Source: Pseudomonadota bacterium | Lineage (GTDB): Bacteria > Pseudomonadota > Alphaproteobacteria > SP197 | Reading direction: 5' to 3' | Assembly (NCBI GenBank): GCA_039028155.1 | Contig: JBCCIS010000037.1 | Coordinates: 1 to 48,371, forward strand | Length of the DNA stretch: 48,371 nucleotides | Shown here: positions 1 to 48,371 of the stretch, in pieces | Numbering within the stretch: the stretch's first letter is position 1 | Layout: every line of letters begins with the position of its first letter | Notes under the pieces: model-generated | Database searches by the model: none | What the model saw: the letters and a program-made list of their open reading frames with translations, nothing else | Told to the model about the DNA's origin: nothing | Program-made: the position numbers and the translations under genes

Positions 1-681
1 GTCGTCTTCGGGGACCGGCAGATCATCGAAATAGACGATGTTGGAATCAACCGCATGGCGACCGAGCTTGGGGATCTCGGTCGCCGTCACGTGGTCGCGG
101 TCAAGACGCGTATAGAAGAGACTCAGGCCGTCGGTCTTTTTCTGGACGTTTTCCAGCGGCGTCGTGCGCGCCAGGATCAGGGCGCGGTCCGCGACCTGCG
201 CCGTCGAGATCCAGATCTTCTGGCCCTTGAGAAGATAGCCATCGCCGTCTCGTCGCGCGGCCGTCTTGATGTGCGTGGTGTTCAGGCCGGCATCCGGCTC
301 GGTCACCGCAAAGCAGGCCTTTTCCTTTCCCGAGATCAGCGGCGGCAACATGCGGGCCTTCTGCGCGTCGGTGCCAAACACCACGACTGGCTGCAGACCG
401 AAGATGTTCATGTGGACCGACGACGCGCCAGCCATGCCGGCGCCTGACCGCGCGATGGTCTCCATCATCACGGCCGCTTCCGATATCCCCAGTCCCGACC
501 CGCCAAACACGGCCGGCATCGCCACGCCCAGCAGCCCGGCCTCGGCGACCGCGCTATAGAACGCCTGCGGGAACGTGCCGGTCTCGTCGCGTTCGCGCCA
601 GAACGCATCGTCAAAGTTGACGCAGACCTTCTCGGTCAGATCGCCGATCATGGTCTGCGTCTCTGTCAGCTCGAGTGTCAT
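1..681 (-). CDS. Acyl-CoA dehydrogenase, truncated by window edge
   Basis: This is the N-terminal 227 residues of an acyl-CoA dehydrogenase; the family is normally about 380 residues, so the C-terminal helical domain lies beyond base 1. These FAD enzymes introduce the alpha-beta double bond into acyl-CoA thioesters. I translated the minus strand from the ATG at 681-679. Visible family hallmarks are the helical N-terminal domain, the segment AMPAVFGGSGLG, the substrate/FAD segment CFAVTEPDAGLNTT, and GQKIWIS in the beta domain. It lies 97 bases downstream of the D-2-hydroxyacid dehydrogenase on the same strand and may be co-transcribed with it. The acyl-CoA substrate cannot be told, and the catalytic Glu region is outside the window. 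Confidence 0.9.
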   Translation of the reverse strand, partial: MTLELTETQTMIGDLTEKVCVNFDDAFWRERDETGTFPQAFYSAVAEAGLLGVAMPAVFGGSGLGISEAAVMMETIARSGAGMAGASSVHMNIFGLQPVVVFGTDAQKARMLPPLISGKEKACFAVTEPDAGLNTTHIKTAARRDGDGYLLKGQKIWISTAQVADRALILARTTPLENVQKKTDGLSLFYTRLDRDHVTATEIPKLGRHAVDSNIVYFDDLPVPEDD

Positions 682-778
682 GGGCTGATCAATCCAATCG
701 GAGCGGGCTCAACCTCTCTGCCCTATGACGTTCCAGTAAAGGTGCGCGGTGAACCGAGCCAAATCGCCAGACAATCCC

Positions 779-1750
779 TTACTCGAGCGAGAAGCCCGCC
801 CTCTTGTCGACGACGTTCAGCAACGGCTCACCGCATCGGTAACGACTCAGGTTCTCGAGAAAAGCACCGGCAACGACGTCAAGGTGCTCATGGAAATCGC
901 CGCTCATGTGCGGGGAAACAATCACGTTACGCATATCCCACAACGGACTGCTGTCCGGCAGGGGCTCTTCGGTGAAGACATCAAGCGCCGCCCCGGCGAT
1001 CGTCCCGTTGCGCAACGCGTCAACAAGCGCATCCTCCTTGAGGATCTCGCCGCGCGCCATATTGATCAATCGCGCGGAGCCTTTCATCGCCTCGAACTGA
1101 GCGGCCCCGAACATGCCGCGGCTCTCCGGTGTGCTGGGGCAGATCACCACCACAAAGTCGGCGGCTGGGAGACGACTGTCGAGATCAGCGCCAGCATGGA
1201 TGACGCCGAAGTCTTGGTCTTCCCGATGCCGTCGTCCAACGCCACTGACCTTCAGCCCAAACGCCTTCAGCAGCCGGGCGATCTCGCGGCCGATACTGCC
1301 CACACCGACGATCAAAACCTCCTTGCCCAGCAGTTGTTCGGTGAAACGGTGTTTCCATACACGCTCAGCTTGGAGCCGGCCTGTTTCCGGAAAGCCCTTG
1401 CCGAAAGCGATGATCAGACCCAGCACATATTCAGCCATGGATCGATCGAAGACTCCGCGGGAATTGGTCAGAACGACGTCACTCTCAACCAACTCGGGAA
1501 ACAGCAATGAGTCGACGCCCGCCCCGGGCCAGAAGATCCACTTCAGTTGATCGGCACTTTGCCAAGCCGTGTGAAACTCGCTGAACTGGAAATCCCAACA
1601 GAGAAGGATCTCCGCACCGCTGACATTGTCGGAAAGCGGTTGGCCGGCCGACGGGTATCTAATCTCCAGCTCCGACTCCAGCGCCTTCAGGCCGGGGATC
1701 TCATCGGGGCCTTCGGCCCCAACCACGGCGATGACGGGGTTACTTGTCAC
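779..1750 (-). CDS. D-2-hydroxyacid dehydrogenase (NAD-binding)
   Basis: A 323-residue protein of the D-isomer-specific 2-hydroxyacid dehydrogenase family, which reduces 2-keto acids or oxidises D-2-hydroxy acids with NAD(P)H in the cytoplasm. The Rossmann motif GVGSIG is at residues 149-154. The catalytic triad is recognisable: Arg233 in NMARGE, Glu262 in TEEPLP, and His281 in VSPHMSG. The start is ATG at 1750, followed by a short strand-turn typical of the family. It has a distant paralogue at 42478-43413; both end with a similar tail (RYR-GEPLL--VD). Specificity (glyoxylate, hydroxypyruvate or another 2-keto acid) is not determinable. The downstream same-strand neighbour is the acyl-CoA dehydrogenase. 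Confidence 0.9.
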   Translation of the reverse strand: MTSNPVIAVVGAEGPDEIPGLKALESELEIRYPSAGQPLSDNVSGAEILLCWDFQFSEFHTAWQSADQLKWIFWPGAGVDSLLFPELVESDVVLTNSRGVFDRSMAEYVLGLIIAFGKGFPETGRLQAERVWKHRFTEQLLGKEVLIVGVGSIGREIARLLKAFGLKVSGVGRRHREDQDFGVIHAGADLDSRLPAADFVVVICPSTPESRGMFGAAQFEAMKGSARLINMARGEILKEDALVDALRNGTIAGAALDVFTEEPLPDSSPLWDMRNVIVSPHMSGDFHEHLDVVAGAFLENLSRYRCGEPLLNVVDKRAGFSLE

Positions 1751-2169
1751 GTGAACACTCCCTTTCTCCTGGTTCGAAACCTAGCGCAGATACCGCGATG
1801 AGACACCGGTTTCGGTGCGGTGGCGTCACCACAGACCGCGATGTCCACTGTTCTGAGTTTGATCCCTGCTCTCGATGCACACGCAGGATCGAGCCGACCG
1901 TACATTGACCGGCGACAAGAGTAAGACCGTTCCGATGACGAGATTCCAGTCAAGGACGCGACCGCCTCGGCGGCGACATCGACACCACTTGTGAATGCAC
2001 CGCGCCGGACGTGCTCGCCGCATGTTCGTCGATCATTTGTCACAGCGGAAGGCGGGGTCTAGGCTAACCGGTGCTGCCTGGCGAGGCATGGCTTGTGGAG
2101 AGTGGAAGCCGCCGTTTGTCCGGAAATCGCCCAATAATCATGAAGCACGGCTCTAAGGGGGAGGCAACG
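1751..2169. other. Divergent intergenic region, no gene seen
   Basis: This 419-base stretch separates the minus-strand 2-hydroxyacid dehydrogenase from the plus-strand methyltransferase-dimethylformamidase operon, so it should hold both promoters. I see no convincing coding frame, strong hairpin or consensus promoter. Short open frames here are rich in Arg/Ser/Cys and resemble chance translations. Confidence 0.5.
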
Positions 2170-2955
2170 ATGTCTGGTCGCCACGAGGACGAATATGACG
2201 GCAACTTTATCCATGCACTCGAACTGGTCTGGGGCGAGGGGTTCCTTTCGCCAGGCGGAGAGGACGAAGTCGCCAAGGCGCTCGAGGGGGTCGACATCTC
2301 AGGCATGTCCGTGCTCGACATCGGCAGCGGGGTCGGCGGTGTCGATATCGCCCTGGTTCGCAACCACGGCGCCGGCAGCGTGCTCGGTATTGATGTCGAG
2401 AAGACGGTAACAGAGCATGCCGTCGCCCGTGCCGAGCGTGAGGGTTTGAGCGGCCGCATCTCCTATCGTGTTATCGAACCGGGCCCCTTCCCCCTCGAGG
2501 ACAAGAGTTTCGATGTGGTGTTCTCGAAAGACGCCATGATCCATATTCCCGACAAACCGGCGCTCTTCGCCGAGGTCTACCGCGTACTCAAGCCCGGCGG
2601 CTTCTTCTCCGGCAGCGACTGGATGCGCGGCAACGAGGAGCCAGCGACGCCGGAAATGAAACGCTGGCTTAACGTCGTCGGCTTGACTTTCGAGCTCAAG
2701 TCGCAAGAGCAGTACGTGGAGGCGCTCAAGCAGGCGGGTTTTGAGAACGTGTCACTCGTCGACCGCCGCGATTGGATCAAGAACGTTCTTCACAACGACT
2801 ACGAGAACCTCGCCGAGCATAAGAACGAGGCGTTGCGTGCGGGCGTTGGCGATGATGCCGACAAGTATGTCGAGATCTGGCATGCCGCCTGGGAAACGGC
2901 CATGGTCGATCAGCTCGCACCCGGCCACCTTCGCGGCTTCAAGCCTGGCGGCTGA
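2170..2955 (+). CDS. SAM-dependent N-methyltransferase, phosphoethanolamine-methyltransferase-like
   Basis: A 261-residue class I methyltransferase. Motif I (VLDIGSGVGG) is at residues 48-57 and the acidic strand-2 end is GIDVE. The N-terminal segment WGEGFLSPGG and the later DAMIHIPDK resemble the phosphoethanolamine N-methyltransferase (PMT) family. The Tyr/His dyad used by Plasmodium PMT appears to be kept as Tyr9 and the His of MIHIP. I chose ATG 2170 because a purine-rich ribosome site (GGGGGAGG) precedes it; an upstream in-frame ATG at 2071 has no such site and adds a non-conserved tail. The stop is only 40 bases before the dimethylformamidase small subunit. Context suggests a role with methylated amines, but phosphoethanolamine or another small amine could be the acceptor. 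Confidence 0.75.
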   Translation: MSGRHEDEYDGNFIHALELVWGEGFLSPGGEDEVAKALEGVDISGMSVLDIGSGVGGVDIALVRNHGAGSVLGIDVEKTVTEHAVARAEREGLSGRISYRVIEPGPFPLEDKSFDVVFSKDAMIHIPDKPALFAEVYRVLKPGGFFSGSDWMRGNEEPATPEMKRWLNVVGLTFELKSQEQYVEALKQAGFENVSLVDRRDWIKNVLHNDYENLAEHKNEALRAGVGDDADKYVEIWHAAWETAMVDQLAPGHLRGFKPGG

Positions 2956-2995
2956 AGCGTGGTGGAAACGCCACTCGGTAACGGGAGAGTGCCCG

Positions 2996-3295
2996 ATGTA
3001 TGAGATCGACCCCACCCGCACCGACCTGATTGCCGAGTTTGATGCGAGCCCCAGTGGTCCCTACAGCCGCGAACTCACCATGGTGCTGAACCGCCTGCGC
3101 CTGGGGCCGATGGACGAGCGTTTTATCGTGGTCTGCACCAAACGCCGCCGCGAATGGGCGGTCGCCAGGATGCCAACCGAACGCGGTCACCCGGTCGAAC
3201 TCATCGAAGGTGCGGTGTTCGATAACGAAGACGATGCGGCACGAAAGGTGTTCCGTTTGCGCTGGCAGGCTGTCACCGGCCATGGGCCGGCTTAG
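2996..3295 (+). CDS. N,N-dimethylformamidase small (alpha) subunit
   Basis: A 99-residue protein directly upstream of the dimethylformamidase large subunit, in the position of the small subunit in known two-subunit enzymes (about 130 residues in Paracoccus/Alcaligenes; this one is shorter). It has no separate catalytic motif: it is a charged, compact protein with a central strand FIVVCTKRRREWAVARM and a C-terminal helix DDAARKVFRLRWQAV. The small subunit is needed for assembly of the active alpha-beta heteromer. The start is ATG 2996, and an upstream purine run (ACGGGAGAG) fits a ribosome site. There are 30 bases between its stop and the large-subunit start, which indicates one transcript. 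Identification rests on neighbourhood and size as much as on sequence. Confidence 0.75.
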   Translation: MYEIDPTRTDLIAEFDASPSGPYSRELTMVLNRLRLGPMDERFIVVCTKRRREWAVARMPTERGHPVELIEGAVFDNEDDAARKVFRLRWQAVTGHGPA

Positions 3296-3325
3296 AAACA
3301 TCAACGGACGGGAAGGACCGGCAGC

Positions 3326-5557
3326 GTGAAGAAGGTCGTCGGCTACACCAATGCGTGGAGCGTGGCTCCAGGGGATACGCTCGAAGTCAAGGTCAGCACG
3401 TATGGGCCAGCGCATTATCACGCTGATCTCGTGCGGGTAATCTGTGGCGACGACGACCCTGATCACGGGATCTTCCGGGAAGAGGAGATCGCCGCGCCGT
3501 TCGCGAGTGAGTACCCGGGACGCACCCAGAAGACAGCCGCCGGCTCCTACGCGTCCATTGCCGCTTCACCGAGGCTTGACGCTCTTGAGAGTTTCACGGT
3601 GCAGACCTGGGTCTTCCCAACGACGCCCTGCAAGGGCAAGCAGGGACTGATCGCCCACTGGGATGCGGGGTCAGAGTGCGGCTTTGCCCTGATTATCGAC
3701 GACAACGGCGCGGCCGCTCTGCATGTCGGCGACGCGGGCAAGTCCACGACGGTCTCTTGCGAACGGCCGATCGCCGAGCGCCGTTGGCATCTGATTTCGG
3801 CGTCCTACGACGCGACCACCGGTGCGATCGACGTTTACCAGGAGTTCCTGGGTCCGCCGGTCGAGGCCGACAGCTCCGCGGTCGCGCACGGTAAGGGGGC
3901 GTACAGGGCCGCAACGGGACCTCTGTTGATGGCGGCACTGCCGGCAACGTCCACCGGCTCCGGACGATCCATCCCTCACCACAACTTCAACGGCAAACTC
4001 GACCGGCCGCTCCTGACCGGCTGCGTGCTCTCACACAGCGAGATCGGCGCCTTGGCCTGGGATGCCATGGCTCGGGAACGCGAACCGACGCTCGTCGCCG
4101 CTTGGGATTTCTCACGCGATATCGGCAGCCGCAGGGTGATCGACACCGGCTTCAACGGGCTCCACGGCACGACCGTCAACCTGCCCTCGCGCGGTGTGAA
4201 GGGTTTCAACTGGTCGGGCAACGAACAGAACTGGCAGCACGCGCCTCAGGAGTATGGCGCCATCCACTTCCACGATGACGACCACTACGACGCTGGCTGG
4301 GAAACCGATTTCTCCTACACCGTGCCCGACGATCTCGAAAGCGGCGTATACGCGGTGCGCTTACGCGCAGACGATGACGAGTCCTACAGCACATTCTTCG
4401 TGCGCCCTCCCCGGGGCACTACGACCTCGAAGCTTGCCTTTCTCGCATCCACCGTGACCTACATGGCCTATGCCAACTATCAATGGCACTTGCACGAGTA
4501 CTTTGCCGAGGTCACCGACCTCTCGTGGACGCCGGTCGACGCGGACGATGTGTTCCTTTACCAACACCCCGAGATCGGCTTGTCGACCTATGATCATCAC
4601 TGGGACGGAAGCGGCGTGCGCTATGCCTCCCGGTTACGACCGGTGCTGAACATGGCGCCGAAGACCGATCTCGGAGGCTACAACCTCAACCTCGACACGC
4701 TGGTTCTCGGCTGGCTCGAGGCACGCGGAATTGACTGCGACGTCATCACCGATGAAGACCTGCATCACGAGGGCTCAGCGCTGCTCGAACGCTACCGCGC
4801 TGTGGTGACCGGAGCCCATCCCGAGTACTTCACGACGCCGATGTGGGACGGGCTGCGCAATTACATCGCGCGTGGCGGCCGGCTCGCCTATCTGGGCGGC
4901 AACGGTTTTATCTGGCGCTGCGCCATGTCCGATGAGATGCCGGGCGTCATTGAGCTTCGCCGCGCAGAGGATGGCATTCGCTACCGCGACGAAGAACCGG
5001 GCGAGTACTATCACGAGTTTACAGGCGAGTATGGTGGCCTTTGGCGCCGGCTCGGTATGGCGCCACAAGCGCTGGTCGGCGTCGGCACGGTGGCCGTTGG
5101 TTTCGACGCGTCCGGCGTCTACCAGCGCACGTCCGCAAGCTTCGACAGCCGCGTGGCCTTCATTTTCGACGGCATTGGCGAGGACGAGATTATCGGCGAC
5201 TTCGGATACCTGGGCGGTGGCGCAAGCGGCGGCGAAATCGACGCGGCCGACCCGATGCTCGGCACACCGCCCCACACCCTGGTGGTGGCGAGCTCGACGG
5301 GGCATTCGGAAAACACCTGGCTGGTGCCCGACGAGACTGGGTTCCACCACAGCGCCATGGACGGCGCCCAGAATCCCCGGGTCAAGGCCGACATGACATT
5401 CTTCGAGACGCCCGGCGGCGGCGCAGTGTTTTCGACGGGTTCGATCGCCTGGAGCGCTAGCCTGCCGCACAACGGCTACGACAACAACGTTGCGGTCGTC
5501 TCCGAAAACGTGCTTCGCCGCTTCCTGGACCCAAAACCCTTCACCGTGCCGAGATAG
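3326..5557 (+). CDS. N,N-dimethylformamidase large (beta) subunit
   Basis: A 743-residue protein matching the dimethylformamidase large subunit (usually about 760). The enzyme hydrolyses N,N-dimethylformamide to formate and dimethylamine. The N-terminal half (about residues 70-270) contains a LamG/jelly-roll-like region with repeated WDF and LISASYDATTGAIDVY elements. The C-terminal half has the family-specific block TYMAYANYQWHLHEYF and GGRLAYLGGNGF. The known enzyme binds one iron through two tyrosines and a glutamate. By position the equivalents here are likely Tyr382 (or Tyr379/385), Tyr422 in STYDHHWDG and Glu500 in GAHPEYF. The start is GTG 3326, preceded by GGAAGGA. The protein is cytoplasmic, with no signal peptide. 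The substrate could also be another formamide or amide, since homologues are broadly annotated. Confidence 0.88.
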   Translation: MKKVVGYTNAWSVAPGDTLEVKVSTYGPAHYHADLVRVICGDDDPDHGIFREEEIAAPFASEYPGRTQKTAAGSYASIAASPRLDALESFTVQTWVFPTTPCKGKQGLIAHWDAGSECGFALIIDDNGAAALHVGDAGKSTTVSCERPIAERRWHLISASYDATTGAIDVYQEFLGPPVEADSSAVAHGKGAYRAATGPLLMAALPATSTGSGRSIPHHNFNGKLDRPLLTGCVLSHSEIGALAWDAMAREREPTLVAAWDFSRDIGSRRVIDTGFNGLHGTTVNLPSRGVKGFNWSGNEQNWQHAPQEYGAIHFHDDDHYDAGWETDFSYTVPDDLESGVYAVRLRADDDESYSTFFVRPPRGTTTSKLAFLASTVTYMAYANYQWHLHEYFAEVTDLSWTPVDADDVFLYQHPEIGLSTYDHHWDGSGVRYASRLRPVLNMAPKTDLGGYNLNLDTLVLGWLEARGIDCDVITDEDLHHEGSALLERYRAVVTGAHPEYFTTPMWDGLRNYIARGGRLAYLGGNGFIWRCAMSDEMPGVIELRRAEDGIRYRDEEPGEYYHEFTGEYGGLWRRLGMAPQALVGVGTVAVGFDASGVYQRTSASFDSRVAFIFDGIGEDEIIGDFGYLGGGASGGEIDAADPMLGTPPHTLVVASSTGHSENTWLVPDETGFHHSAMDGAQNPRVKADMTFFETPGGGAVFSTGSIAWSASLPHNGYDNNVAVVSENVLRRFLDPKPFTVPR

Positions 5558-5931
5558 CGTTCGCCAGTACCGACCATCATCAACCGGTGATGCAGCTGCG
5601 CACCGATGGCATCGTCCTTGCGGTCGCCGTCGATGACCTTGACCGGCAACGTCGCGGTGCTCTTGGTAGCAGGCCCGAATCGAAACTCGCCTGTAGGTGT
5701 GCAACAGCCGGAAAGTTCAGCGTGAGATCCGGTTCGGCCACCGCGCCGTCCTGCTGCTTCAGGGATTGTCGTTCATGCGCCGGCCATTCTTGAGACAACT
5801 GCTCCAACGCGCGGGAAGCCTGCTACGACGGTTACTGCAGGCGCGCAATCACTGCGGTACTGGGACATGCGCGCGGCAGTTGTCAGGTCATGGGGAAGCC
5901 CAGCTCTTGCACGCTTGGACGACGACCTCTG
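5558..5931. other. Convergent intergenic region, no gene seen
   Basis: This 374-base stretch lies between the ends of the dimethylformamidase operon and the OmpA-family gene. Open frames across it are Arg/Cys-rich and show no recognisable family. I found no clear Rho-independent terminator. Confidence 0.45.
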
Positions 5932-6639
5932 TCAGTTCGTCGCGTAAAGGATCTCTACCCGCCTGTTCGCCTGCCTGGCATCAGGTAAGTCACGACCTTC
6001 CGCATCTTGTTCTGCGACAAGGGGTTCATCCGCGCCGACGCCGGAGACTTGGAAGTCGACGTCACCCAGGCCACCTTGACTGACCAACCAGTCTCTGACG
6101 GCCATCGCGCGGCGCAGCGATAGGTCCTTGTTGTAGGCGGCTGTACCAATGCCATCCGTGTGTCCGACGATCGTAACCGACGTCGCACCCGATTCCCGAA
6201 TCATCGCCGCGGTTTCCGTGAGATACGCCTGGGCTGCGCCGCTAATCTCCGCAGAGTCGAACGCAAACAACATCTCCGATGACATGCTGATCATCGCGGT
6301 CCCATCGAGACGCATGATGATGCTGCTGCCCGGGACAATATAGGGAAGGCCGGTGCGGTCGTAGCACTGGGTGCTCTCGACCGTAACGGGGGTATGGTCG
6401 TCCAGATGGGTGTAATCGAACACCTTGTGGCAATCGAAACCGGCGGCCATCGAGCCATAGTTGTAACCGCGCCAGTTGGTGTGCCCGCGTCCGGTCCCCA
6501 GCCCATAGCCGTACGAACCACTGTTGCCGTAGGTCGACCAGGAGATGACCTTGGTTTCGTCCGATGACGCGACCGCCGGCAAGAAAAGAAGCGAAACAAG
6601 CCCTGCCGCAAAAGACATGGAAAGACGTTTCATCATCAT
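5932..6639 (-). CDS. OmpA-family outer-membrane/periplasmic protein
   Basis: A 235-residue secreted protein with a C-terminal OmpA-like peptidoglycan-binding domain. Residues 1-25 form a signal peptide (MKRL, hydrophobic run, then PAVASS). A Gly/Tyr-rich middle region (YGNSGSYGYGLGTGRGH) has no assigned fold. The OmpA domain starts at LFAFDSAEI and holds the binding residues in GHTDGIG and in QANRRVEI near the C terminus. It anchors the envelope to peptidoglycan. Three consecutive ATGs at 6639, 6636 and 6633 follow a GAGGA ribosome site; the first or second is the likely start, and the longer upstream frame is not supported. It is unrelated in function to its catabolic neighbours. Confidence 0.85.
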   Translation of the reverse strand: MMMKRLSMSFAAGLVSLLFLPAVASSDETKVISWSTYGNSGSYGYGLGTGRGHTNWRGYNYGSMAAGFDCHKVFDYTHLDDHTPVTVESTQCYDRTGLPYIVPGSSIIMRLDGTAMISMSSEMLFAFDSAEISGAAQAYLTETAAMIRESGATSVTIVGHTDGIGTAAYNKDLSLRRAMAVRDWLVSQGGLGDVDFQVSGVGADEPLVAEQDAEGRDLPDARQANRRVEILYATN

Positions 6640-7028
6640 GACATCCTCATGAACGCGAGCCCCAAGACCGACACGAACAATGACGCTGGTATCGGCAGGC
6701 ACGTTGCAGGTCGACCGCGGTCGGACCAGATGCTGAACAACACATTGTCCGGCACGTCGTCCGGGCCGACGTCGATCACACACGCCTATCCAAAATCTTC
6801 AATGAGGCACACGTCAAAGTCCAGGTGTAGCGTACCGGACAGGGGCATCTCATAGGAGGTAGAGCCTCTCAATAGGGCTAAGATTTGGCCACCTGTGGCA
6901 ACTCAGAGCGATCGCCCTCCCCCACTGCGTTGGTTCACCGTCTGCCAGCGCGGACGCAATGGCCAGTCATTGGGTTGACAGTGCACTGCGTCATGGCCCC
7001 ATCGACGTGGATCAGCACCGGCATCTGA
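6640..7028. other. Intergenic region before DUF917 relic, no gene seen
   Basis: A 389-base stretch upstream of the OmpA-family gene (minus strand) and of the DUF917 relic. No coding frame resembles a protein, including the missing N-terminal part of a DUF917 protein. The OmpA promoter must lie here. Confidence 0.4.
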
Positions 7029-7271
7029 ACTTCGATTGGTGTAGACGCTCTAGCTCTGCGCCTGACACAACCATATCTCGTAGACGGCATGATAGAAGTT
7101 GGCGGCACGGAAACGATCCGCTATGGCCAGCAAGTCACCATCCTGTCGCTGCCCGCCGCTTCGGAATTGACCACGGCAGACGCACCGTGCGTGGTCGGCC
7201 CGCGGGCCTTCGGCTATGACTTGGAGTATCAATCCCTTCACGGGGACGAGAACGGGAAGGACGCAGCATGA
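7029..7271 (+). pseudogene. C-terminal relic of a DUF917-family gene
   Basis: An open frame of about 80 codons with an in-frame TGA at 7026-7028 just upstream. Its sequence matches the end of DUF917 proteins: TIRYGQQVTILSLPA followed by VVGPRAFGYDLEY, which is the typical C terminus. Full-length DUF917 proteins are about 350-370 residues and usually precede a short hydantoinase/oxoprolinase-type gene, as here. The frame's stop overlaps the start of the downstream gene (ATGA at 7268-7271), preserving the translational coupling expected in an intact operon. The upstream 250 codons are missing. An ATG at 7089 would give a 60-residue peptide that may still be translated to couple the next gene. 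Recognition is from memory of the family. Confidence 0.55.
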
Positions 7272-8800
7272 AACGTATCGGCATCGATGTCGGCGGCACC
7301 AATACCGACGCGGTCCTGGTTGAAGACGACCAGATCGTCGGCTCGGTCAAGACGCCGACCACCGAGGACGTGATGTCCGGCATCACCGAGGCGCTCAAGC
7401 AGGTACTCGCCCAGACATCCGCCGACCCGCAGACGCTGGACGCCGTCATGATCGGCACCACCCACTTCACCAACGCGGTCGCCCAGCGGCGCGATGTCGG
7501 CAAGGTGGCGGCGATCCGCATCTGCCTGCCGGCCAGCGCGTCGCTGGAGCCGTTCATCGACTGGCCCGACGACCTCGCCGACAAGGTGCGCGGCGACATC
7601 GTCATGCTGCAGGGCGGCCACGAGTACGATGGTCGGCCCATCGCGCCGTTCGACGAGACCGGCATGCGCGAGGCCGCCAAGCGGATCGGCGATGCCGGTT
7701 ACACCGCCGTCGGCGTCACCTCCGTCTTCTCGCCACTGACCAGCGCATTGGAGGATCAGGCGGCCGCCATCCTGGCCGACGAATGCCCGGACATCGCGGT
7801 CACCCGCTCCAGCTCGCTGGGGCGCATCGGCCTTTTGGAGCGCGAGAACGCGACGCTGCTGAATGCCAGCCTGCAGGATCTGTCGAAGAAAACGACGGCG
7901 GCCTTCACCAAGGCGATCGAGACGAGCGGCATCAAAGCCCAGCTCTACCTGACCCAGAACGATGGCACTGTGATGCTGGCCGATGTCGCCGAGAAGTTTC
8001 CGGTGTTCAGTTTCGCGTCGGGTCCGACCAACAGCATGCGCGGCGCGGCCTTCCTGTCGAGACAGTCGAACGCCATGGTCGTTGATGTCGGCGGCACGAC
8101 GACCGATATCGGCATGCTGAAGGCAGGCTTCCCGCGCGAGGCCAACAACGTTGTCGAGATCGGCGGTGTGCGGACCTTGTTCCGCATGCCCGACCTTCTC
8201 TCTATCGCGCTGGGCGGCGGCACGCTGATCACGCGCGGCCCGCTCACCATCGGACCGGAAAGCACCGGTTACAGGCTGACCGAGCGCGGCTTGGTATTCG
8301 GCGGCGGCGACCTGACCGCGACGGACATCGCCGTCGCCGCCGGCCTGATCGACTTGGGCGATCCCTCACATGTCGGAAATCTGCCGAAGAACCTGGTCGA
8401 CGAGACCATGGCCGCCATGCGCGAGATGACCGCGGTCGCCATCGACCGCATGAAAACGGAAGCCGGCGACGTCCCGGTCATTGCGGTCGGCGGCGGCGCG
8501 TTCCTGGTGCCCGACAAAATCGCCGGTGTCAGTGAGGTCATCCATGTCGAGCACGGCGAGGTCGCCAACGCGGTCGGGGCGGCTATCGCCCAGATCTCAG
8601 GCGAATGCGATCAGATCTTCCAGGGACTTTCGCGCGAGGACGCCCTGGCGGAAGCGCGCCGCATCGCGGAAGAGCGCGCCGTCGAGGCCGGCGCGGATGC
8701 AGAGAGCCTGGAACTGGTCGAGGTCGAGGACCTGCCGCTCGCCTATATGCCCGGCAATAGCCTGCGCGCCCGCGTCCGTGTCGTCGGGGCTATTGCCTGA
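7268..8800 (+). CDS. Hydantoinase/oxoprolinase-family protein (HyuA-like, short form)
   Basis: A 510-residue protein of the hydantoinase A/oxoprolinase family, shorter than the roughly 690-residue HyuA because it belongs to the single-gene form linked to DUF917. It has the two ASKHA-type phosphate-binding loops, IDVGGTNTD at residues 5-13 and DVGGTTTDIG from residue 273, plus IGTTHFTNA and a C-terminal glycine-rich AVGGGAF. Related enzymes use ATP to open cyclic amides such as hydantoins or 5-oxoproline. The start ATG 7268 overlaps the stop of the DUF917 relic. No HyuB (hydantoinase B) gene follows; the downstream gene is on the opposite strand. The substrate is unknown. Confidence 0.85.
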   Translation: MKRIGIDVGGTNTDAVLVEDDQIVGSVKTPTTEDVMSGITEALKQVLAQTSADPQTLDAVMIGTTHFTNAVAQRRDVGKVAAIRICLPASASLEPFIDWPDDLADKVRGDIVMLQGGHEYDGRPIAPFDETGMREAAKRIGDAGYTAVGVTSVFSPLTSALEDQAAAILADECPDIAVTRSSSLGRIGLLERENATLLNASLQDLSKKTTAAFTKAIETSGIKAQLYLTQNDGTVMLADVAEKFPVFSFASGPTNSMRGAAFLSRQSNAMVVDVGGTTTDIGMLKAGFPREANNVVEIGGVRTLFRMPDLLSIALGGGTLITRGPLTIGPESTGYRLTERGLVFGGGDLTATDIAVAAGLIDLGDPSHVGNLPKNLVDETMAAMREMTAVAIDRMKTEAGDVPVIAVGGGAFLVPDKIAGVSEVIHVEHGEVANAVGAAIAQISGECDQIFQGLSREDALAEARRIAEERAVEAGADAESLELVEVEDLPLAYMPGNSLRARVRVVGAIA

Positions 8801-8846
8801 TTGATGTTTTGGAGATCTGCATCACCAGCCCGCAGCGGGACAACAC

Positions 8847-9248
8847 CTACTCCGGTGCGTTGTCCTCGGGCAGCGGCGGCTTGGCGTGCCACCACTCGTC
8901 GAAGCGGTAACAGAGATTATCTTCGTTCAGGAACACCTGATAAATGCCGTCGAAGCGAAGCCGTTCACCCGTCTCTTTCCAGGTCAGCGCTGCCCTCCAG
9001 CGGTTGATGCCATAGTCCTCGGTGACGGCGAGGACTTCATAGTCGAACGCGATATCCTCCTGCAGGCCGACCGCGCCCTTTTCCACATAACGGCGTATCT
9101 CGTCCTTGCCCTTCATGATCTTGTGGAAGGGCGTGTACATATAGGTGGCGTCGTCGGTGAAGAGCGCCAGCGTACCATCCGGATTCTGGTTGACCCACGA
9201 GCTGCCGTAAGCATCAAGCCACTGAGAAAACTTCTCGTTCGTAAGCAA
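8847..9248 (-). CDS. SnoaL-like / NTF2-fold protein
   Basis: A 133-residue protein with the NTF2-like cone-shaped fold pattern: an N-terminal helix (FSQWLDAYGSSWV), then DGTLALFTDDATYMYTPF, a helix around GKDEIRRYVEKG, and C-terminal strands ending in YRFDEWWHAKPP. Members act as small hydrolases, isomerases or ligand binders, and many have no known substrate. It starts with TTG at 9248, preceded by GGAGA six bases upstream; no ATG or GTG fits better. It converges with the HyuA-like gene (46 bases apart) and lies 195 bases downstream of the ureohydrolase-family gene on the same strand, so it could be a distal member of that operon. Confidence 0.75.
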   Translation of the reverse strand: MLTNEKFSQWLDAYGSSWVNQNPDGTLALFTDDATYMYTPFHKIMKGKDEIRRYVEKGAVGLQEDIAFDYEVLAVTEDYGINRWRAALTWKETGERLRFDGIYQVFLNEDNLCYRFDEWWHAKPPLPEDNAPE

Positions 9249-9443
9249 CTTTTTCTCCGTTGCCGTTGGTCGACTGAATCAAATGACGGAGACTATAGCA
9301 GGGTAGCCAACACCATCGAGAACAGGTTTGGCGTTTGTCGCGTTGCGCAATTCCACTTTGCGACATGAGACTGTCGCCACACATCGACTGGTCGATCACA
9401 GATCGTTAAGTCAGTAATGCCATGCGTCCGGTCCTTCGAAGTA

Positions 9444-10421
9444 CTAGGTGGACCTGTCCTTCGCTTCTGCCAGGAGGCACAACTCTTCAAACATGATGTT
9501 GGCGGCGACCATTGCCGTGAGGTTACCCGGCTCCAGGGGAGGACAAATCTCAACCACATCCGCCCCAGCGAGATTCAGTCCACGGATACCATGCATCAGC
9601 TTGAGTGCATCGCGATAGCTCAAGCCGCCGGGTTCAAGGCCACCGGTTCCCGGAGCGACGGCCGGATCAAGCGCATCAACGTCAAACGTAAGGTATGTCG
9701 CATGGTCCTTGATGGCGCCAACCATGCGCGCTGTGATTTCCTGCGCTCCAAGATCCTCAAAATCGTCCATGTCGAAAATCGTCACGCCGGCGTCGCGTGC
9801 CCAGGCCAGTTCGTCGGCCTTGAACAGCGTTCCGCGGATACCGATCTGGAAACACAGGCGCGGCTCCAGCAAACCTTCCTCTATGGCGCGGCGAAAGACG
9901 GTGCCGTTGGCGACGTCGCGACCAAGCATGACGTCCTGGGTGTCGGAGTGGGCATCGATCTGGACAAGCGCCAACGGACCGTCTTGGGCAAGCGCGCGCA
10001 GGATGGGGAGCGTAATGGTGTGATCGCCCCCGGCGGCCAGCGGGCGCGCGCCGCAAGCGACGACGTCGGCAACGAAGGTTTCGATGGCACTCAGGCTTTC
10101 GTCGACATCCAACGAGTTGACAGGCGCGTCGCCGATATCGGCGACGCGGCAATGCTGAAACGGCGCCGTGCCGGTCGCATAATTGACCTCGCGGATCAGG
10201 CGCGACATTTCGCGGATCTCCGACGGGCCATGACGCGAGCCCGAGCGGAAGCTGGATCCCAAGTCGAAGGGCACGCCGAACATGGCGACATCCAGGCCCT
10301 CCGCAGTGCCTGATTGGGCAACGCGCATGAAGGTTGCGATGTTGGCGAAGCGCGGCACCGTGGCGACATCAGCCTGTTGTGTGTCGCGCGGTCTCGTGTT
10401 TTGCCCGCCAAGCTCCGTCAT
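9444..10421 (-). CDS. Arginase/agmatinase-family ureohydrolase
   Basis: A 325-residue manganese hydrolase of the arginase superfamily, which cleaves guanidino groups to urea and an amine. All six metal ligands are visible: His134 in GGDHT, Asp156/His158/Asp160 in DAHSD, and Asp247/Asp249 in FDVDALDP. SGSRHGPSEIR near residue 60 is typical of the agmatinase branch. The start ATG 10421 overlaps the SDR stop (ATGA), so the two are translationally coupled, and this is the last gene of an eight-gene operon. Candidate substrates include agmatine, guanidinobutyrate, guanidinopropionate or guanidine-type compounds. The TRAP importer and racemase-family genes upstream hint at an imported guanidino acid, but this is inference. 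Confidence 0.88.
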   Translation of the reverse strand: MTELGGQNTRPRDTQQADVATVPRFANIATFMRVAQSGTAEGLDVAMFGVPFDLGSSFRSGSRHGPSEIREMSRLIREVNYATGTAPFQHCRVADIGDAPVNSLDVDESLSAIETFVADVVACGARPLAAGGDHTITLPILRALAQDGPLALVQIDAHSDTQDVMLGRDVANGTVFRRAIEEGLLEPRLCFQIGIRGTLFKADELAWARDAGVTIFDMDDFEDLGAQEITARMVGAIKDHATYLTFDVDALDPAVAPGTGGLEPGGLSYRDALKLMHGIRGLNLAGADVVEICPPLEPGNLTAMVAANIMFEELCLLAEAKDRST

Positions 10422-11164
10422 TGCATGAACTCGCCGCCGTTGACGTAGAAGTTCGCACCTGTCGTGAATTCAGCACCCAACATACAGTCGACCATGTGCA
10501 TGACATCTTCAAACGTGCCCAACCGATCCATCGGCAGGCCGTCCAGCAACTTCTGTAATCCCTCGGGCGTGTCGAGCGCGTAGCGCTCGCGAACGTCATC
10601 GGTGCTGACGGCGGTCGGGATCAGGCAGTTGACGCGGATCCGAGGAGCCAGCTCTCGCGCCATACATTTGGTCAGCGCAATGACGCCGCCTTTCGCGCTG
10701 CAAAAGTTGGCACCGTTCAAACGCCCCTGGACACCGCAGGCCGCGCCCAGGTTGATAATGCACCCGGGATCGTCCGTGTTGTGCTTCAGGTACTCCTGCG
10801 AGCAGATGAAGGCGCCCTTTAGGTGGGTATCGATAACGGCATCCCAGCTTTCGTCCGTCAGGTCCAGAAACGACGCGTCGCGATTGATACCGGCTCCATT
10901 GATCAAGACATCGACACCGCCGAACGCGGCAAAGGCTTTGTCGAACATGGCGCGGACTTCGCCGCGGTTCCTGACGTCCGCCTCAACCGGTAGCACGCGG
11001 CCGGGGGCGCCCGTCGCCGCAATCTCGTCGGCCAGCGTCGCGCCTGTGCTGGCGTCGCGACAGTTCATCACGACATCGCGCCCGGCTGTCGCGAAGTGTT
11101 GCACCATGGCCGCACCGAGTCCTCGGGTTCCGCCTGTGATGACGACCGCGCGATCAACTGTCAT
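10418..11164 (-). CDS. SDR-family oxidoreductase with altered catalytic residues
   Basis: A 248-residue classical short-chain dehydrogenase/reductase by size and fold. The cofactor loop TGGTRGLG is at residues 10-17 and NGAGINRD at 89-96. The active site is atypical. The usual Ser is Ala141 (NLGAACG) and the usual Tyr of YxxxK is Phe154 (ANFCSAK), while Lys158 is kept; I checked the Phe codon (TTT) on the minus strand. It may therefore be a non-redox or structural paralogue, or use another chemistry. The start ATG 11164 lies 30 bases after dctM, and the stop overlaps the start of the ureohydrolase gene. Its nearest look-alikes are FabG-type reductases. Confidence 0.85.
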   Translation of the reverse strand: MTVDRAVVITGGTRGLGAAMVQHFATAGRDVVMNCRDASTGATLADEIAATGAPGRVLPVEADVRNRGEVRAMFDKAFAAFGGVDVLINGAGINRDASFLDLTDESWDAVIDTHLKGAFICSQEYLKHNTDDPGCIINLGAACGVQGRLNGANFCSAKGGVIALTKCMARELAPRIRVNCLIPTAVSTDDVRERYALDTPEGLQKLLDGLPMDRLGTFEDVMHMVDCMLGAEFTTGANFYVNGGEFMQ

Positions 11165-11194
11165 GGCATGCCTTTCGTCTTTGGGAGGTAGTCG

Positions 11195-12484
11195 TCAGTT
11201 GGCCACCGCGTAGCCGAGCAGACGGGGGATGAACAGGGTGATCTCTGGAACGTAGCTGATGACAAGAAGCGTCACCAACAACACCGCCAGGAACGGCAGC
11301 AGCGGCTTGAAGACGGCTTCGATCGGTAGCTTGCTGAGACCGCAGGCGACATAGAGGCAAACGCCCACGGGCGGTGTGAACAACGATATCGTCACATTTG
11401 CCGCGACAAAGATGCCGATGTGAATGGGATCCATGCCCAGCGCCTTGCCGGCTGGCACCAGAATGGGCATGAGAATGATGATCAACGGCAGCGCGTCCAT
11501 GATCATGCCCAGGGCGAAGAAGATGATGTTCACGCAGATGACGAAGATGATCCAGTTATCGGCGTTGGTGACGATGAAGTCGGCGAGATCGTGCGGGATG
11601 CGCTCAAAGGCGAGCGCGAACGAGAACGCCGAGGCCATGCCCAGGATCAGCATGACAATGCCGGTCAGCTTGGCGGCTTGCAGCAGCACGCCCGGCATGT
11701 CGCTCCACGTCAGTTCCTTGTAGACGAACAGCGAGACGATCAGACCGTAGACGACGGCGACCGCGGAGGCTTCTGTCGGCGTAAAGATCCCGCCCAGAAT
11801 ACCGCCCAGGATGATGACCGGCATCAAGACGGCAAGGCCACCATCGGCGAAGACGCGCGCCTTTTCTGCCCAGGTCGTCTGTTCGGTCACCGGCAGGTTG
11901 AGCCGCCGACCGTAGTAGTAGCACAAGGCCATCAGGGCGAGCGCGTTGACGACGCCGGGCAGGATACCCGCAGCGAACAGGCCGCCGATCGAAATGCCGG
12001 CGACGACGCCGATGATGATGAGGTCGATGGACGGCGGAATGATCGACGCGGTGGCGCCGGATGCCGCCAAAAGCGCTGTCGCGAACTCCTTGGGATACTT
12101 GCGTTTCAGCATCTCCGGCATGGTCGTCGAGCCGATGGCAGCGGTGTCTGCGCTGGCCGACCCGCACACGCCGGAAAAGAACATCGTAGAAAGAATGACG
12201 ACGAAACCCAGGCCGCCCCGCACCCTGCCGACAAAGACCAGGGCGAGATTGACGATCCGCCGCGCGATCCCGCCGTGACCCATGATCGTGCCGGCCAGAA
12301 TGAACAGCGGTATGGCGAGCAGGGTGAAGGAATCCATACCGGCAATGATCTTCTGGGGCAGAAGTACCAGCGAGTCGATCGACAGGTAGAACAGCGACGC
12401 CATTGCCGACAGCCCCAGGGCGACGGCGATGGGCACCGAGATGAACAGTGCCACGAAGAGCGTGATGGCGGCGATCGCGGCCAT
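11195..12484 (-). CDS. dctM: TRAP transporter large permease (DctM-type)
   Basis: A 429-residue integral membrane protein, the size expected for DctM, with about 12 hydrophobic segments. It is the ion-coupled transport channel of a tripartite ATP-independent periplasmic transporter. Recognisable segments include GMDSFTLLAIPLFILAG near the N terminus, GIFTPTEASAVAVVYGL in the middle and FTPPVGVCLYVACG near the end. I set the start at ATG 12484, seven bases after the dctQ stop; the longer frame to 12529 only overlaps dctQ and reads as an Arg-rich tail. It works with the small permease and binding protein encoded just upstream. The solute is unknown, and the operon suggests an amino- or imino-acid derivative. 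Confidence 0.93.
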   Translation of the reverse strand: MAAIAAITLFVALFISVPIAVALGLSAMASLFYLSIDSLVLLPQKIIAGMDSFTLLAIPLFILAGTIMGHGGIARRIVNLALVFVGRVRGGLGFVVILSTMFFSGVCGSASADTAAIGSTTMPEMLKRKYPKEFATALLAASGATASIIPPSIDLIIIGVVAGISIGGLFAAGILPGVVNALALMALCYYYGRRLNLPVTEQTTWAEKARVFADGGLAVLMPVIILGGILGGIFTPTEASAVAVVYGLIVSLFVYKELTWSDMPGVLLQAAKLTGIVMLILGMASAFSFALAFERIPHDLADFIVTNADNWIIFVICVNIIFFALGMIMDALPLIIILMPILVPAGKALGMDPIHIGIFVAANVTISLFTPPVGVCLYVACGLSKLPIEAVFKPLLPFLAVLLVTLLVISYVPEITLFIPRLLGYAVAN

Positions 12485-12491
12485 GGATCCG

Positions 12492-13013
12492 CTAGCCCCT
12501 GCTCGCCGTCTCGCCGGCGTTCGGGTCACCGGGTCCGTTGGCTATCTCACGCCATGCCGACTTGAGGATCTCGATCAAGATCAAAGCCGAGCCTGCGACG
12601 ATCGATGAATAGGGAATTTCCATCGGCATCTGCAGCGCGGGCGCCAGGTGCCCGGACACGCCGGATACGAAGATAACGCCGTAGTAGAGCAGGATCGCAA
12701 AGAAGGCGGCGCCGATGGCGTGAACCATGAGCCTGATCGCGTGCTGCAGACGCGCCGGCATTTGCTTGACCAGGATCTGCAGTGCGAAGTGTGACTTTGT
12801 CTTGAAGGCATAGGCCGCGCTCAGCATCGACAGCCACATCAAAAGAAACCTGGCCATTTCTTCGGACCAGGAAAGCGGCGTCTCCAGCACATACCGCGCC
12901 ACGACCTGGCTGAATACCACCGCCGCCAGGCCGACGAGAAGGGCACAGATGACAGTTTCGAGCGGATGGCGCACGGCAAGCCATACCGACTCCTGAACCG
13001 AGCGTTTGGTCAT
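12492..13013 (-). CDS. dctQ: TRAP transporter small permease (DctQ-type)
   Basis: A 173-residue four-helix membrane protein typical of DctQ. The second helix carries TPLSWSEEMARFLLMW, the family's conserved stretch after the first loop. It forms the permease complex with DctM. The start ATG 13013 has GAGGA upstream. A 157-base gap containing a strong hairpin separates it from dctP, while dctM follows after seven bases. Confidence 0.92.
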   Translation of the reverse strand: MTKRSVQESVWLAVRHPLETVICALLVGLAAVVFSQVVARYVLETPLSWSEEMARFLLMWLSMLSAAYAFKTKSHFALQILVKQMPARLQHAIRLMVHAIGAAFFAILLYYGVIFVSGVSGHLAPALQMPMEIPYSSIVAGSALILIEILKSAWREIANGPGDPNAGETASRG

Positions 13014-13080
13014 GGCGTCCTCGCTTTCGTCACGTCGCGGCGCACGGGGACTCTAGAATGCCGATCGGTGTATACGCAAA

Positions 13081-13134
13081 GTTGCCCGGCATCCGGACGG
13101 GTGCTGAGAGTCACCCGTCCGAACGCCGGCCAAC
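13081..13134 (-). terminator. Long hairpin between dctP and dctQ
   Basis: The inner stem is a perfect 10-bp inverted repeat, CGGACGGGTG at 13094-13103 and CACCCGTCCG at 13112-13121, with an 8-base loop. An outer stem pairs GTTGCCCGGC at 13081-13090 with GCCGGCCAAC at about 13125-13134 with one mismatch. There is no T-run, so it is more likely an mRNA-stabilising or attenuating element than a complete terminator. It sits 36 bases past the dctP stop, where it could allow more binding protein than permease to be made. Confidence 0.65.
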
Positions 13135-13170
13135 GTGCGCTCTCGCGCACGCCCCCTTCGAAACCAGGTC

Positions 13171-14157
13171 TTACTGGTTACCCACCTCTTCGATGACGGC
13201 CATGCCACCAACGCGCTCGGCATTGTTCTCGTAGACCGACGCGACCTTGGCGCGGAACTCGTCGAGGTCGACCTCGTTGAACTTGAGGCCCTTGGCCTCG
13301 AGCTCGGCCAACGCTTCGTCTGTCATGCTGGCCATGGCATCGCGCTGCACCTGCGTCGCGGTGACGGCGGCCTCGTGCATCTTGGCCTGAACGTCCTCGG
13401 GCAGTTCGGCAATGGCCTTGTTGCTGCACAGCAGGCCGGCGGCAAGATACATGTGGCCCGTCAACGACACGTACTGCGTGACCTCATAAAAGTTCTCGAC
13501 CAGCAGATCGACATGATCGGTCTCGGCACCGTCGATCACACCCTGCTGCAAGCTGGTGTAAACCTCGCCAAAGGACATAGGGGTCGCCTGCGCGCCCAGC
13601 GCGTTGAAGGTGTCGATCAGGACCGGGCTTCCCATCACCCTGATCTTCAGGCCTTCCATGTCGGCCGGCGTGTTGATCGGACGCTGGTTGTTCCAGGCAT
13701 TGCGCACGCCGGAGAACCACCAGCCGTAGAACTCCGAATCCAAATTCTCTTCGACCTTGCCGGCGACGTCGTCACCGATCGGCCCGTCGACAACGCGGTA
13801 GAAGTGATCCTGGTCGTCGAAGATGAAGGGCAGATTGAAAAGATCGGCCTCGGGAACAAACGGCGCCAGACCGCCGCCGGCGCTCTCGACGGCGCAGGTC
13901 AAGGTGCCCTGCTTCAACATCTGACTAGTTTCTTCCTCGCTGCCAAGCTGCTCGCTCGGGAAGATCTGGACTTCGACAGCGCCGTCCGTGCTCTCCTCCA
14001 ACGCCGCCTTGAACGCCAGCGCGCCATCGTGAAACGGATGCTGTTCGGGCGCATTGTGCGCGAGCTTCACGGTGTAATCCGCCGCACCGGCGCCGGTCGA
14101 CGTGGCCGCCGCAACGGCAAACGCCGCGACCGCTAGTGATCTGATAAAGTAACCCAT
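13171..14157 (-). CDS. dctP: TRAP transporter solute-binding protein (DctP-type)
   Basis: A 328-residue periplasmic binding protein of the TRAP family. Residues 1-26 form a Sec signal peptide (MGYFIRSL, Ala-rich core, GAGAADY). The mature N terminus, TVKLAHNAPEQHPFHDG, and the central GLKIRVMGSP are typical; the Arg of KIRV normally binds the solute carboxylate, so an organic acid or amino-acid-like ligand is likely. I chose ATG 14157 because GGAGG lies five bases upstream; an earlier GTG at 14169 falls on the ribosome site itself. It is preceded by the racemase-family gene (99 bases) and followed by the hairpin and dctQM. Confidence 0.93.
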   Translation of the reverse strand: MGYFIRSLAVAAFAVAAATSTGAGAADYTVKLAHNAPEQHPFHDGALAFKAALEESTDGAVEVQIFPSEQLGSEEETSQMLKQGTLTCAVESAGGGLAPFVPEADLFNLPFIFDDQDHFYRVVDGPIGDDVAGKVEENLDSEFYGWWFSGVRNAWNNQRPINTPADMEGLKIRVMGSPVLIDTFNALGAQATPMSFGEVYTSLQQGVIDGAETDHVDLLVENFYEVTQYVSLTGHMYLAAGLLCSNKAIAELPEDVQAKMHEAAVTATQVQRDAMASMTDEALAELEAKGLKFNEVDLDEFRAKVASVYENNAERVGGMAVIEEVGNQ

Positions 14158-14256
14158 TGATGCCTCCACGTTTTTGGCCGTTCTGGCGTGTGGGTATTCA
14201 CAACGCCACGTCTTGCCTGATCATCACCAACCCAAGGTCGTTGCTTGGTTCAGCGG

Positions 14257-15339
14257 TCAGTGGCTGATCGGCTCGTCTCGTTCGCCTCCCCAAATGTCGC
14301 CAACCGTAAATCCGTTGGGGAAGGGGTCGTCGGGATCAACGACGTACTGGGCCATCCCCGTGACCCAAGCACGACCCCGAATTGTCGGCACCACGGCGGG
14401 TTGCCCGCCGACCGTTTCTTCGCGCACCAAACGGCCCGTGAAGATCGTGCCGAGAATGCCTTCGTGATGAAAATCCTCGTTCAAGGCCAGCTCGCCCTTC
14501 GCGTGAAGCGCCGCCATCCTTGCGCAGGTTCCGGTACCGCACGGCGAACGGTCCAAGACGCCGGTCCAGGTCGCCGGCCGGTCCCAATCGAGTTGGCCGG
14601 TCGACACGACAACCGCGTTCTTGGCGCTGGCGCCTTCGGCCGTGGGCGAGCCGGTCATGACACAGATCGTGACGCCGGATACGTTCGGATTTTCCGGGTG
14701 CACGCAGGGCAGTTGCTCGCGCGCCGCAGCCTTTATCATCTCGCCGGCTCGGGTGATCTCGCCGGCCCTGTCGGGCTCGAGCGCGAGCCCGATCTTCTCG
14801 GCATCGGCAATGACATAGAACATGCCGCCCCACGCCACATCGACCTGGACGGGGCCGATCTCCGGCACATCGATCGTCTGGTTCAGGTGGGCCGCGAACG
14901 CGGGAAGGTTCTCGAAGGTGACGCCCTTGACCTTGCCGTCCGAGACCTCCGCTTGGACCGTGACCAGTCCGGCCGGCGCTTCCAGGGTCAACTCCGTCAC
15001 GGGCTCGGTGGACGGGACCATGCCGGTTTCAATCAACGCGGTCGCCACGCAGATGATGTTGGTTCCCGACATCAGCGGGTACTCGACTTGCTCCATGATG
15101 ACGAAGCCGGCGGCCGCCTTGGGATTGGATGACGGAAGGATGAGATTGCAATTGGCTGCCGGATAACCGCGCGGCTCGCGCAGCATGCGGTGGCGCAGGT
15201 CGTCGCCCTGGGCTTCAAGGAAGCACATCTTGTCGTACATCGTGTCGCCGGGCACATCCAACACGCCGCCGACGATGACACGTCCGGGCTCGCCGCACGC
15301 GTGCAGATCAATGGCTTGTATGACGCGTGAGAGCTTCAC
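14257..15339 (-). CDS. Proline racemase-family enzyme, Ser/Cys active-site type
   Basis: A 360-residue member of the proline racemase / 4-hydroxyproline epimerase / trans-3-hydroxyproline dehydratase family. The second catalytic Cys is Cys267 in [10 protein letters not shown]. The first position, Cys in MCGHG of racemases, is Ser91 in PLMSGTN. Ser/Cys members described so far include hydroxyproline 2-epimerases and trans-3-hydroxy-L-proline dehydratases. The start is GTG 15339, overlapping the aldo/keto reductase stop (GTGA), with GGAG about nine bases upstream; no ATG is available near the conserved [10 protein letters not shown]. Its place between a DapA-family lyase and a TRAP importer supports hydroxyproline-like or related imino-acid catabolism. 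No D-hydroxyproline oxidase is nearby. Confidence 0.85.
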
Positions 15340-16385
15340 GGCATGTCACTCCATGTCACCTGCGATTTCATCCAGTCGGCGGTGTTGTGGAAGTTGGCGA
15401 CGACGCTGCCCGGCGGCACCAGCTTGTCACAGGCCTCACGGATGCCGTCATCAAGGGGCATGTCGAGAAGCGGCAACAACAGATCGAGCTGCTCGACCGT
15501 GCGCGGACCGATAAGCGGCGCGGTGATGCCGGGCTGTTCCTTGACCCACAGAATGGCAAGCTGCGCCGGCGTCAGGCCGGCGTCCTCCGCCAACTTCGTG
15601 AAGCGCTTGCCGACCTCGATGCCGCGTTCGGTGACGCGGTCGGCATAGAAGCCGCCGCGAAGATTGGCGCGGGAGTTCTCCGGAAACGAGTCGGCGGACG
15701 TATAGCGTCCGGCCAGGACGCCCATCGCCATCGGCGCCCAGGTGATCAAGCCGAGCCCATGCTTCTGGCACATGGGCACCAGCTCGTTCTCGATACGCCG
15801 GTCGAGCAGGTTATAGGGTGGCTGCTCGGAAACGAAACGCGCGTAACCCTTCATTTCGCTGACCATGATGGCTTCCATGACAGCCCATGACGGGTGCGTC
15901 GAGGTGCCGATGTAGCGGACCTTTCCCTGGCGGACCAAGTCGGTCAGGGCGCCCAATTGTTCGTCCCACGGAATGTCGGGCGACGGGCGATGGATCTGAT
16001 ATAGGTCGATGTAGTCCGTCTGCAGCCGGCGCAACGAGTTCTCGCAAGCCTGGATGATGTTCAGGCGGCTGTGGCCGTGGTCGTTGGGCCCGAACAGCGC
16101 GGGATCGTCGACAGAGTATCCCGGCCGACGTTTGCCGTGATCCACCTTGGTGCCGATGATCACCTGATCACGGCGGCCGCTGGCCTTAAGCGCGCGTCCG
16201 ATGATCTTCTCGCCTTCGCCGTCGGCATAGACATCGCCTGTGTCGATCAGGTTGATGCCGGCATCGAGCGCCTTGTTCAAGATCACCGCGGCTTCGTCTT
16301 CCGGTGTGGGATCGGCGAAGTTATCGGTCCCAAGGCACAGGTTTGATACGTTGACTCCTGTACGTCCTAGTTTTCTGTATTCCAT
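15336..16385 (-). CDS. Aldo/keto reductase
   Basis: A 349-residue NADP-type aldo/keto reductase with the beta-alpha barrel fold. The catalytic tetrad is visible: Asp48 (LIDTGD), Tyr53, Lys80 (IIGTK) and His132 (YQIHRP). The N terminus [10 protein letters not shown] and the [10 protein letters not shown] segment near the C terminus (cofactor binding) are typical of the YghZ/potassium-channel-beta-like branch. The start is ATG 16385, without a strong ribosome site, 59 bases after the DapA-family gene. It overlaps the next gene by four bases. The likely role is reduction or oxidation of an aldehyde or ketone intermediate of the operon's pathway. Confidence 0.9.
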
Positions 16386-16444
16386 GATTGCCGTTGTTTA
16401 AATGTGCTGCTGAACCGGTTAACTGTTCGTCCTTCGCTGCGGTG

Positions 16445-17371
16445 TCATGCGGCGGCGTTTTGGCCTTCCCCGCTGGCAGGCATACACGACAAACGTTCGC
16501 GAATGAGATTAAGCGCGGCTGCGTGGTGATCGGACGGCAGTGGCAATCGCGGCGGCCTGACGACTTCGGAGCCCTTGCCCACCTCGGCCTGTACGAGTTT
16601 GATCAGCTGCACGAACTCCGGAACCGTATCGAGCCTGAGCAGCGGCAAGAACCAGCGATAGATCTCGAAGGCTCTCTCGGTCTCGCCCGCCGCAGCGAAG
16701 TTGAACAGATCCATCGTCTGTCGCGGCAGCGCGTTGACCAGGCCGGCAATCCATCCGCTAGCGCCCAAGGCGACAGCCTCGCAGACGACGTCATCGAGGC
16801 CGGCGAAGAGGCTCAAACGGTCGCCAGTAACCTCGCGAATGGCGGCGAAGCGACGCGCATCGCCGCTTGATTCTTTGACAGCAAGGAGATTGTCATGGTC
16901 GCCGGCAAGTTCAGCGATGTGTTTCGGCAGAATGTCGGTGCCGTAGGCCGTCGGGTTGTTGTAAACCATGCACGGCAGGTCGGTCGCTTCGATCGCGGCG
17001 CTGATATGCGCTTTCGTCTCGTGCCATTGGCCTTTGTAGACATAGGGCGGCAGGACCATGGCAGCCTGACAGCCGATGTCCGCCGCGCGTTTGACCAAGG
17101 CGACGGCCTCGGCTGTCGTCGCTGAAGCGATGGTCGCCATGACCGGCGTTTGCGTCCCCAACGCCTCGACGCAACTTTGAAAGACCGCGCACTTTTCGTC
17201 GAAGCTCATGGACGACCCCTCACCCAGAGAGCCGACAGGAACGATGCCCGCGATACCGTGCTCCGCTAGCCACACGACATGCTCTCTTAAGTAATCGTGA
17301 TCAATCTCAAAGTTGTCTTTGAATGGTGTGGTAATAGCTGGAATCACGCCGCGGAAATTGAAATCGTCCAT
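16445..17371 (-). CDS. DapA-family lyase/aldolase (dihydrodipicolinate synthase-like)
   Basis: A 308-residue Schiff-base (alpha/beta)8 enzyme. The catalytic Lys166 is in LLAVKESSG and the relay Tyr137 in CMVYNNP; the carboxylate loop is VGSLGEG (residues 46-52). The family includes dihydrodipicolinate synthase, keto-deoxy-sugar-acid aldolases and dehydratases, and pyrroline-4-hydroxy-2-carboxylate deaminase of hydroxyproline breakdown. The last is attractive given the adjacent racemase-family gene. I chose ATG 17371, preceded by AAAGGGGA; the longer frame to 17509 runs through non-conserved sequence. First gene of the eight-gene operon, divergent from an XRE-cupin regulator. Confidence 0.88.
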   Translation of the reverse strand: MDDFNFRGVIPAITTPFKDNFEIDHDYLREHVVWLAEHGIAGIVPVGSLGEGSSMSFDEKCAVFQSCVEALGTQTPVMATIASATTAEAVALVKRAADIGCQAAMVLPPYVYKGQWHETKAHISAAIEATDLPCMVYNNPTAYGTDILPKHIAELAGDHDNLLAVKESSGDARRFAAIREVTGDRLSLFAGLDDVVCEAVALGASGWIAGLVNALPRQTMDLFNFAAAGETERAFEIYRWFLPLLRLDTVPEFVQLIKLVQAEVGKGSEVVRPPRLPLPSDHHAAALNLIRERLSCMPASGEGQNAAA

Positions 17372-17787
17372 TTTATCCCCTTTTTCAATCTTCATTTGGC
17401 GCAGGCGAAACCGCACTTGAGAAGGGCTGCCGGTCTGCCCAAACGTTTGGCACGGCGTCCCAGGGTGCTGCCACGACACATGAACTAACATGGTAAATTT
17501 TATAGTCAATAGGAAAATTCAACAGCTAATGGGCAAACACTGTGACTAACGTGGGCAGCCTGTGATAACGCTGTGGTCGCATACCGAGCTACGCTTGCTG
17601 GGATCATCGGCCGAAGCCGGTCACGGCGTTGACAGCTGATCGACGCGATTGGCCGAGCAAAGGGGCAACATCACAGCGGCAGGACGACCCGGGCCGGCAA
17701 CGTGGGCTTGCGAGAACGTGTTACTGCCAAACGATGGGCGTGTAGGTGGAGCCGGTACGACATTGGACCGACCTTGAAAGAGCATTC
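17372..17787. other. Divergent control region of catabolic operon and XRE regulator
   Basis: These 416 bases separate the operon's first gene from the regulator and contain no convincing gene. The part from about 17490 to 17530 is clearly AT-richer than its surroundings, as expected for promoters. I could not fix a -35/-10 pair with confidence. Confidence 0.5.
17496..17519. promoter_or_regulatory. Candidate operator, AATTTT-N12-AAAATT inverted repeat
   Basis: A short inverted repeat with 6-base arms in the AT-rich patch upstream of the DapA-family operon. Its position fits an operator of the divergent XRE-cupin regulator. The arms are short and low-complexity, so chance is a real possibility. 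Confidence 0.25.
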
Positions 17788-18387
17788 ATGAAGAAGTACC
17801 GCCAGTCAGACAACAGGCCCAACCGGCCGAGCATCGGAGACCATCTCTACAGCCTGCGAAAAGAACGGAAGTGGACACAGAGCGAACTGGCGAAACGGTG
17901 CGGCATCGCCGTCTCAACCGTTTCGAAGATTGAGAATGGCCAATTGTCGCCGTCCTTCGAGACGCTTTTGCGCGTTGCCGAAGGACTATCGATGACGATC
18001 GCGGATCTTATGACCATCGATGCCTACGGCCAGCACCGGACTAGGCGGTCCTATACCCGCAATGGAGAAGGCGAGATCCACCATACCGACGTCTACGACT
18101 ACGAGCTTCTGTGCGGCGACATCAATGACAAGATCATGCACCCGCTGATCGCCAGGCTGAAGACCGACAGCGTCACCGAGTTTGGCGAACTCTTCTCTCA
18201 CCCCGGCGAGGAACTCCTTTACGTACTCGAAGGAGAGATTGAACTGCACACCGAACACTACAGGCCGCTACGGCTGTCGGTTGGTGATTGCGCCTATTAC
18301 GACAGCACCATGGGCCACGCGTGCATCTCAGTCGGCGAGAAGGAAGCCGTCATCTTTTGGGTCTCGACCACGACATTGCTGCCCTAG
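17788..18387 (+). CDS. XRE-family regulator with C-terminal cupin sensor
   Basis: A 199-residue transcription factor. Residues 17-71 form an XRE-type helix-turn-helix (WTQSELAKRCGIAVSTVSK, then IENGQLSPSFETLL). The C-terminal part is a cupin_2 sensor domain with the strand HPGEELLYVLEGEIEL and LSVGDCAYYDST. This architecture is common in regulators of amine and amino-acid catabolism such as PuuR, where the cupin binds the effector. The start ATG 17788 keeps the domain intact; a GTG at 17746 would add 14 residues and cannot be excluded. It is divergent from the eight-gene operon and probably controls it. Confidence 0.88.
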   Translation: MKKYRQSDNRPNRPSIGDHLYSLRKERKWTQSELAKRCGIAVSTVSKIENGQLSPSFETLLRVAEGLSMTIADLMTIDAYGQHRTRRSYTRNGEGEIHHTDVYDYELLCGDINDKIMHPLIARLKTDSVTEFGELFSHPGEELLYVLEGEIELHTEHYRPLRLSVGDCAYYDSTMGHACISVGEKEAVIFWVSTTTLLP

Positions 18388-18431
18388 TGTCTGTACACAG
18401 TTGAGGGAACTCTTGAGTGTCGAGAACATCG

Positions 18432-18462
18432 TTCAAGCTTCGGAAAGGTGAGGAAGCTTGAA
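18432..18462. terminator. Perfect 10-bp inverted repeat between convergent genes
   Basis: TTCAAGCTTC at 18432-18441 pairs perfectly with GAAGCTTGAA at 18453-18462 around an 11-base loop, starting 45 bases after the XRE gene stop and before the converging binding-protein gene. It lacks a GC-rich stem and a clear T-run, so a weak or bidirectional terminator is only one reading. Confidence 0.4.
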
Positions 18463-18667
18463 AAGCGCGCGATCCTCATTTGGTGAGCGGAGAGGAATGG
18501 GCTCGGGTCGTTTCGTGGCCGCGGCGAGGGCGCCGTAGGGCGGGCCAGGTCGATGTGCAGCGGCAATCGAAAACACCTGTGACACCTATCTGCCGGACCT
18601 CGTCGGGCTCGACAAGACGTTCCGGGTCGCGACAAACATTACCCCAACCTAACTGCCACCCCACACA

Positions 18668-20278
18668 TTAAGCCGACCCGTCATCGAGCCAGACATCCTC
18701 CCAGTACATCCATCCGGCAAAGCCGTGCGGGTGGCCTTTGAGGTTCTTGACCTTGTCGCTATAGGCATCCAGCCAATTGGTGAAGACCGGTGTCAGGGTT
18801 GAGCCTTCGTCACGCATGATGACCTGGATATCGCGATAGATCTCCTTGCGCGTGGCGTCGTCCGTCTCTTGACGACCCTGCAGGACCAGCTTGTCGAACC
18901 TCTCGTTCGACCAATAGCTCTCGTTCCACGGGACGTCCGAGAGATAGGCGACCGAGAGCATCAAGTCGGCGGTCGGACGGCCGTACCAGTTCGAGGCGCA
19001 CCAGGGCACGACCCGCCAGACCGCGCTCCAGAAACCGTCCGACGGCACCTTCTGGACACGAACGTTCAATCCGGACTCGTTCATCAACTCAGCCATGACG
19101 ACACTGGCGTTGCTGCCGCCGAAGGTGCCGTCGGAGGCACTCACCTCGAACGTCGCGTTTTCCATGCCCGCCTGCTTCAGATAGTAGGCAACCTTATCGG
19201 GATCGTGCGGGAGGGCTTCGACGTCGGCCGCGAAGAACGGATCGAACTGAGGAATCGGATGATCGCGACCCACGGTGCCGAATCCGCCCCAGGCGAGTTC
19301 CAGCATCCGGTCTCGATGAATCGCATGTTTGATCGCCAGCCGGACGTTGTTGTCACTGTATGGCGCCGTATCAAAGCGCATCGGGAAGGTCGCATGGGCG
19401 CCGCCGGGCTGGTTGAGGACATGCGCGTTGCCCGCGGCCTCGACAGTGCCAATGAGCGAGGCGTCAAGATCGGTCATGATCTCGACCTCACCCGCCAGCA
19501 AGGCGTTCACGCGTGACGCGTTGTCCGGAATGCCGAATGTCTCGATTGTGTCAATATAGGGCAGACCGCTTCGGTGATAGTTGGGAAACCGCTCGAAGAC
19601 AGCAACGATGCCCGGATCGAACTCCTGCACCTTCCACGGCCCGGTGCCGACCGCCTCACCGGCCGCGTAGGCCGCGGCATCCTGGCCTTCGGGCTGAACG
19701 GTGAAGTGATACTCGGTCAACAGATAGGGGATGTCGGCATTGGGTTGCTTCATGTTGAAAACGACATGCCGGTCGCCATCGGCGACGATCGTGTCGACAT
19801 CGCCGAGATAGGCGTTGGCCGGCGAACCGACCTCCGGATCGAGGTGACGGTTGAACGAATAGGCGACGTCGGCCGCCCCCATCGTCTTGCCGTTGTGGAA
19901 CTCTACGCCATCCAGCAATTCGATTGTCCATTGCGTGGCGTCGCCGTTGGGTTCCCAACCCGTCGCAAGGTTGCCCACCAGACCCTGTCCGGGCAAAAAG
20001 TCTATCAGACGGTTATACAGCAAGCCGGAGCGCATGATGTCCGTCCCGCTGGTGATCTTTGCCGGATCCAGCGTATCGCCGGCGTGGCTGCTGTCGGAAG
20101 CGACACGCATATGACCGCCCTTCTTGGGCTCGTCAGCACGCGCGTCCTTGATTGTCTGACTGACAAACGCGCCGACTGCCGCCGCGGACAAACCCATGTT
20201 CGCAAGTCCGATACTGAAGTCACGTCGCGAAACTTTGCCCTTAAGAAACTCGCACGTCAGTCGTTCTTTCTTGTCCAT
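18668..20278 (-). CDS. ABC transporter solute-binding protein, family 5 (DppA/OppA-like), Tat-exported
   Basis: A 536-residue periplasmic binding protein of the dipeptide/oligopeptide/nickel class. The N terminus carries a twin-arginine signal, SRRDFSIGL at residues 17-25, followed by a hydrophobic stretch and a probable cleavage site near DARADEP. Family segments include AKITSGTDIMRSGLLYNRL, NGDATQWTIELLDGVEFHNG and the RLAIKHAIHRDRM region. I chose ATG 20278 because AAGGAGG lies directly upstream; the longer frame to 20392 is not supported. No permease or ATPase gene adjoins it. It follows the M81 gene on the same strand after a 201-base gap, a pairing that may reflect uptake of a peptide-like substrate. 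Confidence 0.9.
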   Translation of the reverse strand: MDKKERLTCEFLKGKVSRRDFSIGLANMGLSAAAVGAFVSQTIKDARADEPKKGGHMRVASDSSHAGDTLDPAKITSGTDIMRSGLLYNRLIDFLPGQGLVGNLATGWEPNGDATQWTIELLDGVEFHNGKTMGAADVAYSFNRHLDPEVGSPANAYLGDVDTIVADGDRHVVFNMKQPNADIPYLLTEYHFTVQPEGQDAAAYAAGEAVGTGPWKVQEFDPGIVAVFERFPNYHRSGLPYIDTIETFGIPDNASRVNALLAGEVEIMTDLDASLIGTVEAAGNAHVLNQPGGAHATFPMRFDTAPYSDNNVRLAIKHAIHRDRMLELAWGGFGTVGRDHPIPQFDPFFAADVEALPHDPDKVAYYLKQAGMENATFEVSASDGTFGGSNASVVMAELMNESGLNVRVQKVPSDGFWSAVWRVVPWCASNWYGRPTADLMLSVAYLSDVPWNESYWSNERFDKLVLQGRQETDDATRKEIYRDIQVIMRDEGSTLTPVFTNWLDAYSDKVKNLKGHPHGFAGWMYWEDVWLDDGSA

Positions 20279-20479
20279 TGTCGCCTCCTTGTCTCGCGAA
20301 GCTCTGGATCGGCTCGAACCAGCCGTGCCTTGCGACCGCCGCGGGCCGCTAGGCCTCAGTTCGAGCGAGTCCTTGATGCCCGCCGACTTCACAGGTGACG
20401 ACGTTAGCGCCGCGCGTTTTGCGGCAACACGCGATCGGATTATTTCAAACGAGGGAAGCGTTATGGAGAACGAACGCCG

Positions 20480-22006
20480 TCACGCTCGGACCTTGCGATC
20501 GAAAACACGCGGCGGGATCAGCCAATCGTCATCGACGTCATGGTCGGGCCAAACGCGCCCAAGCTTTCTTGGCATGCCGCCCGGTGTATAGAACGCAAGG
20601 CCTGGGCTCGCGACGAGGATGGGTACGGCAAGACCGTTAAAGTTCAGTTCGAAGTGGTACCCGGACTTCACAACGACAAAGTCCAGACCGGCAATGGAAA
20701 CGCCCTGGCTCTCGAACGCATTGGGATCGTGGCTGAAGGCGGGGCTCGACGAAATGACGATGGCCAAACGGTCATCGACGGTTACCAGGGCCGAGGGACC
20801 CATGGAGGTCGCCTCGCCTTCCTGATAGGGGCCGCGCATCTGAAACCGACCATCGGTGAGGTTCGTGACGGTTCCGGTAACGTCGAGCGGCGAAAAGCCC
20901 GGCGTCATGTTACCACCCAGTGACAGCGTCACGGCGGCGCCCAGCCCGGCCGCCCGCGCGGCCTGCACGGCCGACGGATCGGTCACCGGGAAAGCGGCCT
21001 TGAACGGATAGTCGTGATCAAGCGTGGCCGCAAGAATGCTCGTGCTGTCGCCGGGCGCGCCGGCGAGGACACGGTCACCCATGTCGGCGATGACGAACGG
21101 CAGCGCGCCACCCGGCCTATCGGCGCTGATCGTATCGAGGGCATCATCAATCGACACGTAATCGTCGACAAACTCCCCTCGCCGCTCCCAAAACGTCGTC
21201 GCCAGTTCCGACGCGATCGTCATTGCCGCCGGCTGCGTTTCGTGCGTCAGGACGACGGCGGCCTGGCCGATGTCCGGCGCATCCAAAAAACGAAAAGCGT
21301 TGTAGAGGGTGATATCACGGACATGCGGATCGGATGCGACCATGTCCTTTGCCCGCTGATGCATGTCCGAAAGCGGCGGTTCTGACGTCCCGTTCTTGCC
21401 GGGAAGCAGCATGCGCGTCTTGGCCATGGTCATGACCGGACGAAGCCGGCCGTGCAACACGTCCAACACCAATTGCGCCACGTCGTTGCCGCAGTCAACG
21501 ACATCGGAGTGGGGATTTTCCTTACAGGCTATACAGATATCAGCCGCACCCAACATGCGCGGCGTGATATGCGCGTGGAGGTCAAGCCCGACTCCGATGA
21601 CAACATCGCCCCCTGCCGTTTCACGCAGGCTCTCCAGGAATACGCCATCCGCGTCATTGGCCTCGGTGGTCGCCATGGCGCCGTGCAGCTCGATCGCTAT
21701 GGCGTCGGGACGTTCCCGCTCGATGGCGCGAATCCATAACACAAGGGTGTCGCTGAAGAAGTTGTGATCCACCGGACCGCTTGGCGCCGTGGCGGCCGCG
21801 TGCACGGGGACAAGAGCCGCACCGGCCGCTTCGAGTGAGGCCACGATACCGCTGAGAGTCGTACCTGAACGCCGGCAGGATGTCAGGACGTCATCACCAA
21901 AGTGCACGTCAAAGTCAGCCCCCGGCGTTGGAATGGGATTGTACCCATTGGACTCGTGAAAAAAGCGTCCAACCATGATGCTGGGCGCCGATCCGGAACG
22001 TCCCAT
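20480..22006 (-). CDS. M81-family metallopeptidase (MlrC/microcystinase C-like)
   Basis: A 508-residue protein of the M81/MlrC family, named after the enzyme that finishes degradation of linearised microcystin in sphingomonads. Most relatives occur outside microcystin degraders and have unknown amide substrates. Zinc ligands can be assigned by spacing: Asp142 and His144 in LDLHAHI and His166 in ENPHSD, equal to the +2 and +22 spacing in MlrC. HESN at 17-20, ELHGAM at 106-111 and the C-terminal SGYHFELNF are family marks. The start ATG 22006 has GGAG upstream. It is probably co-transcribed with the downstream Tat-exported binding protein and lies divergent from the Rieske oxygenase. Confidence 0.88.
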   Translation of the reverse strand: MGRSGSAPSIMVGRFFHESNGYNPIPTPGADFDVHFGDDVLTSCRRSGTTLSGIVASLEAAGAALVPVHAAATAPSGPVDHNFFSDTLVLWIRAIERERPDAIAIELHGAMATTEANDADGVFLESLRETAGGDVVIGVGLDLHAHITPRMLGAADICIACKENPHSDVVDCGNDVAQLVLDVLHGRLRPVMTMAKTRMLLPGKNGTSEPPLSDMHQRAKDMVASDPHVRDITLYNAFRFLDAPDIGQAAVVLTHETQPAAMTIASELATTFWERRGEFVDDYVSIDDALDTISADRPGGALPFVIADMGDRVLAGAPGDSTSILAATLDHDYPFKAAFPVTDPSAVQAARAAGLGAAVTLSLGGNMTPGFSPLDVTGTVTNLTDGRFQMRGPYQEGEATSMGPSALVTVDDRLAIVISSSPAFSHDPNAFESQGVSIAGLDFVVVKSGYHFELNFNGLAVPILVASPGLAFYTPGGMPRKLGRVWPDHDVDDDWLIPPRVFDRKVRA

Positions 22007-22261
22007 GGTTTCTCCATTGATGTTCGATCACACGTGATCAGGCCAACCAACGGGCCGAACCAAGTGAGGGACCAGCCTTGCTGAGATGGCCGGAAACGGA
22101 AAACGTCTACGGTTATGGTTAAGGCCGAATCCTTATGCCAGTACGGTAATCGAGCCGATGCTGGGCATAAGAACAAAGCGGATTTCATAACCGTCTGACG
22201 GTCGTGCCGTCCGCCGCCAGCCGTTAGGTTCTAACGTTGCGAACTGTCCAGGGCCGGAGCC

Positions 22262-23353
22262 GTGAACCCCACGATGACTCTTGTTGACGAATTGGCGCGC
22301 GCCGAAGCACATGCGCTGCCAGCATCAGTGTACGGTGACGTGGAGCTGGCCGACTTAGAAAGGGAGCGCATCTTCCGCCGGGCCTGGCTGCCTGTTGGCC
22401 GCGTTGACGAACTGCCCAAACCCGGCGACTACATCACCTATCGGCTACTCGATACCCCGCTCGCCGTCGTTCGGCAAACCGATGGCGGTCTGAAGGCGTT
22501 CGCCAATATCTGTCGACACCGCGCCTCCGGACTCCTCTCCGGTGATGGCCATTGCGCCAAGATCGTTTGCCCTTATCACGCCTGGTCCTATGAGCTCGAT
22601 GGCCGGCTCGCGAGGGCGCCCTTCATGGGCCAAGACTTCAGGCGCGATGGCGTTCGCCTCGCTGAGCTACCGATCGATGTCTGGCAGGGTTGGATCTTTG
22701 TCGCTCTCAAGCCTGACCAGGCGCCGCCATCCACAACGCTCACCGACCTTGAGCAACGCATCGCGCCACGCGACATGACGGATCGGGTTCTGCTGTTTCG
22801 TACGGACGAGATCTGGGCCTGCAACTGGAAGACCGTGGTCGAGAACTTCAGCGAGCCCTATCACATCTTCTCGGCCCACAGGTCGACCTTGCCGGGAGCC
22901 CGGCCGGACCGCGATGTACGTCTGGAACCCGGCGGCGACGGCTTCGCCATTCACTGGTCGTCCTCAGGATTCGAACGCACGGAACACGGCGCCGACGCAA
23001 TCGTGGAGCATCCGCTCATATCCGTATTTCCCGCCCATCTGTTTTTCCTTGTGCCCGATCGCGGGCTATGGCTTGCCCCGCAGCCCGATGGACCCATGCG
23101 AACTCGGATACGTTGGGGCGCAACCGCCGATGCCCGGAGCCTGCCGTCCGACCCGGACGCACGGCGGCAGCATATCGCCACGATTCGCACAGCCTATGAG
23201 GAAGTCAGCGCCGAGGATCAGGCCATCTGCGAGAGCATCGCCCGAAACACCGCCGTATCGGGCGCAGGTGGTGGGCGCCTCGCCCCGACTGAAGCGGCGC
23301 TCGTCGAGTTCTGGCGCTGGCTTGCCGCACGACTGGCGAAAGCTTCTTCATAG
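22262..23353 (+). CDS. Rieske non-heme iron oxygenase, alpha subunit
   Basis: A 363-residue ring-hydroxylating-type oxygenase. The Rieske [2Fe-2S] ligands are Cys84/His86 (CRHR) and Cys103/His106 (CPYH). The mononuclear iron site is His201 and His206 in EPYHIFSAH, with Asp319 as probable third ligand. The residue bridging the two centres is Glu198, as in carnitine oxygenase CntA and related quaternary-amine N-demethylases, rather than the Asp of naphthalene-type dioxygenases. That, and the size, favour oxidative N-dealkylation. The start is GTG 22262 or ATG 22274. No reductase or ferredoxin gene is nearby, so electrons must come from elsewhere. The AraC gene downstream may regulate it. Confidence 0.88.
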   Translation: MNPTMTLVDELARAEAHALPASVYGDVELADLERERIFRRAWLPVGRVDELPKPGDYITYRLLDTPLAVVRQTDGGLKAFANICRHRASGLLSGDGHCAKIVCPYHAWSYELDGRLARAPFMGQDFRRDGVRLAELPIDVWQGWIFVALKPDQAPPSTTLTDLEQRIAPRDMTDRVLLFRTDEIWACNWKTVVENFSEPYHIFSAHRSTLPGARPDRDVRLEPGGDGFAIHWSSSGFERTEHGADAIVEHPLISVFPAHLFFLVPDRGLWLAPQPDGPMRTRIRWGATADARSLPSDPDARRQHIATIRTAYEEVSAEDQAICESIARNTAVSGAGGGRLAPTEAALVEFWRWLAARLAKASS

Positions 23354-23456
23354 TCTGTTCCTGTCGGTCGGGATCGCTGCAACGGCACCAGCCACCGTCA
23401 AGCTGTGGCCGAAAACCGTACGTCGGTCACCTGCCCTGAAAATCGCCCCCTCAACA

Positions 23457-23471
23457 CTTGGCCATGCCAAG
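23457..23471. promoter_or_regulatory. Palindrome CTTGGC-CAT-GCCAAG upstream of AraC gene
   Basis: A perfect 6-base inverted repeat with a 3-base spacer, 46 bases before the AraC-type gene and 103 bases after the Rieske gene. It could be an operator or part of a short hairpin ending the Rieske transcript. Functional evidence is lacking. Confidence 0.3.
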
Positions 23472-23517
23472 CCACATTTGACGGCCCAAACTCGGCGTTG
23501 TTAGCATTTCGATTCAA

Positions 23518-24537
23518 ATGGATACCCAAACAACGCCAATGGACCCTCTTATCCAACCGATATTGGACGGTGGGAGACCGTATAGCACAGCGGTTCATCA
23601 CCCGTACGGCTTCGAAGGGGCTGTCCGCTTCCCGACCCCTGAGAGGTACGGCGAAGGCTATGAAGACAGGTTTCTTTTCGAGAGCTCATGTCTTCTGACC
23701 GTCAAGCAAGTCCAATTGAGACAGTGGAGAAGATTGCACGACATTCGACTAGGTAGACTGGTGTTCCATTTTCATCTTGATGGCCAACGACGTCCCGAGC
23801 TCCCGGGTGTCGGCGAGCTCGACATGTGCACGCCGACCCTCCTCGCTTACTTTCAGCCGAACAGCCGGCCGCAGGTATTGGCGTGGCAGGATGGCGGCCA
23901 CTATGCGAGCGTCGCCGTCAGCTTCGATGTCGATCGTCCTCCCAGAGCCGTGGAATCGGGCTTTCGGTCGATCGCCGAGCGGCTTCAACAGGTCACGCAG
24001 GAAGAGGACTGTTTTTGGGTCGCGCGGCCATTGAACCTGGAGATGCAGACGATCGCACGCAAGCTTTTTGCGCCGGATATCCACGACAGCCTCATCCAGA
24101 GCTATATCTCGTTGAAGGCCCAGGAGCTCTTGTGCCTGGCAGTCGATAAAGCTCTGATAGACCAAGGCAGCGGCCTACCCCGCAGGCGTGCCGCCGATAA
24201 GGTCGGCATGGCAAAAGCCTATATTGACGAACACGGATTGGAGCAGATTTCCGTCAAGGAGGTCTGCGCGCATCTGTCGATTTCCGAGTCCCACCTATCG
24301 AAGAAGTTTCGCGAACGTTTCGGGACGACAATCTACGAATACATCGTCGATGTACGGATGGCCAAGGCCTATGACCTGCTTTCGTTCAGCGACCTGCACT
24401 TGAAGCAGATCGCCTATGAAGTCGGTTACAACCACGTCTCGAACTTCTGTACCGCGTTCAAGAAGAAGTACGGGATGACGCCGAATAGCGTTCGGACACA
24501 GCAGGACCTTGCCGCCTCTTCGCCGATAAGCCACTGA
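23518..24537 (+). CDS. AraC-family transcriptional regulator (first of two paralogues)
   Basis: A 339-residue regulator with a sensor N-terminal region and a C-terminal AraC DNA-binding domain (about residues 230-330). The two helix-turn-helix units include SVKEVCAHLSISESHLSKKF and the strongly conserved LKQIAYEVGYNHVSNFCTAF. The N-terminal part resembles PchR-like sensors and has GEGYEDRFLFESSCLLTVKQV, closely matched in the second AraC protein at 32217. The start ATG 23518 has no strong ribosome site; an in-frame ATG at 23539 is the alternative. It is followed on the same strand by an amidohydrolase whose paralogue also sits beside the second AraC gene. Confidence 0.9.
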   Translation: MDTQTTPMDPLIQPILDGGRPYSTAVHHPYGFEGAVRFPTPERYGEGYEDRFLFESSCLLTVKQVQLRQWRRLHDIRLGRLVFHFHLDGQRRPELPGVGELDMCTPTLLAYFQPNSRPQVLAWQDGGHYASVAVSFDVDRPPRAVESGFRSIAERLQQVTQEEDCFWVARPLNLEMQTIARKLFAPDIHDSLIQSYISLKAQELLCLAVDKALIDQGSGLPRRRAADKVGMAKAYIDEHGLEQISVKEVCAHLSISESHLSKKFRERFGTTIYEYIVDVRMAKAYDLLSFSDLHLKQIAYEVGYNHVSNFCTAFKKKYGMTPNSVRTQQDLAASSPISH

Positions 24538-24810
24538 ACCCACATCATTGGTAGGACGTTTGGCGATGGCCAAGCGTGACTGCGGACCACAGCTTCACAA
24601 AGAACTCGCCGCGATCGCATAAGGCCTCGTGGCTGATTGCTTGCCGGCATCCGCTAACATCACGGGCGATGCTTGGCATTGTCTTCCGGCGAAGCGTCCC
24701 TCGGTCACTTGACCAGCCGCGAGCAGGCGGGGTTTCTGGGGAACGCAAGCGTCCGAACGCCACTCTCGAAGACCGACAAGATTGCAGCGAATACATGTGA
24801 GGATGTCTTG

Positions 24811-26196
24811 GTGAAAAGAAAGAGCCTGGCCGATATCATCATCGTCAACGGCGACGTCTTTACGGCGGATAAGAGCAACCCTCATTTTTGTCCGGGCGCG
24901 ATCGCCATTAAGGATGGCGTGATCGAGGCTGTCGGGGACGAGAAAGATATTCTCCCGGCGTTCGAGGCGGCCAGCCGAATTGATGCGTGCCTGGCACTGG
25001 TTCACCCGGGTTTTATCGACACACATCTCCATGCGACAGGCATCGCCTACCATGGCGCTCCGTTTGCCCCAACGGACCCCGCGGACAGCAAGCTCAACTA
25101 TTCGCAGTTGAAGTGCAGCACCAACGAAAAGATCACCGCCGCCTACACGGCTGCGGCCGCCTGTTCACTGCTTCAGCGCGGTTTCACGATGTTCATGGAG
25201 GCAGGCACCGTCTTTGAAACCGATGCGTTTGCCGAGACGCTTCAAGACTGCGGCATGCGCGGCCTGGTCTCCGCCCCATTCGGTTGGGACGACATTGCGG
25301 CCATGCTTAAGCGCTGGCCCGGCATGATGCCGGAGCAGCTCGTCGATAGAGCGCCCGCCGACGCCGACAGAACGCTTGATCAACTCAACAAAGAACTCAA
25401 ACGTAACATGGCCGACGATGGTTTGGTCAGAGGCTATGTCTGCCTTTATGGCGAAGGAACGGCGACCGACGACCTCACCAAGGAAGCCGTCAAATTGGCC
25501 CGCGACAACGGCGTTGTTTACTATCAGCACCAGTCGTTCTTGCCGGTGTTCGCCGAAGCGGAAAAGAAGGCGCGTGGCGATACTGGCGCCGTGCGGCTAA
25601 ACAGGCTGGGCGCGTTGGATACCAACACGACACTGGCCCACATGAACTACCTGAGCGAGGAGGATGTCGACATCCTGCTTGCGACAAGACCAGGCCTCGT
25701 TTGGTGTCCCAACAACGGCCTTAACCATGGGGTCACCCCGCCGCATCGATGCTGGTTCCCAAGCCTGCATCGACAGGGCTTGAGCGTCTCGCTCGGTGTC
25801 GATACGACGCTCGCCCATCCGATTGGCATATCGGGTCTGATCAGCCTCTACCTGTCCGCGAACATCGGCGAGCGGCTGGATAGCGCAGACCCCTTCCACA
25901 TGCAGACGATCGCCGCGGCCAACAACATCGGCATGGGCGACAGGCTCGGCAGTCTGACGCCCGGCAAGCGTGCCGACATCGTGATCAGAGAGCGCCGCGA
26001 TATCACCCAGACATCGTGGGAGGATACGTCGGGCATTCTGCTGTCGCTGTCCTCAGCGATGATACCCGTCGATACGGTTCTGATCGACGGCAGGGTGGTC
26101 ATGGCGGAAGGCCGCCTGACAACCAGAGATCAAGACGAGATCCTCGCAACGGCCATTCGCCAAAGGGACAAACTTGCCGAACGGCTGATGCAGTAA
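24811..26196 (+). CDS. Amidohydrolase-superfamily protein (paralogue 1)
   Basis: A 461-residue metal-dependent hydrolase of the cytosine-deaminase/chlorohydrolase type. Metal-binding His72 and His74 lie in HPGFIDTHLH; later ligands are probably the His of YYQHQSF and of LAHMNYL and the Asp of LGVDTTL. A C-terminal strand GKRADIVI completes the composite domain. It shares the unusual block VRGYVCLYGEGT with the amidohydrolase at 33218-34606 (VRAFVGIYGEGT), marking a distinct subfamily. I set the start at GTG 24811, with GAGGA seven bases upstream; the frame to 24673 is not conserved. It could hydrolyse or deaminate a cyclic amide or amidine. Confidence 0.85.
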   Translation: MKRKSLADIIIVNGDVFTADKSNPHFCPGAIAIKDGVIEAVGDEKDILPAFEAASRIDACLALVHPGFIDTHLHATGIAYHGAPFAPTDPADSKLNYSQLKCSTNEKITAAYTAAAACSLLQRGFTMFMEAGTVFETDAFAETLQDCGMRGLVSAPFGWDDIAAMLKRWPGMMPEQLVDRAPADADRTLDQLNKELKRNMADDGLVRGYVCLYGEGTATDDLTKEAVKLARDNGVVYYQHQSFLPVFAEAEKKARGDTGAVRLNRLGALDTNTTLAHMNYLSEEDVDILLATRPGLVWCPNNGLNHGVTPPHRCWFPSLHRQGLSVSLGVDTTLAHPIGISGLISLYLSANIGERLDSADPFHMQTIAAANNIGMGDRLGSLTPGKRADIVIRERRDITQTSWEDTSGILLSLSSAMIPVDTVLIDGRVVMAEGRLTTRDQDEILATAIRQRDKLAERLMQ

Positions 26197-26237
26197 GCAA
26201 TGGATGCTGGCACCGATATCTCGGGCGCTGCAAAAAA

Positions 26238-27596
26238 CTAGCGCTGAAACGTTTGCCTGACGTTCGTTTCGTCCAAGACGTCGACGGCGGCAATCAAGGC
26301 TTCAGCCCGGTCCTTTCCAACTACCGGCAACGCCAGAGCAAAAAACTTGCCGACGACCTCGTCTCTGCCAAACGGCGGTCCCTTCGGTTGACCCGTTGGC
26401 CATTCAGCCGTGACTGCCCTACTCGTCCCGTCGCGACGCCTTGCCGTGAGCCGGACCGGCAACCTGGCGTCCGCATAGAACGCTTCAGCGGCGCCCTCGA
26501 GCACGGCCAAGGTAACCTTCTGGCCTGTCCGCTTGAGGTCGGCATCATTGAGGTCTTCGTCGCGAAGACCGAGCGACGATGACTTGCCGTGCAACTCCAA
26601 CGCCAGCGCATAGGGGATGTGAAAGATGGCTTCCAGGGTCGATTGCGGCCAGGCGCCGCCGAAATCCCGGACGAACTCTTCGACCGTCTCCACATGCAGT
26701 ACGTCGAGATTGTCCTTGTTCAGCCCCAATGACTTCATCAGTTCGCGGGTGCAGTCAATAGCAGTGTGGATCCACCGGCACACGCCATAGGGTTTGAACC
26801 CGACATCTTGCACCATGAACCGCTCGCCCAGCTCATTGGTCATGGCGTCGGGGTCGAACCGGTCCGACCCCGCCATGACCCAGAATCCGCTGTCGCCGTC
26901 AAAGATCTCCTTGTTCCCGTGAAACCCCGCCTCGACGAATGCGGCCGCCGTAATGGCGCCTCTGTTCGCCCATCCGTAGTTGTTCTTAAGCCGGTTCATC
27001 GGTTTGCTGTGAAACTTGCGGATGAACGGAACCGGCGCATGGATGGCAGCCAAACCAAAGACATCGGCGGTTTGCATGGCCGAGAAACCATGAAGCTTCG
27101 CAAGCGCCGCCGCGGCGCCGAAGATCTGCCAGCAAGCCAGCCCTTTGACTTGCTGGTCGCGGGGTTCCGTTGCCACGATGGCGGCGCCCAGACGCAATGA
27201 CATTTCGTACCCGGCAACAATCGCGGTGAGCAAGTCGGTCCCCGACGCGTCGCGTTCTTCGGCAACGGCGATCGCGGCCGGGATGATCGATGCGCCAGGA
27301 TGGCCAAACCTGACATAGGAATCGTCCAGGCTGAAGGCACTGGCCGCGTGGGCGTTGGCGTGTGCCGCGTTGGCGGCCGTCATTCTGGTTTCGGTACCGA
27401 ATACCGATACGTCACCACCGTCATCGCCCTTCGTCAGGACCTTTCGCAGCGTCCTCGCATGGTCGGTGGCGCCACCGGAGATCATGCACCCCAGATGATC
27501 CAGGATCAGAAGCTTGATCTTGCCGACCACGTCCGGCGGCAGGTCGTCAAACCGGATCTTCTGGAGCTCCGTCGCAACATCGACAGCCAGCGCCAT
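26238..27596 (-). CDS. MmgE/PrpD-family protein
   Basis: A 452-residue member of the MmgE/PrpD family, which includes 2-methylcitrate dehydratase and cis-aconitate decarboxylase. N-terminal features are VVGKIKLLILDHLGCMISGG and HANAHAASAFSLDDSY; the family's basic active-site region FKPYGVCRWIHTAID is present near residue 270. The start ATG 27596 has AGAGGGA upstream. Function here is probably dehydration or isomerisation of a hydroxy acid, but many clustered relatives have no known substrate. It converges with the amidohydrolase (41 bases apart) and is divergent from the class IV aminotransferase. Confidence 0.87.
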   Translation of the reverse strand: MALAVDVATELQKIRFDDLPPDVVGKIKLLILDHLGCMISGGATDHARTLRKVLTKGDDGGDVSVFGTETRMTAANAAHANAHAASAFSLDDSYVRFGHPGASIIPAAIAVAEERDASGTDLLTAIVAGYEMSLRLGAAIVATEPRDQQVKGLACWQIFGAAAALAKLHGFSAMQTADVFGLAAIHAPVPFIRKFHSKPMNRLKNNYGWANRGAITAAAFVEAGFHGNKEIFDGDSGFWVMAGSDRFDPDAMTNELGERFMVQDVGFKPYGVCRWIHTAIDCTRELMKSLGLNKDNLDVLHVETVEEFVRDFGGAWPQSTLEAIFHIPYALALELHGKSSSLGLRDEDLNDADLKRTGQKVTLAVLEGAAEAFYADARLPVRLTARRRDGTSRAVTAEWPTGQPKGPPFGRDEVVGKFFALALPVVGKDRAEALIAAVDVLDETNVRQTFQR

Positions 27597-27893
27597 AACG
27601 CCATCCCTCTGTTCGCTACCGGCGTCCGTATTCTGGGGAATGTCGGGGGTTTAGAAACAGACGGAGCTTATGGATTCCCTTGGCTTGATTATGGGAAATT
27701 GGGTATGTTGGCAGCGGATCTCTCGACCAAGACACACCGACCCGCGAGACCGCCCCGCGCCTACCTTACGGGCGACAACGGGGCGCCAGCCTCCATAAAC
27801 GAAGCGCAGATTGAATAACGCCCAAAGACTGGTCTTGTCCGGCCGTGGCTCTAGCATTCGATGAGGCAAAGCGACTCTGGAAGGATCCGACAC

Positions 27894-28802
27894 ATGACCG
27901 CCACGCGTGTTGCTTGGTACAATGGCGAGACGATGCCCGAGGCGGACGTCCGTATCCCCTTCCGGGATCTGGGGTTCATCTACGGTGACTCCGTCTATGA
28001 CACGGCAAGGACGTTCAATGGCATCCCGCATCTGGTCGATGACCACGTCGATCGCCTGTTCGCTTCGCTGAAATACGTCATGATCGACGTCCCCTACGAC
28101 CGCCAGACCATTGTCGACGTGACGAAAGAGATCGCCGAGAAGAACAAAGCTCTGCTTGGCCCCGACATGGACTACTGGGTGTGCCAACGAGTCTCTAGCG
28201 GCGTTCAAACCATCGAAGGAGAGGCTCCGCTTCAGTCGGGTCCGACGTTCATCATCGAGTGCAAGCCGATCCCGTTCAAAGCGAGAGCGCCGATGTTTCG
28301 GGACGGCATCGATGCGGTCATCTCGAGCCAGCGCCGCTTCGCACCGGACGCGCTGAGCCCTAACGCTAAGACGTCGAACTACCTGAACATGCTGATCGGC
28401 GCGCGCGAGGTCGCGGCCATCGCGCCTCATGCCTGGGCCGTCCTACTCGACCACAAGGGTTACGTCTGCGAAGGCGCTGGATGCAATATCTTCTTTGTGC
28501 GAGACGGCAGGGTTGTCACACCGCCACGCGAGAGCGTGCTGCCGGGAGTCAGTCGCCGTCTCGTCATCGAACTGTGTGTCGATGTTGGTGTGGAATGCGC
28601 GGAGGAGCCCATCACACTGTTCGATGCGGCGACCGCGGATGAGGCTTTCTTTTCCGCCACCAGCCTTTGTATGTGCCCGCTCAGGAGCTTTAACGGCCGA
28701 CAGTTCGAACTCTCTCCAGGCCCTATTACCGCCCGCCTCATGGATGCCTACAAGCAGCGTGTTGGGTTCGATTTCGTGGCCCAGTTTCTGGCGCATCTCT
28801 AG
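27894..28802 (+). CDS. Class IV aminotransferase (branched-chain/D-amino-acid type)
   Basis: A 302-residue PLP enzyme of fold type IV. The N-terminal block IPFRDLGFIYGDSVYDTART and the PLP-binding Lys159 in NAKTSNYLNML are characteristic, and EGAGCNIFFV and SVLPGVSR follow in the usual order. Such enzymes transaminate branched-chain or D-amino acids, or act as lyases on aminodeoxychorismate. The start ATG 27894 has GGAAGGA upstream; an earlier ATG at 27861 lacks a site. It converges with the ABC importer operon (27 bases apart), which suggests transamination of an imported amino acid. Confidence 0.9.
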   Translation: MTATRVAWYNGETMPEADVRIPFRDLGFIYGDSVYDTARTFNGIPHLVDDHVDRLFASLKYVMIDVPYDRQTIVDVTKEIAEKNKALLGPDMDYWVCQRVSSGVQTIEGEAPLQSGPTFIIECKPIPFKARAPMFRDGIDAVISSQRRFAPDALSPNAKTSNYLNMLIGAREVAAIAPHAWAVLLDHKGYVCEGAGCNIFFVRDGRVVTPPRESVLPGVSRRLVIELCVDVGVECAEEPITLFDAATADEAFFSATSLCMCPLRSFNGRQFELSPGPITARLMDAYKQRVGFDFVAQFLAHL

Positions 28803-28829
28803 GTCACGCAGCGCCGACATCGTAGCGCA

Positions 28830-29492
28830 TCAATACATCCCACGCCGCAGCCTAACCTCATAGGTGCGCGCCAATATGGCCAGCGGATACGCCATGACGA
28901 AGTAGATGACCGCGACAATCGTCAGGATCTCAACAAGCCGCAGGCTCTCGACAGCGACCAGCTGGCCGACACGGGTCAGTTCCAACGCGCCAATGCCGGC
29001 GGCCAGTGACGAGTACTTGATCACGGTAATGAACAAAGCCACGGTCGGCGGGAAGATGTTGCGCATCAGTTGTGGAAAGATGACAAAGCGGAACGTGTCG
29101 GCCTTGCTTAGGCGCAGCACGACGGCGGCATTTGACTGAGTCTTGTCAACGCTTTGAAGACCCGCTCTCAAGATCTCGCTGAAGAATGCCGCCGTATTCA
29201 GACCCAAGGTGACCCAGGCCGTGGTGATCGGTCCAAGGTTGATCCCGGCCACTTCCGGCAAGACCAGATAGACATACATCAATTGCAACAAGGCCGGGGT
29301 GGTTCGAAACACCTCGACATAAACCTGGATGATCGTGCGTATCGTTCGGTCGCCGGACCAATGGGCGACGGCCAACACCATGCCTAAGGCAAACCCCAGC
29401 AGGACCGCCAGCACCACAATCTGGACGGTCGCGATGGCGCCATCGAGAAGCTCGGGCCAATAGTCGATGACCGAGCTGAAGTCGAAGCCCAT
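28830..29492 (-). CDS. Polar amino-acid ABC transporter permease
   Basis: A 220-residue inner-membrane permease of the His/Gln/Arg type, with five or so hydrophobic helices. The cytoplasmic coupling loop is LRLSKADTFRFVIFPQLMR, preceded by the conserved FFSEILRAGLQSV. Last gene of a four-gene operon (ATPase, permease, binding protein, permease); it follows the binding protein by 17 bases. Two unlike permeases in one operon normally form a heterodimer. Confidence 0.93.
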   Translation of the reverse strand: MGFDFSSVIDYWPELLDGAIATVQIVVLAVLLGFALGMVLAVAHWSGDRTIRTIIQVYVEVFRTTPALLQLMYVYLVLPEVAGINLGPITTAWVTLGLNTAAFFSEILRAGLQSVDKTQSNAAVVLRLSKADTFRFVIFPQLMRNIFPPTVALFITVIKYSSLAAGIGALELTRVGQLVAVESLRLVEILTIVAVIYFVMAYPLAILARTYEVRLRRGMY

Positions 29493-29509
29493 GATCCGGC
29501 AGCCGCCGC

Positions 29510-30358
29510 TTAGATCTTACCCTCAAGAACGGGCTGAATATGGATGTTATAGAGTTCGTCGATCGCGCCTTCGGCTTTCAACTCCTTAACGTAGTCGTTG
29601 AAACTGGCCGCCAGATGGTAGGCGTTTCTATCGACGATCAGAGACCCGACGCAGGTCGTGTCTTCCAACCGTTCCGTCTTTGACGGCAGGAACGTGAACT
29701 GGCCGGGATAGGCGGACTCGACCTTTGTGATGTCGATCGGCGCGTCAAGGACGGTTGCCGTTCCGCGTCCACTGAGGATCTCAAGCGTCACCTGCGCGGT
29801 CGATCCGCTTGTGATCTTCTTTGTCTCGGCATCGGGGAAGTATTCGGCAACGTGGGTTTCCTTCCAGGTGCCCGCGGGAAACACAAACGTGACATCGGGA
29901 CTGTTGAGCTCTTCAAGCGTGAACGGCCCTTCATCGGCCAGAACCGCCACGACACCGCCACCTTGATAGTGCGACTCAAGGAACGTCACGACTTCCGTTC
30001 GTTCGGGTTTCCAGCAGAAAACCGGCGCGACATCCCACTTGCCGGATTGAATGCCGGCGATGGCGTTGCCCCAGGTGCCCGGGATCATCTCGATCTCCAC
30101 ACCGATGCTTTCGGCATAACCTTTGACGATGTCGTAATCGATCCCGGAATAGGTCCCGTCCGCCGCAGCAACGATGTAAGGCGGGAACGAGACGCCGACC
30201 ATGCGTATCGTGCCCCGATCCATGATTTCGGCGAGGGTCTCCTGTGCATCGGCCACGCGGACATCCAATCCAACTGTCAAGCCGATGGCCACAAAGCCGG
30301 CACCAAGAACACGGCAAACGTTGCCCACTAGCCTACCCAACACGTTTCTCGTTTTCAT
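29510..30358 (-). CDS. Polar amino-acid ABC transporter binding protein
   Basis: A 282-residue periplasmic binding protein (family 3). It has a Sec signal peptide (residues 1 to about 38, ending ADAQE) and the opening strand IMDRGTIRMVGVSFPPYIV. It also carries YSGIDYDIVKGYAESIGVEIE and SGKWDVAPVF, which are usual in this family; the ligand is probably an amino acid or amine-like compound. The start ATG 30358 has AAGGAGAG upstream. It lies between the two permease genes of the operon. Confidence 0.92.
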   Translation of the reverse strand: MKTRNVLGRLVGNVCRVLGAGFVAIGLTVGLDVRVADAQETLAEIMDRGTIRMVGVSFPPYIVAAADGTYSGIDYDIVKGYAESIGVEIEMIPGTWGNAIAGIQSGKWDVAPVFCWKPERTEVVTFLESHYQGGGVVAVLADEGPFTLEELNSPDVTFVFPAGTWKETHVAEYFPDAETKKITSGSTAQVTLEILSGRGTATVLDAPIDITKVESAYPGQFTFLPSKTERLEDTTCVGSLIVDRNAYHLAASFNDYVKELKAEGAIDELYNIHIQPVLEGKI

Positions 30359-30394
30359 TAGTCTCTCCTTTTTTGGATGCTCATATCGAGGACG

Positions 30395-31063
30395 CTAAAC
30401 GCTCGCGAATCCCATGCGGGACCGTACCTCCAGACGTCGTGCAAGGAGGATGAGCGGATAGTTCAGACTGGCGTAAAGGACCGCCACGAATGTCAGGATC
30501 TCCAGGAACAGGAAGTTCGACGACGCTGTCACTTCAGCGCGATGCAGGATCTCGCCCAGCCCAATGACCGCCGCCAGGCTGGTGTCTTTAAGCAGCGAGA
30601 CGAGGACGTTGGTCGACGGCGCCAGGATGACACGCAGCGTCTGCGGCAGGATGACAAAGCGGTACTTATCGAAGGTCGAAAGCCCAAGGACGTCGGCGGC
30701 GCGGTGCTGCGTCTTGGCAATCGCCTGCAGGCCGCCGCGAAAGACCTCCGCCATGTGGGCGCCGACGCTTGCCGACAACGCGATCGCGCAAACCGTGATG
30801 CCGTCCAGCCGCCAGCCGGTTACGATGGGCAGGACGTAATAGGCCCAGATGATGTGGACCAGTGGCGGGGTCAGCAGAAAAAAGTCGATCCATCCAATGG
30901 CAACCTGACTGAGCACCGGCAACCTGGACAATCGCGCGAAGACAAGGATCAACCCCATCACCACGCCCACCGACATGGCGACGACCGTCAGAGTCAGCGT
31001 GATCCACGCACCGATAGCGATGTAGGGGATGTCCGAGGCGATGTTGATAAAACCGTCGATCAT
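30395..31063 (-). CDS. Polar amino-acid ABC transporter permease
   Basis: A 222-residue permease paired with the one at 28830. The coupling loop is [19 protein letters not shown], after [14 protein letters not shown]. The start ATG 31063 overlaps the ATPase stop (ATGA at 31060-31063), so translation is coupled; 36 bases separate it from the binding-protein gene. Confidence 0.93.
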
Positions 31064-31854
31064 GCGGCAGTCTCGGCATCCATCAGGACATGCAAGAAAC
31101 GCGACGCCTGCTCGGTCGTTGGGTTGGTGAACATGGTGTCGGGCGGGCTGTCCTCGACAATGACGCCATCGTCCATGAAGATCACCCGGTCGGCGACGTC
31201 GCGCGCGAAACGCATCTCATGGGTCACGACCAGCATCGTCATGCCGTCCTCGGCGAGCTGACGCATGACCTTGAGCACCTCGCCGACAAGTTCCGGGTCA
31301 AGCGCCGACGTCACCTCGTCGAACAGCATGACCTTCGGGTTCATCGCAAGGGCGCGCGCTATGGCAACACGCTGCTGCTGGCCGCCCGAGAGGTTGACGG
31401 GGTATTCGTCCGCCTTGTCCCGCAGGCCAATTCTCTCCAAGAGACTTATCGCGAGGTCTTTGGCCTCGCGGGTCGCCATGCCGCGAACCCGCTTCGGCGC
31501 CAGGGTGATGTTCCGCAAAACCGTCAGGTGGGGAAACAAATTGAAGCTTTGAAATACCATGCCGACTTCGCACGAGATCGCCTGGCGCACCGGCTTCGGC
31601 GCCAACGAACCCGCCTGATCGGGGCCGGTGCTGATCACCGTGTCGTCGACCTCTATCGATCCAACCTCGATGTCTTCCAGCAAGGCGACGCAGTTCAGGA
31701 GCGTGCTCTTGCCCGAACCGCTGCGGCCGATAAGGACGACGACCTCGCCCTGGGCGACATCAAGATCGACGCCGCGCAGGACGCGCAAGTCACCGAACTG
31801 TTTGTGAACACCCCTCAGTCTGACGAACGGCGTTGTGTCAGAACCACTGTGCAT
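31060..31854 (-). CDS. Polar amino-acid ABC transporter ATPase
   Basis: A 264-residue ATP-binding subunit and first gene of the importer operon. Motifs in order are Walker [10 protein letters not shown] (43-51), Q-loop Gln102, signature LSGGQ (155-159), Walker B VMLFDE with Glu180, and H-loop His212 in VTHEM. It energises uptake through the two downstream permeases. It is the only such ATPase in the window and could also serve the ATPase-less importer at 39895-42025. The start ATG 31854 has AAGAGG upstream. Confidence 0.95.
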
Positions 31855-32216
31855 GCAGTCGCCTCTTCTCCACGGTTCTGTGGGCTGATCGCACCAGGGT
31901 TAAGCGTGCTATCGGGCTCCTGCGCGAAGTCCCGGCAACGCTTGCTCCAGATGAGAGTCTTCACGTGATTTCAGATGCTTAGAAGAGGGCGAAAGTTATG
32001 CGGTCTGCGAGATTCGTATGACCGGTTCGACCGCCACGCGCCGCCTCATCGTGTTTGCGTCCGCATGCCTCTCAGCACTCATTGTCTGAGCAGATCGGCG
32101 TTCGTGACTCCACCCCAGCTTGATTCTTCTTAACCGCGCTGCAATCATTTTGTGCATGATCGCATCGGCTGGAACGCCGGTCATTGACGTGCTGACAAGC
32201 GGTAGCGAGTGAGGTC
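31855..32216. other. Divergent control region of ABC operon and AraC gene
   Basis: These 362 bases separate the importer operon from the second AraC gene. No gene is evident. They include the inverted repeat described at 32140-32164 and must contain both promoters, which I could not place. Confidence 0.45.
32140..32164. promoter_or_regulatory. Candidate operator, 9-base inverted repeat
   Basis: TGCAATCAT at 32140-32148 pairs with ATGATCGCA at 32156-32164 with one mismatch and a 7-base spacer, 52 bases before the AraC start. Its place between the importer operon and the regulator suits a control site, but AraC proteins more often use direct repeats. Confidence 0.3.
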
Positions 32217-33221
32217 ATGCAAGCTCTTGAACGCCTGAGTTTTAGTCGGTCGCTGTCGCGTGCGCCGCAGCACCCCAGTGGCCTGGACACTGCCGTCAGA
32301 TACTGCCTTCCCAGCGGCCTTGGCGAAGGCTACGAGGATGGTTTCGCCATCGAAGACAGCTGCTTGCTCACGACAAAACAGGTCAAGATTCGGCAAGGCT
32401 TCGAGGAGACCGAGCCCGGCGCCGGCCGACTGGTCTTCGTCTTTCACTTGAGCGGCGGTCGAACGGTCGAGATTCCGGGCGCCTCGCGTCACACACTGAG
32501 CTTGCCGTGTTTCGTCGCGTACCACCATCCCGCAGGCATTGCAAAAACGAACGTCTGGGACCGCGGCGGTTGGGACACCGGCGTCACGATCGGCTTCGAT
32601 TGCGACGATCCGCCATCGGAGGTGAAGCAGCAGCTCCCAGCACTGACACGGACGATTGACACCGCCTTGGACGAGAGCGCGGAGTTCACCTGGTTTCAAA
32701 GCCCGCTGACGCCTGAAATGGAAAGCGTTGCCGGACAGCTCCTGGCGCCCAACATTCATCCAAATCTGTTACGCGACTACATCTATGCAAAATCCAAAGA
32801 GCTGCTGGTGTTGGGCCTGGACAGCATTCTCAACGACCACCAGCAACGCCCGGAAAGTCCCGAGTCGATTCGTGAGAAGATCAAGGCCGCCAAGGTGATT
32901 CTGGACGAGAACACCCGCGATAAGATCGGCATCGGCATTCTCGCCGAAGAACTCGGCATCGCACCCGCCACGCTCTCCAAACAGTTCATGGAGACTTTTG
33001 GCCTGACGATTCACGAGTACGCGACAGAACGGCGCATGACCAAAGCCGTCCACATGCTTGTCGCGACAGATCTTTCGATGAAGCAGATCGCTTACGAAGT
33101 CGGCTACAACCACACCTCTAACTTCTGCCTCGCCTTCAAGCGGCGCTTTGGCGTCACGGCCCGGCGCGCACGCTTGGAGGGCAGAGGAGCCGAGCCGAAG
33201 GACGGTAACGCGCGCGGCTAA
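32217..33221 (+). CDS. AraC-family transcriptional regulator (second paralogue)
   Basis: A 334-residue regulator of the same subfamily as the protein at 23518. Shared landmarks are GEGYEDGFAIEDSCLLTTKQV in the sensor half and MKQIAYEVGYNHTSNFCLAF in the second DNA-binding helix pair. The first helix-turn-helix is GILAEELGIAPATLSKQF. The start ATG 32217 has GTGAGG upstream. It is divergent from the ABC importer operon and overlaps the converging amidohydrolase by four bases, so it probably controls one or both. Confidence 0.9.
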   Translation: MQALERLSFSRSLSRAPQHPSGLDTAVRYCLPSGLGEGYEDGFAIEDSCLLTTKQVKIRQGFEETEPGAGRLVFVFHLSGGRTVEIPGASRHTLSLPCFVAYHHPAGIAKTNVWDRGGWDTGVTIGFDCDDPPSEVKQQLPALTRTIDTALDESAEFTWFQSPLTPEMESVAGQLLAPNIHPNLLRDYIYAKSKELLVLGLDSILNDHQQRPESPESIREKIKAAKVILDENTRDKIGIGILAEELGIAPATLSKQFMETFGLTIHEYATERRMTKAVHMLVATDLSMKQIAYEVGYNHTSNFCLAFKRRFGVTARRARLEGRGAEPKDGNARG

Positions 33222-34606
33222 GTGATTCCCGCACGGGCCGCAATCCCGCGTGCGGCCGTTCTCGAACGCTCGACGGCACGGTCTCGATCAACCCTGACAG
33301 GTTCCCCGGCGTGGTAGACGAGGTCGCCGGCGACATAGACCGAGCGGACGGTCTCACGCGACCCGTGGATCGTGCTCTCCAGCGTTACATCAAAACCATA
33401 GTCGCCGGATGGGCTGGGGTGCCGGATGACAAAGTCGGCGTGTTTTCCAGGCTCCAGACTACCTGTTGCTCCTGACGCACCGACCGCGGCGGCGCCGCCT
33501 TGCGTCAAAGCCCTGAGCGTGTTCTGGGCCGAGATCGTGTCGCCGACAGTCGAAGAGGCGGCAATTGCCAGGCCGGCGAGCCCGTCAAAGTTGATGACCC
33601 AGGGTATGTCCGTCCCAAGACCCAGGGGAACCCCGGCGCGCTGAAGTGCGGCCATTCGCGGCGCGGCACCCCCCTCGCCGATCATATGCATCTGTCCGAA
33701 CGGGCACCAAACAACGGAGACGCCGTGTTCCGCCAACAGCGCGACCTCGTCCGGGCGAACGACATTCATGTGAATGAATGTCACACTGTCATTCAGCAAC
33801 CCCTCGTCGGCGTAGTACTGATAAAGTGACGTTCCAAGCTGCTTCTCCCGTTCAAGATGGGCAGACGGCAGAAAGCAAAGGTGCATCTGAAACTGCACAT
33901 CGGCCGACTGCGCAAGCTCCAGGGCGGCACGATGTAACGCCATGGATTCGGTTCCTTCACCGTAGATGCCGACAAAGGCCCGCACCAGACTGTCTGGCCG
34001 GTCGTTTCGAAACAGCTGGGCCCCCATACGTTCCAGCGCCTCGTCGAGGTCCGCCGTCCAGCGAGCGAGAAATCCGGCGCTTGAGAGGTGTCCCAAGGTC
34101 TCGCCGAGCTGACGACCGCGATCCCCGACGTAAGGGTCGGTCAACCAGATCCTGATTCCGACCTCATCGGCGACCGGCGCGACCGCGTCCGCGTTAAAGA
34201 TCGTGCCGGGATCAATAAAACCGGTGTACCCGCATTTGAGGTAGTCGATTGCGGCGAGTGTCGCACTGGCGTGCTCATCCTCAGGCCGGACATGCTCCTT
34301 CCAATGACCTTGGGTTAGTGCGCTTGCCGCCAGCGCGGGCCGAACCGAGCGTGCAATGTACTGTGATACGTGGACATGGGCGTCGATGAAACCCGGATGA
34401 ACGACACCGCCATTGGCGTCGACCGCAGTCCGGGCAACGAACTGCCGTTTTATGGTTTCATCCTCGCCGACGGCGACGATCAGGCCGTCGCGCACCGCCA
34501 AGGCGCCGCCTTGGACGACCCTATCGCGCTTGTCCACGGTCAAGAGGCGAGCATTGTGCACCAGCAGATCACAAGCCTCTTGGGCTATCGGCGACGGCTC
34601 GTTCAA
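33218..34606 (-). CDS. Amidohydrolase-superfamily protein (paralogue 2)
   Basis: A 462-residue metal-dependent hydrolase related to the protein at 24811. Metal ligands His77 and His79 lie in HPGFIDAHVH; others are probably the His of QMHLCFL and FIHMNVV and the Asp of LGTDIPW. It shares GEGT within VRAFVGIYGEGT. The start is TTG 34606 with AAGG upstream; no ATG is available before the conserved LLVHNARLLTVDK. An adjacent GTG in that segment is an alternative start. It is divergent from the class III aminotransferase, implying shared control of a hydrolase and a transaminase. Confidence 0.85.
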   Translation of the reverse strand: MNEPSPIAQEACDLLVHNARLLTVDKRDRVVQGGALAVRDGLIVAVGEDETIKRQFVARTAVDANGGVVHPGFIDAHVHVSQYIARSVRPALAASALTQGHWKEHVRPEDEHASATLAAIDYLKCGYTGFIDPGTIFNADAVAPVADEVGIRIWLTDPYVGDRGRQLGETLGHLSSAGFLARWTADLDEALERMGAQLFRNDRPDSLVRAFVGIYGEGTESMALHRAALELAQSADVQFQMHLCFLPSAHLEREKQLGTSLYQYYADEGLLNDSVTFIHMNVVRPDEVALLAEHGVSVVWCPFGQMHMIGEGGAAPRMAALQRAGVPLGLGTDIPWVINFDGLAGLAIAASSTVGDTISAQNTLRALTQGGAAAVGASGATGSLEPGKHADFVIRHPSPSGDYGFDVTLESTIHGSRETVRSVYVAGDLVYHAGEPVRVDRDRAVERSRTAARGIAARAGIT

Positions 34607-34868
34607 AACGCAAACCTTGCTTCAGAAGGCGGAACATTGATCAACACTTACCGGAACCCGGCACAGCGTCGGCGGCAACATCCCAGAAGCCGCCGTGGTT
34701 CACCAAGGTAGAGCGCCTTATGAAGATGCGCTTATTCGTATGCGCCGAGCGTCATGATCCTTCAGAACGCACATAAGAATTCGACAGAGCGAATAGCTTT
34801 CATTCATCGACCGGCGCCGGGGACAAACCGACTATCGCCAACCCGCAAATGCTCTGAAGGCGCCACAC

Positions 34869-36188
34869 ATGCCGAACGTCAACCGACCCGAAGACATCCA
34901 CGACGCTATCGACCATGAAGAGAAGCGATATGCCGATTTGAACCCAAAAAGCCGACAGGTGTTCGATGAGGCGGGCGCCTACCTACCCGGCGGCAGCTCA
35001 CGCCAGTCGCTTTACTTCGATCCGTTTCCACTCTTCCTCGCACGCACGGAAGGCAGCCACGTCGAGGATGTGGACGGTCACGAGTATGTCGATTTCACCA
35101 GCGACATGACGGCGGCACTCTATGGCCACTCCAATCCGGCCATAACAGATGCGCTGCGCGACGCCTTATCGAATGGCATGAACTATGGCGGGCCACATGT
35201 TCACGAGGTCGACTTGGGCAAAGAGATCTGCGAAAGATTTTCGTCGATCGACCTCGTGCGTTTCTGCACGTCCGGTACCGAGGCCAATCTGATTGCCATG
35301 CGGCTTTCGACAGTTGCGACTGGTCGCCCGCTGATCCTCGCCTTCGAGGGTGGCTACCACGGCTACATGTGCAACTACCTCTCGTCGGACATGCCGTTGA
35401 ACGTTGAAGCCGACAGAATGCTGTTCGCTACCTATAACGATACCGAAAGCGTCGATCGCCTGGTCGCCAAGCATGAAGGTGCGATCGCGGCCATCATTAT
35501 CGAGCCGATGATGGGAAGCGGCGGCGGCATCATGGCTGAACCGGCATTTCTCGAGACATTACGGGCAACAGCGGACCGTATCGGCGCCCTGCTGATTTTC
35601 GACGAGGTGCAAACGGCCCGTTTCGCACCCGGCGGCATGCAATCGATCCTGGGCATCGACGCCGATATCACGGCGTTGGGGAAGTTCTTCGGCGGCGGCC
35701 TGAACTTCGGTGCGGTCGGCGGCAGAGCCGACATCATCGACCGGCTGAGTCCGACCCATCCTCAAACGCTGATGCATGGCGGGACGTTCAACAACAACGT
35801 GCTGACGATGATTGCGGGTTACACCGGCCTCCGGCATGTCGCGACAAACACCGGCATGCAGGCGCTCAACACCAAGGGTGACGAGTTGCGTCAGCAGTTG
35901 AGCGACAAGGCCAAGGCGAGGTCTTTGCCCTTCAGTGCCGGTTGCTTCGGATCGATACTATCCCTGCACTTTCAGAGCAGCCTGCCGACAAATCCGTCGC
36001 AGATCGCGACGACGGCGGCGTTACGGAAACTCTACCAACTCTTCATGCTGAACCGCGGGATCTACATCACCAGACGCGGCGCGATCAATCTCTCCTTCGC
36101 CCATACGCGCGATGATGTCAGGCATATGGCTGATCGATTCGATGAGTTTCTCGATACCTATGGACACCTCACGAGCTCGCCAAACTAG
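34869..36188 (+). CDS. Class III aminotransferase (glutamate-1-semialdehyde aminomutase-like)
   Basis: A 439-residue PLP enzyme of the class III family. The Schiff-base Lys272 is in TALGKFFGGG, Asp245 in LLIFDEVQT holds the pyridine nitrogen, and FCTSGTEAN at 132-140 binds phosphate. The sequence resembles HemL, but the genome context is catabolic, so it is more likely an omega- or beta-amino-acid transaminase or aminomutase than a tetrapyrrole enzyme. The start is ATG 34869. It converges with the PLP decarboxylase at an eight-base gap. Confidence 0.9.
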   Translation: MPNVNRPEDIHDAIDHEEKRYADLNPKSRQVFDEAGAYLPGGSSRQSLYFDPFPLFLARTEGSHVEDVDGHEYVDFTSDMTAALYGHSNPAITDALRDALSNGMNYGGPHVHEVDLGKEICERFSSIDLVRFCTSGTEANLIAMRLSTVATGRPLILAFEGGYHGYMCNYLSSDMPLNVEADRMLFATYNDTESVDRLVAKHEGAIAAIIIEPMMGSGGGIMAEPAFLETLRATADRIGALLIFDEVQTARFAPGGMQSILGIDADITALGKFFGGGLNFGAVGGRADIIDRLSPTHPQTLMHGGTFNNNVLTMIAGYTGLRHVATNTGMQALNTKGDELRQQLSDKAKARSLPFSAGCFGSILSLHFQSSLPTNPSQIATTAALRKLYQLFMLNRGIYITRRGAINLSFAHTRDDVRHMADRFDEFLDTYGHLTSSPN

Positions 36189-36196
36189 CCACCTCG

Positions 36197-37444
36197 CTAT
36201 GAGTAGGTGTCGTCGTCGAACGCGACGGTCCGGCCGGAGACCCGAACCTCGTCGACCGCCGCGGCGAGGTCGGTAAGGTAGGCGTCGACGCTCTTGGCGT
36301 GAACGGGATTGACCGAGTAGTGGATGGCCATTGGTTTCGCGGTGCTGCCGACAAACCACCCGCGTTCGCGCATGCAGGCCATCACGGCGTTGATGTCGAC
36401 CTTGTCGTCCGACGAATCGAAGACGAAGACAGCCAGGTCATAGGGGCGATAAACCCTTAGACCCGGTATTGCCTCGATGCCACCGATCAGACGGTCCCGC
36501 GTCTCCATGACGACCTTTGTCGCGGCCACATAGCCTTCTTCGCCCAGATAGTTAAGCGCGGCCCAAGCACCCGCGACCGCACCACCGGGGCGCGATCCGC
36601 TGAGCGTGTAAGTTACGTAGGCGCCCCGGGGCCAGTCGTTGAAACTGAACTTGGCGCAATCCTTGAGGACCTGCGAACGGTACAGCGACAGTGACGCCCC
36701 TTTGGGAGCGTAGCCGTATTTGTGCAAGTCGGCCGATAGGCTCGTAACGCCAGGCACGCTGAAATCAAAGGGTGGAATGTCGTAACCCAGCTTCTTGGCA
36801 AAAGGCGAGAGAAAGCCACCAAGACAAGCGTCGACATGGCACCAGAGCCGATGCTCCTGGGCGAGCGCCGCGATGCCTGCGATATCGTCAAAGACACCAT
36901 GGGAATAGGACGGCGCCGACCCGACGATCATGACCGTGTCGGCGGTCAGCGCGTCACGCATGGCCGCGACATCGGCCCGAAAGTCCTCGCCCATCGGGAC
37001 GCGAGTCACCGTCATGTCGAGCATGTAGGCGGCTTTGTTGAAGGACGGGTGCGCCGTTTCCGGCGCGACGATAACGGGATCGTTAACGTCCGGTCTGTTG
37101 TCGCGCGCCCACTTGCGGGCGGCTTTGACCGCAATGGTGATGCTCTCCGTGCCGCCGCTTGTGAAGATGCCGGCGCCTCCATTCGGGCAACCAAACAGCC
37201 TCAGACCATGATCAATGACCTCGTCTTCCAGTTCGGCGACGCTTGGAAAAGCCTTTTTGCCGAGCGCGTTTTCGCCGAAGTAAAGCTGGTAGGCCTCGCG
37301 AATGGCAAACTCGAGACCTTCATCGAACCAGTAGCTGTAGAGCGCAACCTTGCCTCCTTCCCAGTCGAAGTCGCCGTCTTTTCGTGACTGCAACTCCGCT
37401 TTCAGGGCATCCCATTTTGGCGACGTAACGTTCCGCAGACCCAT
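36197..37444 (-). CDS. PLP-dependent decarboxylase/lyase (group II-like, sphingosine-1-phosphate-lyase type)
   Basis: A 415-residue fold-type I PLP enzyme. Lys242 in ADLHKYGYAPKG forms the internal aldimine; His132 (TAHPSF) stacks on PLP and Asp205 (HVDACLGG) contacts its nitrogen. The glycine-rich FTSGGTES binds phosphate. The best fit is the glutamate decarboxylase/sphingosine phosphate lyase family, acting on an amino acid or phospho-amino alcohol. I chose ATG 37444 because AAGGA precedes it; the frame to 37489 is not conserved. Paired with the adjacent transaminase it could form an amine from an amino acid, or the reverse route. Confidence 0.88.
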   Translation of the reverse strand: MGLRNVTSPKWDALKAELQSRKDGDFDWEGGKVALYSYWFDEGLEFAIREAYQLYFGENALGKKAFPSVAELEDEVIDHGLRLFGCPNGGAGIFTSGGTESITIAVKAARKWARDNRPDVNDPVIVAPETAHPSFNKAAYMLDMTVTRVPMGEDFRADVAAMRDALTADTVMIVGSAPSYSHGVFDDIAGIAALAQEHRLWCHVDACLGGFLSPFAKKLGYDIPPFDFSVPGVTSLSADLHKYGYAPKGASLSLYRSQVLKDCAKFSFNDWPRGAYVTYTLSGSRPGGAVAGAWAALNYLGEEGYVAATKVVMETRDRLIGGIEAIPGLRVYRPYDLAVFVFDSSDDKVDINAVMACMRERGWFVGSTAKPMAIHYSVNPVHAKSVDAYLTDLAAAVDEVRVSGRTVAFDDDTYS

Positions 37445-38269
37445 CGCGCGTCCTTCTGACCAACCATGCCGGAGGACCGGCACACACACGGACGCTGCCG
37501 TTGCCGATCAACCGTAGTCAGCATCGGTTTAGCAGACATCAATCTCTCAGCGGTCACCTCCTTAGTTATGCCGGACGACATAGACTTATGGGGCCCTGAT
37601 GCGTCCCACGCGCCCGCGCGGTCCGTCGGGTGGCAGGCAGTGCAAATGGACTCACGCATGCGGCCGGTCTGCCTCAATCTTGCATGTCACAAAACGCGAG
37701 CACTCTGGATACGAAGGGAACGGCTAGGGTGCGCCAAGAACGTGATCGCTCAGCAATGGCCATCTGATGGCGCCACAACCCGTGATATGGAGAGTCGTGG
37801 TGGTGCGAATACTCCGCCGCTCCACTGAGTCCGCCCAGAACCTATGTCGCGATCGAAACGCGAGTCCCTAGAACTGAAATCCGACACCCACCAAGGGGCC
37901 AGCATAGGTTAGATCCAGATCCAGCCTGGAGCTGCCGCTGCCTTCGCTGTCGTCGAAGGCATAGGCGCATGAAGCGTGGCCGATCGCGCCAACCAGATAC
38001 CCCCCACCTGCTCCAGTTTGATTGTTAGATCATGATGGACCTGTGGTCCATCTGGATGATCGCTACGCGAGCCGCCGGACCGGAGGATCATGCAACAGGT
38101 GGTGCAAGGGGTGGTCCACGACACACGTTAGGAGGTTTCTCAGGTTGAGGTGGATCGAGCCAGAGTGTTTCGTTCGATTTAGCGAAACCAAGCTTCGAAA
38201 CTATCAGGTTTCAGCACGACTGCCGCGCCATGTAGTCTGATGTCAGGTAACACTATGGGCTGATCGATT
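37445..38269. other. Long intergenic region with a gene relic
   Basis: These 825 bases lie between the PLP decarboxylase and the second DapA-family gene. Apart from the relic at 37868-38029 I see no coding frame of plausible composition. The frames that do stay open are Cys/Arg/His-rich. The promoters of both flanking genes should be here. Confidence 0.45.
37868..38029 (-). pseudogene. Relic of a secreted/beta-barrel-like protein C terminus
   Basis: Reading back from TAG at 37870-37868 gives a 53-codon frame without any Met, closed upstream by a TGA at 38032-38030. It reads SRLDLDLTYAGPLVGVGFQF at the end: alternating hydrophobic residues and a terminal Phe, as in outer-membrane barrel proteins, after a Gly-rich stretch. 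The family is not recognised. It may equally be a chance frame; the composition is the main support. Confidence 0.3.
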
Positions 38270-39217
38270 GTGCCAACGAGCAATCCGAACGTTTCGAAAC
38301 CGACGTTGAGTGCCGCACTCGTCACACCCGTCGACTCAGCGGGAGATGTACAGCTCCGCAAACTCGTCGATCACGCGCACTGGGTGCTGGGCAATGGCTG
38401 CGATGGCATAGTCCTGTTCGGCACGACCGGCGAGTCGGCGTCGTTCTCGCCTGACGCAAGATCCGCCGCCCTTGACGCTTTTGTCGGTGCTGGCGTTCCA
38501 CCAGAAACCGTTATGGTCGGCACCGGTTGCTGTTCGATCGCCGAGACGGTCAGGCTTTCTCGGCAAGCTCTTGATTTGGGCTGTCAGGGAGTCCTCATCC
38601 ACCCGCCGTTCTTCTTCAAGAACCCGAGCGAAGACGGCATTTTCGCCTTCTATGCGCGTGTCATTGACGCTCTAGGCCGGGACGACGCCAAGATCTATCT
38701 CTATCACTTTCCAGACGTAACTGGCGTTCCGCTGACGTTATCCTTGATCGAACGGTTGCTGAACGACTTTTCGCCGGTGATCACAGGCATCAAGGACAGC
38801 AGTGGTTCTTTCGAGAACATGAAGGCACTTGTCAGCTCCTTTTCGGAGCTCGCCGTCTATTCCGGAGACGATCACTTGCTGTGGCCGCTGCTAGAAGCAG
38901 GCGGCGCCGGTGCTATCACGGCTACGGCCAACCTGATACCGAACCTGCTTCGCGATGTCGCGGATGGCTGGCAAAGCAACAGCCCGGCGGCCCAGGCCGC
39001 CCAGGCGACGTTGGTCGGTCTGTGGGAAGATACGCTGTTGAAGTTTCCGGTTAGTGAGGCGGTCAAGGAGTTGATCGCCGACCTGTCGGAGGACCCTGGT
39101 TGGAGAACGGTTTGCCCACCCCTTGAGCCGCTCCCTTCTTTACGTCGGCAGCAGCTCCTCTCGCTTGCAGATCCTTTCCTGGAAGCCATTCCCTCAGGCC
39201 TCGGCACCTCGCATTAA
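38270..39217 (+). CDS. DapA-family lyase/aldolase (second copy)
   Basis: A 315-residue Schiff-base (alpha/beta)8 enzyme, only distantly like the copy at 16445. The loop GTTGES is at 51-56, the catalytic Lys175 in ITGIKDSSG, and Tyr143/Tyr145 in IYLYHFP supply the relay residue. It could be an aldolase, dehydratase or deaminase for a 2-keto acid. The start is GTG 38270; no ATG precedes the conserved region. RidA follows on the same strand, which fits a deaminase or lyase that releases an enamine/imine intermediate. Confidence 0.88.
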   Translation: MPTSNPNVSKPTLSAALVTPVDSAGDVQLRKLVDHAHWVLGNGCDGIVLFGTTGESASFSPDARSAALDAFVGAGVPPETVMVGTGCCSIAETVRLSRQALDLGCQGVLIHPPFFFKNPSEDGIFAFYARVIDALGRDDAKIYLYHFPDVTGVPLTLSLIERLLNDFSPVITGIKDSSGSFENMKALVSSFSELAVYSGDDHLLWPLLEAGGAGAITATANLIPNLLRDVADGWQSNSPAAQAAQATLVGLWEDTLLKFPVSEAVKELIADLSEDPGWRTVCPPLEPLPSLRRQQLLSLADPFLEAIPSGLGTSH

Positions 39218-39338
39218 AAGAAGCGTGGCGCGATGGCTACGGGCCTGCGCAATGCAAGCTTCTTGGCGGCCAGACGATGCCACATCACCAAGCGACGCTA
39301 TCCAGTCGTGACCGTAACATCAGCATTGGAGACAGAGA

Positions 39339-39746
39339 GTGACGGACAGCAGCAGCACTATCAGGCTCGAACATGGCGCACCCGGCGAAGAAGGCATGCC
39401 ATTCTCCAGCTTCGTCCGGGCCGGCGACTTCATTTATCTCTCCGGGTTGGTCGCACTTGGTGACGATCAGGAGATCGTCAGTGGCGGTGTCGGCGCCGAA
39501 ACGACGAAAATTCTTGATGTGGCAGATGGCATACTGCGCAAGGCTGGCAGCTCTTTGAAAGATGTCGTGAAGGTCAGCATCTGCCTTGCCAACCCATCGG
39601 ATTTTGACGAGTTCAATGCGGTCTACGCGAAGTACTTCACCAGCAAGCCGCCGGCCAGAGCAACCATTTGCGCCAGCCTAACCATCGATGCAAAGGTCGA
39701 AATCGAACTAACCGCCTATCAGCCTAACGGCCTTCAGGGCTCCTAG
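39339..39746 (+). CDS. RidA/YjgF-family enamine/imine deaminase
   Basis: A 135-residue RidA-type protein. Arg107 in PPARATI, the Arg that binds the substrate carboxylate in RidA, is present, followed by VEIELTAY as the final strand. RidA speeds hydrolysis of reactive 2-aminoacrylate-type enamines to keto acids and ammonia, protecting PLP enzymes; it acts as a trimer in the cytoplasm. The start is GTG 39339 with GGAGA upstream. It lies 121 bases after the DapA-family gene and is convergent with the ABC permease gene. Confidence 0.9.
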   Translation: MTDSSSTIRLEHGAPGEEGMPFSSFVRAGDFIYLSGLVALGDDQEIVSGGVGAETTKILDVADGILRKAGSSLKDVVKVSICLANPSDFDEFNAVYAKYFTSKPPARATICASLTIDAKVEIELTAYQPNGLQGS

Positions 39747-39894
39747 AGTCTATGCGCAAGCCGCCACGTCAGTTATCGGTGTGCTTCGAGTTTCGGTGTG
39801 CTGAAATCGGCCTGGTGGGAAACTCGTCGGCGATCCACAGACACCGAAGCTGGAACGCTTCGTTTCCCGAAGTTCGCTTGGCTCCCGTCCGATC

Positions 39895-40545
39895 TCAACG
39901 CTCCGTTGATAGGTGCTGCTCCATTCTGCGCGCCCAGACCGTCAGCGGGAAACATATGATGAAGTAAATCAGTGCCGCCATGCCGAATATGATGAACGGC
40001 TGAAACGTCGCGTTGGTCAGAATCTGTGCGGTCCTAGTTACCTCACTGAATCCTATGATCGAGGCAAGCGCGGTACCTTTGACAAGTTGCACCATAAATC
40101 CCACCGTCGGCGGAATGGCGGTACGCAGAGCCAAGGGCAGGATGACAAAACGCAACTGCGCCAAGTATCTCAAGCCCAAGCTGGCGCTGGCATCCCACTG
40201 ACCGCGCGGGATTGCTTCGACGCAGCCGCGCCATATGTCGGTAAGGTAGGCACTTGCATACAGCGTGAGACAAAGGGACGCCGCTACCCACGCCGGAACG
40301 TCGAACCCCAGCATCGGAAGGCCGAAGAACACGAGAAACAACTGCATCAGCAACGGCGTGCTTTGGAATAACTCGACATAAAGCTTGATTGCGATGTGCA
40401 CGCGCTTGTACTTGCTGACACGGATCGCCAGCAAAACCAGTCCCAACGTTACGCCGCCGGCAAAGGCTATGCCGGAGAGTAGCAGCGTCCAGCGGGCAGC
40501 CAGCAGCAGATTGCGCGCGAAGTCCCAGAGCGTGAACTCCATCAT
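39895..40545 (-). CDS. Polar amino-acid ABC transporter permease
   Basis: A 216-residue permease. The coupling loop is GLRYLAQLRFVILPLALR after DIWRGCVEAIPRGQ. It is the last gene of a binding protein-permease-permease operon. The start ATG 40545 overlaps the preceding stop by four bases; a second ATG at 40542 is possible. No ATPase gene follows: the next gene downstream runs the opposite way. Confidence 0.92.
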   Translation of the reverse strand: MMEFTLWDFARNLLLAARWTLLLSGIAFAGGVTLGLVLLAIRVSKYKRVHIAIKLYVELFQSTPLLMQLFLVFFGLPMLGFDVPAWVAASLCLTLYASAYLTDIWRGCVEAIPRGQWDASASLGLRYLAQLRFVILPLALRTAIPPTVGFMVQLVKGTALASIIGFSEVTRTAQILTNATFQPFIIFGMAALIYFIICFPLTVWARRMEQHLSTER

Positions 40546-41210
40546 CGGCCGCGTCCTGCGAAGAGCCGGAAACCGGCGAGCGCCAAAAGGCGTCGCATCA
40601 GCAGTGCCATGACGAGATAGATAACCGTGATCACGACGTAAGTCTCGAAGGCACGGAAGTTACGCGACTGGATGAAGTCGCCGACATGGGTAAGATCGAC
40701 GACGGCAATCTGTGAGACCACGGCCGACTCAAGCATGGTGATCGTGATCTGGCTGACAAGGGCCGGATAGACCGTGACCAGTGCCTGCGGCAGGATAATC
40801 AGCACGAAGATCGGGATCGCGTGGAGACCCACGCTGCGCCCGGCTTCGCCTTGTCCGTCTGGAACTGACTCTAGTCCGGCACGCACAATCTCTATGGCAT
40901 AGGCGCCAAGGTTTATGGTCATGGCAAGCGCCGCGGCCTGCAGCGCTGTGAGACGCAAGCCCAGGCTCGGCAGCCCGAAAAAAATGAAAAACATCTGGAC
41001 GATGAACGGCGTGTTGCGAATCAGCTCGACGTAGGTGACGATCGGCCACCTCATCCACGATCGCCCACTCCACAACGCGGCGGCGCCAAAAATCCCGACG
41101 GCGACTCCAGCTACAGCAGAAACGGCGGTCAACCCTAAGGTGACCGCCGCCCCTTCCGCGAACAAGTCGACGTACTCAAGCAGCGCCCCAAAGTCTAACT
41201 GGTACTCCAC
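40542..41210 (-). CDS. Polar amino-acid ABC transporter permease
   Basis: A 222-residue permease, partner of the preceding entry. The coupling loop region is GRSVGLHAIPIFVLIILPQA after YAIEIVRAGLESVPDGQ. It follows the binding protein by eight bases and overlaps the next permease at its stop, so the three are translated together. Confidence 0.92.
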   Translation of the reverse strand: MEYQLDFGALLEYVDLFAEGAAVTLGLTAVSAVAGVAVGIFGAAALWSGRSWMRWPIVTYVELIRNTPFIVQMFFIFFGLPSLGLRLTALQAAALAMTINLGAYAIEIVRAGLESVPDGQGEAGRSVGLHAIPIFVLIILPQALVTVYPALVSQITITMLESAVVSQIAVVDLTHVGDFIQSRNFRAFETYVVITVIYLVMALLMRRLLALAGFRLFAGRGR

Positions 41211-41218
41211 TCAGTCGC

Positions 41219-42025
41219 TCAGTGTTGCAAGTTTTCGGGCAACGGAATTGACAGCCACTCCTGAGAAATAGAATCAAGCGTACCATCTTGCTTGATCCGT
41301 ACGATGAACGCCTCAAGTCGCGCTAACAGGCGTTCCTCGCCCAAGTTAATCGCCATCGCTGACGGCGAATTCAAGAGCTGGAACTTTGACTCCGGTTCCA
41401 TGTCCGGCTTTTGTGCCAGCACCGCCGCACCGACGTCATTGCCAACAACCATCATGTCGACCTGACCAGAAAGAAAGGCCGAGATAACACCGTTGTAGTC
41501 GTTGAAACGCTGAATGTCCGTACCCTCGGGGGCGACCTCCGTCAGACTCGTGTCCTCAAGCGTGCCGCGGTTAACGGCTAGCGACTTCCCGACGAGGTCT
41601 TCCGGCCCCGTCACCTCAAGAGACTTCGGCCCGACGACATCGATCGAATATGGCGCGTAGGGCTCAGTAAAGGCCAAGACCTCAGCGCGCTCATCGCTGT
41701 AACCAACGCTGACCATCATGTTGATCTTGTGTTCCAGAAGCATCGGGATTCGGTTCTGGCCGGTGATGCCGACGAGCTCCGCCTCGACACCCAATTCTTC
41801 AGCCAAGGCGTTGATGACATCAATGTCGTAACCGTGGGATCGCAGATCTGGGCCAGCGGAAGAGAACGGCGGGAAATCTTCAAAAAACCCAATCCTTATG
41901 ACGCCCGCATCCATTATGTCGTCTAGTTCATCGGCGTTCGCTGCAGGCCCGCCGGCCTGATAAACGAACAGGGCCAGAGTAAGGACCGAGGCCGCCGCAA
42001 CACATTTTTTGGTTAGTCCAAGCAT
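41219..42025 (-). CDS. Polar amino-acid ABC transporter binding protein
   Basis: A 268-residue periplasmic binding protein (family 3). Residues 1-29 form a signal peptide ending AANADEL, and DAGVIRIGFFEDFPPFSSA and YDIDVINALAEELGVEAEL are usual family elements. I chose ATG 42025, which follows AGGGGAG at normal spacing; the frame to 42061 is the less likely start. It heads a three-gene operon that lacks an ATPase. Confidence 0.92.
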   Translation of the reverse strand: MLGLTKKCVAAASVLTLALFVYQAGGPAANADELDDIMDAGVIRIGFFEDFPPFSSAGPDLRSHGYDIDVINALAEELGVEAELVGITGQNRIPMLLEHKINMMVSVGYSDERAEVLAFTEPYAPYSIDVVGPKSLEVTGPEDLVGKSLAVNRGTLEDTSLTEVAPEGTDIQRFNDYNGVISAFLSGQVDMMVVGNDVGAAVLAQKPDMEPESKFQLLNSPSAMAINLGEERLLARLEAFIVRIKQDGTLDSISQEWLSIPLPENLQH

Positions 42026-42477
42026 TCTATCACTCCCCTTTTGTCTTTGAGCTGCTGTCATCCTGCTGCTCGTTTGGACATGCCCAACGTCGCATTTTCC
42101 TCAGACTGGTGAGGTCACTGGACGTCTGCAGAGATCGCTCCTGCGCCTAAGACTTGCGAAAGCCTCTTCTTCATGAATAGCTCGGCAAGTAACTGCCGAA
42201 ACGTCGGTCGCTTGGTTCGTGGCCGCCACGATCCACAAACCCTTGCATGACTGCTAACCGAGCCCCTCAACATGCGCAGGCCATGTGCGTACCCGCAGTG
42301 TGAAAATGTTCCTCGAAATGCCGAGCCATCGAAAGGTGAGGAAATCAAACTATGGTTCGACATTTAGCCAACGACCTCCATCGATGCTTCCTAGATAGAT
42401 GACCCTTGTTCGCTCAGCTAACACGGCTCATTTGGCCCGCCCCTTGACCCTAGGTGCCTCCAACAGAGGATCCATTC
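42026..42477. other. Divergent intergenic region, no gene seen
   Basis: These 452 bases separate the ATPase-less importer from the second hydroxyacid dehydrogenase. I see no gene and no strong hairpin. Promoters for both genes should be here. Confidence 0.45.
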
Positions 42478-43413
42478 ATGGACGTTTTTCTGTTCTCCTC
42501 AGCCTTCGACCACACACAGATCGAGCGAGTACGAAGCGTGATCGGTGACGACACTCTCCACGTACACGACCAGTTCGAGGAGACCGACAATCTGGGCCCC
42601 GCATTCATGACCAGTCAGGTGGTGTTTGGGAACATCCCTGCCTCTTGGGTGCCGCGATCGCCGTCTCTTGAATGGCTGCAGTTGTGCTCTGTCGGCATCA
42701 GCGAGTACTGCGAACTGGATTGGCCGGCACTTGAAGATCGCATCACACTGACGAATCTGCCGGACTTCTTCACCGAACCCGTCGCGGAATCCATCCTGGC
42801 CGGGATACTGGCTCTTTACCGCGGTGTTAATCGACTTGCCGTGTTGCGGGAAAACTCAGATTGGCAGGGCGATGCGATACGTGCGCAGCTGGCAACCCTG
42901 AGAGGGGCAGCCGTCGTGCTTTTCGGCTATGGCGACATCAATAGGCGATTGGAAGAGCTGCTGGCGCCATTCCAATGCAACGTCACCCGCTTTGGCAGCG
43001 AGTGGACACCCGCTCAACTCGACAAGGCTCTGGCGGCTGCAGATGTTGTGGTCAGTACGGTCCCGGAAACCGACGGCACAATCGGCGTCTTCAACGAGGC
43101 CCGCTTGGCCTTGCTCAAGAACGATGCACTCTTCGTTAACTTTGGACGCGGTTCCGTCGTCGACGAGGCCGCCCTAGCCGCTGCCCTGCATCGACAAGCA
43201 ATCGGCGGCGCGGTGATCGATGTCACCCAGGAAGAGCCACTGCCGAAGACCCATCCCTTCTGGACCGCGCCGAACATGATCGTAACCCAGCACAGTGGCG
43301 GCGGTACGGTAGACGAGATGGACCAGATAATCGATGTGTTCGCCGACAACCTCGCGCGCTATCGCCGTGGTGAACCATTGCTCGGCATTGTCGACTTCGA
43401 GAAAGGGTACTGA
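42478..43413 (+). CDS. D-2-hydroxyacid dehydrogenase (second copy)
   Basis: A 311-residue NAD-dependent 2-hydroxyacid dehydrogenase. The nucleotide loop is GYGDIN (150-155) with Asp in place of the usual Ser/Thr, and the catalytic residues are Arg224 (FGRGS), Glu253 (EEPLP) and His272 (TQHSGG). I chose ATG 42478 because AGAGGA precedes it; an earlier GTG at 42454 is within the ribosome-site region. It ends RYRRGEPLLGIVD, like the copy at 779. It converges with the IlvD-family gene (14 bases apart). Confidence 0.9.
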   Translation: MDVFLFSSAFDHTQIERVRSVIGDDTLHVHDQFEETDNLGPAFMTSQVVFGNIPASWVPRSPSLEWLQLCSVGISEYCELDWPALEDRITLTNLPDFFTEPVAESILAGILALYRGVNRLAVLRENSDWQGDAIRAQLATLRGAAVVLFGYGDINRRLEELLAPFQCNVTRFGSEWTPAQLDKALAAADVVVSTVPETDGTIGVFNEARLALLKNDALFVNFGRGSVVDEAALAAALHRQAIGGAVIDVTQEEPLPKTHPFWTAPNMIVTQHSGGGTVDEMDQIIDVFADNLARYRRGEPLLGIVDFEKGY

Positions 43414-43427
43414 ATCGACGTTAAACT

Positions 43428-45215
43428 TCACTCGACGCGGCGTGGCAACTTTTTGCCAATCCGTTTGTACTGGACCATATCTTCGAACACGCCTCCCCTG
43501 TCGAGATCGGTCACGTTTTCGCGGTAAACCTGCTGCCACCACGTCTGGTTCACCGGATACTCGAACTTGGTGTTGCGAAACCGCTCGGCAATCTCCTCGT
43601 CATCGATGAGCAAGTCGACACGGCGCTCGTTGAGGTCAAGTCGAATCCGGTCACCGTTCCGAAGAATGGCTAATCCACCACCGGCCGCGGCTTCGGGTGA
43701 GACATGGAGAATGGACGGTGCTCCGGAGGTGCCACTTTGGCGACCATCGCCCATTGTCGGCAGCTCGTTTATGCCCTGCGTAAGAAGCCGTGCAGGCGGC
43801 CGCATATTCACCACTTCAGCCGATCCGGGATAACCAACCGGACCGACACCTCTGATGACCAGAATGGAATGCTCATCAATCTCGAGCTCAGGGCTGTCGA
43901 TGTTCGCCCGGTAGTCTTCTGGGCCATCGAACACCGTCACGTTCAGCTCGCATACGTTGGGACAATCTGGTCTTGAGAGATAGCGGGCGCGAAAGTCATC
44001 GCTGATCGCAGAGGTCTTCAAGAGGCCCGATCGAAAGAGATTGCCCGTTAGAACCGTGAACCCACCATTCCTGGTGACCGGCTCCTGTACGGTCCAAACC
44101 ACGTTTCGGTCCTGGGTTTCTCTGTTCGCGCAGTTCTCAGCAACAGATTTCCCGTTGGCGGTCATCGCGTCGCCGTTCAGCAACCCGGCCTCGTTGAGCT
44201 CGTACAGCACGGCCTGGCAACCGCCCGCATGGTGAAAATCCTCGGAGAGATACTCACCGACAGGCATGCAGTTGACGATTTGCGGGACGTCGGCGCCGAG
44301 CACCTGCCAGTCCTCCATCGTCACATCGATACCCGCGTGTGCCGCAATTGCATTGATGTGGATCTGTGCATTCGTGGACCCGCCAAGGCCGGCACAGACG
44401 ACAATCGCATTTTCTATGGAAGAACGCGTGATCAAGTCGGAGGGTTTAAGGTCCTCCCACACCATGTCCACAATCCGACGGCCTGTTGCATAGGCGATCT
44501 GCTGGCGTTCCCGATAAGCCGCTGGTGCCGAAGCGTTATCCGGAAGTGACATACCAAGCGCTTCCGCAAGGCAGTTCATCGTCAGGGCCGTACCCATGGT
44601 GTTGCAATGACCGACCGAAGGCGCGGTACAGCCCGTGATATCAAGGAAGCCGACAGCGTCAATCTCACCCTTTGCGAAGAGCTTCCTGGCCTCGAACATG
44701 GTCGTACCAGAGCCAACACAGCGACCCATGTACCGGCCATTGAGCATAGGTCCGGTAGACAGGGCAATCGCCGGTAGGTCGACACTGGCCGCTGCCATCA
44801 GCTGCGACGGCGTGGTCTTGTCACACCCGGTGGTCAGCACAACTCCATCCAGGAAGTAACCATGCAGGATCTCGATGAGACTCAAACTCTGCAGATTGCG
44901 ATCTAGAGCTGCGGTTGGCCTGCGGCCCGTCTCCTGAATCGGGTGGATCGGGAACTCGATGGGTATGCCGCCTGCATCCCGAATGCCGTCCCTCAGTCGA
45001 AGTGCCAGCGTTTGATGGTGACGATTGCACGGCGCCAGATCCGAACCGGACTGTGCGATTCCGATCACCGGCCGGCCGGACCGCATCTCCTCCTGCGTTA
45101 GTCCGTAGTTCAGATAGTGCTCGAGAAGCGTTGCCGCCTGATCGATATCATCGGGGTTGTTGAAGCACGCACTACTGCGGAGGTCCTCAGGGCGTTTCTT
45201 GCGATTTCTAGTCAC
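43428..45215 (-). CDS. IlvD/Edd-family dehydratase (sugar-acid dehydratase type)
   Basis: A 595-residue iron-sulfur dehydratase. The cluster cysteines are Cys63 (APCNRHH), Cys131 (TTGCDKTTP) and Cys204 (GHCNTMG), the spacing found in L-arabinonate dehydratase (59/127/200) and related [2Fe-2S] sugar-acid dehydratases. C-terminal GDGRQSGTSGAPSILH is conserved. The reaction is dehydration of a polyhydroxy acid to a 2-keto-3-deoxy acid, which suits an adjacent 2-keto-acid dehydrogenase. Leucine-pathway IlvD is less likely because of context. The start is GTG 45215; no ATG is near the conserved region. Divergent from a LysR gene, which probably regulates it. Confidence 0.9.
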   Translation of the reverse strand: MTRNRKKRPEDLRSSACFNNPDDIDQAATLLEHYLNYGLTQEEMRSGRPVIGIAQSGSDLAPCNRHHQTLALRLRDGIRDAGGIPIEFPIHPIQETGRRPTAALDRNLQSLSLIEILHGYFLDGVVLTTGCDKTTPSQLMAAASVDLPAIALSTGPMLNGRYMGRCVGSGTTMFEARKLFAKGEIDAVGFLDITGCTAPSVGHCNTMGTALTMNCLAEALGMSLPDNASAPAAYRERQQIAYATGRRIVDMVWEDLKPSDLITRSSIENAIVVCAGLGGSTNAQIHINAIAAHAGIDVTMEDWQVLGADVPQIVNCMPVGEYLSEDFHHAGGCQAVLYELNEAGLLNGDAMTANGKSVAENCANRETQDRNVVWTVQEPVTRNGGFTVLTGNLFRSGLLKTSAISDDFRARYLSRPDCPNVCELNVTVFDGPEDYRANIDSPELEIDEHSILVIRGVGPVGYPGSAEVVNMRPPARLLTQGINELPTMGDGRQSGTSGAPSILHVSPEAAAGGGLAILRNGDRIRLDLNERRVDLLIDDEEIAERFRNTKFEYPVNQTWWQQVYRENVTDLDRGGVFEDMVQYKRIGKKLPRRVE

Positions 45216-45494
45216 GGTTCGCCCATGTTCTCGTTGAATCTAAAGGCGCCGCTCTCGACGCTCGACCACTCAGATAGTTCGTGCCGACTGGCCACCATCT
45301 CGGATGGCCGCTTACAGTGCCAGTTTGTCGCGTCAGGGCAATGAGAAATGGCGGGCCAAGCTTGCGACTGACGGAGATCCGTGCTTTCACCTGTACTAGG
45401 TAGTCTGCTTTGTGACGTAAATCCGAAGCTGTCGAAGTACTGTTCTATAACTTGACAACATAGCCGCCGCGCGCCCGACCTGGAGGAAAGTGGC

Positions 45495-46424
45495 ATGGCC
45501 GGACGAAGAAAGGTCTTTTCGGGTCAGATAAGTGACGTCGACCTGCGTTTGGTTCGCGTGTTTAAGACCGTGATCGAATGCGGGGGCTTGTCGGCAGCAC
45601 AGACTGAACTGGGAATTGGCCGCTCCACGCTATCCAAGCACATCACTGATCTGGAAACACGATTTGGCATGCGTCTTTGCCATCGTGATCGAAGCGGTTT
45701 CCGCCTAACCCAACAGGGCCGTCAGGCCCTTGTGTACATTGAGCAGTTTGTCGCGGCCGCTAACGACTTCAAGGAGAACATCGCCGGCATAAACGACAAG
45801 CTGATGGGCAAGATCGAAATCGGCGTGATTGACTACGCGGTTTCAGATGACAGGAACCCGTTGATCAAAGCGATCATGGAGTTCCGCGAGATCGCACCTG
45901 ATGTCACGGTGAATCCGACGATTGGCACGCCCAGCGAAGTTGAGCGCGGGGTCATCGACGGACGCTTTCATATCGGGATCGTCCCTGACTATCAACGTTT
46001 CTCCGGCCTTCAGTACGCTTATCTTTATGAGGAGATCGCGGGCCTGTTTTGCGGCGGCCAACATCCGGTCGCTCAGGCCATTGATCGTGGCGACGAATTG
46101 GACGAACGGGAAATCTACAAGAGTGAACTTGTGCACCGGGGGTTCTTTGAGAGTGATGAATTACGTCGCCTGAAACAGACGTTTCCCGTCGGTAGTATCG
46201 TCAATCAGACCGAGGCAATGCTCGCCCTTGTTGAGGGCGGAATGTACTTAGGCTTTCTCCCAGTACATTGTGCGACGTCAGGTCATGGCGACATCCGTGA
46301 GATCCTACCGGATGTATTCCGCTACACCATGCCGATTTATGCGGTGTTTCGAAGCAATCGCCATCACTCTGCTATCTTGCAGGAGTTTCTACAGGTCATG
46401 CTCAAAGGTCGGTCGGGAAGCTAA
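45495..46424 (+). CDS. LysR-family transcriptional regulator
   Basis: A 309-residue LysR-type regulator. Residues 14-75 form the winged helix-turn-helix (DVDLRLVRVFKTVIECGGLS, then LGIGRSTLSKHITDLETRFG). The rest is a periplasmic-binding-protein-like effector domain. The start ATG 45495 follows GGAGGAAAG. It is divergent from the IlvD-family gene, and the 279-base interval (45216-45494) should contain its binding site; I did not find a clear T-N11-A palindrome. Confidence 0.93.
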   Translation: MAGRRKVFSGQISDVDLRLVRVFKTVIECGGLSAAQTELGIGRSTLSKHITDLETRFGMRLCHRDRSGFRLTQQGRQALVYIEQFVAAANDFKENIAGINDKLMGKIEIGVIDYAVSDDRNPLIKAIMEFREIAPDVTVNPTIGTPSEVERGVIDGRFHIGIVPDYQRFSGLQYAYLYEEIAGLFCGGQHPVAQAIDRGDELDEREIYKSELVHRGFFESDELRRLKQTFPVGSIVNQTEAMLALVEGGMYLGFLPVHCATSGHGDIREILPDVFRYTMPIYAVFRSNRHHSAILQEFLQVMLKGRSGS

Positions 46425-46718
46425 CCCTTCCTCTGTCACAAACGGCAAGCCCACGACGTGATGATCTGTACTTTCTCCCAAGGCCAATTCTCCGATGACC
46501 TTGAGATTGAGCCTATCAAGCTTCTTCGTTTTCTTGACCTTCGTTACATCCGCGCCACCCGAACGTTGATCTGTCAGACCTGGATTGCACACCCGTGTTT
46601 GCCGCCCATGTTGGCCTGCTCAGTTGACCCTGCGGCATCGATTTGGCGGTAAGATCACAGTCTCGACCCCAAAGGCATCGACGCCGTTGGTCGTTCACCA
46701 GGAGGAGAAGACCTGTCC
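46425..46718. other. Intergenic region between LysR and amidohydrolase
   Basis: A 294-base stretch with no convincing gene. Its last part holds the ribosome site GGAGGAG at 46701-46707 for the amidohydrolase. A 67-codon minus-strand frame running into the LysR end was judged a chance frame. Confidence 0.4.
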
Positions 46719-48224
46719 ATGAGTATCCTCATTCGAAATGCATCGGTTCTCACACTCGATCAGGAGGACCGCTTCCTGGAGACCAGCGACATCCTGATTG
46801 ATGGTGACAGGATTGCCGCCATCGGTGATGACTTGGTCCGAACCGAAGCCGGCGCGACTGAGCGCGTCATCGACGGAACCGGGTTGCTTGCCATGCCCGG
46901 CCTGATCAACGGTCACTTTCACTCGGCAAGTGCGTTCATGAAAGGCGCATTCGATGGCTTTCCCCTGGAAGTCTACATGCTGCGCGAGACACCGTCCGAC
47001 GACTTGGCCAGCGGTCAGCGGGCCGGTTATCTGCGCACCATGTTGTCGGCCCTGGAGCTCATCAAACTAGGTGTCACGAGTGTGCGCGACGACCAGCACT
47101 TTTTCCTGCCGGCAGCCGACGATACGATCGATGTCACGCTCCAGGCCTATGCCGACGCCGGGATACGGGCATCGGTTGGCATTGCCGATCCGAACCTTCC
47201 TGAATACGCGACATTGCCGTTTCTGCAGGACATGTTGCCGCAGAGCGCGATCAAAGCGATGGATGCGCGGTCATGCAAGTCAACCGCTGACATGGTCGCC
47301 ATGTATGACCGCGCGTTTGCCCGATGGCACAATCACGATGGCGGCCGGCTCGCCATTCACGTCTCTTGTTCGGCGCCGCAGCGCGTTACCCGCGAGACCA
47401 TGAAGGCGTTGGCCGCGCTCGCCCAAGAGCACGACGTCGCCTTCGACATGCACATTCTAGAGACCAAGATGCAATACGTGCATGGCCGCGAAGACCACGG
47501 CCAATCTCTGATCGCGTATGTCGACGACATCGGCGCGCTAAACGAGAACAGCGTCGTTATTCATGCCGTTTGGGCCGACGACGACGATATCGTGCGCATG
47601 GCCAACGCAGGCGCCATGGTCGCCCACAACCCCGTTTCCAACCTGGCGCTTGGCAGCGGCGTCATGTCGTTACGCAAGATGATCGACGCCGGTGTGCCTG
47701 TCTGCCTGGGCACCGACGAAGCCTCGGTCGACGAGAGCAACAACCTTTGGATCAACGCCAAGGTCGGCACCATGCTGCAGAGGATCGATCAGCCGGATTA
47801 CGACCAGTGGCCCGCGGCGGAAACCTATCTGAACTGCATCATGGATGGCGGCGCCAGGGCTCTGCGCAAGCACGGCGAGCTCGGCCAGCTCCGCGAAGGC
47901 GCGCTCGCCGATATCATTCTGCTCGATCTCGACCGCATGCCGTTCGTGCCCTTGAACAACCTGAAACGTCAGCTTGTCACCGCCGAAACCGGTTCTTCCG
48001 TCGTCATGACCATGGTGGCGGGCCGGGTGATCTGCGAGAACGGCCGCGTTCTGACCGTTGATGAGGCGGCCATCAAGGATGAGATCAGAGCGATGTGGCC
48101 GCGCTACCGTGCGCTGTGTGACGCGTTCAACCGGGAACGCGCCGAACTCGAGACCATCACCCACGGCATCTACGACCGGTGCGCCCAGTCGGATATCGGC
48201 TTCACCAGATGGATCGGCGGCTAA
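46719..48224 (+). CDS. Amidohydrolase-superfamily protein (third, deaminase-like)
   Basis: A 501-residue metal-dependent hydrolase more like guanine/S-adenosylhomocysteine/chlorohydrolase-type deaminases than the other two. Metal His66 and His68 lie in GLINGHFHSA; the later ligands are probably the His of FDMHILET and VIHAVWA and the Asp of CLGTDEAS. The C-terminal strand GALADIILLDL closes the composite barrel. It begins at ATG 46719 with GGAGGAG upstream. It follows the LysR gene on the same strand but 294 bases away, so it may have its own promoter. Confidence 0.9.
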   Translation: MSILIRNASVLTLDQEDRFLETSDILIDGDRIAAIGDDLVRTEAGATERVIDGTGLLAMPGLINGHFHSASAFMKGAFDGFPLEVYMLRETPSDDLASGQRAGYLRTMLSALELIKLGVTSVRDDQHFFLPAADDTIDVTLQAYADAGIRASVGIADPNLPEYATLPFLQDMLPQSAIKAMDARSCKSTADMVAMYDRAFARWHNHDGGRLAIHVSCSAPQRVTRETMKALAALAQEHDVAFDMHILETKMQYVHGREDHGQSLIAYVDDIGALNENSVVIHAVWADDDDIVRMANAGAMVAHNPVSNLALGSGVMSLRKMIDAGVPVCLGTDEASVDESNNLWINAKVGTMLQRIDQPDYDQWPAAETYLNCIMDGGARALRKHGELGQLREGALADIILLDLDRMPFVPLNNLKRQLVTAETGSSVVMTMVAGRVICENGRVLTVDEAAIKDEIRAMWPRYRALCDAFNRERAELETITHGIYDRCAQSDIGFTRWIGG

Positions 48225-48262
48225 AGTAGATTCACGCAGCTAGGCGGGAGTGCGCGCCGCCG

Positions 48263-48371
48263 CTATGTGACCTTGAAACCAACGTAGAGATAGTTGGCAG
48301 TTCTGTAAGTGTGGCAATCTCTCTCCGACACGACTATGGGGGCTCCGCCTCTCGAACACGTACCATGTGCA
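48263..48371 (-). CDS. 3' end of a minus-strand gene, unidentified
   Basis: Reading back from TAG at 48265-48263 gives about 36 codons to the window edge, ending RTANYLYVGFKVT. The terminal GF-V pattern faintly resembles formylglycine-generating-enzyme-like proteins, but the fragment is too short to assign. It may also be a chance frame. Confidence 0.25.
   Translation of the reverse strand, partial: AHGTCSRGGAPIVVSERDCHTYRTANYLYVGFKVT

Follow-up and report, generated by a model that had tools for sequence, protein, structure and literature searches.

The described systems closest to the locus presented here are the pathways for hydroxylated forms of proline. Within the proline-racemase superfamily, the portion of PMC4113996 available to us reports 4-hydroxyproline epimerase activity for a Ser/Cys member and 3-hydroxyproline dehydratase activity for a Ser/Thr member. 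Additionally, according to the accessible part of PMC5144071, AcnX (LhpI) dehydrates 3,4-dihydroxyproline in vitro to 4-hydroxylated Delta1-pyrroline-2-carboxylate, about 300-fold more slowly than it acts on cis-3-hydroxyproline. No catabolic pathway for 3,4-dihydroxyproline appeared in the titles and abstract openings among the literature matches listed.

Here, we describe an eight-gene operon from an alphaproteobacterial genome, found in a window (the whole stretch of DNA analysed) of 48,371 nucleotides, in which a familiar hydroxyproline-type core is surrounded by an unusual set of enzymes. We give a probability of about 0.6, for the whole and not for each step, to the reading in which the operon breaks down a hydroxylated proline-type imino acid towards alpha-ketoglutarate; a hydroxylated form of proline would probably be imported for breakdown as food. 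A preliminary description of the locus knew of no pathway with this full set, and none was found among the listings and accessible passages of the open-licence literature.

Organisation of the operon

The eight genes form a real operon. As had been described, all of them lie on one strand, here the minus strand, where they encode, in order, a DapA-family lyase, an aldo/keto reductase (AKR), a proline-racemase-family enzyme (ProR), the TRAP importer DctPQM, an SDR-fold protein and an arginase-family protein (ureohydrolase), and the best Pfam match of each far exceeds its gathering score. Both four-base overlaps claimed earlier are real (AKR/ProR at 15336-15339 and SDR/ureohydrolase at 10418-10421), and the remaining intergenic gaps measure 59, 87, 157, -38 (DctQ/DctM as called) and 30 bases. 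A divergent gene on the plus strand (17746..18387; HTH_3, Cupin_2) encodes an XRE-cupin regulator, which is a candidate for this operon by position alone. The window gave no matches in Rfam and tRNA scans, and its promoter-like sites were at chance level. Terminator-like sites in the window numbered 11, with 6.6 (sd 2.3) expected.

Among the 80 ProR loci fetched, 15 have an AKR gene (counted from 60% identity upwards) immediately upstream of ProR, and these 15 loci (given L numbers) make up, together with the window, the set of 16 cassettes considered below. Locus L081, whose AKR (59.8%) is downstream of ProR, was counted as non-cassette, and the first AKR/SDR pair of L042 was left out of the count. 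The four-base AKR/ProR overlap is also seen in L037, L038, L040, L041 and L042, while that of L039 is one base long.

The hydroxyproline-type core

The DapA-family lyase (16445..17371, minus strand; Pfam DHDPS) is predicted from identities and a tree to be a deaminase of Delta1-pyrroline-4-hydroxy-2-carboxylate (Pyr4H2C), of the type found in hydroxyproline operons. Its score against TIGR00674 (dapA), 176.1, is below the cut-off of 206.15, and it is 52-57% identical to the DapAs of four hydroxyproline-type loci, from Deinococcus (two; 52% for Deinococcus deserti), Granulicella and Gemmatirosa (57%). As annotated, or by eye in Gemmatirosa, whose flavin genes were confirmed, these loci encode, besides the DapA, a proline-racemase-family enzyme, the subunits of a flavin dehydrogenase and an aldehyde dehydrogenase. 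In a tree of 23 DapAs, the enzymes of the cassettes and of the hydroxyproline operons group together (85/95; 97/96 with that of L041), the four other DapA-family proteins of the genome fall apart from the cassette group, and the DapAs of the Leisingera and Peteryoungia loci, which are likewise of the hydroxyproline type, lie outside the cassette clade. Other cassettes carry other DapA types: the DapA of L037 shares 50% identity with the Peteryoungia enzyme, and that of L041 is closest to 2hmc/4mpq/5czj, which we take to have a hydroxyproline role.

A DapA is present in 12/16 cassettes. None was seen in L038 and L040, both cut off downstream, or within 14 kb in L042; in L110, the gap-free sequence that separates DctP from the following gene contains none either. 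L039 retains the last part of a DapA immediately before its AKR, with 57% identity to the DapA of L037 over 90 residues; this partial gene, which favours the hydroxyproline reading, and the absences in L110 and L042, which count against it, offset each other.

ProR (14257..15339, minus strand; Pfam Pro_racemase) is the only PF05544 place over the cut-off in the genome and is a predicted (hydroxy)proline 2-epimerase and/or 3-hydroxyproline-type dehydratase. The alignment shows Ser91 with Asn94, plus Cys267, so the Ser/Cys assignment made earlier stands; by precedent, this dyad would fit the characterised epimerase. ProR is below the cut-off of every NCBIfam model compared, including the best one, NF047722 for trans-3-hydroxyproline dehydratase (361.9, cut-off 550), and NF010578 for 4-hydroxyproline epimerase (263, cut-off 376). 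The Ser..Asn motif is also carried by the ProR rows L049 and L056, which the first motif pattern, applied to 85 rows, had missed.

A possible ordinary pathway with unlinked genes

The preliminary description held that hydroxyproline pathways explain some of the members. This is partly borne out by the type of the DapA, but no flavin dehydrogenase was found beside the operon. The flavin D-hydroxyproline dehydrogenase was found in 0/17 loci (the window, the 15 AKR-bearing loci and L064), of which L038, L039, L040 and L064 are under 9 kb, while the controls of this search were positive in 8/8 cases, five being sources of the queries and three (L073, L089 and L135) not. Elsewhere in the genome (G000:C64), a flavin oxidoreductase shares 36% identity with the FAD oxidoreductase of Peteryoungia, so this gene may simply be unlinked and the pathway an ordinary one.

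Similarly, three aldehyde dehydrogenase (ALDH) queries found this enzyme in 3/16 cassettes (L037, L041 and L054) and gave no match in the window or in the eight other acidobacterial cassettes. The ALDH gene of L041 is divergent beside the cassette, and its product shares 44-47% identity with its counterparts from the Deinococcus and Granulicella operons; the ALDH of L054 is 66% identical to the ALDH of L064, which is a short ProR-DapA-ALDH run. The genome of the window has 13 ALDH-like places, although its relatives of the L064 type are distant (25% identity at best). L054 also has an OCD-type Pyr2C reductase (363.4, above the NCBIfam cut-off of 322); Pfam revealed none among the eight operon genes, where the SDR or the AKR may fill this role.

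In an ordinary trans-4-hydroxyproline pathway, then, the flavin and aldehyde dehydrogenases would be encoded elsewhere in the genome, and the AKR, SDR and ureohydrolase would be side activities. The DapA type, the unlinked candidates for both dehydrogenases and, in the text available, the Ser/Cys epimerase precedent (PMC4113996) argue for this explanation, which we consider a serious one, if on balance unlikely: no such flavin gene was found in the window or in 16/16 related loci, several of them on short contigs, and nothing in it explains why the AKR and an SDR lacking its catalytic Tyr stay together across phyla.

The two reductases and the proposed route

The AKR (15336..16385, minus strand; Pfam Aldo_ket_red) aligns with all of the Asp, Tyr, Lys and His that we take to be the AKR tetrad, and its best solved relatives are DON 3-epimerase chain D and other AKRs. 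In the SDR (10418..11164, minus strand; Pfam adh_short), the catalytic Ser, Tyr and Asn, canonical in the aligned 3osu, are replaced by Ala, Phe and His, while the Lys and the Gly-rich motif are kept. Ala-Phe-Lys stands in place of the Ser-Tyr-Lys triad in 12/12 cassette SDRs of an alignment of 13, and the SDR paralogue of L042 has Ala-Tyr-Lys. The predicted structure of the SDR (pLDDT 56.5) is too poor for use. To our knowledge, neither the AKR nor the SDR has a place in any known hydroxyproline pathway. Among the literature matches listed for Tyr-less SDRs were a eugenol synthase (PMC1991597) and a reductase from Plantago (PMC6172241), and none turned up among those on imine reductases.

In the proposed route, DctPQM would import a hydroxylated proline-type compound, and ProR would either invert C2, as a 4-hydroxyproline 2-epimerase does, or dehydrate a 3-hydroxyl. 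A cyclic imine, most likely Pyr4H2C, would arise in one of two ways. The SDR and/or the AKR, linked to NAD(P), may replace the usual flavin D-hydroxyproline dehydrogenase; a Tyr/Ser-less SDR could interconvert prolyl amine and imine, because an imine that is already protonated does not require Tyr as the acid. Alternatively, direct dehydration of a 3,4-dihydroxylated proline would yield the imine and make oxidation unnecessary. The DapA-type enzyme would then open and deaminate Pyr4H2C to alpha-ketoglutarate semialdehyde, from which an aldehyde dehydrogenase, which adjoins the cassette in three relatives and would lie outside this window, would make alpha-ketoglutarate.

Thermodynamics counts against this reading, as oxidising a prolyl amine with NAD(P) is unfavourable. 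Its most novel form is put forward as tentative and rather doubtful: a route without flavin for a hydroxylated proline, which might be 3,4-dihydroxylated, in which ProR would dehydrate 3,4-dihydroxyproline directly to Pyr4H2C or the SDR would interconvert amine and imine with NAD(P), and in which the coupled, His-less ureohydrolase would act on a new substrate.

The ureohydrolase

The last gene (9444..10421, minus strand; Pfam Arginase) encodes a ureohydrolase just above the cut-off of TIGR01230 (185.7, cut-off 174.3) and under that of NF002564 (264.8, cut-off 302). It had been taken to suggest a guanidino substrate. According to such an explanation, it would first strip urea or ammonia from a guanidino or amidine imino acid, on which the racemase, AKR, SDR and DapA would then act. 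This is consistent with its best solved relative, the 3-guanidinopropionase 3nip, and with the conservation, in 14/14 aligned proteins, of the metal ligands H134, D156, H158, D160, D247 and D249 and of Glu291. Moreover, the racemase-ureohydrolase pair is conserved in three genomes, those of the window, L037 and L041, whose ureohydrolases share 67-75% identity and each overlap the SDR by four bases.

By contrast, the ureohydrolase is absent from 9/9 acidobacterial cassettes, which have the AKR, ProR, SDR and DctP, and this lowers guanidino chemistry as the core of the pathway. The active site is also altered, as the conserved active-site His (HG/HA motif) corresponds to Asn172, which is Asn in 3/3 cassette orthologues and His in 11/11 others, and the GTPE/GVPE-type motif after it is replaced by GGLE in all three (3/3). 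Since the genome holds 18 arginase-family places over the cut-off, such a gene is in itself weak evidence for a guanidino diet. With the DapA pointing to hydroxyproline, the earlier suggestion was not supported, and we judge a guanidino core improbable. The ureohydrolase seems instead to belong genuinely to the proteobacterial version, although in an accessory role, and this version may have a guanidino or amidine side-substrate.

Transport and conservation

The TRAP transporter is complete, with DctP (13171..14169), DctQ (12492..13013) and DctM (11195..12529), all on the minus strand, matched by the Pfam families of the same names, and DctP and DctM also above the cut-offs of TIGR00787 and TIGR00786, respectively. 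Structural comparison of DctP, whose predicted model is middling (pLDDT 67), gave many TRAP binding proteins, with at most 32% identity among the 50 matches listed, and these relatives bind many ligands.

One of them is a sugar-acid binding protein. Enzymes of the AKR and SDR families often have sugar substrates, and sugar-acid routes, too, pass through alpha-ketoglutarate semialdehyde. The operon could accordingly be read as a sugar-acid pathway, with the AKR and SDR as polyol or uronate dehydrogenases, the DapA as a 2-keto-3-deoxy acid lyase, the TRAP system as a sugar-acid importer and ProR as a bystander. However, the grouping of the DapA with hydroxyproline-operon DapAs, the coupling of AKR and ProR by four bases in five related loci and the loss of Tyr and Ser from 12/12 SDRs lower this explanation, which we hold to be quite improbable.

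The set of AKR, ProR, SDR and TRAP genes recurs in Proteobacteria and in two lineages of Acidobacteriota, and the cassette lineages are separated on the ProR tree by at least three label changes, possibly one gain and two losses. No relatives of the AKR or SDR were found at E 1e-90 and 1e-60 in 384 other genomes of the class, with the best five (AKR) or seven (SDR) first-look candidates scored per genome. The chance adjacency of unrelated genes, for which 65/80 ProR loci without an AKR upstream might speak and which absent clustering would have indicated, is rejected as extremely improbable, because the same set recurs across phyla, in lineages apart on the ProR tree, with its gene order reshuffled and its overlaps conserved.

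Comparison with known systems

If the hydroxyproline reading is true, the cassette represents a further catabolic gene set for hydroxyproline-type imino acids, in distant phyla, and one that is easily misread as miscellaneous reductases adjoining a C4-dicarboxylate transporter. It raises the questions of what function an SDR has once its Tyr and Ser are lost, and an arginase-family protein once Asn has replaced the conserved His; it also cautions that a ureohydrolase gene is not proof of a guanidino substrate.

Among known enzymes, 3-guanidinopropionase and guanidinobutyrase are the closest solved ureohydrolases, and the cassette protein keeps their metal ligands but differs by the His to Asn and GTPE to GGLE changes. 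AcnX offers a chemical precedent for the dehydration of 3,4-dihydroxyproline, although it belongs to another family than ProR and the accessible text gives no pathway (PMC5144071).

The cassette resembles the trans-3-hydroxy-L-proline pathway (dehydratase and Pyr2C reductase) in the best NCBIfam model of ProR, in the Pyr2C reductase of L054 and in a relative in Rhizobium that adjoins a gene for an Ldh-family oxidoreductase. Nevertheless, ProR scores far under the cut-off of that model, its dyad is Ser/Cys and not Ser/Thr or Cys/Thr, and that pathway needs no DapA.

With the trans-4-hydroxyproline operon, the cassette shares a proline-racemase-family enzyme and the type of DapA, as well as the ALDH beside it in L037, L041 and L054. 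It imports by a TRAP system, whereas the hydroxyproline clusters in the available part of PMC5144071 have ABC-type transporters. Finally, no flavin D-hydroxyproline dehydrogenase was found in the cassette loci, which add an AKR and a Tyr-less SDR, joined by a ureohydrolase in three proteobacterial genomes.

Operon organization and genomic context

The operon, as we read it, catabolises a hydroxylated proline-type imino acid via Delta1-pyrroline-4-hydroxy-2-carboxylate (Pyr4H2C) and alpha-ketoglutarate semialdehyde, a reading to which we assign a probability of roughly 0.6. The eight genes, common strand and two 4-base overlaps of the preliminary description were all confirmed in the window: on the minus strand lie genes for a DapA-family protein (16445-17371), an aldo/keto reductase (AKR, 15336-16385), a proline-racemase-family enzyme (ProR, 14257-15339), the TRAP importer DctP (13171-14169), DctQ (12492-13013) and DctM (11195-12529), an SDR (10418-11164) and an arginase-family ureohydrolase (9444-10421). 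A divergent XRE-cupin regulator (17746-18387) is found upstream. In the draft host genome (5.3 Mb, 118 contigs, 97.4% complete, 4.2% contamination), the operon's ProR is the sole proline-racemase-family place above the cut-off of 27 bits, a second one scoring 21 bits.

The window also holds a second, distant DapA-family gene (38270-39217; 26% identity to the operon DapA). Additionally, amide-type hydrolase families are abundant there, with a hydantoinase-A family gene, three amidohydrolases, an M81/MlrC family gene and a DMF-amidase-like gene (7268-8800, 24673-26196, 33218-34606, 46719-48224, 20480-22006 and 3326-5557).

Conservation of the cassette

Relatives were collected by a two-row ProR profile search of genome contigs, the best 80 of 264 loci being kept (ProR identity to that of the window, 65-86%), and neighbour genes were found by tblastn with the window proteins, at identity floors of 60% for AKR and ureohydrolase, 55% for SDR, DctP and DctM, and 40% for DapA. 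Among these best 80 of 264 loci, AKR lies directly upstream of ProR in 15, namely six contigs titled Proteobacteria (L037-L042), L054 and eight further Acidobacteriota contigs (L088, L090, L094, L095, L096, L101, L103 and L110), these eight being near-copies that we counted as one lineage; DctP is present in 14 of the 80, DctM in 12, SDR in 11 and DapA in 9 (including locus L064). The racemase-ureohydrolase pair, for which a neighbourhood search had been suggested, recurred in 2 of the 80 (L037 and L041). L038, L039 and L040 are unable to show a ureohydrolase, as their contigs end inside DctQ, DctM and DctP, respectively, while in L042 neither TRAP genes nor ureohydrolase were found in the 3 kb after ProR.

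The proteobacterial order is AKR-ProR-DctP-DctQ-DctM-SDR-ureohydrolase and the acidobacterial one AKR-ProR-SDR-DctQ-DctM-DctP-DapA, with deviations in L054 (DctP-DctQ-DctM after SDR) and L110 (without DapA). Five proteobacterial loci share the 4-base overlap of AKR and ProR, and L037 and L041 share that of SDR and ureohydrolase. A ProR tree of 85 rows requires at least three changes of the cassette label, which may represent one gain and two losses. The remaining 65 ProR loci of the best 80 have no single common context, so the ProR subfamily works outside the cassette too. AKR and SDR look rare, as 384 other genomes of the class yielded no match at E thresholds of 1e-90 and 1e-60 (best few candidates scored per genome). 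In L088 (about 3800-8900) and similar loci, the acidobacterial cassettes are preceded by OCD-family, EutB/threonine-dehydratase-like and, by eye, symporter-like genes and an M28 peptidase.

Residues of the enzymes

ProR carries Ser91, Asn94 and Cys267, a pattern present in 85 of 85 tree rows (83 at a first check and two at a second). In the available text of PMC4113996, a Ser/Cys member of the superfamily is a 4-hydroxyproline epimerase, a Ser/Thr member is a trans-3-hydroxyproline dehydratase, and some members of one cluster are promiscuous for both activities; a passage of PMC4364671 (2015) gives the Ser-Cys dyad as of unknown function. The part of PMC5144071 available presents PaLhpL, a proline-racemase-like protein, as the foremost candidate for an enzyme that both dehydrates and epimerises trans-3-hydroxyproline, and reports another enzyme family that dehydrates a 3,4-dihydroxyproline in vitro. 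The window ProR could be either an epimerase or a dehydratase.

In alignments, the cassette SDRs have Phe for the catalytic Tyr and His for Asn (12 of 12), and Ala replaces Ser in all 13 aligned sequences; Lys and the Gly-rich motif are kept. The same His occurs in a solved (3R)-hydroxyacyl-CoA dehydrogenase, so this change alone is unremarkable. SDRs with all three changes are kept across phyla (10418-11164 in the window, L037, L041, L054, L088, L090, L094-L096, L101, L103 and L110), with a conserved Cys within a GAAC/GAPC stretch. The aligned AKR retains Asp, Tyr, Lys and His, which we take to be catalytic. Structural comparison of DctP, with many TRAP binding proteins at 32% identity or less among the 50 entries listed, pointed to no particular ligand. 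At L042:1056-2855, apart from ProR, a second AKR (67%) adjoins a Tyr-keeping SDR (48%); AKR and SDR together may form a module that is used repeatedly.

The seven catalytic positions of the ureohydrolase, from which a guanidino substrate had been suggested, are identical in 14 of 14 aligned proteins; a further conserved His is Asn172 in all three cassette orthologues and His in the 11 others, which include seven paralogues taken from the 17 other arginase-family places of the genome. The expansion of this family is striking: 18 places exceed the cut-off in this genome, 16 genomes of the host's order have 5-19 matches each, and 202 of 385 class genomes have a match (at most six candidates scored per genome). 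The ureohydrolase is a real but accessory operon member. A relative, Pararhizobium speB (L146:5004-10939), lies near a gene annotated as 5-guanidino-2-oxopentanoate decarboxylase, and that region is likely a true guanidino pathway.

Proposed pathway and known systems

Relatives of the operon DapA with 52-57% identity occur in two records of Deinococcus, in Granulicella and in Gemmatirosa; their loci also hold genes for flavin dehydrogenase subunits, an aldehyde dehydrogenase (ALDH) and a proline-racemase-family protein. In a tree of 23 DapAs, those of the cassettes group with these; the DapAs of comparable loci in Leisingera and Peteryoungia are placed elsewhere, so such loci are served by several DapA types. 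The L037 DapA is 50% identical to that of Peteryoungia, the L041 DapA is nearest to 2hmc, 4mpq and 5czj, and the L039 contig starts with the end of an L037-like DapA directly upstream of AKR. A DapA of any type is present in 12 of 16 cassettes (the window and 15 loci); none was found in L110, L042 or the cut-off contigs L038 and L040. With three queries, ALDH was found in only 3 of 16 (L037, L041 and L054), that of L041 sharing 44-47% identity with its counterparts in the Deinococcus and Granulicella operons and that of L054 66% with that of L064, a short contig with ProR, DapA and ALDH consecutive. L054 also has a Pyr2C reductase, an enzyme of the trans-3-hydroxyproline pathway, scoring over its cut-off.

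A search with seven flavin enzymes as queries gave no D-hydroxyproline dehydrogenase for the window or for 16 related loci, several of them short; all eight control loci were positive, three being independent and five being query sources, of which one (L034) was positive only with its own query. For the two types of flavin enzyme, the best matches elsewhere in the genome have 26% and 36% identity, respectively, so the genome may encode a flavin enzyme away from the operon. Pyr4H2C could be reached through an epimerase followed by oxidation, NAD(P)-dependent or by such an unlinked flavin enzyme, or through dehydration of a 3,4-dihydroxyproline.

In the open-licence literature covered we found no description of this gene set; in the main text of PMC4113996, as available, words starting with "aldo" or "agmatinase" do not occur, nor does "short chain". 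The flavin dehydrogenase and ALDH of the hydroxyproline-to-alpha-ketoglutarate pathway were both not found in the window operon, which is consequently not classed as a member of it; nevertheless, we propose that the operon works in a like manner.
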